A DNA stretch of 50,342 nucleotides from a virus. Position 1 is the stretch's first letter. Each line of letters opens with the position of its first letter. Location of the stretch: positions 1 through 50,342 of the IMG/VR virus record IMGVR_UViG_3300030333_004789; one strand, written 5' to 3'. Under the pieces are notes generated by a model, which was not told where the DNA came from, ran no database searches, and saw only the letters and a program-made list of their open reading frames with translations. Below are positions 1 through 50,342 of the stretch, piece by piece. Position numbers and translations under genes: made by a program.

Positions 1-783
1 AAGATGGAAGAGTTCTTTGGGGATGACATGAACAAGCCAACATTTGGTGAGGTTCAAGATCACCCTGACATTAATTCGGATGATGATGGGGTTGCCGCAC
101 TAGACCAATGGAAAGAGACAACGTCTCAAGCTGTTATCCTCCAGAAGGAACAAGGCGGTGGCTTTGGTAGGGACGTTGACATATTCAGCAGCCTTACAGT
201 CAAGCGCAACCAGCACAACTGGAAGCAGCAGCTTGATGACTTTGTCACCAAGCGGAGCATAGGTGGCTACACCTACAAGAGATTCAGCAGGCGTCACGGC
301 TACCGACAAGATGTATTATTGCCAAGCAATAAGACTAGGAACTCAACACGTGGCGTTATGATACTTGATACGTCAGGCTCAATGGGGCGTGACGAGATGG
401 ATGAATCAGTCCGTGTCATTGACAAGATATGCAGAGCCTTTCGCAAGGCAGAGGTAACACTGATACAGTGTGATACACGTGTCCTTGAGGGGCAGATCAA
501 AACATTCAGGCTCTCGGACTTCCCTCTGAAGGTTCCTGAGAAGTGGTATGGAAGAGGCGGCACTTGCATGAAGCCTGCCATTGACTGGGTAGCCAAGCGT
601 GCATCGCAGTTTGATTGGTGCATACTCGTTAGTGATATGTACTGGGAGGTGATGTATGCACCTGAAGATGTGCCTCCCACAAAATTGCCAACGGTGTACC
701 TAGGCATCAACACAGACCCTGATGCGGACATCAAGCCACCACACCAGCAAACATATTATGTAGCAGCGGAGGTGGCAGCATGA
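1..783 (+). CDS. VWA (MIDAS) domain protein, DUF2201-like, 5' partial
   Basis: The reading frame is open to the left edge, so the ATG at 4 may not be the real start. Counting from it, residues 115-255 look like a von Willebrand A domain: a beta strand runs into the MIDAS motif DTSGSM (122-127), a Thr in GRGGTCMKP (about 188) could be the second metal ligand, and LVSDMYW (about 208) is the third strand with Asp. The layout resembles the VWA-like half of DUF2201 proteins, whose N-terminal metallopeptidase-like half would lie upstream. In bacteria and phages such proteins often work with MoxR-type AAA ATPases; none is visible here. An acidic stretch (residues 20-30) precedes the domain. The stop overlaps the next start (ATGA), suggesting translational coupling. 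Family placement is from remembered motifs, not a search. Confidence 0.75.
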   Translation, partial: KMEEFFGDDMNKPTFGEVQDHPDINSDDDGVAALDQWKETTSQAVILQKEQGGGFGRDVDIFSSLTVKRNQHNWKQQLDDFVTKRSIGGYTYKRFSRRHGYRQDVLLPSNKTRNSTRGVMILDTSGSMGRDEMDESVRVIDKICRAFRKAEVTLIQCDTRVLEGQIKTFRLSDFPLKVPEKWYGRGGTCMKPAIDWVAKRASQFDWCILVSDMYWEVMYAPEDVPPTKLPTVYLGINTDPDADIKPPHQQTYYVAAEVAA

Positions 784-1091
784 GTGCAGAGCCTAAAGAA
801 CACGGCTTGTCTCTGAGCCACTACAAACTGACAGTCAGCATCAAGGCTTGTTATCTGGATGATACCAACGCCAATGAAACCTGCCCATACATGGAGCATA
901 CATACGAAGAGGCTGAGTACGTCACTAGTGAGAACTTCTCAGAAGAATCTGACATAGAGAAAAGTGAGTCCAAGTCGCTTGCTGCTGCAAGGGCTATGCA
1001 ATATATGATTGCTCGCCATGCTTGCAGACCAGCCAGCAGCAGAGGGCTAGGTGTACATGACACCGTGGTGCATAACAAAGGACGTGAATGA
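780..1091 (+). CDS. Hypothetical protein, 103 aa
   Basis: Not recognised. The start overlaps the VWA gene stop by four bases (ATGA) and its own stop overlaps the next small gene in the same way, which supports a coupled operon. The protein is acidic in the middle (Glu/Ser-rich around residues 40-65), then has an Ala-rich helix (SLAAARAMQYMIARHA) and a short basic tail. There is no signal peptide or membrane segment. No function can be proposed. Confidence 0.7.
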   Translation: MSAEPKEHGLSLSHYKLTVSIKACYLDDTNANETCPYMEHTYEEAEYVTSENFSEESDIEKSESKSLAAARAMQYMIARHACRPASSRGLGVHDTVVHNKGRE

Positions 1092-1249
1092 AAAATAAAA
1101 TAGAAAACAGACGAGCATTAGCTCGCCCTGAGTTCGGGGCCGTCACTACTAGAGGCGAAGCAAAGGTAACAAACCTTCGGTCTTACAACGAAGGCAAACA
1201 TTCAAAGGGAAAAGTATCCCCTTATAACCGTAAGAAAAAACGCAAATAA
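1088..1249 (+). CDS. Small basic protein, 53 aa
   Basis: Short gene found by reading the gap between neighbours. The ATG overlaps the previous stop (ATGA) and the frame runs 53 codons to TAA at 1247-1249. The product is strongly basic, ending YNRKKKRK, and contains RPEFGAVTTRGEA. Nucleic-acid binding is possible from composition only. Two small inverted repeats lie just inside the gene (CGAGC at 1112-1116 with GCTCG at 1121-1125, then CCC/GGG), which could fold in the mRNA near the start. Confidence 0.55.
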   Translation: MKNKIENRRALARPEFGAVTTRGEAKVTNLRSYNEGKHSKGKVSPYNRKKKRK

Positions 1250-1251
1250 CT

Positions 1252-1581
1252 ATGACAATCGGAATAGAAATAAAAGGCAAAGACTATGGAGGCATCAGCC
1301 ACACTGATGATGAGTTCATGCATATGCTGGATGAACGAATTGATTATGTGGAGTCCTTCGGACTACTTGGGGGAGGTTGTTTACTTTCTGAAACCAATGT
1401 TTGCTTCTCCTGCTCCCGTGAAGACGATAAGGACGTGACGCTGGCCCAGTATAAAAAATTTATACGAGGTTACTATCGTAAATTCCCTACGTTTGACGGG
1501 ATGATTTACTTACTAGACTTGGATCATTTACCTAGTGGCGACATGAAACTAGTGGATGCATTTATTAATCACACAAAATAA
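1252..1581 (+). CDS. Hypothetical protein, 109 aa
   Basis: Not recognised. It starts two bases after the previous stop. Aromatic and acidic residues are spread through it, with a Cys cluster (GGGCLLSETNVCFSCS, residues about 41-56) and a compact C-terminal half containing YKKFIRGYYRKF and LLDLDHLPSGD. No signal or membrane segment is seen. The start context AAATAACTATG also occurs at the next gene (1584), and neither has a clear Shine-Dalgarno sequence. Confidence 0.65.
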   Translation: MTIGIEIKGKDYGGISHTDDEFMHMLDERIDYVESFGLLGGGCLLSETNVCFSCSREDDKDVTLAQYKKFIRGYYRKFPTFDGMIYLLDLDHLPSGDMKLVDAFINHTK

Positions 1582-1583
1582 CT

Positions 1584-1790
1584 ATGGGACTATTCAAAGA
1601 ATACCAAGGGTATATAGATCAACTAGCAGACTGCTATCACTTGAAACGTGAGGACAGCTACATTGTGCTTGAGTGTATCAAGCAAGCAAAAGCAAACACG
1701 CAATCAGGTAAGGAGGCAGTAAAGCTGGCGGAGATAGAGCAAAAGATTCTGGCTTACCAGCAGGAGATATCTAGTGACTATAAACAGTAA
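1584..1790 (+). CDS. Hypothetical helical protein, 68 aa
   Basis: Not recognised. It begins two bases after the preceding stop. Composition is that of a small all-helical protein: Lys, Glu, Gln and Ala repeat through residues 20-60 with a weak heptad pattern (VLECIKQAK, VKLAEIEQKILAYQQ). It overlaps the next gene if that gene uses the GTG at 1774. Confidence 0.6.
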   Translation: MGLFKEYQGYIDQLADCYHLKREDSYIVLECIKQAKANTQSGKEAVKLAEIEQKILAYQQEISSDYKQ

Positions 1791-2043
1791 GGCAGTCAGT
1801 GCCTTTGACATATGTCAAATTGTAATAAAATCTATGACCAAAAAAGAAGCTAAACAACTAGTTGATAGTTGGGTTTGGAACGTAAACATCTTTGATATTT
1901 ACGACTACTTAAAAGAGGAGGATCGTCCCACTCAAAGGAGGATTCTGAAGCAGTGCTTGAAGACATTCAATGAGAGCCGAAGCGTCTCTCATTTTATAGA
2001 CCTTGCAGAACACTTAAACCACGGAGACCTCAGTCTCCACTGA
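1774..2043 (+). CDS. Hypothetical protein, 89 aa
   Basis: Not recognised. The GTG at 1774 is preceded by GGAG at good spacing, whereas the first ATG (1834) has no ribosome site, so the GTG start overlapping the previous gene is preferred. Helical and charged (KKEAKQLVDSWVW, YDYLKEEDRPTQRRILKQ). No motif points to a function. Confidence 0.6.
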   Translation: MTINSKAVSAFDICQIVIKSMTKKEAKQLVDSWVWNVNIFDIYDYLKEEDRPTQRRILKQCLKTFNESRSVSHFIDLAEHLNHGDLSLH

Positions 2044-2053
2044 CCATAACAAT

Positions 2054-2422
2054 ATGTACAAAGTAGTAATACATACAGACAAAGACGAGCTTGGGGAATT
2101 GGTCTCCTTGGTCGCAACCATGAAGCACACAACACTAAGCAGTGTTGCTAAAGAAGGCGACGAGCCTGCCGTTCCTAAGCGGAAGCACCATAAGGAGGGC
2201 AAGCTGCCAGCTAAGTACAGCCGTGACCCACGCTTAGTGTACAGGTCACTTGCTGACGGCACGTACAGGATCAACATTCCTGCTTCACTAAAGAAGCTTG
2301 GGCTTAGTCTTGATTGGCTGCTCGCTAATCCAACAAAGCTTGGAACTCCTGAGCATTCAGTGAAGATGGCACATACTCGTACCAATACCAAGAAGGAGGT
2401 GCTGCTTAATGGCTCCCGCTAA
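2054..2422 (+). CDS. Hypothetical basic protein, 122 aa
   Basis: Not recognised. Residues about 40-60 are basic (VPKRKHHKEGKLPAKYSR), followed by a segment that could be a small DNA-binding helix pair (YRINIPASLKKLGLSLDWLLAN). That resembles short phage HTH or arm-type domains, but too loosely to name a family. It overlaps the following gene by 14 bases, so the two are probably co-translated. Confidence 0.6.
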   Translation: MYKVVIHTDKDELGELVSLVATMKHTTLSSVAKEGDEPAVPKRKHHKEGKLPAKYSRDPRLVYRSLADGTYRINIPASLKKLGLSLDWLLANPTKLGTPEHSVKMAHTRTNTKKEVLLNGSR

Positions 2423-2864
2423 AGGAGAGGGATGGCTGGAGCCATCGGAAATTGAATGGATTAAGCGCATTAAGCGAAGCCACAAAGTTGGCTTGCTTAC
2501 TGACCCTGAAAAGGATGTCCTTGTCAGGCGAGCAGAGGGAGAAACTCTATCGTCTATAGGTTCGGACATGATGCTAACCCGGCAGCGTATTGATCAGATC
2601 AGTAAGCGTGCTGAAGCAGTTGTTCGCACCGGAAAGAGACCAAAGAGAGGAAGGCCAGCAAGAGTGCCAGATGAATACGTAATAAAATTAACCCCGCGCC
2701 AAAAGGATGCGCTTGGGAATAAAGATATATCCCGTTTGATTAGCTGGGGTGAAGAGGAGTTTGATTTCCCTTACTGGACTCACTGTTTAATGATAGTGCT
2801 TGATCAGATTGCGGAGCAAAACAACAAGAAGAATCCAACAGATAATGATGGACTGTTTGAATAA
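2409..2864 (+). CDS. DNA-binding protein with sigma-70 region 4-like helix-turn-helix
   Basis: A strong ribosome site (AAGGAGGTG, 2392-2400) precedes the ATG. Residues about 31-72 (LTDPEKDVLVRRAEGETLSS, then IGSDMMLTRQRIDQISKRAE) match the pattern of sigma-70 region 4: a Leu-x-x-x-E/K-x-V-L helix, the turn, and a recognition helix ending R-x-R-I-D-Q-I. Regions 2 and 3 of a true sigma factor are absent, so it is either an anti-terminator or sigma-like regulator, or a small HTH protein. A basic linker (TGKRPKRGRPARVP) follows. The N-terminal GEGWLEPSE is shared, almost base for base, with the RecB-like nuclease at 5114. Confidence 0.65.
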   Translation: MAPAKGEGWLEPSEIEWIKRIKRSHKVGLLTDPEKDVLVRRAEGETLSSIGSDMMLTRQRIDQISKRAEAVVRTGKRPKRGRPARVPDEYVIKLTPRQKDALGNKDISRLISWGEEEFDFPYWTHCLMIVLDQIAEQNNKKNPTDNDGLFE

Positions 2865-3100
2865 TGAAGTCACCTCGTCACACTACACACATCCGTATAG
2901 ACACTGTCTACGAAGGAACAAAGCGCACATCTACGATGTTACTCAAGGATATGGATTGCATATCTGGATGCCCCGGCAAGGTAACATATCTCAAGCTGGA
3001 GCGAGGCAATACATACAAAGAGCTAGGCTCATTTGATTTTGATGGTGAATGGCCCATCAACGAAAAAGAAAATGCAGAACAAAACCAAACAAAAGATTGA
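2864..3100 (+). CDS. Hypothetical protein, 78 aa
   Basis: Not recognised. The ATG shares one base with the preceding TAA (TAATG), a typical coupled junction. A short Cys pair (CISGC) and a beta-rich centre (GKVTYLKLERGNTYKEL) suggest a small folded domain. The competing frame 2800-3036 runs out of frame across two genes and was judged a shadow. Confidence 0.5.
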   Translation: MKSPRHTTHIRIDTVYEGTKRTSTMLLKDMDCISGCPGKVTYLKLERGNTYKELGSFDFDGEWPINEKENAEQNQTKD

Positions 3101-3263
3101 GCAAGTCAGTGATGCAATTCCTGACAAGGCATATGCAGGCATAAAGGAGGACGTGGAAAGGGGCTACAAAAAGTTTCTTGAGAAAAGAAACATGGCCCCA
3201 CGTGAACCTTTTGCCTACGGCAAGAACCTTGGAAACTTTAAGAGGGTTGACAAGGACAAGTAG
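3072..3263 (+). CDS. Hypothetical basic protein, 63 aa
   Basis: Not recognised. The frame opens at 3033, but the ATG at 3072 shortens the overlap with the previous gene and is preferred. The protein is rich in Lys and Asp, helical at the start (KTKQKIEQVSDAIPDKAYAG) and ends FKRVDKDK. It is the last gene of the first operon before the terminator region at 3276-3356. Confidence 0.5.
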   Translation: MQNKTKQKIEQVSDAIPDKAYAGIKEDVERGYKKFLEKRNMAPREPFAYGKNLGNFKRVDKDK

Positions 3264-3311
3264 GTAAGGCAGCTTGACTGCAAGCGGGTTTTCGTAGCGT
3301 TCTCCCGCACG

Positions 3312-3356
3312 CCAGTCGGGGTTTTTGCTATGCTTTCCCCCGGCTGGTTTCTTTTT
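3312..3356 (+). terminator. Rho-independent terminator after the first operon
   Basis: CCAGTCGGGG (3312-3321) pairs with CCCCGGCTGG (3338-3347) with one G-U pair, followed by TTTCTTTTT. The 5' arm overlaps a second possible stem in which GACTG (3276-3280) pairs with CAGTC (3313-3317) around an inner GCGGG/CCCGC hairpin (3284-3288, 3304-3308). The two folds exclude each other. From here to the tRNA (3357-3480) no gene is seen. Confidence 0.6.
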
Positions 3357-3480
3357 GAGTTGGCGAGTACCACGCCTCCGTCGCCCTTTAAGCGGGGATC
3401 ACTCCGCTGCGGGGACAGGGATGGTAGGACATCTTACGCTTCATTGCTGGTGGCGCAGCAACAACTCTTTTCTAATTTAT

Positions 3481-3554
3481 CGCGGGGTAGCCAAGTGGTA
3501 AGGCAGGTCTCTGCAAAAGACCCATCGTCGGTTCAATTCCGACCCTCGCGTCCA
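3481..3554 (+). tRNA. tRNA-Cys (GCA)
   Basis: Full cloverleaf read by eye. The acceptor arm is CGCGGGG (3481-3487) with CCTCGCG (3544-3550), containing one G-U pair. The D stem is a short GCC/GGC. The anticodon stem GGTCT/AGACC encloses CTGCAAA with anticodon GCA at 3513-3515, and the T arm GTCGG/CCGAC encloses TTCAATT. The discriminator is T3551 and CCA is encoded at 3552-3554. A complete gene with encoded CCA argues for a working phage tRNA rather than an att remnant. Confidence 0.92.
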
Positions 3555-3572
3555 CTTTCTAATCATACACAT

Positions 3573-3965
3573 ATGAAATACATAACACTAATAGCAATGT
3601 GTGTAGGTGTAATCACCTACATCGTAGGTCAACCTACATTCAAACCAGTACACACCACCGCCTCTTGGTACGGTGGCAAAGCAGACGGACTCGTCGGTAA
3701 ACTGACCGCATCAGGTGAACCCTTGGATGACAAGGCTCTTACCTGCGCCATGTGGGATGTTCCCATCGGGACAAGAATCAAGGTCACATACAGAAACAAG
3801 CACGTGATAGTGCGCGTCAATGACCGTGGCCCTAACAGAAAGAAGTTTCCTGACAGGGGTATTGACCTGACCAAGGAAGCGTTCTCTCGGCTGGGCGACC
3901 CAAGAATGGGCCTGCTGAAGGGAGTAAAACTTGAGGTTTATTCCTACCCAAAATCAAACAAATAA
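3573..3965 (+). CDS. RlpA-like double-psi beta-barrel protein (putative wall hydrolase)
   Basis: The frame extends upstream through the tRNA, so the ATG at 3573 is taken as the start, giving 130 aa. Residues 1-19 are a hydrophobic signal or anchor segment. The rest matches the RlpA double-psi beta-barrel: TASWYGGKADG (about 29-39), LTASGEPLDDKALTCA, PIGTRIKVTYRNK, VRVNDRGP (with the conserved Asp and Arg) and GIDLTKEAFSRLG near the end. RlpA proteins are septal lytic transglycosylases that cut denuded glycan strands in the periplasm. Here it could open the wall at lysis or entry. No SPOR domain is present. It sits apart from the other lysis-like genes at 46-47 kb. Confidence 0.8.
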   Translation: MKYITLIAMCVGVITYIVGQPTFKPVHTTASWYGGKADGLVGKLTASGEPLDDKALTCAMWDVPIGTRIKVTYRNKHVIVRVNDRGPNRKKFPDRGIDLTKEAFSRLGDPRMGLLKGVKLEVYSYPKSNK

Positions 3966-3974
3966 AAACAACTG

Positions 3975-4002
3975 TTGACAACCATTCACAAACAACTAAG
4001 AT
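3975..4002 (+). promoter_or_regulatory. Possible sigma-70-type promoter for the recombination operon
   Basis: A perfect TTGACA (3975-3980) is followed after 16 bases by TAAGAT (3997-4002), a four-of-six -10 match. It lies in the gap between the RlpA-like gene and the operon starting at 4054, where a promoter is expected. The -10 is weak. Confidence 0.35.
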
Positions 4003-4010
4003 TCCCCTCT

Positions 4011-4025
4011 TCAGTCATAGACTGA
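4011..4025. promoter_or_regulatory. Operator-like palindrome
   Basis: TCAGTC-ATA-GACTGA is a perfect 6-base inverted repeat with a 3-base centre. It lies just downstream of the possible promoter and just upstream of the start-abutting motif at 4032, so it is placed where a repressor could act. Confidence 0.4.
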
Positions 4026-4031
4026 CACGTC

Positions 4032-4050
4032 AATAACCTGAGATTATAAA
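4032..4050 (+). promoter_or_regulatory. Recurring start-abutting motif, copy 1
   Basis: AATAACCTGAGATTATAAA ends three bases before the ATG at 4054. The same sequence recurs at 9211 on the plus strand and at 24031, 31725, 46696 and 47620 on the minus strand, always in the same orientation relative to the downstream gene. It occupies the place of a normal Shine-Dalgarno sequence. Confidence 0.65.
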
Positions 4051-4053
4051 TAG

Positions 4054-4653
4054 ATGAGGTACGATCCTAACAAGTACGAAGATGTAGCAACTAGATTGCA
4101 ACGCATTCATGCGGTCAACCCAAACCTGCGAGTGATCACTGAGATCGCTTGGCATGATGAGGAGTTTAATAAGGTTTGCTTTAAGGCTTCCTTAATGGAG
4201 GGCGATTCTGTTCTGGCAACAGGGTACGCTATGGACTGGAAGTCCAAGGACAGGGGCGCAACCACTACCAACTGGGTAGAGACTAGTGAGACCAGTGCGA
4301 TTGGAAGGTGCATTGCTAACAGCAAGTACCAAGACAAGAACGCAGAGCGTCCATCAAAACAGGAGATGGAGATAGCTGCTGAAAGAAAAGCTGAGAACAA
4401 AGCTGTGACGCCAGCGTCAAATGGTAAGCCTGCTCCTGCTGCTCCCGCCCAAAGCAAACCTGCTGTGGGCAAGTACACTGTGGCCTTGGAGAAGGTCGTA
4501 GGAAAGAACGCTAAGGCTGTTAACACTTTCCTGATAGGAAGGAACCAAATTAAGCAGGGAGAAACTTACAAGGATGTAAGTGAACACTACGCTAAGTCTA
4601 TCATTGAGTACCCCTCAAAGTTCCTAGCGTTAGTCCTGTCAAGTGAAGGGTGA
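4054..4653 (+). CDS. Putative ssDNA-annealing recombination protein (Rad52/Erf-like)
   Basis: Residues 1-90 have the pattern of phage single-strand annealing or Erf-like proteins: a start YEDVATRLQRIHAVNPNLRV, a beta strand ending TEIAW, then ATGYAMDW and the signature WVETSETSAIGR (about 74-85), which resembles the ETSAIGRAL motif of that group. A low-complexity Ala/Pro/Lys linker (about 105-140) leads to a small C-terminal domain (KYTVALEKVVGKNAKAVNTF). The neighbours fit: a nuclease-like protein overlaps its end, then a RecB-like nuclease, a resolvase-like protein and DnaB. It would pair single strands during recombination-dependent replication. The exact family is uncertain without a profile search. 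Confidence 0.6.
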   Translation: MRYDPNKYEDVATRLQRIHAVNPNLRVITEIAWHDEEFNKVCFKASLMEGDSVLATGYAMDWKSKDRGATTTNWVETSETSAIGRCIANSKYQDKNAERPSKQEMEIAAERKAENKAVTPASNGKPAPAAPAQSKPAVGKYTVALEKVVGKNAKAVNTFLIGRNQIKQGETYKDVSEHYAKSIIEYPSKFLALVLSSEG

Positions 4654-4654
4654 T

Positions 4655-5113
4655 ATGGTCTATACCATCAAGGCACACCCCACCACCTACAATAACACTG
4701 CCTTCCGGTCTCGCCTTGAGGCCCGGTGGGCAGCGTTTTTTGATGCGGCTGGATGGCGTTGGGAATACGAACCAGTTGACCTGAATGGATGGTCGCCTGA
4801 CTTCAGGCTTGAGTGGGATTGCGAACTACGCAAGTGTGGCAAGACCCACTCTCTGCTTGCAGAGGTGAAGCCGTACTTTGAGTTGGATCGTTTCAATGGA
4901 CACCAATGCATGGAGTATGCATACGGCAGGAACGGTATCCCCGCCTGCTCATCTGCTGCGCTAGGTAGCAGTCCAAGAGTATCTTGGTTTGAGTTTGTGC
5001 ATGAGAACTCAGACAGTGCTGGTATGTACGACATTCCATCCCATGTGCCTGATGCAGATGCCAAGTGGAAGTTGGCAGGTAATGCGGTGCAATGGATTGC
5101 GGAAGAAAATTAA
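4655..5113 (+). CDS. PD-(D/E)XK nuclease-like protein
   Basis: The ATG at 4655 has a GAAGGG ribosome site seven bases upstream and is preferred to the GTG at 4643; it yields 152 aa. The catalytic pattern is complete: FRSRLEARWAAFF with Glu22, then YEPVDLNGWSPDF with Asp49, then LLAEVKPYF with Glu70 and Lys72. This order is common in small phage nucleases that resemble very-short-patch or Holliday enzymes. It probably trims or nicks DNA during replication or host-DNA degradation. It follows the annealing protein and directly precedes the RecB-like gene with no gap. Confidence 0.7.
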   Translation: MVYTIKAHPTTYNNTAFRSRLEARWAAFFDAAGWRWEYEPVDLNGWSPDFRLEWDCELRKCGKTHSLLAEVKPYFELDRFNGHQCMEYAYGRNGIPACSSAALGSSPRVSWFEFVHENSDSAGMYDIPSHVPDADAKWKLAGNAVQWIAEEN

Positions 5114-6217
5114 ATGAACACTGAAGGAACTGATGAGAGAATGGGCTTGCCTAGTGCAAGCGGCATCAACCGTGTTGTGTTATGCCCCGGCTCACACAAT
5201 CTGGAGGCAAAGGCGATTGAACCACCTGAATCACACTGGGCTGCAAGGGGTACTCGCATTCACGGGGTGATGGATGGAAGCGTAAGCAGAGAAGAGCTTT
5301 CATCTGAGGAGCTTGCTGTTGTTGCGGAGCTTGAGGAGTATGACAAGCTGTTGTTCCATGACACCAAAGACGTGACACGTGAAGTCAGGTATTGGTACGA
5401 GGACAAGGGGAAGAAGATATGGTCAGGCAAGCTGGATATAGCTGCACGTTGTGCGCTTACAGGTAAGGGCATTGTATGCAATTACAAAACAGGCAGAGGC
5501 CAAGACTCTGTGCGTAACAACTGGCAGGCTAAGGCGGAAGCCGTTCTTTGGTGGATGCAGTGGAGAGACCAAGGAATGGAGGAGGTTAGGTATTGCTTTG
5601 CACAACCTGAGTCAGTTTATGACACTGTTCTTTGCCACACTTTCACAAAGCCTGAGCTTCAACGTGCAGAGAATGAGATACGTCAGTACGTAACACTTGC
5701 TTTGTCAGGAGAAGGGTGGCTGGAGCCATCGGAATCAGCGTGCAAGTGGTGCGATGCAAAAACAATATGCCCTGCACTACAGTACAAAATAAATGCCTAT
5801 GCTGACATCCATATTACATCTGAAGAGTTTAATGAAATGTCTCCGGTTCAAAGAGGGCATCACATAAAGAGAGCCAAGGAAGCAAGAGATGCTGCTGCAT
5901 CAATATATGATGCGCTTACTGACAAGACCAAAGACCTGCTTAACAATGACCCCGAATCTATTAGTGGCTGGTACATGGCGAAGGGCAGAGAGATAACATC
6001 TATTACCTCCGTTAAGGTTGCTAAACAAATGGCTGAGAACCTAGGGATACCTGAGGATGAGTTCTATGCAAGCTGCAACATATCAACATCTGCTATGCAG
6101 AAGCTGGCAGCAAAGCACCTAAAGGTTAAAGACCCAAAGCAATGGGTTAGAGATAACTTTGCTCCTGTTATACGAAGCACCAATGCACGTGCTTCACTTA
6201 AATCAAGGAAGTCATAA
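5114..6217 (+). CDS. RecB/Cas4-like PD-(D/E)XK protein with 4 Cys Fe-S pattern
   Basis: Residues 14-30 (SASGINRVVLCPGSHNL) carry a first Cys (24). WSGKLDIAA (103-111) gives the conserved Asp108, and GIVCNYKTGRG (119-129) gives the Y-K-T-G motif. A C-terminal cluster CKWCDAKTICPAL supplies Cys210, 213 and 219. One early plus three late cysteines is the layout of AddB/Cas4-type nucleases that hold a 4Fe-4S cluster; DUF2800 phage proteins look alike. The usual acid before YK is Asn here (NYKTG), so catalysis may be altered. Likely a 5'-3' exonuclease partner of the annealing protein. The segment GEGWLEPSE (200-208) is duplicated at 2424. Confidence 0.75.
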   Translation: MNTEGTDERMGLPSASGINRVVLCPGSHNLEAKAIEPPESHWAARGTRIHGVMDGSVSREELSSEELAVVAELEEYDKLLFHDTKDVTREVRYWYEDKGKKIWSGKLDIAARCALTGKGIVCNYKTGRGQDSVRNNWQAKAEAVLWWMQWRDQGMEEVRYCFAQPESVYDTVLCHTFTKPELQRAENEIRQYVTLALSGEGWLEPSESACKWCDAKTICPALQYKINAYADIHITSEEFNEMSPVQRGHHIKRAKEARDAAASIYDALTDKTKDLLNNDPESISGWYMAKGREITSITSVKVAKQMAENLGIPEDEFYASCNISTSAMQKLAAKHLKVKDPKQWVRDNFAPVIRSTNARASLKSRKS

Positions 6218-6219
6218 CG

Positions 6220-6723
6220 ATGAACGAGAGGGACTGGGAGAAGTACCGCACCCACATTAAGGACAGTATACCCACTGTGTGGAGGGTTGCTAAATACCTG
6301 TCATCACGTGGACACACTGTTCAGATACCGCCTACTCACATTGCAGCAAACCAAAGTGATAGGATTAGTATGACTGACAACGGTGACCTGTTCCTCTTAC
6401 AGCGTTGTGAAGTAAAGCAACGCACCTTTGTGTTCAGTGATATCAATGACTACCCTTGGGAGTCCATTATGATATGCAACAAGAACAGTTTTGATCGTAG
6501 GTCGGGAAGTAAGCCTGCGTTTTACATACTGCCATCGGCAGACTTCAAGGCCATGATAGTTATTGATGTAAACAAAACAGAAAAAAACTGGTGGGCTGAA
6601 AAGAAAAGAGACAGTAGGTACGAAGACGTTGAGGAAACATTTTATTTCATAGACAAGAACAATCCAAACATTAGCTGGATGACATTGCCCGGTGATGAAG
6701 AAAGCAATTCACACAACCATTAA
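6220..6723 (+). CDS. Putative restriction-endonuclease-fold protein, 167 aa
   Basis: A good ribosome site (AAGGAAG) lies upstream of the ATG. The stretch SDRISMTDNGDLFLLQRCEVKQRTF (about 46-70) fits a PD-(D/E)XK core: acidic residues at 47, 53 and 56, then Glu64-Val-Lys66 on a strand. The rest is beta-rich, with an aromatic C-terminal half (WWAEKKRDSRYEDVEETFYF). The fold is inferred from that motif alone. It lies between two other PD-(D/E)XK-type genes in the same operon. Confidence 0.5.
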   Translation: MNERDWEKYRTHIKDSIPTVWRVAKYLSSRGHTVQIPPTHIAANQSDRISMTDNGDLFLLQRCEVKQRTFVFSDINDYPWESIMICNKNSFDRRSGSKPAFYILPSADFKAMIVIDVNKTEKNWWAEKKRDSRYEDVEETFYFIDKNNPNISWMTLPGDEESNSHNH

Positions 6724-7048
6724 CGGAAGGAAGACTTTTATTGGTAAGCACATTGGCGACACCCTCGTCCGTGAGTTTGAGTTTAGTACTGCTGTGCTTT
6801 GGCAGAACGAATCACTTAGCTTTGACTACAGGCTACTGGACTACGCAAAGGAGAATAACATTAAGACGTTAGTGTTCTCCGACCCTGCTAAACGAACCCG
6901 ACTTCAGATATCTCTTGATTCAGCAATCAAACTAGGAGAGGAGGGGGAGCATGGTGAAGAGAAGCAATGGTACATTCCAATGTCAGCACTAGCAGAATCA
7001 ACATACTACAAGACCTTGTACATATCTGAGGAGGTGCTACTTGATTAA
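6695..7048 (+). CDS. Hypothetical protein, 117 aa
   Basis: Not recognised. GTG at 6692 and ATG at 6695 are adjacent; ATG is chosen. It overlaps the preceding gene by 29 bases, which supports coupling. Residues 1-60 alternate strands and charged turns (TTINGRKTFIGKHIGDT, FDYRLLDYAKENNIKTLVF), giving the impression of a small alpha/beta domain. No catalytic motif is seen. Confidence 0.55.
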   Translation: MKKAIHTTINGRKTFIGKHIGDTLVREFEFSTAVLWQNESLSFDYRLLDYAKENNIKTLVFSDPAKRTRLQISLDSAIKLGEEGEHGEEKQWYIPMSALAESTYYKTLYISEEVLLD

Positions 7049-7394
7049 CAGTAGGCGCAAGGGAGCGGTAGCAGAGCGTGCTTTCCGTGATCAGCTTAGA
7101 GAAGCTGGTTACAAAGATGCAATACGTGGATGCCAGCACTCTGCCATTGGCGCGGACGGAGGTGCTGCCCCTGATGTGAAGTGTGATTCACTAAACAAGT
7201 TTCACTTTGAAGTGAAGCACCGAGAAAGAGGTGTTACACGTGATGGACTAGCCCAAGCACAACGGGATGCGAAGGATGAGCAGATACCTGTGTTTGCCTT
7301 TCGCAAGAACCATGCACCTTGGCTTGTCGCAATGACGCTAGAAGATTTTTTTAAACTGGTGCGTGAGTTGCCAGAAGATTTCCAAAAACTCTAA
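7041..7394 (+). CDS. Holliday-junction-resolvase-like PD-(D/E)XK nuclease
   Basis: Starts at TTG with a very good ribosome site (GAGGAGG, 7028-7034), overlapping the previous gene by 8 bases. The motif set is clear: RRKGAVAERAF with Glu12, then GGAAPDVKC with Asp45, then FHFEVKHRE with Glu57 and Lys59, and further on PVFAFRKNHAPWLV. This order is that of Hjc-like and related small phage resolvases, which cut branched DNA before packaging or during recombination. Length (117 aa) is normal for the group. It is followed at once by DnaB. Confidence 0.75.
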   Translation: MINSRRKGAVAERAFRDQLREAGYKDAIRGCQHSAIGADGGAAPDVKCDSLNKFHFEVKHRERGVTRDGLAQAQRDAKDEQIPVFAFRKNHAPWLVAMTLEDFFKLVRELPEDFQKL

Positions 7395-7404
7395 GAGTAT
7401 AGCA

Positions 7405-8721
7405 ATGAAAGAAGTAAGGGTTCCACCCAACAATGAAGATATGGAGATGGGTTTGCTTGGCTGCTTGATTGAAAGCCCCAAGGAAGCACTGTCTGGTTTT
7501 GTTTCAGAACACCCCGGTAGCCGAGGCTATTTTTACAACCTGAAAAACAAAGATATATACAGCGCAATACTAACGCTACAGGACAACCGTCAGAACATTG
7601 ATATCCTAACGCTTACGAACCAGCTTAAAAAAGAAAACAAGTTGGATCAGGTAGGAGGCCCGTCATATGTGACATCCTTGTGCGATAGCATACCGTCACC
7701 TGCTAACTGGCCGTACTACGCTGACGAGCTTAGGTCTTACTGGATCAAGCGTCAGCTAATAGAGGCTGGACACTTAGCTGTACAGGAAGGGTACGCTTCA
7801 TCTGATGCAAACAAGTCACTTGATAGTATCCAGCGTGACGTACTCAGGATAGCGCAAGACAACGCAGGCTCAGGGGAGAGGAAGAACTCTGACATAGTCA
7901 ACGAGTACCTAGCCAAGATGGAGGCTGGCTTGAAAGACCCAAGTTCTTTGCAGGGGATATCATGTGGCTACCCAGACATAGATACCAGAACACTTGGGAT
8001 GCAGCCCACTAGCGTAACCATACTTGCGGCTCGCCCAAGCATGGGGAAAACATCACTGGCATTATGCATGGCTAGGAACATGGCTGTAGATCACGGCAAC
8101 CCTGTGGGAATCTTTAGTCTGGAGATGTCTGCTGATAGTTTAATAGCTCGCCTGATACACACTCAGGCAAAGGTGAGCAGGCATGACATCCAGTTCCACA
8201 CTGAAAAGATTTCAGAAGCTGCGGCCCTGATCGCCAACTCTCCTATCCACATAGATGACAGAAGCGCACTTAGCGTGCAGCAAATATCAGCAGCGGCTCG
8301 CCGCATGAAACAACAGCACGGCATCAAGGCTTTGTTTGTGGACTATCTGCAACTGATAAGGTCAACACGTGACAAGGGTTCCCGCAATGACGAGGTTGCC
8401 GAAATCAGTAACGGTCTTAAAGCTATCGCCAAGGAACTACGCATTCCCGTAATTGTTTTAAGCCAACTCAGCAGGCAAGTGGATAAAGACTCAAGACCCC
8501 CTAAGTTAAGTGACCTCCGAGATAGCGGTGCTATTGAGCAAGACGCTGACGTGGTGCTGTTTATTTGGAGGGACATGAGTGTCCCACCCATTGGGCCGGG
8601 AACGCCAGTTTATGTTAGCATAGACAAGAACAGGGAGGGCGAGTCAGGAATTAAAGTCCCCTTGTTATTCTTTAAGAACTACACAAGATTTGAAAACGGA
8701 ACATACACAAACGATGTCTGA
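7405..8721 (+). CDS. dnaB: Replicative DNA helicase, DnaB family
   Basis: The ATG at 7405 restores the usual N-terminus (PPNNEDMEMGLLGCLI); the frame itself opens at 7363. The 438-aa product has the DnaB N-terminal helical domain (about 5-105), a linker helix, and the RecA-like domain: Walker A ARPSMGKT (209-216), FSLEMSADSLIARL (237-250), Walker B ALFVDYLQLI (309-318), VIVLSQLSR (349-357) and the DSGAIEQDADVV segment with the arginine-finger region. It loads on single strands as a hexamer and unwinds the fork. No primase or polymerase is visible in this window, so those come from outside it or from the host. Confidence 0.96.
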   Translation: MKEVRVPPNNEDMEMGLLGCLIESPKEALSGFVSEHPGSRGYFYNLKNKDIYSAILTLQDNRQNIDILTLTNQLKKENKLDQVGGPSYVTSLCDSIPSPANWPYYADELRSYWIKRQLIEAGHLAVQEGYASSDANKSLDSIQRDVLRIAQDNAGSGERKNSDIVNEYLAKMEAGLKDPSSLQGISCGYPDIDTRTLGMQPTSVTILAARPSMGKTSLALCMARNMAVDHGNPVGIFSLEMSADSLIARLIHTQAKVSRHDIQFHTEKISEAAALIANSPIHIDDRSALSVQQISAAARRMKQQHGIKALFVDYLQLIRSTRDKGSRNDEVAEISNGLKAIAKELRIPVIVLSQLSRQVDKDSRPPKLSDLRDSGAIEQDADVVLFIWRDMSVPPIGPGTPVYVSIDKNREGESGIKVPLLFFKNYTRFENGTYTNDV

Positions 8722-8923
8722 CGCCCCGTTACTGGTTGATACCCGCCAAGCCGCTAAAGCTTTAGGGGTAAGCAGTACTTACATAGCCGCCTTAAAGAAA
8801 GCCGCAGGCTGCGGAGGAAGCCATAGGTTTAAGTTAAGTTGGCTGACAGACTACCTTGACCAGAACCCTAACTTCAGGGTTAGAGGAACAAGTAAAGATG
8901 TCACTGGTGTTGAAGTTGGATAA
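8714..8923 (+). CDS. Excisionase-like small HTH protein
   Basis: Frame opens at a TTG at 8690 inside dnaB, but the ATG at 8714 gives the standard layout (69 aa). LLVDTRQAAKALGVSSTYIA (about 5-24) is a winged-HTH of the MerR/excisionase type: an initial strand, helix, turn and recognition helix, then a wing (GGSHRFKLSWLTDYL). It lies two genes upstream of the integrase, where directionality factors are usual. It could bind attP to favour excision, or act as a repressor. Confidence 0.55.
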   Translation: MSDAPLLVDTRQAAKALGVSSTYIAALKKAAGCGGSHRFKLSWLTDYLDQNPNFRVRGTSKDVTGVEVG

Positions 8924-9215
8924 ACTACCTCCAAACCTTGTAAGGTTGATAGCGAGGGACGGAAGAAAAGCATTGTCTAATAGAGACATAGCTAGGAAGT
9001 CTGGACTCTCCCTGAAAAAGATAGGGCAAATAAGTAAGATGACAACATGGGCCAACCTTCAAGTAGGAGAAGCCGCAGCATTTGCTGATGCCTGTGGGGT
9101 TGACCTTATCAACCAAGCCAAGACAAGAAAGTATTTGATGCGTGGGCCAGCAATGGCTCACCTCAAGAAAGCAAGTAACCGAGATTATTTAATCTCGCTT
9201 ACTGAGATACAATAA
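8898..9215 (+). CDS. Putative HTH transcription regulator, 105 aa
   Basis: The ATG at 8898 follows an AGAGGA ribosome site; the open frame from 8856 is longer but lacks one. Residues about 26-48 (LSNRDIARKSGLSLKKIGQI) match a Cro/CI-type helix-turn-helix, followed by helices (LQVGEAAAFADACGVDL). Its gene ends 15 bases before the integrase and contains, in its last codons, a perfect inverted repeat (9180-9197) that may be its own or another regulator's operator. Likely a lysogeny or integrase regulator. Confidence 0.6.
   Translation: MSLVLKLDKLPPNLVRLIARDGRKALSNRDIARKSGLSLKKIGQISKMTTWANLQVGEAAAFADACGVDLINQAKTRKYLMRGPAMAHLKKASNRDYLISLTEIQ
9180..9197. promoter_or_regulatory. Operator-like palindrome upstream of integrase
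   Basis: CGAGATTA-TT-TAATCTCG is a perfect 8-base inverted repeat with a 2-base centre, lying in the last codons of the HTH regulator gene. GAGAT recurs at 9204 and again inside the motif at 9211, giving three related copies in about 45 bases. Confidence 0.45.
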
Positions 9216-9228
9216 CCTGAGATTATAG
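9211..9228 (+). promoter_or_regulatory. Recurring start-abutting motif, copy 2
   Basis: AATAACCTGAGATTATAG ends two bases before the integrase ATG (9231). It is identical to copy 1 (4032) over 17 bases. Confidence 0.65.
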
Positions 9229-9230
9229 CT

Positions 9231-10100
9231 ATGCCAAAAAAGAAAACCAAAACACTGCCCGACATGGTGAAAGAGTTCATCAGTTGGAAGTCGTTGTCCT
9301 CTTCAGACAACACAATAAGGATGTACGAGTTGTACCTTGATGTGTACAGCGCGTACTGCTTTAACAACAAGAAGCCACCCCTTGACAGGGGAACCGTACA
9401 CTCGTTCCTGTTCAACAGGAAGGCGAGCGGATGCAAAGGGATAACCCTGAACCTGATCCTCAGCATACTGAAGTCTTTCTTTAAATACTTCTCGGACACC
9501 GGGCAGATTGATGAGAACCCAACAACACTAATCCCTAGGTTCAAAGAGGAAGCCGCTACGGTTGTAGGCTTTACCCCTGACGAGGCCAAGATACTTTTAG
9601 AGGCAAGCTACGATAGCCCGTTCTCTCACTACTGGTCTCCCATGATCCTACTAGGCTGGCATTACGGCATGAGGCTTGGCGACTGCGCTTGCTTCCAGCG
9701 GTCTTTTGTGGACTGGGAGGCTGAACGCATTAAGTTCATCCCCATGAAAAGAAAGCGGCGTGAGATAATCTTACCACTTGTTGATGATGTAAGGATAGCC
9801 CTTGGTAAAGTTCCCGTAGATGACGACGAGTATTTTTTCCCACTCGGAAAAGACAGGTATTACTTCAGGGGTTCTCTGTCAGGTGAGTTCAAATCAATTG
9901 TTAAGTCAGCGGACTTGAAAGACAACTTAACATTCCACTGTTTGAGGCACGGGGCTGCAACCCGAATGCTTAAAGCGGGGGTCAGAACAACTACCATAAC
10001 TGAGATCATCGGATGGGACAGTCCTGCTATGCTTCAGAGATATATAGACAGAGACGAGGAAGACATATCCAAGGCTCTTGAGGGAAGCATTGCTGTATGA
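9231..10100 (+). CDS. int: Tyrosine recombinase / integrase (Xer-like)
   Basis: 289 aa. Residues 8-100 form the SAM-like core-binding domain (phage_int_SAM type). The catalytic domain contains Arg148 (HYGMRLGD), a Lys near 173-175 (PMKRKRRE), His236-x-x-Arg239 (FHCLRHGAATRML), Trp262 in the last His/Trp position (GWDS) and the nucleophile Tyr271 (QRYIDRD). All expected residues are present, so the enzyme should be active. There is no N-terminal arm-binding domain, making it closer to XerC/D-sized enzymes than to lambda Int. It points to integration of the phage genome or dimer resolution. The downstream gap is the natural place for attP. Confidence 0.93.
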   Translation: MPKKKTKTLPDMVKEFISWKSLSSSDNTIRMYELYLDVYSAYCFNNKKPPLDRGTVHSFLFNRKASGCKGITLNLILSILKSFFKYFSDTGQIDENPTTLIPRFKEEAATVVGFTPDEAKILLEASYDSPFSHYWSPMILLGWHYGMRLGDCACFQRSFVDWEAERIKFIPMKRKRREIILPLVDDVRIALGKVPVDDDEYFFPLGKDRYYFRGSLSGEFKSIVKSADLKDNLTFHCLRHGAATRMLKAGVRTTTITEIIGWDSPAMLQRYIDRDEEDISKALEGSIAV

Positions 10101-10177
10101 ATGAACACGTACTGATTTGCGTAGTAATATTCTTCATCTTGCTGTCAATGGTAACTCATTTCACTGACAGACAATGA
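10097..10177 (+). CDS. Possible tiny membrane protein, 26 aa
   Basis: The ATG overlaps the integrase stop (ATGA). The 26 residues consist almost wholly of one hydrophobic stretch (VLICVVIFFILLSMV) with a charged end (HFTDRQ). Coupling and composition suggest a real micro-gene, but length alone cannot exclude chance. Confidence 0.35.
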   Translation: MNEHVLICVVIFFILLSMVTHFTDRQ

Positions 10178-10353
10178 CAAAAGTTTCCTCGCCGCTGTCC
10201 TTAGATGTTGATTACCACAAATGACACTATTAACCTACCTGCTTCTACAGCAATGTGTCAGGGTGGCGGCGAGAGATTTTCCGTTTAGGTAGGATAGCTA
10301 TTAAGATGCTATAGGGTTCTACTGTCCCCTTCATACCCACCTAAACGGAATCA
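10178..10353. other. Structured non-coding region, candidate attP and/or terminator of the giant gene
   Basis: This lies between the convergent integrase side and the giant gene. TTCCGTTTAGGT (10279-10290) is matched perfectly by ACCTAAACGGAA (10339-10350), extending to 15 bases with one mismatch. Inside it sits ATAGC (10294-10298) with GCTAT (10308-10312) around a 9-base centre. A further pair, CTCGCCGC (10188-10195) and GCGGCGAG (10266-10273), lies to the left. Seen as RNA, the inner structure could end the giant transcript. Seen as DNA, the nested arms resemble a tyrosine-recombinase core site. Confidence 0.45.
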
Positions 10354-13300
10354 TTAAATACCTGATGGCATCGGCCTTATCGGTATTCTTCCAGAGGGCA
10401 TTCGGCTTCGCCTTGGTAGGATAATTTTCTCAACCTCTTCTTTCCCATAGATTGACTGAGGTCTCCTAAAGTCTGGGGACTTCCCAGCAACAAAGTCATC
10501 AAAGTTTTCAAGGACTCCCATTGTTTCTGTGTACCAGTCGCTATCAACCTCTTTAAACCTAGACATCTCAGACTCAAGGGCAGACTTTGAGAGCCTTGTT
10601 TTACGAGCATAGTAAAGAGGGTTTCTTCTCTTGAGTAATTGCTGAACCATTCCTTCTGCTTCAGTTACATCCATAGTCCCTATAGATGCTTCCCTTTCCC
10701 CTGAAGGCGCACCTTGCGGCGGAACAGTTTCAACAATCTTGCTAACCAACTCATTGTAAAGTCTGTTCGCAACATCAAACCTGTTAGGGTCGTTATTGTT
10801 TCGCCCGGAACTGCGAGCTATTGCAGACACCAGCTTATCTGCTTCATGTTTGTATGGTTTGATTGCGTTAGCTGCTTCAATAAGACTCATCTGTTCAAAA
10901 AACTTAACGTCTTCGGCAGGAGAGTATCTTTTGAGACCTCTCAGTGCGTTATCAAATGCAAGCCTACCCCTACCGTACTCAGAGTAATTATCTATCACTC
11001 CGGTCATTGGGTTTAATCCATTAGAGAACGTCCTTAAACCGTAAGTAGGATCACCAGTCATACTTGTCTCCATGACGTACCGCATGACTGTGCCAGACTT
11101 ACCGATCATAAGTGATCCGGGGTGCATGGCTCCCCTCATTGGCTGTCCTCCGGGTTCAGCAACAGATGAAAGCCAAGGGCCAAGCATGGGCCAAATCTCA
11201 GCAGCCAAGGCTAGGTATGCCCTAGCCTGCTCATCCTTTGGTCTTTCGTATGGGTAAGCCTTTGTTGATTTCCTCCCCAACGCCCATGAGTTCCAAAGAT
11301 TTATCAGGTACATTGCAATGTGCTGCTCTGGTATTGATCCAATACCTCCCATAGCAATTATGAACATAAGGGCAGCAAACATTTGAACAGCCCTATCCCC
11401 TCTTGTTCCCCTCCTAGAAGTTCTATTAAACGTAGAGTCTCCCATAACCTGAACAGCATTTGTACTCCACCCCATTAGGGCTAACATCAGGTTGTTTAAT
11501 TTATTTAAGCGCGTGACGAACGGCCTGTTGCTGGGAACTGCGGCATTAACAAGAGTCGCATATCCTACGGCAACAGCCGCTCTTTGCTGGTCAGTCAGAA
11601 ATTTGACAGGAGCTTTAGCTGGTCGGCTACTGTCTGTCTCCTCCATGTACTTCTTGAGTTCTCTTAAAAAGTCTCTGGCTTCTTTCTGGAAATTCGTAAC
11701 CCCTCCTCTTGAAAGCATCTCAAGAGCAGCATTAAATGAAGCCTTGTTGGCTCGCATAACTCCAAGGTATCTACCCAGAAGTTCCTCTTCTGTTATCTCC
11801 TCGTTAAGAGATACACCGGCCTCTTGCCTTTCAATAAACACATGGCGAAGTCTACTGTCTATGTTGTTTATAAAGGACATCCCAAGCTGAAACGTCTGAT
11901 CGTTTCCAACTATGTCACCCAGACGGGGGAACACTGTCTTCTGAGTAAGCGCAAGCACCGCTTCCACTTCGGCTAAAGCAGCTTGGCCAGTTCTTCCTGT
12001 TGCCTGTATTACAGCAGACGGGCTATCAAATTCATTCACGCCTCTGCCGCCTGTTGACATATCATTCTGAAAAGCTACTTCAGTTTCTATAGGTGTGATT
12101 GGCATCCCAAGCCCATACTCATCCAAGGTCTTATGTTCAATGACTCGCATTGGCATATTCCCTGCAAACTCTTCTATGACGGGAGCCAAGAACCCACGTA
12201 TTGGGGCAGTTATTTTATGTATGCCTTTTGCGTTTCTGGCTGCTTGAAACAAAGCAGGCACTGACTTAAAGAAAAGATCAGGTTTGTTGAAGTTAACTCT
12301 GGGTTTGAGTTTCTTGCCTTGGGCCGTCAAACCAACATCAACACCTAGAGCAAACTTGGGAACTGATCTGGCAGTTGAAAACAAAAACTTACCAGCAGAC
12401 ATCGGAAGCCTCCATAGCAATCCCCTCAAGTAAGCAGAAGCTCCGGTTTGTCCTTGGACAAAAGCAAGTTGACTGCCTCCTATGACAGAAGAATCCAGTC
12501 CGTTCTTTATTAGGATGCCCCCGCTAACGAGAGTGCCGCCAATCATAGTGCCAGCACCCCTCTGCCACAACTGAGGCATGAAGTCCTCTTTAGTTCCTGC
12601 GCTCCCCATTCCATATGCATTAGCAAAGGAGTCAGTGTACTGATCAAGCATCCTAATGAGGTACTTGATTTGCTGTAACGGAGGCCCGTAATAAGTGCCT
12701 TCCTCAACCAGAAGGTCTAACTCTTTTCCTATGTACTGTTGAACCCTTCTGCTCTTCCTTGTCTTATTCTCAAACTTCCCTCCCGGTCTGGTTAATTCAT
12801 CCTCCCTTCTGGCTATCCAATTAAGAAGCTCTTCCATCTCAGACCTGATGCTCTTCATCCCTTGAACTAAATTCTCAAGAGGCTTGCTTGCCCCCATTAA
12901 AGCAAACCTAGCTATGTCTGCTTGGTTCTTAAAGCCGTGCTGATAGAAATAGTAGGGAGCTATTTGGTTTCCTCTTGCCTTTGTGAAAGGAGAATCCTGT
13001 TTGAACGAGCTATAAGAAACAAGCGCGTCTGCGTTTTCGGATTCCAGAACCATAGCCTCAACGGAGTTGAGGATGTTCCTATACTCTGAGATTATAACGG
13101 CCTTTAAGTCGGCAAGAGGCAGGCCAGACTCATCACTAAGGTAGCTGGCAACATCTTCTGCGGTTTTTAATTCTCCGGTCTGTATTCTGTTAGCTGCCTG
13201 AAGGTATATTTCTTCTAAAGGAACCTCCTCGTTTCCGTAAACAACCATTGAAGCCTTCCTTATAAACTGAGGATTCCTGTCAGCTAAGAAGCTGAAGAGG

Positions 13301-16300
13301 GCAGCGGGTCTCGGATTGAAAAGCCTATCAAAAACCCCGGCCCAAACTGTGTTGTCTACGTTTCCATTCTCGTCAGCAAAATCCAAGAAGTTATTGCTGC
13401 TGGTTTTTTCACTTCTCCATGCACGTGCAAGCGCACGCCCTTGCTCACTAAACACACGTGGTAGAAATGTCTCACCCTTGGATACAGGAAGTCTTACAAT
13501 CTTCTTCTGACCTGTCTCAACCCCTTGCTCTACAATGTAAGTAGGAGTAACTGATTTATCTAAAGCAGATATCTCTTGGTTGAGGGCGTAAGCTTCTCTT
13601 GTCATCATGCCCTCATACCTAAGGAGTTCCATGTCTTCTTTTGTTACCCCTATCTCAGAGGCAAGAAGGGGGTCTCCCTCCTGAAGATTGCGCCCCTCCT
13701 CTTGGTGTGAGTGTCGCAACTCGTTACCAACTGTTGACTCCCAATTATCAATAGCATCTTGGGTTGATTCATCTGTTAGTGAGTACTTGTACCCGTGGCT
13801 CTTAGCCGCCGCAACCATTCTGTTAAGCCAAGCGTCTTCATGCCTAGCCCTCCAAGCACCCATCCTTGCAAAGTATAAGTTGTACTTGCGTGACAACTGC
13901 TTCGCAACTTCTGCTGTCCTTGCGGGTATGTTGTTAAGTAGCTGGTCAAGAACTGTAAGGTTAAGGTTAGTTAAGAACCTTCTGACATTCTGCTTAGGAT
14001 GCTGGACTAGCTCTGAGTAGTAAGTGTACTCAAGCGCACGTCTCCAGTGTTCATAGTAGTCGTAGTAAAGGTGAGTGTTCTCGCCCGTTTCAGGATTCGG
14101 GGGATGTTCAGCAAGCCAATCAAGTATGCCTTGATAGGCTACCTGCAATTTCTCAAGCTGCTCAGTGCCTTTGTCATTAGACATTATTTTTACAGGCACA
14201 AGCTGCCCCGGCCCCTTGTCACTAGGGTCAGGAACAGGAACCAAAATCTCTCCTTTTGAGTATGCCTCTGGCAAAACCCCATCAACAAGAACCAGCTTGT
14301 TATCCTTGTCTCTTCTCATAAAGGTCGGAGTCTCCATCGCCTTTATGTTTTTATTTAAAAGCATAAGGTAATCCTGAAACTCAGGGTCTTGAAGAAACTG
14401 GTATGCTATTTGTGATGCTTCGTAGTGAGACTGGATGTCTTGCAGCAAGTCGTTCACCACTTTGTAATGCTTCTGAAATACAAGTCTACGCCTTTCCTCT
14501 TGTCTGGTGTAGTCCCTTACCCTCCTAGTTGCCTTAGCAATTTCTTTTGTTTTCTTTTTAGGGTTCTGGTTCTCAACCCCCTTGATTAAATTCTGTGCAA
14601 ACTTACCTAACTGGGCCTCAGTTATTTCTTCTTCCTGTTGGAACGCTACAGCAAGGGCGTTTTCTTTTAATGAGTGGTTAGCTGCGAGCAGCCCTGCCGC
14701 CGCACGCCAGCCTTTATAGGCGAAGCTGCCGGTTTCAGGGACTGGGTTCCCTTGAAGCTTCCTCTCAAGGAAAAACTTTTCAAGTATTTGATCGGCCAGC
14801 ACAACAACATCAGCAGCAGTTTGATTTGGGTTAATTGTTAGCAAGTTGTTCCCTGTTGCGGAAGAAGCTAGGTATCTCGCCATCCTGACTGCGCGGTCTT
14901 TAACTAAAAGCTCTCCTTCAGAATCATCCTGACGCTTCACCCTTTCTGTCCGCATCCTCACTAAGGTTTTTTCATCTCCAGCTATAGCCACCAAAGCATT
15001 AAGAGCGCGTGGATCAGTTTCAGTTACGGTTAAAGATGTGAGCGCAGCATCAAGTTGTTTATTTATATCACGGCTTAACTCCTCGCTAATTGCAAGGCGA
15101 TCAAAAGCCTTAGTAGCTAACTCAAGCTGAGTCTTTACCTTCTTGGTATCAAGGCTCTCAATTAATTCTTGAGTTCTTTTTATTATGTTCTGATGCCTGC
15201 TTTGAACTCTTTTAAGCAACTGCAAACTGGAGTGCGTTAGCGCGGCAGCAAGCTCTGGCCTTCCGTCTGCAATGAAATCGTTGTACTGACGCTCGTAATT
15301 TTTTACATCAAAACCTGTCTCTGCAATAACCTGCCCAATCTCATCTGCTATCTGCATCTGCAAGATATTGTATGCACCTGTGGACAGGTCATCTGGTATG
15401 TACTTCCTGATAATTTTTTCTAAATCAGAGTAAGCAGCAACGGATTGCCCTAGCAATATGTCTCTTTGATCTGGCCTGCCAGACTTCTCTCTAAGGTCTA
15501 TTGAGTTCTTGAGCATCTTGGCACTACCAAGAGAAGATATATGGGGGACTGGGCCAGCATGGTGTCTAAGCATACCTAACGGATCGGAAGCTTGGTCAAA
15601 CTTCAAACCCTTGCCTGTCTTCAACATCCCCTCAACTTTCTTAAAGAACCTCCTGTAGTCTTGGCGTGCTTTAGCTGAAATGTTTTTACCGCTTGTGATT
15701 GCAAGGGTCATTGCATCAACAATTGAAAGAGCTACATCCAGAGCTTTCTTAAACACACCCCTCTGCGCCCTGTCGGTAAGACCTCTTGCGTAAAACTCAT
15801 CAGGATTTATAAGCGGATATATTTCCTGAAGTAACTCATTCAACACATCCGATTCAGACTGTGTTATGCTGCCGCTAATACCGCTCCCCGGTGTGCGAGA
15901 AAAGGTTCCTTTGTTTCCGATTGCGGATTTGAGTTGGTCGCCACTGAACACTGCAAGGTTTGTCCTGCCTGTCTCTGTAACAAAGTAGCTATCAAACCCA
16001 GCAAACTCCATGAACCTTGATAACGCTTCAACCCTGCTCCACTCAGCCCTGTTAAGAAAGACCTCTTCTCTTGGTTCAAACCTTACTCTTGCTCCATCAA
16101 TAGCCGCAGTAATTGTTTTTGTTGGGATACCCCCTCTTAAAAAGTGATCAACCTTAGATGTAGCAAACCCTTTAGAAAGCAACTCAACTGCCTCAAGCAC
16201 TTCCTGCTTGTCACTTTCATTCTTCTCTCTGGCTACATCATTTAATCCGCTTATCTCACTGCTCAAGAAATCCTGAGCGTAGTCAACCTCATCTTCATAT

Positions 16301-19300
16301 AGGTAGTCTACGTCAGAAAGGTCTTCAATCTCCGAGTCATCTCTTATTGATTCATCGTAGAATTTTTTAGCTCTTTCAATAGCCTCACTGGTATCCATAT
16401 CAAGAGTTATGGCTTCACCCTTCAAGGCTTTGTTTAAATATTTCTTTACCCTGTTGTTTAGTATTTGAACTTCTTCAAACGCAGCGCGTACTGCCTGCCT
16501 GTGTTCAGGCTTACGCATATCAGCAGGGTTTTCTGCCCTAACAAAAAGAGGGTAAACCCTCGTATTTAGTTTCTGGGTTTTTATCCACTCATCCATAGTG
16601 AGTTCCCCTTCAGGAACCCGGACTCCGGTCAAGACTTCTAACATGGACTCGTTAGCCTTGCCGTTTACCATGTATGGTCTCCCAATAAACTGCTGACCAA
16701 ACTCAGGGTCTGGGGATAAAAATATTCCAGTCCTTCTTGTGTTGCGCTCGTCTTCCTTTTTAACAACTTTGCCATCATGCAGTGACAGGCGAGCATCAAA
16801 GTCTACAATGTCCCCCTCGCCAACTTGCAATACATTGGTGGCATGAAACATTACCTGAGGATAATAATTGAAAAGAGTTTCTATTATGGGAACCTCAGTT
16901 GCAGGTGTCCTAGGAACATTACGCCCAAGGACATCTCCGATTTGAGGTTCGGGTTTACTGCCGTCATCATAAGCAAACTTGTACCACTTACGTGGTTGTC
17001 CATCAGGACTCACGTCAGATAAAAGCTGATGGAACTCAGGTGAGTTTGTTATTATTGAGTTGCCAAAAAATTCCCTGAACTCAGGAGTTGATACCTGAGA
17101 CTGGTTCATCTTAATTCTTGATGGGTCAACGGCCCCTACTTCAATCCAGCCCGGAGCATCTCTGTCTGGAAACATTGCATCGTCTAAAGGCTCAAAGGGG
17201 TCTTCCCCTCTGCGCTCTTCCACGGCAAGCTGTTCTTCTTCAGTTAGCTTTTCGTCTACGATATAAAATTCCAAGCCGTTGGAATAAATAACCTGACCCT
17301 TCTCTAGGGCTTTGCTAACCCTAGCTTTGTAGTCCTGTGATCCAGCTATTTCAGATTCAATCTTAGGCTCCTTGGCAATAATGATATCGCCACGGCGTTG
17401 TACGTTTCCAAATTTGCTTTCAATTTCTGACAGGTAGTCAGCCGCCTTCCTGTTCTCCTGCCAGTTGTCTGGCTTTGTCTTAGGTGAAGCCCCCCTCCCC
17501 GTCCTGTTCCCTTCAAAGATTTTAAAGTAAACAGTACCTCCGGGCTTAACTGCATTAGCTGCCTGAGCTATAACCAACTGACGACCACGCGCTTCTTTAA
17601 TCACATTAAGCACGTTGTTTACAGTAACAGTATCGGCTTGCCCGTTGGCAATCCTAGCTACTACTTGATCGTTATGCTCTACAGTCCTATTGAAGGGATC
17701 ATAAATTAAATTCTCAACGCCCAGTGATTTTAAGTATTCAGTAGCGTTGTCAAACCTACCGCCCCCTATGTCTGCGTTTATTCCACCGGGAACAAACTCA
17801 ACAAATTTAGATGTGAAGGTAGTAGGCATCCTGCCTTGGTTTATTGAAGTGTCGGCAGAAGAGATGTCTTGGGCAGGGTAGCTCCATAAGTTAAGCCCCC
17901 TTCCAATTGACCCACTAACATAATCTTCAGAAAGACCAGTGGGAGTGTCAGCCAAAAGGTCTGTTATTTTAACCGGCCTGTTCTTCAGGAAGATTGAAGA
18001 GTACAACCTGTTAGCAATGCGCCAAAACCTTTCAGGAGTAACCCCTGTTCCGTAACCATCAGAATCCATTTCGGCTTCCACTGCTTCTAGGAACTGATAT
18101 GTGAAGGTGGCTCGCTGCCACTCTTCAAAAGTCTTTGCCTTCTCAAGCTTCTTCTTTGCCTTGGCTAGGCCAGCTTTAACTTGAGACCTGTAAGCCTCGT
18201 TACCCTCCCGCTTAACGCTTTCAGGTAAAAGCTTCGCAGTGGCGTGCGCTATTTCATGCGCTATTGTTTCAGGTGAAACACCCTGAGATGTTGAGACCTC
18301 AGCTATGTTAAGCAATGTGTTGAACGTGCCATCATATTCAACCAACTGCTCACCTGTCTCACTGTCTATACTACCTGTGATCTTGAACGTAAGAAACTCT
18401 AAGACAGAAGGATCAAGACGCTTCAGGAACATCTTGGTAAACTCTCTTGCTTCTTCAGTAAGCCCGTTGTCCTTGCGGTTAATTAGGTCAAGGATTTGGT
18501 CGTACCCTTTTGCTTCTGGCAAATCAGGCACAACGGTTTTCATTGGCTTGCGCTTGCCTCTCATTACGTTACCAGAAAGAACGTCTTTTATTTCTATGAG
18601 GTGGCGAGCTAGACGCTCTGGCTCTGGATGGCCAGACCGCTTGGCAAATCTTAGAGCAGCAGCTTCGTCCTCTTCCGTCATTGAATACGGATCAAGGTTT
18701 AGTTCCTCAAGGAGCTTTGCGGCCTGTGGGTTATTCTCAATTTGCTTGGCAATATTTAATACGAACTGCCTGTCTTCTATCTCCTCCATTGAGGACTGAG
18801 ACTCTTCATCTTTAAGTTCAGTTGCCGCATTAGATATGCTGTCTTCCAGTTCTGTCCTAGCATCTTGGGTCTGAGATATAGACTCATCGTCCTGCATCAC
18901 TCCCTCTGGCAACTCGTCTTCCCTGATTTCTGTTACTTCCTGTAATTGCCCCTCTGCTGTTTCAACAGCTACAGTCTGCGTGGTTCTAGCAGTTCTAGCG
19001 GCAGGTAACTGTTCTTGCATCTGTTCATATGACTTCAGCCCAGTGGGAGCGCGGTTAACTTTTTCGTATGCAGATGTAAGCAACCTAGCTATCGCAGTTT
19101 CCTTGGTGGTGGACATCCTTGTCCTAGCCTTTAGTGACCTAGCAAGTTTAGCTACCTGCTCCTCAGGCTCTCCAACTAGATTAGAATACCTTGATGCTCC
19201 GTCTTTCTCTGTGAAGGCGTATGAACTAATAGCCTTCATTAAAAGACTAGCCAGTTGGGTTGGGCTTTCTATTGCGCCAGTGTAAACAGATGGTCTCTTC

Positions 19301-21840
19301 TGGCCTCTGGCTGTCTCCTTGGACTCGCTTAATGCTATCAAAGCACGGACGTGTTCAAGTGTGATGGAACCATCGTTCGCCCCTTTACGTAAAACTTCTT
19401 TTATGGAGGGGGCTTTAACTTTATCAATAACATCCTGTAGTTTTTCAAAAGCAGGAGATGTCTCAAGCATCCTCCGCTCTGTTGACTTGAGTAAATCTGG
19501 ATCAGTTATCTCCCACGTCTCAGTCCCTTCAGTAATTGACTTGGCAATAAACTGGGGAGTTGTAATTGATTTAGGAATCTTCGCCCCAATTAAACGCCGC
19601 TTGCTCCCCTTCCCTTCTGAAAACCTTTGTATGGCTTTGTTATCTTTTAGTGAAAGCTTCTGTATGAACTTCCCGCTTTCATCAATAACCCCAATGCTAA
19701 ACTTCTTAGACTTCCTGTTATACTTCAGGTAAGCGGGGCGACCTTGTATATCCACGCCAAGGTCTATCTGCTCAGAAGCTTTGCTCCCGTCAATAACATC
19801 AGAGTACACCTGAGTAATCTTTTTGTCCTTACCCCTCTTCCCTCTTGGGGCAGCAACAACATAGTTGTCCTCGTCTTCTGTCACCTCAGGCTCAGGAGTT
19901 ACCTCTGGAGATGGCTCAGGCTGTTTATAATCTTGGGTTATAGGAGACTCTTCAGCCTCCTCTGGAGCAGGCTCAGGTGCGGGGGCGGGAGTGATAGGTC
20001 TTGGCCCTTGCGGTGGTGCTGGCGGTGTGGTTGTCCCTATGCCTACATCCCCATCTTTTGGTGTGGTTGTCCCTATGCCTACATCCCCATCTTCAACCGT
20101 GGCAGACTCTTGCTGTTTCCTTAGTAGGCTTTCCTGTTCCTTTCGGATTCTTTCATCTGCCCTAGCCTCTGCTGTCCTTTGGTTAAATTCTGTAGCACTG
20201 ATTCCTCCTGCTTTCTCTAGGTCTTCTGACCTAACCATACCCCTTGCCTGCAAGGCTTCAAACTCCTCGGCAATATATCTTTGACGCCGATTCTCTATGG
20301 CTATTCTCTCAAGAGCCGCATCTCTTTCTTCTGGGGTGGCTGTCTTTTCTTCTCTTTCCAGTCTGGCTTCTTCAAGCTCCGCATACGCCTCCTCTTCTTC
20401 AAGTTCACGCTCTGTGAAGATAGCCAAATCGTCTACGGGTTTTGTTTCTGCTGGAGTAGTTCCGGTTGCGGCTGATTCCTCTGTGGTTGATTCCGCTCTT
20501 TCTTTACCCTCTTCTATTGCCTTCGCAATCTCTTCCTCTTGCTCCCTCTTAAACTGCAAAGACAACTTCACCTGTTCGTCAGCCATTTGGCTGGCCTGTT
20601 CTTCAGTTATCTCCGGGTTGTCTTTAAGTGCGGCAGCTTTAAATGCCTTGTGCATTGACCGCACATCACCAGCTTCGCTTATTCTTTGCTGTGTGGCAGT
20701 CATAACCACACCTGCTCCTGTGATCTTGGCTCCGACAACCCCTCCGATAAGTGCAGCATGAAGGGCTTGTCCTAGTATTTCATCTGCTGACCTATCCGGG
20801 TCATATGACATCCTTGCAACAATGCCCTGTGCAAGCTGATCAAGCCCCTCCTCAGAAGCCTCAACCCCTCCTTGAGTAATTACTGCTTTAGCAAACTCAG
20901 TAAACCCAACCTTGCCTGATGCAGTAGGGGTAAACAGTCTGTTGAGAATCCAAGCGTCACCCTTCAGGCCGTATGCAGCAACAAGCCCAGCAGTTATCAA
21001 ACCTGATGCAACAGCAGGGTAAAAAGCATCACCCTGTACCGAGTCATAAGCCTTCTTCTGAAGGGCCAGCGGGTTAGCGTCAGGGTTTTCTTTCTTCAGC
21101 CTCTCCAACTCAGTATTTGCGTACCCATCAACAGCCGCACCGTAAGTACCACCTGCTGATCTAGAGCCATGAATAAGAGAAAGAGAGCCTATGGTGGCCA
21201 TCCTTCCAGCTTTAGCCGCTGCCTCTGCACTGATGCCTGTGCTGTAAAGCGCAAAAGGTCTGGCAGCACTAGTGGTTCCAACAAAAGCACCACCACCTCT
21301 TAACCCTAATTGAACACCTTTACCTATGCCTGCGGTTCCAAGAAGAAAAGGTATCTCTTGCCCTAATGCTGTTCCGACATCCCTAGAAAAATCATACAGT
21401 CCCCGTGTAGATGCGTTTATATCTATGCTTTCATCTTGCCTGCGCTTCTCTTCCTCAAGGTTTAGTTGCGCGGCCTTCCTAAGTTCTCTTGCTTGAAACT
21501 GATCATCAGGAGAACCGAAAGCCCCTTGCCACATCTCTCCGATACCAGCAGCTTCTAAGGCAAGTGCTTCAGGAACATTTTCTAGTCCATACTGTAACCC
21601 AGTCATGGGGTTACTTAATGGGGCGGTTTGAAGATACCCCATGTCTTGGGAGGAAATGTCAGGGTCTTCCCACCAAGCTAAGTCACTAAACAGATCACTG
21701 CCGGTAATCGGCTCGTATCCTTGGCCAGTAATCTGGTCAAATCTTTCTGCGTTGAGTGTCGCCCATTCTTTTCTCTCAGGCTTTGACCACTCATTGAAAG
21801 AATCAAGAAAGTCTTCTTCAGTAAAATAGCTATTTGCCAT
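10354..21840 (-). CDS. Giant polyvalent protein: metalloprotease motif, methyltransferase-like and ADP-ribosyltransferase domains
   Basis: A 3828-aa single frame. The N-terminal 400 residues contain Gly/Ala-rich hydrophobic stretches (IPFLLGTAGIGKG, SGLITAGLVAAYGLKG). A charged low-complexity region with Pro repeats (about 430-680) follows, including two copies of a 12-residue repeat. SPETIAHEIAHATAKLLP at about 1190-1207 is a zincin HExxH motif. Residues about 1340-1470 look like a Rossmann methyltransferase (NADIGGGRFDNATEYL, VKPGGTVYFKIFEG). Residues about 1580-1985 match the ADP-ribosyltransferase domain of phage polyvalent proteins (TPEFREFFGNS, MFHATN, TGIFLSPDPEFGQQF, FVRAENPADMR, LKSAIGNKGTF). 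Long helical stretches fill the remainder, with a hydrophobic patch near 3430. Such proteins are thought to be packaged and injected with the DNA. Last gene of the minus-strand virion operon. Confidence 0.85.
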   Translation of the reverse strand: MANSYFTEEDFLDSFNEWSKPERKEWATLNAERFDQITGQGYEPITGSDLFSDLAWWEDPDISSQDMGYLQTAPLSNPMTGLQYGLENVPEALALEAAGIGEMWQGAFGSPDDQFQARELRKAAQLNLEEEKRRQDESIDINASTRGLYDFSRDVGTALGQEIPFLLGTAGIGKGVQLGLRGGGAFVGTTSAARPFALYSTGISAEAAAKAGRMATIGSLSLIHGSRSAGGTYGAAVDGYANTELERLKKENPDANPLALQKKAYDSVQGDAFYPAVASGLITAGLVAAYGLKGDAWILNRLFTPTASGKVGFTEFAKAVITQGGVEASEEGLDQLAQGIVARMSYDPDRSADEILGQALHAALIGGVVGAKITGAGVVMTATQQRISEAGDVRSMHKAFKAAALKDNPEITEEQASQMADEQVKLSLQFKREQEEEIAKAIEEGKERAESTTEESAATGTTPAETKPVDDLAIFTERELEEEEAYAELEEARLEREEKTATPEERDAALERIAIENRRQRYIAEEFEALQARGMVRSEDLEKAGGISATEFNQRTAEARADERIRKEQESLLRKQQESATVEDGDVGIGTTTPKDGDVGIGTTTPPAPPQGPRPITPAPAPEPAPEEAEESPITQDYKQPEPSPEVTPEPEVTEDEDNYVVAAPRGKRGKDKKITQVYSDVIDGSKASEQIDLGVDIQGRPAYLKYNRKSKKFSIGVIDESGKFIQKLSLKDNKAIQRFSEGKGSKRRLIGAKIPKSITTPQFIAKSITEGTETWEITDPDLLKSTERRMLETSPAFEKLQDVIDKVKAPSIKEVLRKGANDGSITLEHVRALIALSESKETARGQKRPSVYTGAIESPTQLASLLMKAISSYAFTEKDGASRYSNLVGEPEEQVAKLARSLKARTRMSTTKETAIARLLTSAYEKVNRAPTGLKSYEQMQEQLPAARTARTTQTVAVETAEGQLQEVTEIREDELPEGVMQDDESISQTQDARTELEDSISNAATELKDEESQSSMEEIEDRQFVLNIAKQIENNPQAAKLLEELNLDPYSMTEEDEAAALRFAKRSGHPEPERLARHLIEIKDVLSGNVMRGKRKPMKTVVPDLPEAKGYDQILDLINRKDNGLTEEAREFTKMFLKRLDPSVLEFLTFKITGSIDSETGEQLVEYDGTFNTLLNIAEVSTSQGVSPETIAHEIAHATAKLLPESVKREGNEAYRSQVKAGLAKAKKKLEKAKTFEEWQRATFTYQFLEAVEAEMDSDGYGTGVTPERFWRIANRLYSSIFLKNRPVKITDLLADTPTGLSEDYVSGSIGRGLNLWSYPAQDISSADTSINQGRMPTTFTSKFVEFVPGGINADIGGGRFDNATEYLKSLGVENLIYDPFNRTVEHNDQVVARIANGQADTVTVNNVLNVIKEARGRQLVIAQAANAVKPGGTVYFKIFEGNRTGRGASPKTKPDNWQENRKAADYLSEIESKFGNVQRRGDIIIAKEPKIESEIAGSQDYKARVSKALEKGQVIYSNGLEFYIVDEKLTEEEQLAVEERRGEDPFEPLDDAMFPDRDAPGWIEVGAVDPSRIKMNQSQVSTPEFREFFGNSIITNSPEFHQLLSDVSPDGQPRKWYKFAYDDGSKPEPQIGDVLGRNVPRTPATEVPIIETLFNYYPQVMFHATNVLQVGEGDIVDFDARLSLHDGKVVKKEDERNTRRTGIFLSPDPEFGQQFIGRPYMVNGKANESMLEVLTGVRVPEGELTMDEWIKTQKLNTRVYPLFVRAENPADMRKPEHRQAVRAAFEEVQILNNRVKKYLNKALKGEAITLDMDTSEAIERAKKFYDESIRDDSEIEDLSDVDYLYEDEVDYAQDFLSSEISGLNDVAREKNESDKQEVLEAVELLSKGFATSKVDHFLRGGIPTKTITAAIDGARVRFEPREEVFLNRAEWSRVEALSRFMEFAGFDSYFVTETGRTNLAVFSGDQLKSAIGNKGTFSRTPGSGISGSITQSESDVLNELLQEIYPLINPDEFYARGLTDRAQRGVFKKALDVALSIVDAMTLAITSGKNISAKARQDYRRFFKKVEGMLKTGKGLKFDQASDPLGMLRHHAGPVPHISSLGSAKMLKNSIDLREKSGRPDQRDILLGQSVAAYSDLEKIIRKYIPDDLSTGAYNILQMQIADEIGQVIAETGFDVKNYERQYNDFIADGRPELAAALTHSSLQLLKRVQSRHQNIIKRTQELIESLDTKKVKTQLELATKAFDRLAISEELSRDINKQLDAALTSLTVTETDPRALNALVAIAGDEKTLVRMRTERVKRQDDSEGELLVKDRAVRMARYLASSATGNNLLTINPNQTAADVVVLADQILEKFFLERKLQGNPVPETGSFAYKGWRAAAGLLAANHSLKENALAVAFQQEEEITEAQLGKFAQNLIKGVENQNPKKKTKEIAKATRRVRDYTRQEERRRLVFQKHYKVVNDLLQDIQSHYEASQIAYQFLQDPEFQDYLMLLNKNIKAMETPTFMRRDKDNKLVLVDGVLPEAYSKGEILVPVPDPSDKGPGQLVPVKIMSNDKGTEQLEKLQVAYQGILDWLAEHPPNPETGENTHLYYDYYEHWRRALEYTYYSELVQHPKQNVRRFLTNLNLTVLDQLLNNIPARTAEVAKQLSRKYNLYFARMGAWRARHEDAWLNRMVAAAKSHGYKYSLTDESTQDAIDNWESTVGNELRHSHQEEGRNLQEGDPLLASEIGVTKEDMELLRYEGMMTREAYALNQEISALDKSVTPTYIVEQGVETGQKKIVRLPVSKGETFLPRVFSEQGRALARAWRSEKTSSNNFLDFADENGNVDNTVWAGVFDRLFNPRPAALFSFLADRNPQFIRKASMVVYGNEEVPLEEIYLQAANRIQTGELKTAEDVASYLSDESGLPLADLKAVIISEYRNILNSVEAMVLESENADALVSYSSFKQDSPFTKARGNQIAPYYFYQHGFKNQADIARFALMGASKPLENLVQGMKSIRSEMEELLNWIARREDELTRPGGKFENKTRKSRRVQQYIGKELDLLVEEGTYYGPPLQQIKYLIRMLDQYTDSFANAYGMGSAGTKEDFMPQLWQRGAGTMIGGTLVSGGILIKNGLDSSVIGGSQLAFVQGQTGASAYLRGLLWRLPMSAGKFLFSTARSVPKFALGVDVGLTAQGKKLKPRVNFNKPDLFFKSVPALFQAARNAKGIHKITAPIRGFLAPVIEEFAGNMPMRVIEHKTLDEYGLGMPITPIETEVAFQNDMSTGGRGVNEFDSPSAVIQATGRTGQAALAEVEAVLALTQKTVFPRLGDIVGNDQTFQLGMSFINNIDSRLRHVFIERQEAGVSLNEEITEEELLGRYLGVMRANKASFNAALEMLSRGGVTNFQKEARDFLRELKKYMEETDSSRPAKAPVKFLTDQQRAAVAVGYATLVNAAVPSNRPFVTRLNKLNNLMLALMGWSTNAVQVMGDSTFNRTSRRGTRGDRAVQMFAALMFIIAMGGIGSIPEQHIAMYLINLWNSWALGRKSTKAYPYERPKDEQARAYLALAAEIWPMLGPWLSSVAEPGGQPMRGAMHPGSLMIGKSGTVMRYVMETSMTGDPTYGLRTFSNGLNPMTGVIDNYSEYGRGRLAFDNALRGLKRYSPAEDVKFFEQMSLIEAANAIKPYKHEADKLVSAIARSSGRNNNDPNRFDVANRLYNELVSKIVETVPPQGAPSGEREASIGTMDVTEAEGMVQQLLKRRNPLYYARKTRLSKSALESEMSRFKEVDSDWYTETMGVLENFDDFVAGKSPDFRRPQSIYGKEEVEKIILPRRSRMPSGRIPIRPMPSGI
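20024..20095 (-). repeat. Perfect-start tandem repeat, 2 x 36 bp
   Basis: Two adjacent 36-base units differ only at their last bases. They encode GDVGIGTTTP-type 12-residue units in the Pro-rich linker of the giant protein. The in-frame unit length suggests slippage or selection for linker length. Confidence 0.85.
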
Positions 21841-21843
21841 TGA

Positions 21844-24030
21844 TTATTCCCCCACCATAAACGCTTTTCTCACTCTGTTTAGAGCGTCTTCCCTTACTGC
21901 ATCGTCATCACTATTTAATTCCAACACGTTCCCGTCTCTGTCAAGTACTCTGTATAAACCAGAATCAATAACTTCTCTTAGGGCAGACAGAGCAGCCATT
22001 CTTTTAAGGGCGGCATCATCAGACACGCTACCCGTAGCACGGATTTGATCAGCCTTATCAGAAGCCAGTTGGAATAATTGGGCAACTGTTATTGTCGGCC
22101 TTGAATTGGGGTCTTGCATATAGGTTACAGGAGTCCCTTCTGGGAACTGCTGATAAACCGGCCTTGGCTTACCGCTTGTTGGTAATTCTCCTACTTGGTA
22201 ATTTATAGCTGGGCCGACTGGGGATTCTTCAGCGGGGCCACCTATGGGTAAAAACGGAGGAGGAGGCGTTAACGATTCAGTAACAACAGGTGTAATGGGA
22301 ACATTGTCTCCAGTAACAGGAACCGGAACAACTTCAGGTTCTGGAACAGGGACAGGAGCAGGGGCTGGAACAGGAGCAGGGGCTGGGGCTGTAGATATCT
22401 GTGTTCCTTTTGGCCGCAAAGATGTAGGCTGAGGTGGCGGCTCAAGCACCGGAAGATCACCTCGGTTGCTTGGGTCTAAAGTAAAAGGATAGTCGTCCTC
22501 ATCAAGCGGAATATTGAGTTCATCTTTCCATTCAAGCTCGTTCTCCAAAACATCGGGGTTATCACGTAAGAATCTTTGGGCAGCAGGAGAATCCTTGCTA
22601 GTTAAGGCAAACCTAACTTGCTGTTTAAATTCATCAGCAGCCCTTTGGGCCTGCCGCTCGTTGAAATTGTTTCTTAGTTCGTTAAGGTAAGCTTCTTCTG
22701 CCTGCCTGCGCTCAACCCTACTAGGATCAGCCAAGTCTTGGGCGTCCCTGAAAGCCGCATCTCTCTGCCTTCTTTGATCATACTCAAAAGCCCTCTCCTC
22801 CGGGCTTGTAAAATAATCAGGCAAAGAGTCCACCACCAGTTGGCCACGGCTGTTGTAAAATGGCCTGCTTGTAGTCCTTCTAGGTTGAGTGGGCATGGTT
22901 GGCTGCACGCCCGTGCTGGTTGTTAAAGGATTAGGACTAGTAATCGGAGTTGAGGGAGAAGGCGGAGGGGGTGGTGGCGGTTCATTGTCTTTATTGAAAA
23001 GGTTCTCTATGTCCCACCTGTGTTGATACCTACCACCGCCACCTTCTGTAAAAGGATTAACCCACTTCCCTTCTTTTTGCGTGTCAAAAAAGTAAGGGTT
23101 TTGCATCCGCAGTATATTTTGTTGATTGTTAATGACGGCAAGCTGACTTTCGTTTTGCCCCCTTTTGGAATCTTCCAACTTCTGCCAAGCTTCAAGCACA
23201 TTATTTGCCTGAACTTCCCTGCTGTCTTGAATTGTATTCCACTCCCTAGCTTCTGCTTCAAGGCTGGTTTTTAATGGGTTGGAAAATGTAGAGCTAGAAA
23301 TATTAGAAGCATCCCAGCTTATCTGATCTCCCGATTTTAAATAATCAGCAACCCTACTAGCTGACTCTTTCTCTGCCGTGAACGCCTGCCTCTCTTTTGA
23401 AGTCTGATAGTCCGCTTCCCTTCTCGCAGCTTGATCAAGGGCAAAGCTAAAAGCATCTAGTTGCTCTGGTGTTCCACCGGCCCTAGCATATCCCGACAAT
23501 AGTTTTGTCTTGTTTGCTGACGTGGGGTTCTGACTGTATCTACCTAAAGCAGAAGAGCCGTAAGCACTAAGATTTTTTGCTTGTTTCCTCTCAGCTAAGT
23601 CTTGCTGCCTAGCCTGATAAGACATGGCCCTGCTTTGGGCTTGGCTCATAGCCCTCAACCTGTTGTTCTCACGCATCCTCTGCTCCTGAAGCAGCTTCAT
23701 TGCGAAGTCTCTCTTAGCTGCTTCAAGCTTTAACCTCTGCTGGTTGTTAGCAACAATAGCCTGCCTTTCCTTATTAGGGTCTCCTCCAGTTGCGGCAACA
23801 GCCTGAGAGAAAGAACCGTACGTGGCCTCAGGGTCTTCATTCTCAAACCAATACGAGCCACCTCCAGCGGCAAGGTCATCAGGTATATAGTAATCTGGCT
23901 CAATAAACCCTTGGGTCATTCCTACTGGAGCAGTGTTCCTTGCCCGCCCGGAACCTATGCCGCCTCTGTACTCATCCATATAGGGCAGGGCGTTTCTTGT
24001 TTTCCTCGCTATGTCGTAGAAAGTTGCCAT
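21844..24030 (-). CDS. Putative internal/ejection virion protein, Gln- and Pro-rich, 728 aa
   Basis: Not recognised by family. The first 130 residues include MATFYDIARKTRNALPYMDE and a long Arg/Gln/Ala helix (LKLEAAKRDFAMKLLQEQRM). The middle is Gln/Asn-rich, a poly-Pro stretch (EPPPPPPPSPS) lies near 350, and an AP/VP repeat near 550-570 precedes a helical tail. It lies between the giant protein and another Gln-rich protein and follows the motif at 24031. Its size, composition and position resemble the internal virion proteins that precede the large ejected protein in podoviruses; this is inference from position. Confidence 0.6.
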   Translation of the reverse strand: MATFYDIARKTRNALPYMDEYRGGIGSGRARNTAPVGMTQGFIEPDYYIPDDLAAGGGSYWFENEDPEATYGSFSQAVAATGGDPNKERQAIVANNQQRLKLEAAKRDFAMKLLQEQRMRENNRLRAMSQAQSRAMSYQARQQDLAERKQAKNLSAYGSSALGRYSQNPTSANKTKLLSGYARAGGTPEQLDAFSFALDQAARREADYQTSKERQAFTAEKESASRVADYLKSGDQISWDASNISSSTFSNPLKTSLEAEAREWNTIQDSREVQANNVLEAWQKLEDSKRGQNESQLAVINNQQNILRMQNPYFFDTQKEGKWVNPFTEGGGGRYQHRWDIENLFNKDNEPPPPPPPSPSTPITSPNPLTTSTGVQPTMPTQPRRTTSRPFYNSRGQLVVDSLPDYFTSPEERAFEYDQRRQRDAAFRDAQDLADPSRVERRQAEEAYLNELRNNFNERQAQRAADEFKQQVRFALTSKDSPAAQRFLRDNPDVLENELEWKDELNIPLDEDDYPFTLDPSNRGDLPVLEPPPQPTSLRPKGTQISTAPAPAPVPAPAPVPVPEPEVVPVPVTGDNVPITPVVTESLTPPPPFLPIGGPAEESPVGPAINYQVGELPTSGKPRPVYQQFPEGTPVTYMQDPNSRPTITVAQLFQLASDKADQIRATGSVSDDAALKRMAALSALREVIDSGLYRVLDRDGNVLELNSDDDAVREDALNRVRKAFMVGE
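22330..22400 (-). repeat. Ala-Pro/Val-Pro coding repeat
   Basis: On the plus strand the DNA cycles through GGAACAGGAGCAGGGGCT-like units, encoding APAPAPVPAPAPVPVPEP on the minus strand. It is a degenerate hinge-like repeat in the 728-aa virion protein. Confidence 0.7.
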
Positions 24031-24050
24031 AATAATCTCAGGTTATAGTG
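24031..24050 (-). promoter_or_regulatory. Recurring start-abutting motif, copy 3
   Basis: Read on the minus strand it is CACTATAACCTGAGATTATT, touching the ATG at 24030. It fills the whole 20-base gap between two virion genes. Confidence 0.65.
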
Positions 24051-25028
24051 CTAGACTCTTTCAAGAACCCTAGGGTAATTGTTGTATAATGGTGCTGCGT
24101 ATTGGTATCCGTACAAACCGTTCAGGGGATTAACTCCGTACCCCAAGAAAGGCTGCTTTGGGAATCTGGCAAACGGTTCAGTCTGGCCCATGTCGTAATT
24201 AACATATCCCGTATTGTATCCCGGTGCTGCGTAAGGCTGCATACCCTGAGCCTCAAGTGCTTCTTGGTATTCACGCGCTTGCGTGTACTCTGGGGTCTCC
24301 GCTAGATGGTAAATCTGATTAGTCCTATCTATCTGGCCTAGCTGCGCCAGCCTGTTAAGCTGCTGTCCTTGCATCTGGTTCCTTGCTTGGATAGGCATAA
24401 GCTCCCTTGCCGCAAGTGAATCCATTATCCCCTGACGCCTGCCAATGTTTGCAAGCTGCGCTCTGTTTAGGTAGTCCAAGTCAGCACGCCGTTGATTGGC
24501 AAGCTGGTTTGCAATGCCAACCTCAATTTGCTCACTCCTGTCAGCGGCCATTCTGTCCAATCTGCTGCCAGCCCCGCCACGGCTCCTAAAACCAGCAAGC
24601 TTTAAGTCTCTTCTGAGGTTCTGGCGTGCCAAGTCTCCTGCTCCACGCAAGGCACTGGCCTGTTCTGCCCTCAAGGAATCCAGCTTAGACTCCAGCCCAC
24701 CCCCGTATATGCCAGAAAGATAGTCGGCCTCCTCTGAGGCGTACCCCTTAACTGCACCCTTGTTCAAAGAGCCTTCATACCGGCGCAAAGCTGATTCTGT
24801 TTTCCTGTCTTGAGATGCCTGTCCTCCAAGAATATCCCGAACCCTGTCGGCAAGTTCTTGATTTCTTGGTGTGGCAACGGTTTCAAACGGAGCTTGTTTT
24901 TGCTGCTGAGATTGACCCGAAACAAGAGGCATGGCAAAGCGGTTGTCCCCTGTATTACCAATCCCTACAGAAGTGCCAATGCCTTGTCTTTTTTTATCTT
25001 GCAGCCTGTTGAAATAATTCACAGCCAT
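24051..25028 (-). CDS. Putative internal virion protein, 325 aa
   Basis: Not recognised. N-terminal Gln-rich stretch (SGQSQQQKQAPF), then a long helical region rich in Arg, Ala and Leu (about 70-230; for example LDSLRAEQASALRGAGDLAR and MAADRSEQIEVGIANQLANQ). A Tyr/Pro/Gly-rich tail ends LYGYQYAAPLYNNYPRVLERV. The pattern fits a structural adaptor or ejection protein like T7 gp14 in size class, but no sequence link can be claimed. Directly upstream in transcription of the 728-aa protein. Confidence 0.6.
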   Translation of the reverse strand: MAVNYFNRLQDKKRQGIGTSVGIGNTGDNRFAMPLVSGQSQQQKQAPFETVATPRNQELADRVRDILGGQASQDRKTESALRRYEGSLNKGAVKGYASEEADYLSGIYGGGLESKLDSLRAEQASALRGAGDLARQNLRRDLKLAGFRSRGGAGSRLDRMAADRSEQIEVGIANQLANQRRADLDYLNRAQLANIGRRQGIMDSLAARELMPIQARNQMQGQQLNRLAQLGQIDRTNQIYHLAETPEYTQAREYQEALEAQGMQPYAAPGYNTGYVNYDMGQTEPFARFPKQPFLGYGVNPLNGLYGYQYAAPLYNNYPRVLERV

Positions 25029-25061
25029 GCGCGGATATTATCACAAACACGTGCTATGAAG

Positions 25062-25772
25062 CTAATTTGTCAGGGCGATTTGAAACTCTGTTTGCCAGTC
25101 ATCTAATGACTTGTCCCATTCTGACATATCTTTGTCAGTGGATCGGTGGAACTTCTCTTTAATTTTATCACTCCACTTGGGAAAAACAGGTATGTCTATG
25201 GGAGTGGTAGACTTTTCGGCTTCAACCCCGCCATCAGCCCCGCCTACCCGGAAGATTGCTTGGCTTTCGGAGCCGCCCTCAGCTACGTTTTCGCCCCTGA
25301 AAATCATAGTAAGGTCTGTCCTGCCAACAGGCTCCCCACCCAAAACTCCTATCTGACCAGTAACCCGATCTACTACATCGTCAGCAGACTCAATGTCTAG
25401 GTAAAGCACCCATCCGTATTTTATATTGTCTTCAGGATACACTAGATAAGATTGAGCAGCATCTCTATGCTTACCCCACCAGAAATTAGTAATCCCTCCT
25501 TTTGCGAACTGATCCCCGAAACCGTGCGGCCTTCTTAATGAAAACAAAAGCTCACAAAAAACCATCCATATCTGGACAATGTTTGATTCGGTGGAGAAAA
25601 AGAAAGGCTTTTCATTTATGTATCGTTCTCTGAACTCTTGGCTACCAAGGCCGTTAAAATAAGACCACTGTCTCTGAAGCTTAGATTCATCTGTTCCCTC
25701 ACTTCCAGACAGGTCAAACTCAGAAGATTCTTTTCCGGTCGCATAATTAAAAACCTGTCCTTCAGTCGGCAT
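25062..25772 (-). CDS. Hypothetical virion protein, 236 aa
   Basis: Not recognised. It contains an aromatic central domain (FFFSTESNIVQIWMVFCELL, FWWGKHRDAAQSYLVYP) and an acidic beta-rich part (WVLYLDIESADDVVDRV). The last 45 residues (IPVFPKWSDKIKEKFHR, then WDKSLDDWQTEFQIAL) resemble the end of the neighbouring 156-aa protein, implying a shared docking tail. It lies one base away from that gene. Confidence 0.6.
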   Translation of the reverse strand: MPTEGQVFNYATGKESSEFDLSGSEGTDESKLQRQWSYFNGLGSQEFRERYINEKPFFFSTESNIVQIWMVFCELLFSLRRPHGFGDQFAKGGITNFWWGKHRDAAQSYLVYPEDNIKYGWVLYLDIESADDVVDRVTGQIGVLGGEPVGRTDLTMIFRGENVAEGGSESQAIFRVGGADGGVEAEKSTTPIDIPVFPKWSDKIKEKFHRSTDKDMSEWDKSLDDWQTEFQIALTN

Positions 25773-25773
25773 A

Positions 25774-26244
25774 TTAACTTAGTTGGTTTTGTACATACTG
25801 AACCCACTCCTCAACTGATCTCTCCCAAGTATCCCACTCATTCTTTAGCTCAGGAAACTTTGACTTAATATTAGGTGGAACTTTCGGGAACTCTGGAAGA
25901 GGAACCCGTAGCTTGCTTTTGTCTACAGATAGCCTAGCAAAAGGGCCGCTCCCCCTGTTGACTCCACCCCCGCCCCCACCTCCACTACCAAAAGAAGAAA
26001 GCTTGTCATCAGAAATGGTAACATAGTGGCGTTCATCTTCTTTCTGCTCATACAGCATACCCATATTAGCATCAAAAAGAAATTCCCTGTCATCTATAGA
26101 AAAAGCAGGGTAGTCGTAGAACGGGGACAGAATCCAAATAAGTTCTTTAACCTCCTCAACCTCAAGGGTTCTTTGCTTTGCTTGGCCTAGAAGAAAGTCT
26201 ACTCTCCTTCTGTCCGCTTCACTACGCTTTCTTGGTTGCGGCAT
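25774..26244 (-). CDS. Hypothetical virion protein with Gly linker, 156 aa
   Basis: Not recognised. A charged N-terminus (PRKRSEADRRRVDFLLGQAK) starts inside the end of the tail protein gene (22-base overlap). A run of seven Gly (GSGGGGGGGV) separates the first domain from a C-terminal segment (LPEFPKVPPNIKSKFPEL, then WERSVEEWVQYVQNQL). That segment parallels the tail of the 236-aa protein next to it. Probably a small structural partner of the tail. Confidence 0.55.
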   Translation of the reverse strand: MPQPRKRSEADRRRVDFLLGQAKQRTLEVEEVKELIWILSPFYDYPAFSIDDREFLFDANMGMLYEQKEDERHYVTISDDKLSSFGSGGGGGGGVNRGSGPFARLSVDKSKLRVPLPEFPKVPPNIKSKFPELKNEWDTWERSVEEWVQYVQNQLS

Positions 26245-28294
26245 AAATTCTTATAGCTGTTGCTTCAAACTCTCCTTCAGTTCCATTAACTGATATCTCA
26301 TAATAAAGATTTCTGCCTTGTTCATACAGAGGCCAAGTCAGTTCATCAGAAGCCCTCGTCCCCAATGAAACGTGTGCATTACGATCATAGTTTGTCACGC
26401 ACTGTATGTCTTTACCTGCTTCAGGGGATTGCTTCTTCCATATTAAACCACATCCCACCTTGTTTGGATCAGCAGCTTGCGCTGAATTTCCTATCCTAAG
26501 GTGAATCTTCCCGCCCTTTTTGGCGACCTCATGGTCAAACTCAAGAGTCAAAGCCCTCATAAGTTTATCTCTTGTCGGGTCGTTTAACCTCAAGGCGGGG
26601 CTGGTTAGTATTGAATTAAAGTCTTCCTCAATATATGTGGCGCATGAATTGTATGGATGTGTACTGGTACACCTTTCTCTTTTAAACCCATTGCCGTCTT
26701 CCTTGAGGCAGTTGTCCTTAGACCAAGCCATGACGAACCTTACCTCATCAGGGCAGGGAGGTTCACAAAGGTCTGCAAACGTGGTTGATCCAAGCTTTGT
26801 GTACAGTGTGTAATCTGTAGCTGAACCAGTCCAGTCTTCTGTTGTTATGTTTTCCCCCGGAAAGGCAGAATCTGAATAAGTCTTGGTAACTGTTGTGAAC
26901 AGGTTGTTGTACTGGTTTCCGTTCAAGGTGCATCTGGTAGTACTAAAGTTTTCAGAACCACTGCAAACACTAGAACCTTCTGCTGAGTCTCTGTATTGGT
27001 GTATGCCGTGATCATTTAAATCCCCCGCCCCCGTGCCACCTTCTGAGCAAATGCAATTTGCTATTGCCCACTCAGCAATACTCGTATAGCTGACTTGTTT
27101 GTAATTTTCAAACGCAGTAAACCCAGCGTCCATATAAGAAACGTGCTGGTACTTTGTGTTAATGATTAAACTCTTATCGTTCTTTGTGGCGTTTTTGCTT
27201 GGCCAGCTAATCCAGATTTCATTTGTTTTAGCATTGAACTGAGCAATAGGGAGATCACATAAATCTTTATTAATGTCATCAAATATTACACTTGATGCTA
27301 GATGAAGCCAGTCTGGTTTAGTGGGCGAGCCTTTATATACGTTGTATGCGTATATGCCATCCTTGCCTAAGTAAAAATGATGGTCGCCTGCTGAGGCTAG
27401 AGTATTGGGGTAGCTGAGTACCATGTTCCCCCCATCATCCTCAGAGTAACGCTTCCTGAATGTAAGGACATCCGTGCCTGTTCCCCCTGCAATTTCAAAT
27501 TGCCAGATACCACGTGTAGTGTAGATCAGTAACACGTTAGCCAACGGTTCCATGCCTACTATGTCCTCCCCTTGGCCTAAGTCTTGGTAGCCTGCAAGGC
27601 TGTCTGCAACATTAGGTGTAATCTCAAATGGTTTTTTAAAGTCACTCCACACAAGCCTGTCAGGAACCCACTCGTTCCCTTCATGCACGTTTGCGTAAAA
27701 CATTAAACCTCGCCATTCTTTTATGTGCCTCACTCGGTTAAGGCCAATTGTTTTGAAGCTGTCAATTTCCCTTAGTGAGTTAACCTTATCCACAAGAGCA
27801 TCACTACTGTTTCTTTCGCTTTCCCTAGGCTGGTCTAACTTATAATAAACAGGCTTCGCACTCTCGTTAACGAAGACAATAAACTCTCCTAGCTGGGCTG
27901 CTTTCCACTTACCTGTAGTAGCAAGCTGCTCCCCTATTAGCTTCCAGTTGTTGGTCTTAGTGTTAAGCGCATAAAGCCTACTCTTTGTCCCGGCAAGAAG
28001 CTTTGTGAAGCCGTTTGTCGTTTCAACTTGGAATAAGAAATTGATATCTTCTGGTGTTGATCCAGATGTTGTGTTTTCAAGTTGGTTGTGAAGGTCAGCA
28101 TTGTTATTGCTTGTTGTAGAATACAACAGTCTCTTGAACCCGCTTGACCTAACAAGCGCACCAGATGAGTTAACCCTAAAGTTTTGAACCCACCTGTGGC
28201 CTCCAGCTAAAACAGCATCTGGTGATGAAGATGGGTCTAACGGCCCTGTTAAAGGGCGTAACTCGTATAATTTTGCATCTGGTGGTATTCTCAT
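26222..28294 (-). CDS. Tail nozzle/tubular-like protein, 690 aa
   Basis: The N-terminus (YELRPLTGPLDPSSSPDAV, then WVQNFRVNSSGALVRSSGFK) has the pattern of podoviral tail nozzle and DNA-stabilisation proteins, in which a beta-propeller begins with an aligned RV...G.l..R.G...L. Repeated strands follow (LLAGTKSRLYALNTKTNNW, FIVFVNESAKPVYYKLDQ, LLIYTTRGIWQFEIAGGTG). The middle is Cys-rich (CSGSENFSTTRCTLNG), which is unusual and may form disulfides or bind metal. It probably forms the distal tail tube through which DNA exits. Position among tail genes supports this. Confidence 0.65.
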   Translation of the reverse strand: MRIPPDAKLYELRPLTGPLDPSSSPDAVLAGGHRWVQNFRVNSSGALVRSSGFKRLLYSTTSNNNADLHNQLENTTSGSTPEDINFLFQVETTNGFTKLLAGTKSRLYALNTKTNNWKLIGEQLATTGKWKAAQLGEFIVFVNESAKPVYYKLDQPRESERNSSDALVDKVNSLREIDSFKTIGLNRVRHIKEWRGLMFYANVHEGNEWVPDRLVWSDFKKPFEITPNVADSLAGYQDLGQGEDIVGMEPLANVLLIYTTRGIWQFEIAGGTGTDVLTFRKRYSEDDGGNMVLSYPNTLASAGDHHFYLGKDGIYAYNVYKGSPTKPDWLHLASSVIFDDINKDLCDLPIAQFNAKTNEIWISWPSKNATKNDKSLIINTKYQHVSYMDAGFTAFENYKQVSYTSIAEWAIANCICSEGGTGAGDLNDHGIHQYRDSAEGSSVCSGSENFSTTRCTLNGNQYNNLFTTVTKTYSDSAFPGENITTEDWTGSATDYTLYTKLGSTTFADLCEPPCPDEVRFVMAWSKDNCLKEDGNGFKRERCTSTHPYNSCATYIEEDFNSILTSPALRLNDPTRDKLMRALTLEFDHEVAKKGGKIHLRIGNSAQAADPNKVGCGLIWKKQSPEAGKDIQCVTNYDRNAHVSLGTRASDELTWPLYEQGRNLYYEISVNGTEGEFEATAIRIYAATKKA

Positions 28295-30366
28295 GTCACG
28301 TCATAATTAGCGGCTGATGTGTTCTTGTATGTTATATAAGCAGAGCCAGCAAAAGCATGACCTCCCTGAGCTTTAGTTGCTACATTGTTTTCTTTTTCAG
28401 TTGAGCCTCCACATCCTCCTGCACCGCCGCCCGGAATCTGCTCTTCAAAGTTATTTGAAGGTCTCGCGTATAATTGAGTACCCATGTGATGGTTCCTCGC
28501 AGCATCTGCTGCCAGCCTAGTAGGGTAACCATCCCAAACTGCGCCCCCTAAACCCGCATCACCAAAACCAGTAGCACCAGAAGCACCAGTAGCATTCTCG
28601 CCACTAGAGCCTGCGAAAAACCGGAACCTGTCGCTACTGAAAGCTTCTTGCCTCAAGGTACATGAATTATTTGCACCAGAAGTGCCAAGGTCTTTTGTTC
28701 CAAACTGGGAAAGTGTTAAACCTGTTCCTGCTGCCGCAGCAAATGTCCCGGCTGAAGCATTCCAGTAATGCTCAGTAGACCCCTTTCCTCCAGTACTAGC
28801 CATAGGGGCATTAGCTACATCACCATAGCCACCACCCTCGCCGTCCCCAACCCAAGCAACAAGATTCCAGCTAGAGGCATTATCTGTACTGACAAATAAG
28901 CAAGTCCTGTATGGGCCTTTGTTTACTGTGTTATTGTCAACACTTGTACTGGATGGGTCGGCCTTCGGCTCACCCGACTTAGGTGCATCAGCAGCAGCAT
29001 CACTTTGACGACCCTGACCTCCTTCGTTATAAGGAGCGTAATGTTTAACATGACCCCCTGACTCCGAGATAATTAGCTTTTTACGAGTCGCCCCAGTGGC
29101 AGAGTCTGGGTCGTAGTTAACAACCTCTCCCAAGTTTCCGTTGCCTGATGTGAAATTAGAGTCTCTTGTTTCAACCTTTATGTTTGTTACTCCGTTTATA
29201 TTAAACACAACCTGAAGTATTCCTCCTGCACCACCGCCCCCACCGGACAATCTTGTAGGAAGAATTTTTTTGTTGGCAAAAATTCTAAAGTAGTACGGCT
29301 TAGAACTATCACCCGGAACAGTTCCGTTTTGTACTGGGTCTCCTAAGTTTGCAGTATTGTCTCCTCCCTTTAGTTTAAGTGTGGCTCCATCACAATAATC
29401 CACTTCATAGTCATTATCATTCCAAGCCGTCCTAGAAGAATGAGCATCTTCTATTGTTATGAAGTCCCCTTGCTTAAAGTCATTAACAGCAGTGTTGCTT
29501 TGGTGTAGCGTCAGCGTAATACTATTGTCGCCCCCAGATTGGTTGGCATAAGAAACAGCAGTAACAAAGTATTTAGTAAACAGAGGCAACATCCAATCAC
29601 CTCCGCCTCCACCTGCCCCGCCACCTCCGCGCAAAGTAACACGCATTTGGTTTTTAGCTGATGTATCAACAGCAATGGACTCTCCTGTCCATTGGTATTT
29701 TGGGTCGCCAATGGCAAGGAAGTTTGTAACGTACTTACTGAACCCAACAACAGGGCTACTCATGTCACTACTTGACCCAGAATTATTTCTAGCAACTACC
29801 CAATAGTAATAAGCCAACTGGCCATTAACTGAGTTGTTCATTTCATCTCCTACGTTTTTAACATATCTACGGCCACCGTTAATGTCGTAAAAGATAATAG
29901 ATTCTTCCTTTTGTATTGCGAAGTTTTTGTCCCCTCCCCAACCCCTAGGAGTTAATCCTTTTCGTAGTAACACGGTTGTACTATCAGTAGTTGAATTAGT
30001 AGTCCCCCTGTATACATCATACTTTGTAGCACCGGGAACAGCATCCCATACTATAGGTATACCCCCGTAAGGATTCATTGCAGCACCCGCTGTAACTGTT
30101 GGAGTTGCAAGGTTGCCTCCGGGGTTGCCGCCTCCCGGCCCAATCGGGCCTGTCCCTCCACCGCCTACCAGATTCTCGCAATCAACTGTACATAAATCCT
30201 GCTTGAAGGTGTCAGTCAACGTGCCGTCTTCGTTGTACATATAACTAAACCACTCATAGACCCTCCTAGGAAAATCTATAAGTATCTTCTTCAACCTCAC
30301 GCACGCACTACCATCTGTGGTAGGGAGTGTGTCTTTAATATCGTTTGGCCTTATTGGTGATGGCAT
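28291..30366 (-). CDS. Gly-rich tail fibre/adhesin-like protein, 691 aa
   Basis: The N-terminal 65 residues (SPIRPNDIKDTLP, VYEWFSYMYNEDGTLTDTF, CTVDCENLVGGGG) resemble the N-terminus of the next protein and may anchor it to the tail. A fibronectin III-like segment (TPTVTAGAAMNPYGGIPIVW, PGATKYDVYRG) covers about 88-130. After that come Gly-rich stretches (LRGGGGAGGGGGDWM, SGGGGGAGGILQVVF, PGGGAGGCGGSTE) that look like the polyglycine receptor-binding parts of some phage adhesins. It overlaps the nozzle-like gene by four bases. Confidence 0.6.
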   Translation of the reverse strand: MPSPIRPNDIKDTLPTTDGSACVRLKKILIDFPRRVYEWFSYMYNEDGTLTDTFKQDLCTVDCENLVGGGGTGPIGPGGGNPGGNLATPTVTAGAAMNPYGGIPIVWDAVPGATKYDVYRGTTNSTTDSTTVLLRKGLTPRGWGGDKNFAIQKEESIIFYDINGGRRYVKNVGDEMNNSVNGQLAYYYWVVARNNSGSSSDMSSPVVGFSKYVTNFLAIGDPKYQWTGESIAVDTSAKNQMRVTLRGGGGAGGGGGDWMLPLFTKYFVTAVSYANQSGGDNSITLTLHQSNTAVNDFKQGDFITIEDAHSSRTAWNDNDYEVDYCDGATLKLKGGDNTANLGDPVQNGTVPGDSSKPYYFRIFANKKILPTRLSGGGGGAGGILQVVFNINGVTNIKVETRDSNFTSGNGNLGEVVNYDPDSATGATRKKLIISESGGHVKHYAPYNEGGQGRQSDAAADAPKSGEPKADPSSTSVDNNTVNKGPYRTCLFVSTDNASSWNLVAWVGDGEGGGYGDVANAPMASTGGKGSTEHYWNASAGTFAAAAGTGLTLSQFGTKDLGTSGANNSCTLRQEAFSSDRFRFFAGSSGENATGASGATGFGDAGLGGAVWDGYPTRLAADAARNHHMGTQLYARPSNNFEEQIPGGGAGGCGGSTEKENNVATKAQGGHAFAGSAYITYKNTSAANYDVT

Positions 30367-30386
30367 TTTTACTCTTTCTTTTAAAG

Positions 30387-31724
30387 TTAGATAACAGGTA
30401 TTACGGATACATACTTATTGTCTTCAAAACTACGAGAAGTTATGATCCTATCGTTGACGTAATTGTATTTATAAACGGTGTTATGCTGGGCTACTTGGTG
30501 GATTTCTGTCGCACTCCAAGTAAATGCTAAGTGTTCTACGCCGGGATAAAAGCACGGCTTTTCATTTTGCCAGCGTTCATCGTAAAAGCAAAACAAGGGG
30601 TTTAACGAAACTTCTGAACCATCATCGCTAACCCTTGTGGGATTTCTTCCTGAGACACTAGAAGGGTGCAACTTGTAGGCTTGGTTCTCAAGGTTGCACA
30701 TCCTTATTCCCTCAACCTTTGTTAGATAGCCACCTTGCTTAGGTTGCCAGTATTGTGCGGTTTTCGTTCCTTTTTTTACATACCGATCCATTAACTGCTG
30801 ATGTATCTTTATCTCAAAACCCCTCCCACCAAAACCATCTGACTCGTTCATCTTACGTAATCCCCATTCACGTACAAGAAGCCTAACGCACCAATCGCCA
30901 GTAGGCTCTATAGGGAAATCAACAATACTGCCTTCATTTTCTAATGAGCCGGGATTGATTTGGAAAGTTCCTCTGATTTGCGAGTTTTCATCCCAGTTGG
31001 GATTAATATCAAACCCCGGAGACCTGCCATAAATAACTACTTCTACGTCCCTTAGGTCAGTTTTAGTACCTCTTATAACTTTTCCTTCGCCGGGGTTCCC
31101 AAAAACAGGCCGCTGACTTCCGCCTACGAGGAATTCTGATCCCGCACTGGAAGAGTCAAAAGTTCCTCCCGCGCCGCCTGCGCCCGAATATCTAACTATC
31201 CTGACGTTTTTAGACCAAGCCTCGTTGCTTCTGAAAGTATGCCCACCGCCCCTGTATGGCTTTATCCCAACCTGCTTGTGGTTCCCATCAGAGCATAGCA
31301 GATCAACAGGCGCGGTTGACTCAAAGAAATGAAACGTCTTGTCGTTAATGATGTTCCCAAACTCATCTTGTTCATCATTCGTTCCGTACCTCTTGTCAGG
31401 CTTACAGCAGCTTAGGTTTGGCAACGGAGGCATTGGATTCTTCCCGCCGCCTCCGCCAGTGTCAGGATTCCTGTTGTCGTTATCCTCTTCATTGTCGTTT
31501 GAATCCCCGCCCCCTTCATCAACAACCTCAGGATCAGTGCATCCCTCCTCACAAAGTTCATACTGAATGTTTTTCCCAATAGTTCCCGCTGACGTAAACT
31601 CAGAACGGAACCAACGCCAAAACAGAATTGAGAACTGTGCAAACTTTACAATGCTGGCGGCAATGGAGTCTGTCTCCTTTGGCAGGTAGTTCTCAAAATC
31701 TTTTGGTGTAATATTACTGGGCAT
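30387..31724 (-). CDS. Second fibre-like protein with shared N-terminus, 445 aa
   Basis: The N-terminus (SNITPKDFENYLP, FWRWFRSEFTSAGTIGKN, ELCEEGCTDPEVV) aligns by eye with the 691-aa protein downstream. An acidic Asn/Asp/Gly linker (DSNDNEEDNDNRNPDTGGGGG) leads to a beta-rich C-terminal part with GGHTFRSNEAWSKNVRIVRY and YSGAGGAGGTFDSSSAGS. Several Cys (LSCCKPDKRYG) may stabilise it. No enzyme motif is seen. It starts from the motif at 31725. Likely a tail appendage or baseplate-like adaptor. Confidence 0.55.
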   Translation of the reverse strand: MPSNITPKDFENYLPKETDSIAASIVKFAQFSILFWRWFRSEFTSAGTIGKNIQYELCEEGCTDPEVVDEGGGDSNDNEEDNDNRNPDTGGGGGKNPMPPLPNLSCCKPDKRYGTNDEQDEFGNIINDKTFHFFESTAPVDLLCSDGNHKQVGIKPYRGGGHTFRSNEAWSKNVRIVRYSGAGGAGGTFDSSSAGSEFLVGGSQRPVFGNPGEGKVIRGTKTDLRDVEVVIYGRSPGFDINPNWDENSQIRGTFQINPGSLENEGSIVDFPIEPTGDWCVRLLVREWGLRKMNESDGFGGRGFEIKIHQQLMDRYVKKGTKTAQYWQPKQGGYLTKVEGIRMCNLENQAYKLHPSSVSGRNPTRVSDDGSEVSLNPLFCFYDERWQNEKPCFYPGVEHLAFTWSATEIHQVAQHNTVYKYNYVNDRIITSRSFEDNKYVSVIPVI

Positions 31725-31746
31725 CTTATAATCTTAGGTTTTAAGC
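31725..31746 (-). promoter_or_regulatory. Recurring start-abutting motif, copy 4
   Basis: On the minus strand TTAAAACCTAAGATTATAAG runs straight into the ATG at 31724 and overlaps the last codons of the upstream glycosyltransferase gene. Confidence 0.6.
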
Positions 31747-32709
31747 TTGGTTTAACTTCAGCTTTATTGCATTCGGGAGGTACTTCTGGCAAATGTATTC
31801 CATCAATTTACCGTGTGCTTCCTTTGTTGACCGCATCAGGCATTCGTATAAAGACCTAACTAGGTTGTACGACTCGTCTGCTTGCTCTTCTTTCGGCCTT
31901 AGGTGTACGTGAAAGCTGACCATCTTGCTCCTGCCGGTTCGGCCATTGATATAAATATCATCGCTAACATCAAACCCTAGGTTCTTTAAAATTAAATCTA
32001 TCTTTGCCCCAAGGTATGGGACTGGAGCGTTCCAAGGGCCGTAGTTGTGACCCTCCCCAAAAAGAGAATACAGCCTGTCCCCCTTGAGTTTTGTCATTGG
32101 GATGTCACTGCACTTCCCGCAGTTGTAAGGCCCGTCCCCCTCCTTTAATTCTGCGCTGAGTTCCTTCTTGTAAAGGCTTCGCCAATCTTCTGGGAACTGA
32201 GGGTCATCTGAGAAAATGTACGCGCCCCCACACACTGTTTTGTGCCTACTCAAGACTAGGTTGGACTTGAAGTTAGAACTAACAGGGTTAACAAGAATAA
32301 CATCAGCATCCAAGAACAGGGTATTCCCGCTTTCTTTTATAGCTTTGGACATGACATCCATCTTGTAGCTCTGGCTCTCAGGACTCCACCAAGATTTTGT
32401 TAGCCTTGGGCAGTTCGGCCATATCTTGTCCGGGCTGGAGGTGTATTCCTTTCTCCTGTCATGTTTCTCCTTCTCGGAAATAACAGTAATATTGATGTTA
32501 TCAGGGATGTCTTCTTCCAAGCAGTCTAGTGCCTCTTCGTCAGCAATCATGTATATCTTTTTGTCTGACTGAAGGCGTATGCTTTCTGTTAGCAAGGCGG
32601 CTTCGTAGCCGTGCCTGCCGATTGCAACAGTGCAGAATGAGTTAAGATTGCTAGGCCCGTCCTCACTTTGCACGGGCATATCTTTCTTCAACTCATTTAC
32701 GTTTTCCAT
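31741..32709 (-). CDS. GT-A fold glycosyltransferase-like protein, 322 aa
   Basis: FCTVAIGRHGYEAALLTESI (about 26-45) resembles the nucleotide-sugar-binding start of GT8-like transferases, and NTLFLDADVILVNPV (about 129-143) has the acidic DAD metal motif followed by the hydrophobic strand. GGAYIFSDD and FHVHLRP are further typical positions. It would transfer a sugar to an unknown acceptor in the cytoplasm. Finding it between the VWA virion gene and the fibre genes suggests that its acceptor is a virion protein, but host cell-surface or DNA modification are also possible. It overlaps the VWA gene by one base. Confidence 0.65.
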   Translation of the reverse strand: MENVNELKKDMPVQSEDGPSNLNSFCTVAIGRHGYEAALLTESIRLQSDKKIYMIADEEALDCLEEDIPDNINITVISEKEKHDRRKEYTSSPDKIWPNCPRLTKSWWSPESQSYKMDVMSKAIKESGNTLFLDADVILVNPVSSNFKSNLVLSRHKTVCGGAYIFSDDPQFPEDWRSLYKKELSAELKEGDGPYNCGKCSDIPMTKLKGDRLYSLFGEGHNYGPWNAPVPYLGAKIDLILKNLGFDVSDDIYINGRTGRSKMVSFHVHLRPKEEQADESYNLVRSLYECLMRSTKEAHGKLMEYICQKYLPNAIKLKLNQA

Positions 32710-35279
32710 TAATCAGAAAATGTTTCAGTACCATTGTCGCAAAATGTATCAACTGCTTGTCCGTCTTCCGTAAGTGTAGCGTTAGATAAGACTATCCCGA
32801 AGGGAACCGGAGCCAAGAACTCATCAGCCCCGCTTGTCATGTGCCTGTCATACTCTCCACTATCATAAACAACAGTAGTGTCAAATGTGCTAAATCCGCT
32901 AAACCAAGAAATGTCTAGTTTCTTTTGAATTGAACAATTCGGCCTTGATTCGTAATACCTCTCCGCCTCGTCAAGCATTGATGTAACGTCTTTATCTTTC
33001 ATCTCATGGCTAAAGCTTTTAACTGCTTCAGCATATTTAGCAGGAAATTGTTCTATCCTGACAACTGTGGTTTGAGTTTCTTCAGGGATGAACTCAAAAA
33101 CGTATTCTTTTATCGGGGCGTCTGGTTCTATTGTGACAATAAACACGGCCCCTTTGTCGTTGCGAACTTCTTTATACTCACTGCTGGAGCCAACCGGGAG
33201 AGGAGTAATTAATTTCCTAGTAACCAAAGCCGGGAAAGAACTAGAAGTTCCAGCAGGCTGAAAGCTAGTCAGAGCGTAAGAATCATTTGCGTCATCATAA
33301 GGAACTTCCATAGCCCTTTCCCCAGCATCAAGCCCAGCTTGAGTCCCGCCTATACTTATGCGAACACTGCTGCCCACATCTATACCGTGAGTAAAATTGC
33401 CGCGCCCCGAAAGAGTATTACCCCCTAACTTTAAAGTTAGTTTGTATTCTTTTCCCTTTGTGAAAGTAACTGGATTCCTTAACTCAATGCCTCCGAAATT
33501 ATGATCATAAGGAGCATAGTACTGCTGGCATTCCCTCCCCTTCCAGTCGTCTGAAAAATCTTCTTTTGCTACTAGTTGCGATCCTTTATCACCGGGTTCC
33601 CCCCTCAAGAGCCGTAATCCTTGGTTGCCTATAAGCCCAACCATCGTACCCTCTGATGGGTTAATACTGTTGAACGAGTCAACCCCCATTTTATCTACAG
33701 TGTTTTTACAAACTACCCAGTTAGCCCACTTTTCCCAAGAGTAACCAACAGAAAGATTTTTTGCGGCAGGCCCAGAAACCCTACTCATCCCTGAGTTGTC
33801 TATATAATGACAGGCTTGGTTTGCTCCGCTGTTGCCGCCAAGATTATCTTTGCAAAGTAAATTCAGAAGCTTTTCATATACACTTGTAAGGTCTGCTGAT
33901 GATTGAGGAAAAGCTGTTAGCGATGTGTTTGAATTAGAATAGCAATTAGCAAGCGTTCCTAAGTAAGAAGAAGCAGTCATTGTTTGACCGTTACACCTTC
34001 TCATAGCTTGGGTTGAGTCAACCATGAAGCCTATGGTGTAAATCATTGTATCGTGGGCTATGGTCGCCCCGGATACACCTTTCCTGTCTCCTTTGATTTC
34101 AGTTACGACAGCTTCCGGGTCTGGGTAGCAGACATTTTCATAACCGTCAGTTAAAAGCACTATCAGCTTTCGGGGCCAGTCTTTATCAACTTTGCCACGT
34201 GTCCCCGGATACTTACCTGTTCCATCAGCGGTATCTACATCTTCTTGTAAAAGTTCGTAAGCAAGCTGCAAGCCAGCCCCCATGCCTGTCCAGCACCCCT
34301 CAACTGGCTGGACTCCTTCTGGTAGTGTATCTGGATCAGGGGCCAATAGGTGTGAAGGTGTGTCTTCATTGCCGCATTGATGTGCAACCGCAATGGTTCT
34401 TATGTTTTCTATTACGCCTTGTTTAGTGGAGTCAAAGCCTGCATGAACCTCAGCGGCTGGATATTCATGGTCAATGCCTGCATAAGTAACTATGGCAATC
34501 CTGTCCACTTCTCTTAATTTACCATCAGCATCTGCTGTCCTACCTGTGTTTAACGGGGAATTAGGATTGCCTTCTATATGAACTAAATCTTTTTCACTGT
34601 ACGCTTTTGAACTTTCAACTAATTGAATGCAGGCTTCTTTAACTGACTCAAGCCTAGTCTTCCCTTTAGTTTCGTTTGGTTCATCAGTTCTTAGCATTGA
34701 GCCACTTCGGTCAACTACTAGGACAATGTCTATGGCAGTATCAATACACGTGTCTTTAACTTTTAGTTTAGCTGAAGCAGTGAGAGTCTTATTGTGCGTA
34801 ACCTTAACCCCGTCAATTACAGCAGAAGGAGTGTAAGAAGCATTTATGTTAATCTGTTTGTCGGCAGCAACTGACTTTCCCTTGAAGGAACCCCCTCCCT
34901 CATGTGATGCAACATTAGGTTCACCTGAAGACCATGTTGCCCGATTAGTAACGTCTATCCTGTAGGACTTGCCCGGAGTGTTTGGGGCTTGTGAGTTACT
35001 ATCCTTGTAAACAAAATAGAGATATGCCGTGAATTGTTTTGTTCCTACAAGCTCAACAACCTCTGCGTTCTCGGCTGGCTCAATAACTAAGTCTCCAAAT
35101 GTAGGGGCATTGGTGCAGTAACTTTCCCCAGCAAGGGCAGCGTATTCCATATCCTCCCCCGGAATGCACTTACGAGGAACTGTCTCATCTGGGGTTACTA
35201 TTACATCAGCGTCAGTTTTATCGGGTATGACCTCTTTGGCCCCAACACATGGAACATTTTTTACGTTATCAAAATTCAT
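32709..35279 (-). CDS. Virion-associated VWA (MIDAS) protein, 856 aa
   Basis: Residues about 60-165 are beta-rich and Ig/Big-like (KQFTAYLYFVYKDSNSQAPN). A full VWA domain covers about 180-490: IDIVLVVDRSGSM (Asp190, Ser192, Ser194), IAIVTYAG, a Thr in CWTGMGAGLQLAYELL, and KLIVLLTDGYENV near 377. Insertions make the domain larger than usual and contain extra Cys. The C-terminal third is beta-rich (YKLTLKLGGNTLSGRG). MIDAS domains bind ligands through Mg or Mn, so an adhesin-like role on the particle is plausible. Its start abuts the gene for the tail-phosphoesterase fusion. Confidence 0.75.
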   Translation of the reverse strand: MNFDNVKNVPCVGAKEVIPDKTDADVIVTPDETVPRKCIPGEDMEYAALAGESYCTNAPTFGDLVIEPAENAEVVELVGTKQFTAYLYFVYKDSNSQAPNTPGKSYRIDVTNRATWSSGEPNVASHEGGGSFKGKSVAADKQININASYTPSAVIDGVKVTHNKTLTASAKLKVKDTCIDTAIDIVLVVDRSGSMLRTDEPNETKGKTRLESVKEACIQLVESSKAYSEKDLVHIEGNPNSPLNTGRTADADGKLREVDRIAIVTYAGIDHEYPAAEVHAGFDSTKQGVIENIRTIAVAHQCGNEDTPSHLLAPDPDTLPEGVQPVEGCWTGMGAGLQLAYELLQEDVDTADGTGKYPGTRGKVDKDWPRKLIVLLTDGYENVCYPDPEAVVTEIKGDRKGVSGATIAHDTMIYTIGFMVDSTQAMRRCNGQTMTASSYLGTLANCYSNSNTSLTAFPQSSADLTSVYEKLLNLLCKDNLGGNSGANQACHYIDNSGMSRVSGPAAKNLSVGYSWEKWANWVVCKNTVDKMGVDSFNSINPSEGTMVGLIGNQGLRLLRGEPGDKGSQLVAKEDFSDDWKGRECQQYYAPYDHNFGGIELRNPVTFTKGKEYKLTLKLGGNTLSGRGNFTHGIDVGSSVRISIGGTQAGLDAGERAMEVPYDDANDSYALTSFQPAGTSSSFPALVTRKLITPLPVGSSSEYKEVRNDKGAVFIVTIEPDAPIKEYVFEFIPEETQTTVVRIEQFPAKYAEAVKSFSHEMKDKDVTSMLDEAERYYESRPNCSIQKKLDISWFSGFSTFDTTVVYDSGEYDRHMTSGADEFLAPVPFGIVLSNATLTEDGQAVDTFCDNGTETFSD

Positions 35280-37099
35280 TAAGATGCTGTCCTAGTTGTC
35301 TTAGTTGCGGTTAGTTCTCTAGTTAAAGTATACGTATCTTGGGTTGCACCATCCTTGTCAACAAACTCAAACTTGAGAGTCGTATTATCTACTGTTGACT
35401 TAATCGCACCGTGCTTTGCGTTATAAAACTTCTTGGAAGTGTATCCACTTGGAAGACTTGGGCTTGAGTGCGCTCCAACTAAAGGCGCACCGCTTGAGCC
35501 GCAATTCAAGTAAGTAAAGCCGCTGGAATCCTCAATCCTTTCATACTGATGCCCTTGACCTGTGATAACAACATCAGCCCCCATGCTTGAGAAATCCCAA
35601 CGCATAGAAGCCTCCCCGTTGCCACCACTGTTTGCATCAGTAGAGTAAGGAGAGTGGTGAAAATAAACTACATTCCAGTGGGTTCCCTGTTTCCTACTGT
35701 TTGCTAACTCTCTGGAAAGCCATTCATGCTGTCCGCTACCTATAGCGTTACCCAACCCATCGTTGTACAAAGGAAGGCTACCCGCAGTTCCGTTCCTCAA
35801 GTTGCTGAAAATACAGAAGAACTTAACCACTCCTTTTTCAAAGGTGTAGTACTCTTCGTTGCCGGGGAGAGTGAAATAGTTCTTCCATGTTGCAAGCCCA
35901 GCGTTGGTCGTTCCGTATGTATCAGTAAGGTCTCTGTCTCCTATCGCAGGGAAGAACATATTGCCCGTATCTGAAGTGGCAGTACTTGTGTAACCGTGCA
36001 AGTTAGACGATCCGTAAGGGAATATGTAGTCAGAGTAATGCTGTCCTATATTAGTATCGTACTGCGTTATGCCGTTTGTAATGCCGCCTGACGCACTCAT
36101 GCTGTTATCACCTGTGGTTATAATGAACTCAGGTGAAAAGCCTTTGACTAAATCGGCTACAGCAGAAGCATTGGTTCCGTTGTAGCCATCTTGGTTACCA
36201 CTTACAGACGCACCTGCATTGCCTATAACAGCAAACGTGTAGGCAGTTACTGCTTCTTCAAGAGTAGTTGTTGCTGTAGTAGTCACCTTCAACTCATTGA
36301 ATTTCTTGTCCCTTCTTTCAGCCAGAATGTCGTAAGCCTCAGGACAAAAGAATGTAGTTTTAAGCTCGGTCTGCTTTTTGCATTCATGGATCAGGTCTCC
36401 CATTGCCATGTCAAAGTCCAAGCTCATGTACCTGTAACGCTCATAGTCGTTATCAAAGTCACGCGCATACTCACGTTGGACAAACAGCTTAACTGCACGC
36501 TTGAAGTCTATGTCTTCAATGACCGAGTCCTCTGGACTGTATCTGGTCTTTACGCCGTCCCACTCTACAACAACTATTTCGTTGGAGTTAATCCAAGGAG
36601 AGATATATATCCTGTCCCTGTCTATTGCCCACTGCCCGATAACTGCACGGCCATGTTTAGTGGCCAGCTTCTCTCCCTTTGAGTTTACTTTGTAATCCGA
36701 ATCTTCTTCGGGATACTTGAACCCCATAGGGAGAGGGTCTTGGGAGGTGTTCTTGGGAGGGTAAACCATAGACAATAGCTGAATGCTGTTACATTCAAGC
36801 TCGTCTTTGGATACCTGCTTGAACACGGCAGGATAAACCTCTTCCCCGCTTTCATCCAAGATAGTGTACAGCCTGTTGATCCTACCTTTAGGTGCATCAA
36901 TAACTGTTTTGCTTCCTTGGAAGTAAGTGGAACACTGAGGGTATCGGTTTATGTTTCTTGTCTGAAGGCATGGAATGTACCGCTGGAGGTGAGTTACCGC
37001 TGCCTCAAATGTTTTGTCTATAGGGGCAGAGAGACTCTCTGGAACCCCTTCGGGCCAGATGTCTCCACGCAACTCGGTTACCAGATCGGCAAATTTCAT
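35279..37099 (-). CDS. Tail tubular-like protein fused to purple-acid-phosphatase-like domain, 606 aa
   Basis: Residues 1-275 are like the short tail adaptor or tubular A proteins of podoviruses (MKFADLVTELRGDIWPEGVP, FKRAVKLFVQREYARDFDND). Residues about 285-580 form a metallophosphoesterase: FAVIGNAGASVSG (about 293), FIITTGDNSMS (about 330), GDRDLTD (about 386), VVYFHHSPYST (about 481) and ITGQGHQYERIE (about 515). Compared with purple acid phosphatases, the first Asp is Asn (GNAG), the GNHE-type Asn is Asp (GDRD) and the first His of GHxHxYER is Gln. The site is therefore partly degenerate. It may act on host surface phosphate or phospholipid, or be purely structural. Confidence 0.7.
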   Translation of the reverse strand: MKFADLVTELRGDIWPEGVPESLSAPIDKTFEAAVTHLQRYIPCLQTRNINRYPQCSTYFQGSKTVIDAPKGRINRLYTILDESGEEVYPAVFKQVSKDELECNSIQLLSMVYPPKNTSQDPLPMGFKYPEEDSDYKVNSKGEKLATKHGRAVIGQWAIDRDRIYISPWINSNEIVVVEWDGVKTRYSPEDSVIEDIDFKRAVKLFVQREYARDFDNDYERYRYMSLDFDMAMGDLIHECKKQTELKTTFFCPEAYDILAERRDKKFNELKVTTTATTTLEEAVTAYTFAVIGNAGASVSGNQDGYNGTNASAVADLVKGFSPEFIITTGDNSMSASGGITNGITQYDTNIGQHYSDYIFPYGSSNLHGYTSTATSDTGNMFFPAIGDRDLTDTYGTTNAGLATWKNYFTLPGNEEYYTFEKGVVKFFCIFSNLRNGTAGSLPLYNDGLGNAIGSGQHEWLSRELANSRKQGTHWNVVYFHHSPYSTDANSGGNGEASMRWDFSSMGADVVITGQGHQYERIEDSSGFTYLNCGSSGAPLVGAHSSPSLPSGYTSKKFYNAKHGAIKSTVDNTTLKFEFVDKDGATQDTYTLTRELTATKTTRTAS

Positions 37100-37101
37100 T
37101 A

Positions 37102-37545
37102 TTAATCTTCAGTTGAATCCGAAGACTTGCGCTTGCCTGTCTTCGGTTTTGAGTTTTCAGGTAGAGGCTCTACGTCAGCTTGAACCTCAATGGCATCTTT
37201 TGATGTACTGTTACCCTCCGCAACATTTAGCTGGCGGGTTTGGCGGGGCTGGTTGTTGCCTGAAATTTCCTCTCGCCATAGAGGCTGCAATGGATTGTCT
37301 AACAGCTTTTTTTTTAGTTCGTCATACTCAGCCTTAGACCCCTCAGCCGTGCCACTTGGCAAAGCTATTGCTTTTGCCATTTTTTGCAGTGCTTTATGGG
37401 TATCTTCATCAACCTTAGCGTACCCAATTTTGTAAGCAGCATCCGTATCCCCCATTTCTTCAAAACGAATTACTGTTCCGTCTTCTAATATTACAGGGTT
37501 TTGTGGTAACGCCTTCTTCCAGTAGTATTCTTTTGGACTACTCAT
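37102..37545 (-). CDS. Hypothetical head/tail joining-region protein, 147 aa
   Basis: Not recognised. It starts with SPKEYYWKKALPQNPVILED and a compact region to about residue 90, then a disordered Asn/Ser/Glu/Lys tail ending GKRKSSDSTED. It is the first gene after the capsid terminator and is followed within three bases by the tail-phosphoesterase gene. The position suits a head-completion or decoration protein. Confidence 0.6.
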   Translation of the reverse strand: MSSPKEYYWKKALPQNPVILEDGTVIRFEEMGDTDAAYKIGYAKVDEDTHKALQKMAKAIALPSGTAEGSKAEYDELKKKLLDNPLQPLWREEISGNNQPRQTRQLNVAEGNSTSKDAIEVQADVEPLPENSKPKTGKRKSSDSTED

Positions 37546-37561
37546 ACGTGGGAAGTATACG

Positions 37562-37592
37562 AAAAAGGGGGCGGTCTTGACAACCGCCCCCT
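37562..37592 (-). terminator. Strong rho-independent terminator after the capsid gene
   Basis: On the minus strand GGGGGCGGT (37591-37583) pairs perfectly with ACCGCCCCC (37575-37567), closing a 7-base loop and followed by a run of five T. It lies 27 bases beyond the capsid stop and would separate high capsid expression from the tail genes. Confidence 0.9.
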
Positions 37593-37618
37593 GTGGGAAT
37601 CCTGTACTAGGAAACTTA

Positions 37619-39571
37619 TTAGATCGTCATGTCCGCATCTGCAAAGTTCTCAACGATAAGGTTATCGCTAGGACACTCAACAATCGCAGTCCAAGTGGTG
37701 GAGTTCAGCGTGGTCTCCTTGGTTGGGTTCGCCATCACACAAGCGTATGAGGCGTCAGACTTGGCTAGATCATTAAGATCACCAGTCTTATGAACCACAC
37801 GGTTGGAGGCAATGATGCCCGGATAGATACCGCCGCCCAAGTCCAGAACCATAAGGAAACGACCCAGTGAGCCTTCTGAACCTGTGTTGGCAGTCAGATC
37901 AACTTCAGCAGTCTTGTGAACATTAACCAAGTCATCAAAGAACTCGTTAGTAATCACGTTCAGAGTCACGCCAGCAGGGTAATGCAAGCGGTAAGACTGT
38001 GCGTAGAAGCCCAAGTTGGAGATGTTCTGATTAGTAACATCATAGTTGACCCTCAATGATCCACCAGAACCATTAGACCCACCAGACTCATTGATGTAGT
38101 ACTTCATCATGGCGTTGAAGATATTCTTCGCCGTCTTGGAATCAGTAAACACGTCAATAGAATCAGCAGGTTTGCCCTGATCTTTACGTGAACGAACCAT
38201 GTTGAAGATGTCAACCTCAAGGAAGTTCTTCAGATCAAATGCAGCCCCAGCCTTGTCTTGAACACGGTTTGTATGAGCCAACTGAGCGTAAACACCAAGA
38301 GCATTTGCCCGGTAGCTAATTGGCGCACTTTCAATATCAGAACCCCAATCATTGCTGGATGTAGCAACCGAATTGATTACATCCAACTCTTTATAGGTTG
38401 TCAGCTTTTGCTTATCACTGATTGGCTGGCCAAAGAAGAACGAGTTACACCATTCTTTCTGGTGCATTAATCCCAACTGAGCATTACGCTCTGCCAGTGA
38501 AACATCGCCAAACTTATTGAAGTAAGCGTTAGTCCGCATTGTGCGCTCTAGCCATTCCTTGTAGAACTCGGACACACAAAGAGTGTGACGTGAAGTTTGA
38601 TACCAGAAAGGAACGTGCTTCCGTGTATTTAATGCAGGCCGATTGTGACACCAATGCTCAAAGTCATTGATGTTGTTTACGCCTATCGTAACAATAGCAT
38701 TTGATCCAACACCTGTAGCTGTTACTTCTGAAGCAGGGCTTTGGTATTTAGAGATCAAGGACAAGACCTTGCCGGGAGCTAAGTCATCTTCCCCTGATGC
38801 TCCAAACATATCACTTTCGGTTAGGTCTTGGCCTCCACCCCAGCCACCGAGGAAGGTACATACGAGATCAATAGCAGTTGCGTTTGTATCGGTTAAAGCT
38901 TGATCTACCCTAAAACTTAAACGATAAGCAACACCTAGGGAGTTAACTCCACCTTTAGCAAACAGGCTGATCGTAGTTTTTGCAGGAAAATATCCCGTTG
39001 CGTTTGGATTGTTTCCAGCGGCTTTTACTCGGAGAATAACTTGCTTCTCTGCTGGAGCGGGGCTTGCTGCTGCAAGAGCAGATACAGCACTACTTGCAGT
39101 ACTAGAACCTCCTGATGCTGGATTGGCATTAGTTTCATACTTGTACTGGAAGTTCATTATATGGGTAACTAACCAGTAGTCGTCCTTAATAATGTCCTTC
39201 TGTGCTGCCAGAATGAACGGCTCAATTTCACTTGCTCCTCCAGAGATTTTACGCTCAGTAAGGTTTGCCCCCATAGATGTAGCACTGGACATCAGCCAGT
39301 CGTACATACCATATTGACGCCCACCACAAGTTTTAAGCTCCATCTGGGTAGTGAGTAAGCTTTCCATGTCCCGATAACGGGCGGTTGTTTTACCCATCTC
39401 AGCGGCAGAGCTAGATGTGAAAATACTATCTAGGTCTCCCGCCTCCGCTACTCCGATGTCGGCACGGGTCATAGTGCCGCAGGTATCGTAGTTGTTCCAA
39501 ATCGCCACGGTGTTCCGTGTGTTTGAATCTTTAATTTTGCTGGTTCCAGCAAGATTTGGTACAGTTGCCAT
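37619..39571 (-). CDS. Major capsid protein candidate, 650 aa
   Basis: Identified mainly by position: it follows the portal and scaffold-like genes and is closed by a strong terminator, as capsid genes often are. The protein starts ATVPNLAGTSKIKDSNTRNT and contains a long insert (about 160-270, Ser/Ala-rich then GGWGGGQDLTESD). It continues with FWYQTSRHTLCVSEFYKEWL and a C-terminal beta part (LNVITNEFFDDLVNVHKTAE). Length is larger than the 300-400 aa of common HK97-fold capsids, as expected with an inserted domain. Fold not directly visible. Confidence 0.7.
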   Translation of the reverse strand: MATVPNLAGTSKIKDSNTRNTVAIWNNYDTCGTMTRADIGVAEAGDLDSIFTSSSAAEMGKTTARYRDMESLLTTQMELKTCGGRQYGMYDWLMSSATSMGANLTERKISGGASEIEPFILAAQKDIIKDDYWLVTHIMNFQYKYETNANPASGGSSTASSAVSALAAASPAPAEKQVILRVKAAGNNPNATGYFPAKTTISLFAKGGVNSLGVAYRLSFRVDQALTDTNATAIDLVCTFLGGWGGGQDLTESDMFGASGEDDLAPGKVLSLISKYQSPASEVTATGVGSNAIVTIGVNNINDFEHWCHNRPALNTRKHVPFWYQTSRHTLCVSEFYKEWLERTMRTNAYFNKFGDVSLAERNAQLGLMHQKEWCNSFFFGQPISDKQKLTTYKELDVINSVATSSNDWGSDIESAPISYRANALGVYAQLAHTNRVQDKAGAAFDLKNFLEVDIFNMVRSRKDQGKPADSIDVFTDSKTAKNIFNAMMKYYINESGGSNGSGGSLRVNYDVTNQNISNLGFYAQSYRLHYPAGVTLNVITNEFFDDLVNVHKTAEVDLTANTGSEGSLGRFLMVLDLGGGIYPGIIASNRVVHKTGDLNDLAKSDASYACVMANPTKETTLNSTTWTAIVECPSDNLIVENFADADMTI

Positions 39572-39590
39572 AATAATTCTTTCTCTTTAC

Positions 39591-39604
39591 GCAGAAACTT
39601 CTGC
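39591..39604. repeat. Short inverted repeat in the scaffold-capsid gap
   Basis: GCAGAA-AC-TTCTGC lies between the scaffold stop (39622) and capsid start (39571). In the mRNA it would be a small hairpin in the capsid leader, possibly a processing or stability element. Confidence 0.4.
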
Positions 39605-39621
39605 TTGAGCCGCAGAGTATA

Positions 39622-41211
39622 TCACCCCCATAGCCGTTTCTTCATATTACTTTTCTCTCCTATATCAACAGACGCAGCATTACTACTACCTGTTGCCGAA
39701 ACGGCTTCACCTGTTATACTAGGAGGATTAACTTTAGCCCGTTTTTGTTGGGCCTTCTTCACCTCTTTGTTTTCCTTCGGGGAACTTTTTTGCCCCGACT
39801 TATGTTTTATGTACTTATCAAAAACTTCCCTTTGCCCTTCTATCCTTTGTTTAGCTTGGCTTCCTATGTCTGATATATACATGGCCTTGATGTGTTCTGG
39901 CTGCAAAGTCCAGTAGTTTGCCCTTTGCCCTTGAGGGATTGAAGCCCACTGTCTTGCTGTAGCAAAACGCTTGCCTTCATGCATCTGATCCTTTGCGGGT
40001 AGCTTGGATATATCAGCTTCTTTTTTTGCTGCAAACTCAAGCAACTCTTGATGGATTTTATTATTGGAATTAACCCTGAACTTTTTAGACGGGTGGGAAA
40101 GCTTCTCCAGTTCGTATAAATGTTTATCATGCTGGGCTAAGACATCATTTAAAACATCATGCGCTATTGGGTCGGCATCTTTCAGGGCATCACCTCCCCC
40201 GTCCTGAACCACCTTTAGATAACTTTCATCGGCTATCTTTACCACCTCAGCAATACTGGAGTTTGAGGCAGTCTGTAACTCCTCTTTCATGTTACCCTCC
40301 TCAACAGAAGCCCTCAAATCATCAAGCTCTTGACGGTATTTACTGTCCTGCTCTTGAACCAAAGCCCTAGCTTTTACAGTTATCTTAGCGTCACTGAAGT
40401 CATTTGCATCATACTTAGGCTGGTTGGCTGCAATAAACTCTTCATGTTCAATATCGTCCAGATTAAACTGAGAATCACTGTTTTCTTTAGTCCACTGGGC
40501 CTTATAATCTGAGAGTTTAGTGAGGTATTCCAAGTACCTTGCCCTTATCCCAGAGTACCTAGGGTCTGATTCCATCTCACCAAAAGCGTCCAGATCAGAT
40601 TTATTCTTCTTTTCAATCTCACTCTCAGGTTTTGCCTGAGATTCAGGGGCTTGCTCAGGGTGGGGTAGGTTGTTCTGGGATACCGACTGGGCTGTTTCCC
40701 TGATGATTTCCTTGATGTCCTCAGCGTCTATGCCTTCAACTCTTTTGCGCTTACGCTTAGGCTTTTCAGTTGCCTCTTCCTGCTCAGGCTCCTCTGCTTC
40801 CTGAGGTTCTTCTGGTTCTTCTTCTTGGGGGGCATCGGCATCTTCAGATGCATCCTCTTTGTTTTCTTCTGGGGGTTCTTCAGAACTAGCTTTCGGCTTC
40901 TTCTTGAAACCTAGCCTGTCCATAAAGCTGTCAACAGTATCTATCTTCTCCTCTGTTTCCTCCGAGGTGCTTTCGGTTTCAGGCTCTGCATTGTCAACGC
41001 TTTCAGTTGGCTCCTCTGGTTGCTCAGGTTGCTCAGGTTCCTCTTCAAGAGGGAAAGCGCGTTGAACCCCGGTTGGTTTTTCAACCACATCTCTCACGTC
41101 TTCCCCACCTAGAGACGGTTCTTCAGGCCCAGTTGCGCTAACAATCTTCATGCCGGGTAAAGCAGAAGCCTCCATATGGTCTTCAACCTGTTGTTCTATT
41201 GCTGAACTCAT
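39622..41211 (-). CDS. Scaffolding-like acidic protein, 529 aa
   Basis: Residues about 40-145 are extremely acidic with Pro and Glu repeats (EEPEQPEQPEEPTESVDN, EEEPEEPQEAEEPEQEE), then a basic patch KPKRKRKRVEG. Residues about 190-450 are helical with coiled-coil periodicity (YLEYLTKLSDYKAQW, LDDLRASVEEGNMKEEL). A C-terminal Lys-rich stretch (EVKKAQQKRAKVNP) follows. The acidic helical design and the place between portal and capsid are typical of a scaffold that guides procapsid assembly and is removed later. No protease gene is seen next to it. Confidence 0.7.
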   Translation of the reverse strand: MSSAIEQQVEDHMEASALPGMKIVSATGPEEPSLGGEDVRDVVEKPTGVQRAFPLEEEPEQPEQPEEPTESVDNAEPETESTSEETEEKIDTVDSFMDRLGFKKKPKASSEEPPEENKEDASEDADAPQEEEPEEPQEAEEPEQEEATEKPKRKRKRVEGIDAEDIKEIIRETAQSVSQNNLPHPEQAPESQAKPESEIEKKNKSDLDAFGEMESDPRYSGIRARYLEYLTKLSDYKAQWTKENSDSQFNLDDIEHEEFIAANQPKYDANDFSDAKITVKARALVQEQDSKYRQELDDLRASVEEGNMKEELQTASNSSIAEVVKIADESYLKVVQDGGGDALKDADPIAHDVLNDVLAQHDKHLYELEKLSHPSKKFRVNSNNKIHQELLEFAAKKEADISKLPAKDQMHEGKRFATARQWASIPQGQRANYWTLQPEHIKAMYISDIGSQAKQRIEGQREVFDKYIKHKSGQKSSPKENKEVKKAQQKRAKVNPPSITGEAVSATGSSNAASVDIGEKSNMKKRLWG

Positions 41212-41215
41212 GTTT

Positions 41216-41509
41216 TTATTTTTCTATTGTTATCTTTGTGATTGGCAGTTCAAAGCTACCGTTCTCAATTGAGGTTAGGGTATCAATGAATTTGATTAAA
41301 TGACTAGCTCTTTCGGCCTCAAGTTTTGCTTCCGCTTCTTTCCTTGGGTCTTCAATAGCTTGAATCAGAAGCCTAGAAGCGGCTTCCTGATGAGATGCAA
41401 TTTTGCACTTAATATGCTTTTTAAGCTTATTGCACTGGCCTTGCCGCAGCCATATCTGGATTTCCCTCAGTTGGTGCGACTCCAGCGGGGACTGGGTTAC
41501 CTGTATCAT
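41216..41509 (-). CDS. Small helical protein overlapping the portal end
   Basis: The frame is open from 41557 and ends 41216. The last in-frame ATG is at 41509, giving 97 aa and an 83-base overlap with the portal gene; no clear ribosome site is visible and the true start may be a rarer codon nearer 41430. The part beyond the portal stop is helical (ASRLLIQAIEDPRKEAEAKL, EAERASHLIKFIDTL). Unknown function; position between portal and scaffold suggests a head-assembly helper. Confidence 0.45.
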   Translation of the reverse strand: MIQVTQSPLESHQLREIQIWLRQGQCNKLKKHIKCKIASHQEAASRLLIQAIEDPRKEAEAKLEAERASHLIKFIDTLTSIENGSFELPITKITIEK

Positions 41510-43724
41510 ACTGTTGAGGGTTTGGTGGCTGAGGCCCACCCTGAATAGCATCAACAATCTGTTGTATCATGTTACTGTTTTGTTGAGTGTTTTCAGCTAG
41601 TGGTTTCAGTGCTTCACCAACCTCTCCTATTATTGAGTTTCTTATCTCTTCTGCTACAGCAGCCATCTGTTCAGACTGAGGAGCCTGCTGCCCCTCTTCA
41701 CCCTCAAGGCGTTGTAGCTTAAAGTCTTTAGGAAGTCCAAGCCTAGTTCCAATCTGATTAACCACGTCAAGGACTTGATCAACACCAATTGTCTGCCTGA
41801 TCTCTGGGTCATTAGCAACCATCTGGAAGAGTTGAGTTAAAGCAGCAGCCATTGCGTTATCAGAAAGCCTGTCCAAAGTATCCCTGTAACTACCAATGAC
41901 CTCAAGATTAAGTGCAGTCTTTTGTCCTCGTACTCCAACAAGGCCAGAGCTATCTGCGTCTCTCTCTTCAAGCGTGAACCCAAGGTCATTAACCTGCTCT
42001 GGCGTATAACCAGAGCTAATCTCCGCATAAACTTCGTCTTCCCCATAAGCCATCAATGCCCTGTAAATCTGCTCTTTCCACGCCAGCATGGCATCGTCTA
42101 CTGCTGTGGCTGTAAAGGCAAGACGGGTTGTAGTTGTGCTTGCGATTGTTCTCACTTCCTCCGCAGTTTGCTCATGGCTGGCGACCTGAGCAATTTCCTG
42201 AGCAGAGATCACAAGCAAACGCTCAAGCATATCAATGACTTGGCGCATGGCTCCCACAATTCCATTGGTATCTAAAGCGGTGAACCTGACAGAATTGAAA
42301 GCCTCCCTTACATCATTTTGTGCAAATTTGTTTTGGCGTGAAGAGAAGGGCATGAAGTTAAGACTGCGAAACAACTTCTCTCCCCAGTTTTGCAGCTTAT
42401 CTATCATGTCTTTTGGAACCTGATCCGTGTCCACAAATGTCATGTTAGCTAAATTCTGCTTAACACTTAGCAGGTACTGACTCAGTAAGTTCCCTATCTG
42501 ATCCTGAAACGGAATGATCTCTAAACTTAATGACGAGTTAATACTTTTCCCTTCATGCGGGTCGTAAGCATAGTATACAACCGGGCAATAGGGGATAGGA
42601 GCAGCATACAAAACAGTATCGTCGTTAGCCACAACAAACCTAAACCAAACAGGATTGTCATAATCACCAAGGCCATGATCGCTTGGTATAAGTTTTTCAT
42701 AGTACTCGGTCACCAAGACAGCCTTGTCATCATCTGCCGCTTGATAATAATTCTCTAGCTCAGACTCTCTGTCCGTAACACCAAAAGCCTGCCTGCTCCT
42801 AGGAAACTCCATAGTGCAAGGAGAGACTAACTCAAGATATGTTTTGGCCCTTGATAAGAGATCGGAAGTCCTGCCATACGTGATCTTGTCTACATTCCAA
42901 AGTTTCTTGTTTCTCCTTAAATCTCCAAATCGCATCAACCGCCAATAGCCAGCAAACTCGCAACCAGAGTCAGAATTAAATGTTGTGGGCCTATGAGCCT
43001 GATCAAAGAACACCCGGCTTGGGTGGGGTAGATTGTACCTGATGCCCTCCTTAACAAACTTATCCTCTTCCTCTCCTGCTGAATCCAGTACAGTTTGCTT
43101 CTCGGTATGCCACTCTTCCTGAGGGAACTGAGCAGCCCAGCCGTAATGCAACATATGGAAAATAGACTGCTTTAGCAACTCACTGTAGCCGTACTGGTTG
43201 GACATTACCTGAACTCTGTCACTTAATATCTCACCACGCAGCCTGTTAGTGGTGGTGTTCTTACCCATCTCGTACTTAAACAAAGGGTACTGACGCCTGT
43301 CATTGTATATCCTAGCCCACCGGATAGTCACATAAGACCGGACAAGGGGGACGAATATGTTAAAAAATACTGGAAGGTTTAGCTTCTTCGTTTGGCCCTT
43401 TGTGTCATTGACTGTTTCAATCAACCCGGTCAGCCCCCAATCTCTAGCTGCATTTAGGATTGATTCCTCACTTAGGTCTTTATCTGCAATAGAGTATGCA
43501 AGCGTGCTGCTAATCTGCTGAAGAGGGGTATCCCAAGCCAAGTCTAAGGCATGGTATATCTTGTGGTTCTTAATACACCTGTTGAGGCCATCGTCAATTC
43601 TATGCCTAATTCTATCAAGAAGCGGCTTCGCTTCAGGGGATACGTTTTCATCGTTGCCATCAAATACAGTCTTGGCTGTCTCGGAGGTTACTCCCCTGTT
43701 ATTAAGTACGTTTAGGTCTACCAT
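41427..43724 (-). CDS. Portal protein, podovirus type, 765 aa
   Basis: The long N-terminal helical part, the segment with Trp and Tyr strands (GIRYNLPHPSRVFFDQAHRP), GYWRLMRFGDLRR and the long alpha-helical crown (ALEDLLVI-like: VIDMLERLLVISAQEIAQVA) fit portal proteins of short-tailed phages. A Gln/Pro-rich tail (GGPQPPNPQQYDTGNPVP) ends it. The portal forms the 12-fold ring for DNA entry and tail attachment. It precedes the scaffold-like and capsid genes, in the usual order. Family membership is from synteny and overall pattern. Confidence 0.8.
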   Translation of the reverse strand: MVDLNVLNNRGVTSETAKTVFDGNDENVSPEAKPLLDRIRHRIDDGLNRCIKNHKIYHALDLAWDTPLQQISSTLAYSIADKDLSEESILNAARDWGLTGLIETVNDTKGQTKKLNLPVFFNIFVPLVRSYVTIRWARIYNDRRQYPLFKYEMGKNTTTNRLRGEILSDRVQVMSNQYGYSELLKQSIFHMLHYGWAAQFPQEEWHTEKQTVLDSAGEEEDKFVKEGIRYNLPHPSRVFFDQAHRPTTFNSDSGCEFAGYWRLMRFGDLRRNKKLWNVDKITYGRTSDLLSRAKTYLELVSPCTMEFPRSRQAFGVTDRESELENYYQAADDDKAVLVTEYYEKLIPSDHGLGDYDNPVWFRFVVANDDTVLYAAPIPYCPVVYYAYDPHEGKSINSSLSLEIIPFQDQIGNLLSQYLLSVKQNLANMTFVDTDQVPKDMIDKLQNWGEKLFRSLNFMPFSSRQNKFAQNDVREAFNSVRFTALDTNGIVGAMRQVIDMLERLLVISAQEIAQVASHEQTAEEVRTIASTTTTRLAFTATAVDDAMLAWKEQIYRALMAYGEDEVYAEISSGYTPEQVNDLGFTLEERDADSSGLVGVRGQKTALNLEVIGSYRDTLDRLSDNAMAAALTQLFQMVANDPEIRQTIGVDQVLDVVNQIGTRLGLPKDFKLQRLEGEEGQQAPQSEQMAAVAEEIRNSIIGEVGEALKPLAENTQQNSNMIQQIVDAIQGGPQPPNPQQYDTGNPVPAGVAPTEGNPDMAAARPVQ

Positions 43725-43987
43725 TATATTATCTTCGGTGATTTCTCAGCTATCATGTTCTTGTGGAACTGACGCAGTATTTCTCTTCTCTTTAGTTTGG
43801 AGACCGGCCTCCAGAGTTTCACATAACCCACAATGCCAGCACCTTTCACTTTCCCTTCAAAGTATAACACGCTTCTGTAACCTCTACCCCTTTTAGGCGA
43901 TAAGCACTTCAGCGACAAGGCAACATCAATTGTGCCGTCATCTTTGTAATCAACCAGTACATCCTTTTTCTTACGACTTCTCGGCAT
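43724..43987 (-). CDS. Small basic protein, 87 aa
   Basis: Not recognised. Lys/Arg-rich (PRSRKKKDVLVDYKDDG, LKRREILRQFHKN), with a beta-rich centre (GYRSVLYFEGKVKGAGIVGY). Overlaps the portal start by one base and the upstream acidic gene by 17. Possibly head-tail associated. Confidence 0.55.
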   Translation of the reverse strand: MPRSRKKKDVLVDYKDDGTIDVALSLKCLSPKRGRGYRSVLYFEGKVKGAGIVGYVKLWRPVSKLKRREILRQFHKNMIAEKSPKII

Positions 43988-44219
43988 CCCCTTTTATTAT
44001 GAGAGCAACTGCGTTCGGGGATTCCCCCTCTTCGTATCCCTCCTCATAATCATCTCCGTACTTTTCAACACTGTCAGGGTCAACGTCTGCCACCAACTCT
44101 TCTGCGTTTTCGGACACGGTAATATCAAAAGTTACAGTGTGGGTTTCGCCCGGTTGGCAGTCAGCAAAAGCCTCCTGCATGGCTGGGTCTGTAAGGTCTA
44201 TTCTAAGTTCGTTTGCCAT
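43971..44219 (-). CDS. Small acidic protein, 82 aa
   Basis: Not recognised. ANELRIDLTDPAMQEAF, then an acidic run (DDYEEGYEEGESPN). First gene of the minus-strand virion operon, divergent from terminase with only 31 bases between the two start codons, so promoters must overlap one or both genes. Confidence 0.55.
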   Translation of the reverse strand: MANELRIDLTDPAMQEAFADCQPGETHTVTFDITVSENAEELVADVDPDSVEKYGDDYEEGYEEGESPNAVALIIKGDAEKS

Positions 44220-44250
44220 AAAGCCTGCAAATCGTTAAAATAGCACAGAT

Positions 44251-45723
44251 ATGCCGCTTGATGCTAGTGGCTGCTGGTATCCGAGTATATCCCCAAAGCA
44301 GCTAGAAATATTTAACTGCACCAAAAGATACCTTCTGGTGAGTGGCCCCAGATACTCCTCTAAGACCATTGGCGTTCTTCATAGGCTGGTAAGGCATTGT
44401 TGGGAAACCAAAGGTGGCAGAGTTGGGATATTCTGCAAGACAATTAGGAATGCTAAATCAGGGGTCTGGTCTGATCTTATTGATTTAATTGTCCCTGAGT
44501 GGGAACAAAACCTAGCCGGGTTCAAGGTAACCGTACCCCCAAAAGTAGACGGAGTCACCAAAATGCACTTTATGCGTGTGTCTAATATGCACGGGAATGA
44601 AACCGAGATACAGCTTCATTCCCTTGATGTTGACCATGACATTGAAGAAAAGATAAAAGGCACTAGGTTCTCTCTCATATTTTTCAGTGAGCTTTCCAAC
44701 TTCAAAGATTCATGCGTGTTCTCAATATCTAAAGGACAGTTGCGCTTGCCGGGGCTGGCTTACACATCACACCAATGGATAGGGGACACAAACCCAGCAG
44801 AAGAGGGAACTAACTCTTGGATATACAAATTGTGGTATGAGGAACCAAACAAGGAAGACCACCCAGACCCTGAGTACGCAGAGCAGTTCTCCATTATTGA
44901 GTCCATGATTGATGACAACCCTTACCTTTCCGAGTACGACAAGAAGGACTTGATAGCTACATTCCGTGGAGACCCTGAGATGTACGACAGATATGTGCTT
45001 GGCAAGTGGACTGCGTCTTCAACCAACTCTCACTTCGGAAAGGTATTCAAATTTGACACTCATGTGGTTGGGGACACAACAAGCCCAGTAGAAGCAGAAT
45101 GGGATGTAATCGTCCCTACGGAAGGATGCACGGAACTCATAGGCGGATGGGACTTGGGAGATAGAAACCATGCATTCCATATCATGGAGAAAGTCAATAC
45201 AGTGAAAGGCACTAGGTGGACTATATTAGATGAACTCGTAGTCTTGCAACAGGACGTGTCACTGGAAGACTTTACGGGTGAAGCTATGGACAAAATAGAA
45301 AGGCTTGAAGAACACATCGGGGAAAAAGTCCGGTGGACTCACTGGTCAGACACATCATCTATGGTCAGGTACAGGGCTTCAGCCAACACGTATGACCACC
45401 GGGTGGTTGCTGCTGCGAGCGGAGGAAGGATAAACTTAATTGGCGCACCGAAGTTTGCGGGATCGGTGCGCCAAAGAGTTAAGCTCTTAAAAGACCTGCT
45501 GATGCAAAACAGACTTCACATATCCGCAAACTGTTTCAGAGCTATTGATGTATTCAGGTTCCTAAGAAGAGGGAAAAGTTCAGGCCAATATGTTATTGGT
45601 GACCGCAATAAGCACAGCTTTGATTCAATAAGCTATGCTTTAATCGGAGAGATGTCTGCCGACCTTGAGATTTCCAGCGATCCGACAAGCGGAAGAATTG
45701 GCTTAACTTCCGTCCCACTTTAA
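44251..45723 (+). CDS. terL: Terminase large subunit (packaging ATPase-nuclease)
   Basis: 490 aa. The ATPase domain has Walker A SGPRYSSKT (31-39), where the usual Gly before Lys is Ser, and a strand ending FFSELSN (144-150), in which Glu147 is the catalytic acid while the usual Asp before it is Ser. The RNase H-like nuclease domain has GGWDLGDRNH (Asp301), HWSDTSS (Asp367) and YVIGDRNKHSFDSIS (Asp451 or Asp458) as metal ligands. It cuts and pumps DNA through the portal. It is the only plus-strand gene in the virion part of the genome. No small terminase subunit is recognised nearby. Confidence 0.92.
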   Translation: MPLDASGCWYPSISPKQLEIFNCTKRYLLVSGPRYSSKTIGVLHRLVRHCWETKGGRVGIFCKTIRNAKSGVWSDLIDLIVPEWEQNLAGFKVTVPPKVDGVTKMHFMRVSNMHGNETEIQLHSLDVDHDIEEKIKGTRFSLIFFSELSNFKDSCVFSISKGQLRLPGLAYTSHQWIGDTNPAEEGTNSWIYKLWYEEPNKEDHPDPEYAEQFSIIESMIDDNPYLSEYDKKDLIATFRGDPEMYDRYVLGKWTASSTNSHFGKVFKFDTHVVGDTTSPVEAEWDVIVPTEGCTELIGGWDLGDRNHAFHIMEKVNTVKGTRWTILDELVVLQQDVSLEDFTGEAMDKIERLEEHIGEKVRWTHWSDTSSMVRYRASANTYDHRVVAAASGGRINLIGAPKFAGSVRQRVKLLKDLLMQNRLHISANCFRAIDVFRFLRRGKSSGQYVIGDRNKHSFDSISYALIGEMSADLEISSDPTSGRIGLTSVPL

Positions 45724-45743
45724 TCTTAGGAGAGAAGAAGGTT

Positions 45744-45863
45744 TTATTTCTTTTTCTTTTTTCCCCCATACTTAACAGACTGTCCTGATTTTTTAGCAGC
45801 AGCCTTGGCTTGGGCCATTCCCTTAGCAGTATACGGATACTTCTTTTTACCTACGTGCGGCAT
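45744..45863 (-). CDS. Tiny Lys-rich phage protein, 39 aa
   Basis: Short frame with an excellent ribosome site (GAGGAGGTGAT) upstream of the ATG at 45863. The product starts MPHVGKKKYPYTAKGMAQ, continues with Ala and Lys and ends in a Lys run. I recall similar tiny Lys-rich proteins in podovirus head regions, probably DNA- or capsid-associated. It converges with terminase, 20 bases apart. Confidence 0.7.
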   Translation of the reverse strand: MPHVGKKKYPYTAKGMAQAKAAAKKSGQSVKYGGKKKKK

Positions 45864-45885
45864 TACTATATCACCTCCTCTTTAA

Positions 45886-46173
45886 TCACCATTTAACTTT
45901 ATGCGACCAATAGCGAGCAGACAGTTTTGAAGGGCTACTGTCTTGGGCATTGTGCCTAGCATAATATGATTTCTTGCGAGCTTTGTCCTTTGCGCTTGTG
46001 GGGTTTTTTCCTGCGCCTTTGACGCCTTGCTGGCCAAAGCGGATTGTTTTCACTTTGTCCCCGTCTTTAGCAACCACAACATGGCTCTTGGTTGGGTGGC
46101 TAGGAGTTCTTTTGGGCTTGTTGTAACCCTCAACCCCAGCCCTTTCTAGTCTTGAATCTTTTTTCTTTGGCAT
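45886..46173 (-). CDS. Conserved small basic phage protein, 95 aa
   Basis: Begins PKKKDSRLERAGVEGYNKPK and contains HPTKSHVVVAKDGDKVKTIR, FGQQGVKGAGKNPT, and a C-terminal SARYWSHKVKW. This combination is familiar from a widespread small phage protein (DUF6321-like, from memory) found near head genes; its role is not established. Strongly basic, so DNA binding in the capsid is plausible. Followed 22 bases later by the 39-aa gene. Confidence 0.65.
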   Translation of the reverse strand: MPKKKDSRLERAGVEGYNKPKRTPSHPTKSHVVVAKDGDKVKTIRFGQQGVKGAGKNPTSAKDKARKKSYYARHNAQDSSPSKLSARYWSHKVKW

Positions 46174-46189
46174 GGTTTTAAATTAATAT

Positions 46190-46224
46190 CCCCTGCCAGC
46201 AACACGTCTATTTGCTGGCAGGGG
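46190..46224 (-). terminator. Long perfect hairpin, probable terminator
   Basis: CCCCTGCCAGCAA (46190-46202) and TTGCTGGCAGGGG (46212-46224) form a 13-base perfect stem with a 9-base loop. On the minus strand it is followed by ATATTAATTT, a modest U-rich tail. It separates the lysis-like genes from the two small basic genes. A second smaller stem (CCAGC/GCTGG) lies at 46237-46252. Confidence 0.55.
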
Positions 46225-46266
46225 GATGGCAGTGTCCAGCGTCATTGCTGGATTGTCCTGCCAAAG

Positions 46267-46695
46267 CTACTTCTCTTTCTTGGGCCTTGTGATACGCTGA
46301 GTATCACCAGCCTTCACCTTCAACCGCTTCCTTGCGGTCTTCTTTTTAGCCGCTTTCTTCTTAGGCGACTTTTTCTTTGCTACTGCTTTCTTCTTTCTAG
46401 GTGATACTCTAGTTCCGCTATCGTTTTTAGTGCCTGCCTTGTGAACTCCGGGGCATGGAACGCTGCCCTCGGAAACTCCGGGTGCGCCATCAACTCCTTT
46501 GAGTTGTTGTACTTGACCGTCGTTGTGCAGCCCAGCCCTGTGGTACTTATCAACAGCATTATCAATAAGCGTAAGTTTATCTTCATATCTTTCCTGCGCT
46601 TTCTGTTCTCTTTTATCATCGGCAAACCTTAAAAAAAGCCGACCCAGTACAGGGACGGCTTTAAGTAAAGATGCCAGCAATCTAAGGAGTGCCAT
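46267..46695 (-). CDS. Lys-rich protein with hydrophobic N-terminus; possible inner spanin (Rz-like)
   Basis: Residues 2-24 are hydrophobic with scattered basic residues (ALLRLLASLLKAVPVLGRLF), followed by a charged helix (DDKREQKAQERYEDKL). The last 45 residues form a histone H1-like Lys/Ala tail (KKKSPKKKAAKKKTARKRL). A complete lipoprotein frame is nested inside it, the arrangement of Rz with embedded Rz1. That supports an inner-membrane spanin, but the Lys-rich tail is not typical of spanins, and a DNA-binding role is also possible. The gene starts directly at the motif at 46696. Confidence 0.5.
   Translation of the reverse strand: MALLRLLASLLKAVPVLGRLFLRFADDKREQKAQERYEDKLTLIDNAVDKYHRAGLHNDGQVQQLKGVDGAPGVSEGSVPCPGVHKAGTKNDSGTRVSPRKKKAVAKKKSPKKKAAKKKTARKRLKVKAGDTQRITRPKKEK
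46380..46586 (-). CDS. Nested small lipoprotein, outer spanin (Rz1-like)
   Basis: Lies wholly inside the previous gene in another frame. The ATG at 46586 has an AGGAAAG ribosome site. The 68-aa product has a signal (MKINLRLLIMLLISTTGLGC) with lipobox Cys20 and a 49-residue mature part ending YHLERRKQ. Rz1-type o-spanins are short lipoproteins embedded in the Rz gene; together they fuse inner and outer membranes at lysis. Implies a host with an outer membrane. Confidence 0.6.
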   Translation of the reverse strand: MKINLRLLIMLLISTTGLGCTTTVKYNNSKELMAHPEFPRAAFHAPEFTRQALKTIAELEYHLERRKQ

Positions 46696-46715
46696 CTTAT
46701 AACCTTAGGTTATTA
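46696..46715 (-). promoter_or_regulatory. Recurring start-abutting motif, copy 5
   Basis: Minus-strand TAATAACCTAAGGTTATAAG touches the ATG at 46695. It is the most symmetrical copy: ATAACCT and AGGTTAT are perfect arms around a single base. Confidence 0.65.
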
Positions 46716-46892
46716 GGATTCACCCTTTGCTGCCGCTTCCGTTTTCTTGATACCGTGCCTCAGGAACAAAGCCAAAAGGCTGGTGATCACCACATTCGCA
46801 GCGGCCCCTAGTTCAAGCTCCCCTGTGAAATACCCAGCAACACCCGCTAGTGCGCCGGTTATTGCCGTCCATGTAGTTTTTGATTTAAGCAT
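46713..46892 (-). CDS. Holin-like small membrane protein, 59 aa
   Basis: The frame extends to a TTG at 46922, but the ATG at 46892 abuts the previous stop and is preferred. Two membrane segments are visible (WTAITGALAGVAGYFTGEL and NVVITSLLALFL), followed by a charged tail (RHGIKKTEAAAKGES). That is the layout of class II holins and of similar phage membrane proteins. Directly upstream of the spanin-like pair, in keeping with a lysis cassette. Confidence 0.55.
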   Translation of the reverse strand: MLKSKTTWTAITGALAGVAGYFTGELELGAAANVVITSLLALFLRHGIKKTEAAAKGES

Positions 46893-46893
46893 T

Positions 46894-47220
46894 TTACTTG
46901 GATTTTGATTTACTTGTTTCAACTGAACCTACTTTAAGAACAGTAGTCCCCACTTTATTTGTTAGCGTTAGCGAAGGAAACGGAATGTCCACCGAAAAGT
47001 AAGGCACTTTAAAAAAGACGCCTTCAGGTGAGACCTTTGCATCAGGCAAAGTCCCGGCTTTCGCCCCTAAGCAAAGGGATGGGATGGGCCAGCTAATTTT
47101 TTGACCAAAAAGCTTTAGGTTCGGGGCTGGTTTAAGCCCAGCCCCAAACATATCGCCAGCACTGGCATTAGATGCAAAAGCAAACAATGCCCCGATTAAC
47201 AACCATTTGTGTAGTTTCAT
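46894..47220 (-). CDS. Exported protein with signal peptide, 108 aa
   Basis: A typical signal peptide (MKLHKWLLIGALFAFASNAS) with a likely cut after ASA. The mature part is Pro/Lys/Phe-rich (LKPAPNLKLFGQKISWPIPS, FFKVPYFSVDIPFPSL) and ends SKSKSK. No catalytic motif of a peptidoglycan enzyme is seen. It overlaps the tiny membrane gene upstream (ATGA) and the holin-like start downstream. Probably acts in the periplasm as part of lysis. Confidence 0.6.
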   Translation of the reverse strand: MKLHKWLLIGALFAFASNASAGDMFGAGLKPAPNLKLFGQKISWPIPSLCLGAKAGTLPDAKVSPEGVFFKVPYFSVDIPFPSLTLTNKVGTTVLKVGSVETSKSKSK

Positions 47221-47363
47221 TTGGATTGTGTCAGTGATCTGATTTTAAGGATTATGTATATTAAAGTGGCGACACTAATTGCTATTTGAAGAATCAGGTC
47301 AATTTGCAAAGCCCAATTCCCAACGCCTAGTATGCTGGCAATAGCAACTTTTATGTCGTCCAC
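47217..47363 (-). CDS. Small membrane protein, 48 aa
   Basis: Short gene ending with TGA that overlaps the exported protein ATG. The GTG at 47363 (or TTG at 47369) starts it. One membrane segment (IDLILQIAISVATLIYIILK) follows a weakly hydrophobic start, with a basic end (IRSLTQSK). Could be a small holin or antiholin. Confidence 0.5.
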   Translation of the reverse strand: MDDIKVAIASILGVGNWALQIDLILQIAISVATLIYIILKIRSLTQSK

Positions 47364-47373
47364 CTCCAAAACA

Positions 47374-47574
47374 TTAACCCTCTACTACCTCAGGCATTTC
47401 TATTTCAGGGGCATCACCTTGTTGACTTCCGTCCCCAAACCCTAGCTCTTGCGCTAGAATTTGAGCAGCTTGTCTAACTTGATCATGCTCTCCTGCCGTA
47501 AGTCTGGCCTGAGATGATGCGTTAAGCAGAATCTGCAAAGCAGTCTGCACCTGTTCTTTTGGTGTATCAGCCAT
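47374..47574 (-). CDS. Hypothetical acidic helical protein, 66 aa
   Basis: Not recognised. Helical Gln/Ala-rich first half (QVQTALQILLNASSQARL) and an acidic end (APEIEMPEVVEG). It starts 45 bases after the sixth copy of the recurring motif. Confidence 0.5.
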   Translation of the reverse strand: MADTPKEQVQTALQILLNASSQARLTAGEHDQVRQAAQILAQELGFGDGSQQGDAPEIEMPEVVEG

Positions 47575-47619
47575 AAGAGGAAGCTACTCTAACAGCAGGA
47601 AGCTGATCCTGACAACCCC

Positions 47620-47643
47620 CTTATAATCTAAGGTTATAAGTTA
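47620..47643 (-). promoter_or_regulatory. Recurring motif, copy 6 (distal)
   Basis: Minus-strand TTATAACCTTAGATTATAAG is nearly symmetrical over 19 bases. Unlike the other copies it is separated from the next ATG (47574) by about 45 bases, which suggests the element acts on DNA or transcription rather than only at the ribosome. Apart from this motif, the gap 47575-47653 shows nothing. Confidence 0.6.
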
Positions 47644-47653
47644 TTGTCGGCCC

Positions 47654-47782
47654 TTATTCATCCACCTTAACTTGCCGATACCACGGCCAGTCTTCTTTGG
47701 GAGCTTTCCCTTTTTTCTTTACGCTGCACTCGCCCTTGCAAGTGTCCTCAAAGCAATCCTTATTAGTGCATTTACTCGCCAC
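47654..47782 (-). CDS. Small Cys-rich protein, 42 aa
   Basis: GTG start at 47782 overlaps the end of the acidic protein by 11 bases. The product has four Cys (KCTNKDCFEDTCKGECSVKK) and a Pro/Trp tail (APKEDWPWYRQVKVDE). Spacing of the four Cys could bind a metal. The longer open frame to 48031 is a shadow of the acidic gene. Confidence 0.4.
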   Translation of the reverse strand: MASKCTNKDCFEDTCKGECSVKKKGKAPKEDWPWYRQVKVDE

Positions 47783-48221
47783 CTTCAGACTCTTCCTCGC
47801 TGGATTCTTCTTCCTCGCTGGACTCTTCTTCCCCGGACTCTTCCTCCTCGCTAGATTCCTCCACTGCTGGGTTAGCTGGACTGCCCTCTGCTGGCTCCAC
47901 CGTAGTATCAATTGTGATCTCTGGTGCTTCAAAATCAGCAACGGGAACATCGCGCAATTTGCTCGCCTCAATCTGGGAATCCAACTGAGTAATGAACCCT
48001 TGATCCGCAGCGAACTGAGATACCAATGCACTAGCTCCAGACTTAAACGCTTCTATTGTGGGTTTGCTGTCGCTTGGGTACTGGTAAACTCCGTCCACAT
48101 AAGCAGAGTGGTTTCCTGTTTCATCTACAGCCGTCAGCCCGATAACAACTTTGCACACGGTAGTGGCATCGTCGCAGTCGCAACTCGGCTCCAATCTTAT
48201 ACATGAATATGTATTAGCCAT
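47772..48221 (-). CDS. Hypothetical protein with Ser/Glu repeat tail, 149 aa
   Basis: Not recognised. The N-terminal domain has paired Cys (YSCIRLEPSCDCDDATTVCK) and a helical middle (AFKSGASALVSQFAADQGFI). The last 30 residues are an S/E-repeat (EESSEEEESGEEESSEEEE), encoded by repeated TCTTCCTCG-like units on the plus strand. Probably a secreted or virion-associated protein with a flexible acidic tail. Confidence 0.6.
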   Translation of the reverse strand: MANTYSCIRLEPSCDCDDATTVCKVVIGLTAVDETGNHSAYVDGVYQYPSDSKPTIEAFKSGASALVSQFAADQGFITQLDSQIEASKLRDVPVADFEAPEITIDTTVEPAEGSPANPAVEESSEEEESGEEESSEEEESSEEESEGGE

Positions 48222-48232
48222 TTTAGTTTTGT

Positions 48233-48469
48233 TTATTTATCTCTCGTCATGGGCATCAACAAAGGGCCGTCCCAATTTGCTGGAACTACTAAGCCCTCCG
48301 TCTTTGACCCCCAATCAAAAATACTTTTCTCCTCCTGAGAGGGATGTGTTGGGTAGTATTCTATGTCCACCCCTCCGAAGTCTGCCTCAAAACTCTTTAT
48401 ATTCTGACACCCGCTACCCACCCAGATGGTGAATATGCTGAGTGCAGCTATTGTAATCCATCGTTTCAT
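48233..48469 (-). CDS. Putative small lipoprotein, 78 aa
   Basis: MKRWITIAALSIFTIWVGSG precedes a Cys at position 21 in a lipobox-like context (GSGC), although position -3 is not the usual Leu. The mature part is rich in acidic and aromatic residues (FEADFGGVDIEYYPTHPSQ). Overlaps the stop of the MscS-like gene by four bases. May be a second envelope or superinfection-related lipoprotein. Confidence 0.5.
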   Translation of the reverse strand: MKRWITIAALSIFTIWVGSGCQNIKSFEADFGGVDIEYYPTHPSQEEKSIFDWGSKTEGLVVPANWDGPLLMPMTRDK

Positions 48470-48888
48470 TTTCTAGTCCTCGGTTTTTGTTCTTCCTCTA
48501 CTATCATTACTTGCATTGGCCCCTTCTCATTACCCTTGGGCAGATACTCTGGAGCGTGATTAGCCAGCACCTTCTCACAAGTCAGGTCGCCTAAATTGGT
48601 ATTTTTCACACGCATCGTAGAGTGCCTGTCACACATATAAAACGTAGTTTCCCGCAGTCCGATCCGAGCTATCCTTGCCTGTCTCCCATTCAGAAAAACA
48701 ATTTCGTCCACGGCCCATTGTTTGGAGAAGCACACGCTTAGACCCGCCGCAAACTCTTGTATAATCTCACGGAACAACAGCACCGCTACGCCAGCCACAA
48801 ATAGCCATACCCAATCTGAAAGTATCGCTTTCCCTGCGTTCTCCAGTACCGCTGGGTCACTAAGTTGATTAACTAAATTCGTTTCCAT
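48466..48888 (-). CDS. Miniature MscS-like channel protein, 140 aa
   Basis: The ATG at 48888 abuts the preceding stop and is preferred to the one at 48933. One membrane helix (VWLFVAGVAVLLFREIIQEF) matches the pore helix of MscS in Gly/Ala spacing and AAGL ending. It is followed by the beta domain (AVDEIVFLNGRQARIARIGL, RETTFYMCDRHSTMRVKNTN), which has the MscS pattern of GxVxxIGLRxT then N-x-x-L. TM1 and TM2 are missing. Ends with a basic tail (EEEQKPRTRK). Could affect host turgor or substitute for a holin. Confidence 0.65.
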   Translation of the reverse strand: METNLVNQLSDPAVLENAGKAILSDWVWLFVAGVAVLLFREIIQEFAAGLSVCFSKQWAVDEIVFLNGRQARIARIGLRETTFYMCDRHSTMRVKNTNLGDLTCEKVLANHAPEYLPKGNEKGPMQVMIVEEEQKPRTRK

Positions 48889-48889
48889 T

Positions 48890-49114
48890 TTAAGGTTCAG
48901 TTGCGTGGCATTCGTAACAACGATTAACCACATTCAAAGTTTCGTATATGTCTTCTGACTCTCTAATCGTCTTAAATTCCCACTGGTACTGTTTGCACAT
49001 GGCTCTGTCTGCTGCCTCTCTGGCGCGGGATAATGCCCCCAAATACATGGAGTACAGAATCCCCAACATGGCTATCACCAGCAGCACCTCCAGTAATGTG
49101 TGTGCCTCCATCAT
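48890..49114 (-). CDS. Pseudopilin-like small protein, 74 aa
   Basis: AHTLLEVLLVIAMLGILYSM (4-23) matches the prepilin N-terminal helix, including the conserved Glu five residues after the cleavage site, but Ala replaces the usual Gly at -1. It is followed by LGALSRAREAADRAMCKQ, close to the LPALSRAREKA stretch that follows the helix in many Verrucomicrobia, Lentisphaerae and Planctomycetes pseudopilins. The C-terminal part has CYECHATEP. It overlaps the fibre gene stop by four bases. A phage-encoded decoy or membrane anchor is possible. Confidence 0.6.
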   Translation of the reverse strand: MMEAHTLLEVLLVIAMLGILYSMYLGALSRAREAADRAMCKQYQWEFKTIRESEDIYETLNVVNRCYECHATEP

Positions 49115-50342
49115 AACTTCGCCTCCAATTCTTCAATCCGCTTTAACGCATCTTGTAGTGCTGCCCATAGAATCGGAACCATCCCCGCTTGGTCTACTGT
49201 CTGATAAATAGGTTCTCCATTTTCGTCTGTAGCATCCTTATCTACCGCCACCAGCCTGTTGTGAGGTATCTTTTCTTTAACCTCATGGGCTAGGAATCCT
49301 ATTCGGCTTGTGTCATTTGTTATGGCTAGGTCTTGACCCTTTTCATTCCAATCAAATGAGTAAACATTCAGCCCCTTAACTAAGGATGAGGCACTAGAAC
49401 TATTCCAAGCCTCTACATTTGTTTTAAGGCGATAGTCTGAACTAGCGTAAATCTGGTAGCTGTTTCCCGACCCGTCGTACCAATATGGCATGGCACTAGA
49501 ATTAGCGTAAATTGTTCCGTACCCAGAGTTATAGGAACCGCCTCCAGCCGCCATAGCGTAACCGCCAGCTATTTGTGAAGAGATTCCCGACTGCGCTGGA
49601 GCAATGTAAAATGCTGTGTTACTCTTATCGTATAGTGCGGTAGCCTTTATGCTGCCATTGACATATAATGGGTAATTTGCAGATGACCCTGCTGACACGC
49701 CATTAGCTATGTTAACCTCACAATCAATGAAGAAATCGTTTGAGCTATCGTTGTAAATTAAATCCTGAGCTTTCTTTGTAGTGGTGCTTGCGGAGTAAAC
49801 GGCTAGTTGTAAGTCACCATCTGAATTGGTTGTCTCACTACTACTAACAGTCCCGCTGCCGCCGCCGCCGCTGCCAGTTCCGTCTGCTTCTATGATTACG
49901 CCATCGCTTTTAACCGCTAGATATTTAGCGACTGTCCCAGTTCTACTACCACTCCCGTACCCATTTAGCTTTATATCACCATTGCCAAGAATGGTCATGT
50001 TGGTGGTTCCATTTACCCCATTGTCTCTGAAGCAAATATCTTCCCCGCTGCTAGTGGCTATAGTCAGGTGAGCATTGTCGGTGTCTGTAGCCTTGATGAA
50101 ACCTCTAGTATTCCCATTTGACGTTATTAAGTTTATCTGGCTTTTAAAGTTTGCTGTGTTTGCAAAATAGCTAGTCCCATGAACATAAAGACCGTAGCTC
50201 CCGCTATGTGCGCCTCCTACTCCAAGTCTTTGAGCTATGTCTGTATCGCCATCAGTATTTATTACGACATGGCCAAACGAACCACCCGCCCCTAAACTCA
50301 AACCCTTGCCACTCTCTCCCCTTAACTTAAACTCTGAAGCTG
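49111..50342 (-). CDS. Tail fibre with C-terminal S74 intramolecular chaperone, 5' partial
   Basis: The frame is open to the right edge of the window, so only the C-terminal about 410 residues are seen. The visible part starts beta-rich and repetitive (GHVVINTDGDTDIAQRLGVG, then a Gly/Ser linker GTGSGGGGSGTVSSSE). It ends with the peptidase S74 chaperone: SSDYRLKTNVEAWNS, FDWNEKGQDLAITND, IGFLAHEVKEKIPH and a C-terminal coiled coil (ALKRIEELEAKL). These domains trimerise fibres and cut themselves off near the SD/DYRLK site. It is likely the receptor-binding fibre or spike. Confidence 0.88.
   Translation of the reverse strand, partial: ASEFKLRGESGKGLSLGAGGSFGHVVINTDGDTDIAQRLGVGGAHSGSYGLYVHGTSYFANTANFKSQINLITSNGNTRGFIKATDTDNAHLTIATSSGEDICFRDNGVNGTTNMTILGNGDIKLNGYGSGSRTGTVAKYLAVKSDGVIIEADGTGSGGGGSGTVSSSETTNSDGDLQLAVYSASTTTKKAQDLIYNDSSNDFFIDCEVNIANGVSAGSSANYPLYVNGSIKATALYDKSNTAFYIAPAQSGISSQIAGGYAMAAGGGSYNSGYGTIYANSSAMPYWYDGSGNSYQIYASSDYRLKTNVEAWNSSSASSLVKGLNVYSFDWNEKGQDLAITNDTSRIGFLAHEVKEKIPHNRLVAVDKDATDENGEPIYQTVDQAGMVPILWAALQDALKRIEELEAKL

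Follow-up and report, generated by a model that had tools for sequence, protein, structure and literature searches.

A phage genome that devotes 3828 codons to one protein at the end of its virion gene block raises the question of what such a protein is made of and what it may do in infection. The window, i.e. the whole stretch of DNA analysed here, is a 50,342-bp IMG/VR virus record, in which a search for terminal repeats found none. It contains a terminase profile match, and the order of genes around the giant frame is the same in a second record (G004); this portal-terminase phage encodes a giant protein among its late virion genes.

The giant protein, its relatives and a variable slot

The giant polyvalent-type protein (P0001) is encoded at 10354–21840 on the minus strand, starts with ATG and has homologues in relatives. 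An earlier note on this DNA had described an uninterrupted frame of 3828 aa without naming its strand, and the frame indeed has no internal stop; the other five frames of the same stretch contain 127–397 stops. Since these frames are so often interrupted and the giant frame is conserved in relatives, it is not a product of chance. It was also correctly placed as the last virion gene, closing the minus-strand virion block after two smaller frames on the same strand: a 325-aa Ala/Gln/Arg-rich ORF (24051–25028; 77% amino acid identity in G004), which is a candidate small internal protein, and a 728-aa ORF (21844–24030), a candidate second internal or ejection protein as judged by position only, with no profile above noise.

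Full-length searches of the phage collection with the giant protein returned nothing but its methyltransferase module, and no near relative was found among named phages. Relatives were reached via the terminase (29 IMG/VR loci); 14 of their records were searched, and eight of these contained giant homologues. A profile of the giant C-terminus detected 13 contigs besides the window in which close relatives are represented by C-terminal or N-terminal parts, and beyond these one distant relative, L077. The complete homologues range from 3160 to 4833 aa in length. The blocks that aligned pairwise each time, with gaps between them, were the N-terminal region (residues 32–590, 20071–21747, minus strand, with hydrophobic stretches at 271–294 and 355–383), a middle block (window residues ~640–910), the EEIAH/HEIAH domain (1100–1236) and the C-terminal scaffold (residues 1985–3828, 10357–15888, minus strand, with a hydrophobic stretch at 3482–3506). 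The last block corresponds to the more than 1800 unassigned helical residues of the earlier note: it has no profile match, is predicted to be mostly helical in a low-confidence model, and is conserved in all relatives.

The stretch between the EEIAH/HEIAH domain and the C-terminal block differs greatly between family members. Cargo is absent from this slot in L059, L060, L061, L072, L073 and L076, the distance between the two blocks being 1–19 residues in the first three and at most 30 in L072 and L076. The slot comprises 416–427 residues in L057/L058 (an ADP-ribosyltransferase, ART, without a methyltransferase), 615 in L056 (methyltransferase and ART), 749 in the window protein (methyltransferase, ~140 extra residues, ART) and 1672 in L069 (ART, DUF7178 and a second type of methyltransferase). 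As judged by these alignments, the comparison shows that the ends of the carrier are kept across the family, with a slot that is either empty or filled with 416–1672 aa of varied cargo. A second variable stretch precedes the EEIAH domain and holds a ParB-like segment in L060. Residues 678–792 of L057, a segment of 115 aa, are missing from its near-twin L058, the rest being ~95% identical in DNA.

Methyltransferase and ADP-ribosyltransferase modules

The methyltransferase-like segment previously proposed at about residues 1340–1470 proved real, although its extent is greater: by motif and Pfam profile, residues 1308–1501 are assigned to the class I SAM methyltransferases. Methyltransf_23 matched the window module with E = 4.1e-4, which is under the gathering score, and 28 of 31 members of its family, the best at 8.7e-12. 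PHROGs placed a family of unknown function, phrog_14016, at residues 1324–1418 of the giant chain. The family signature begins with an N-terminal LWxxPxQxxxSAxTSIN, followed by DIGGGRFDNA, DPFNR and NNVLNVI, the last occupying the motif IV position. DIGGG (at 1357 in the window), read as the glycine-rich motif I, and DPFNR (at 1381), with the acidic residue expected behind strand 2, are invariant or nearly so in the 31 sequences (D-I-G-G-G and D-P-x-N-R). The NPP(Y/F) motif was searched for in the module and is absent, which sets the module apart from the DNA-adenine type, EcoKI/TaqI-like with NPP(Y/F), that is described as the predominant methyltransferase of polyvalent proteins (PMC5512222). 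By analogy with related domain families, its target is probably a protein, RNA or small molecule.

Relatives of the module were found at 71 IMG/VR loci, in ORFs of up to 300 aa (13 loci), 300–1000 aa (15) and more than 1000 aa (43), some of these ORFs ending with the contig. In alignment A7 of these phrog_14016 or TSIN methyltransferases, the window module is a member with 94% identity to that of L056 and 40–57% to the other 70 loci. Most members are embedded in other giants, and the carrier described here has them only in the window and in L056. With 71 phage loci, often beside zincin and ART modules, the family makes a clear target for biochemistry.

The close match to L056, which lies in record G004, stands out from the rest of the two genomes. 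The exchanged METHYLTRANSFERASE module (methyltransferase; residues 1308–1501, 17338–17917, minus strand) is 94.1% identical in DNA over 581 bp, with 19 synonymous and 13 non-synonymous codon differences, whereas the best long stretch in the remaining 35 kb of G004 reaches 75.5% (terminase-portal region) and the rest of the giant protein only 39% amino acid identity. Since these phages are otherwise ~75% identical at most, the module must have been exchanged recently. The module is missing from the backbones of L057/L058 (...DSIAGSVAAF...) and, at the corresponding position, from that of L066 (...DYISGSVAMP...). Because the same slot of far-apart phages holds a module of 94% identity and relatives preserve the empty site, the event is directly legible in the sequences. 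The comparison shows a recent in-frame exchange of one methyltransferase domain, between divergent phages and in the same slot; the alternative would be an assembly chimaera. A phage protein with several weapons, of a class already known, thus seems to have been caught in the act of changing its payload.

The second enzymatic module is an ART, whose existence the earlier note had correctly recognised; its limits are nearer to residues 1641–1985 than to the proposed 1580–1985. This ART-PolyVal domain (residues ~1641–1985, 15886–16920, minus strand) contains FHAT at 1665–1669, GFD at 1948–1950 and VFSGDQLKSAIGN near its end. It gave the sole Pfam match in the whole giant chain: PF18760 (ART-PolyVal, Tox-ART-HYD2) at residues 1943–1980 with E = 1.7e-5, covering only profile positions 102–140 and scoring under the gathering threshold. 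The same profile was matched from 35 to 140 by L056 (E = 1.5e-6), and over the gathering score by a slice of L057 (31.9 vs 31.2 bits). The ART class has a His on strand 1, a Tyr on strand 2 and an Asp on strand 5. In a six-member alignment, the FHAT His is kept in all five sequences that cover it and the GFD Asp in six of six. At the position expected for the Tyr, the residue is F, H, L or Y according to how the sequences are aligned, and the local alignment to the RPP1 prototype is weak and ambiguous. From these residues, ART catalysis in the window protein appears likely, and by analogy with the domains of PMC5512222 and with T4 Alt the enzyme would modify host proteins. A tblastn search with the L066 ART against named phages gave no relatives.

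With at least two unrelated effector domains (methyltransferase 1308–1501 and ART ~1641–1985), the window protein falls within the class of polyvalent proteins described by Iyer et al. 2017 (PMC5512222). It shares with that class the combination of several unrelated enzymatic domains in a giant late-gene protein with a virion context, and more specifically ART-PolyVal, a methyltransferase and a zincin-like motif. It differs in its methyltransferase, which is not of the adenine type, in that no LPD domain was matched, in a zincin motif that reads EExxH in relatives, and in the recent cassette exchange shown at the DNA level. The earlier note had suggested that the triple combination may be unreported, but this does not hold: the prophage protein WP_004096050.1 of Acetonema longum, joining methyltransferase, zincin and ART, was described in 2017 (PMC5512222), and L107, on an unrelated IMG/VR contig, again has HExxH, a TSIN-type methyltransferase and ART-PolyVal in one ORF. 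To our knowledge, the literature searched does not describe the carrier family, the methyltransferase family inside polyvalent proteins, a cassette exchange at the DNA level or the border peptides treated below. ART-PolyVal is split in L107 (2194–10263): the TSIN-type methyltransferase is inserted after its strand 1 (PLIVYHITLD) and ahead of the rest of the domain (GYHFTPDQ...).

The EEIAH/HEIAH domain and the border peptides

The HExxH protease claimed near residue 1195 was borne out in part. The motif HEIAH is present at 1195–1199 (18244–18258, minus strand), in a conserved domain at residues 1100–1236 (18133–18543, minus strand; possibly zincin-like) with a local AF2 confidence of ~80 in its helices. 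However, the motif reads EEIAHFTAKLLP in every relative carrying the domain (EEIAH in 10 of 10 sampled), and a targeted search for further sequences with the first His in this type of domain found none beyond the window. The canonical first zinc ligand is therefore restricted to the window. A low-quality AF2 model of the domain has two strands, the motif helix and then a long helix, an order compatible with the zincin core of two strands, (H/E)ExxH helix and long helix described in PMC5512222; no third ligand, which in zincins is a downstream Glu on the next helix, was recognised. The (H/E)ExxH motif also falls in register with the HEILHGVTAKKI zincins of unrelated giants, a match of 20 columns only with a profile probability of 4.7%, and Pfam and PDB profile searches of the domain gave no zincin support. 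We regard the domain as zincin-like and its activity as doubtful.

Short peptides of a common pattern, [LIV][AS]GS[IV], lie around the modules. The window protein has two exact copies, VSGSI between the HEIAH domain and the methyltransferase (1308–1312, 17905–17919) and ISGSI between the ART and the C-terminal scaffold (1988–1992, 15865–15879). Two others are degenerate, LSGNV preceding the HEIAH domain (1088–1092, 18565–18579; LAGSI in L056, L057 and L058) and IAGSQ between the methyltransferase and the ART (1498–1502, 17335–17349), where the right exchange breakpoint lies; all four are on the minus strand. L056 has four copies in 3574 residues against 0.12 expected from shuffles, all of them on module borders: before EEIAH, between EEIAH and methyltransferase, between methyltransferase and ART, and after the ART. 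It should be underlined that the pattern was picked after the methyltransferase flanks had been seen, so that only the two outer L056 copies count as independent evidence.

An unbiased repeat scan of the giants revealed five copies of VGT(S/A)FG in the unrelated methyltransferase-bearing protein L086, two of them touching the methyltransferase on either side, and three of RFSPxR in L088, where RYSVKR stands just ahead of the methyltransferase. In L086 (1–9579) the copies are at 158, 1042, 1350, 1975 and 2157, and they set off the segment with HEYLH (891) from that with EEMRH (1170). In a controlled test of the methyltransferase flanks in 23 proteins, only L086 and L143 beat every swapped-pair control, L056 (entered as L081) standing at ~3%; the flank window was cut in three ways, the last of which starts at the conserved LW and was chosen after the first two had lost the L086 repeat. 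With 2 of 23 proteins beating all controls, flanking repeats were rejected as a general feature of these methyltransferases. The idea of a general border motif in methyltransferase-bearing giants (R[FY]S, or hydrophobic-x-[FY]-S) was likewise rejected, the matches being mostly at chance level.

The border peptides may be cut sites that release the modules, traces left by the recombination that exchanges these modules, or both, a proposal more tentative than those on packaging and ejection. That they are recombination scars or linker leftovers only, with no processing function, has in our view slightly less than an even chance. The breakpoints of the methyltransferase exchange fall within border-peptide codons (GGGTCAAT and GGATCA), the peptide is missing where the slot is empty, it was not found at comparable places beside modules in other virion proteins of the window and G004, and most unrelated methyltransferase-bearing giants have no such repeats. 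What scars do not readily account for is that the codons vary between copies, synonymously within one protein, and yet preserve the peptide, and that the domains next to the two outer L056 copies show no trace of an exchange in recent times. A broader proposal, which we consider rather unlikely, is that polyvalent giants are polyproteins in which a lineage-specific border peptide ([LIV][AS]GS[IV] here, VGTSFG in L086, R[FY]S[PV]xR in L088) would serve both as the cut site freeing the effectors and as the seam of cassette exchange. If the peptides are cut sites, it becomes possible to test how several effectors are delivered through a narrow tail. Among the phage proteins tested, none was recognised as a prohead protease. 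The EEIAH/HEIAH domain itself might be an active protease of the zincin type and cleave the giant protein at these peptides; the order of helix and strands in the low-confidence model, the register with the HEILHGVTAKKI zincins and the position of the peptides exactly on module edges would fit such a role. We hold this to be improbable, since the first zinc-binding His is missing in all ten relatives, including L056 and L057 with the best border peptides, and neither the profile probability nor Pfam and PDB point to a zincin.

Proposed delivery and comparison with ejection proteins

Taken as a whole, the giant protein is probably a virion-borne polyvalent protein in which a conserved carrier offers a slot for exchangeable effectors, and that would be packaged, enter the host and act there through its effectors; the variable slot, the methyltransferase exchange, the methyltransferase family and the late-gene position, as in N4-like phages, speak for this reading. 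The carrier comprises the N-terminal region, where hydrophobic stretches occur, as well as the EEIAH/HEIAH domain and the helical C-terminus of 1850 residues, and the slot in the window holds a class I SAM methyltransferase and an ART. By analogy with N4 vRNAP and T7 gp16, the protein may be packaged and enter the host with the DNA, the carrier assisting ejection or membrane passage by way of the hydrophobic stretches (271–294, 355–383, 3482–3506) and the helical C-terminus. Once in the cytoplasm, the ART would modify proteins of the host; the methyltransferase would act on a macromolecule of host or phage origin, DNA adenine being an improbable target.

Like an ejection protein of the T7 gp16 type, the giant follows smaller internal-protein candidates, has hydrophobic stretches and would be expected to act in ejection. 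It differs from gp16 in having no sequence match and no lytic transglycosylase domain, the fold comparison resting on a poor C-terminal model; the phage has a DPBB protein that stands apart from the giant (3330–3965). AlphaFold models of residues 1095–1990 and 2524–3624 were both poor (pLDDT 45 and 56), and Foldseek searches with them gave no usable PDB match and no solved relative. A pattern search of bacterial and archaeal genomes for the giant C-terminus found no relative and thus no clue to the host.

Two other explanations of the carrier were weighed against the reading as a carrier with active effectors. The carrier could be an ejectosome channel of the T7 gp16 or N4 gp50 type, with the slot domains as passengers of little or no activity. 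The gene order fits an ejection-protein block, the carrier is conserved while its cargo is dispensable (absent in the six relatives named above), the ART Tyr position is variable and HExxH is lost in relatives. Inert passengers would hardly explain why one slot repeatedly and independently acquired enzymes, or why the catalytic motifs of the methyltransferase are intact after transfer and invariant or nearly so across 31 diverse members, and we judge this explanation to be unlikely. Far less probable still is that the giant represents a variant N4 virion RNA polymerase. N4 gp50 and RPP1 CBX87992.1 (Schitoviridae) resemble it in their ~3500 residues, their place as last virion-block gene, a large helical C-terminal domain, and HExxH, with ART modules in RPP1; ART and HExxH are also known beside N4-like RNA polymerases (PMC5512222), and the injected vRNAP of the N4-like Roseovarius Plymouth podovirus 1 is encoded at the same late virion-block position. 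However, no RNA polymerase profile was found in the giant protein, the sole fold match with E below 0.001 was one unnamed viral protein, and the profile comparison of its C-terminus with RPP1 vRNAP gave a probability of 0.1%, on which a relation of this C-terminus was rejected. For N4 vRNAP, a 2025 preprint (PMC12633501) describes an HExxH subdomain and a C-terminal part that is mostly helical and has no structural relatives; this makes a useful comparison, even though no sequence relation to an N4-like vRNAP is detectable for the giant C-terminus.

Several other genes of the phage gave recognisable matches. The terminase (44251–45723) has its best named relatives among haloarchaeal viruses at ~27% identity, and the phage group appears to be without a named member. 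Von Willebrand A-type domains occur in two proteins (32709–35279 and 4–783), of which one belongs to the virion block, and a calcineurin-like phosphoesterase domain (PF00149, E = 6e-4) lies at the C-terminus of a 606-aa structural-block protein (35279–37099). The ORF of the DPBB lytic transglycosylase-like protein overlaps a tRNA-Cys at 3481–3554, so its true start is probably downstream. A 155-aa protein (48466–48933) matches the beta-domain of mechanosensitive channels (PF00924, E = 7e-4), and a spike-like protein (49111–50301) ends in a Peptidase_S74 intramolecular chaperone domain.
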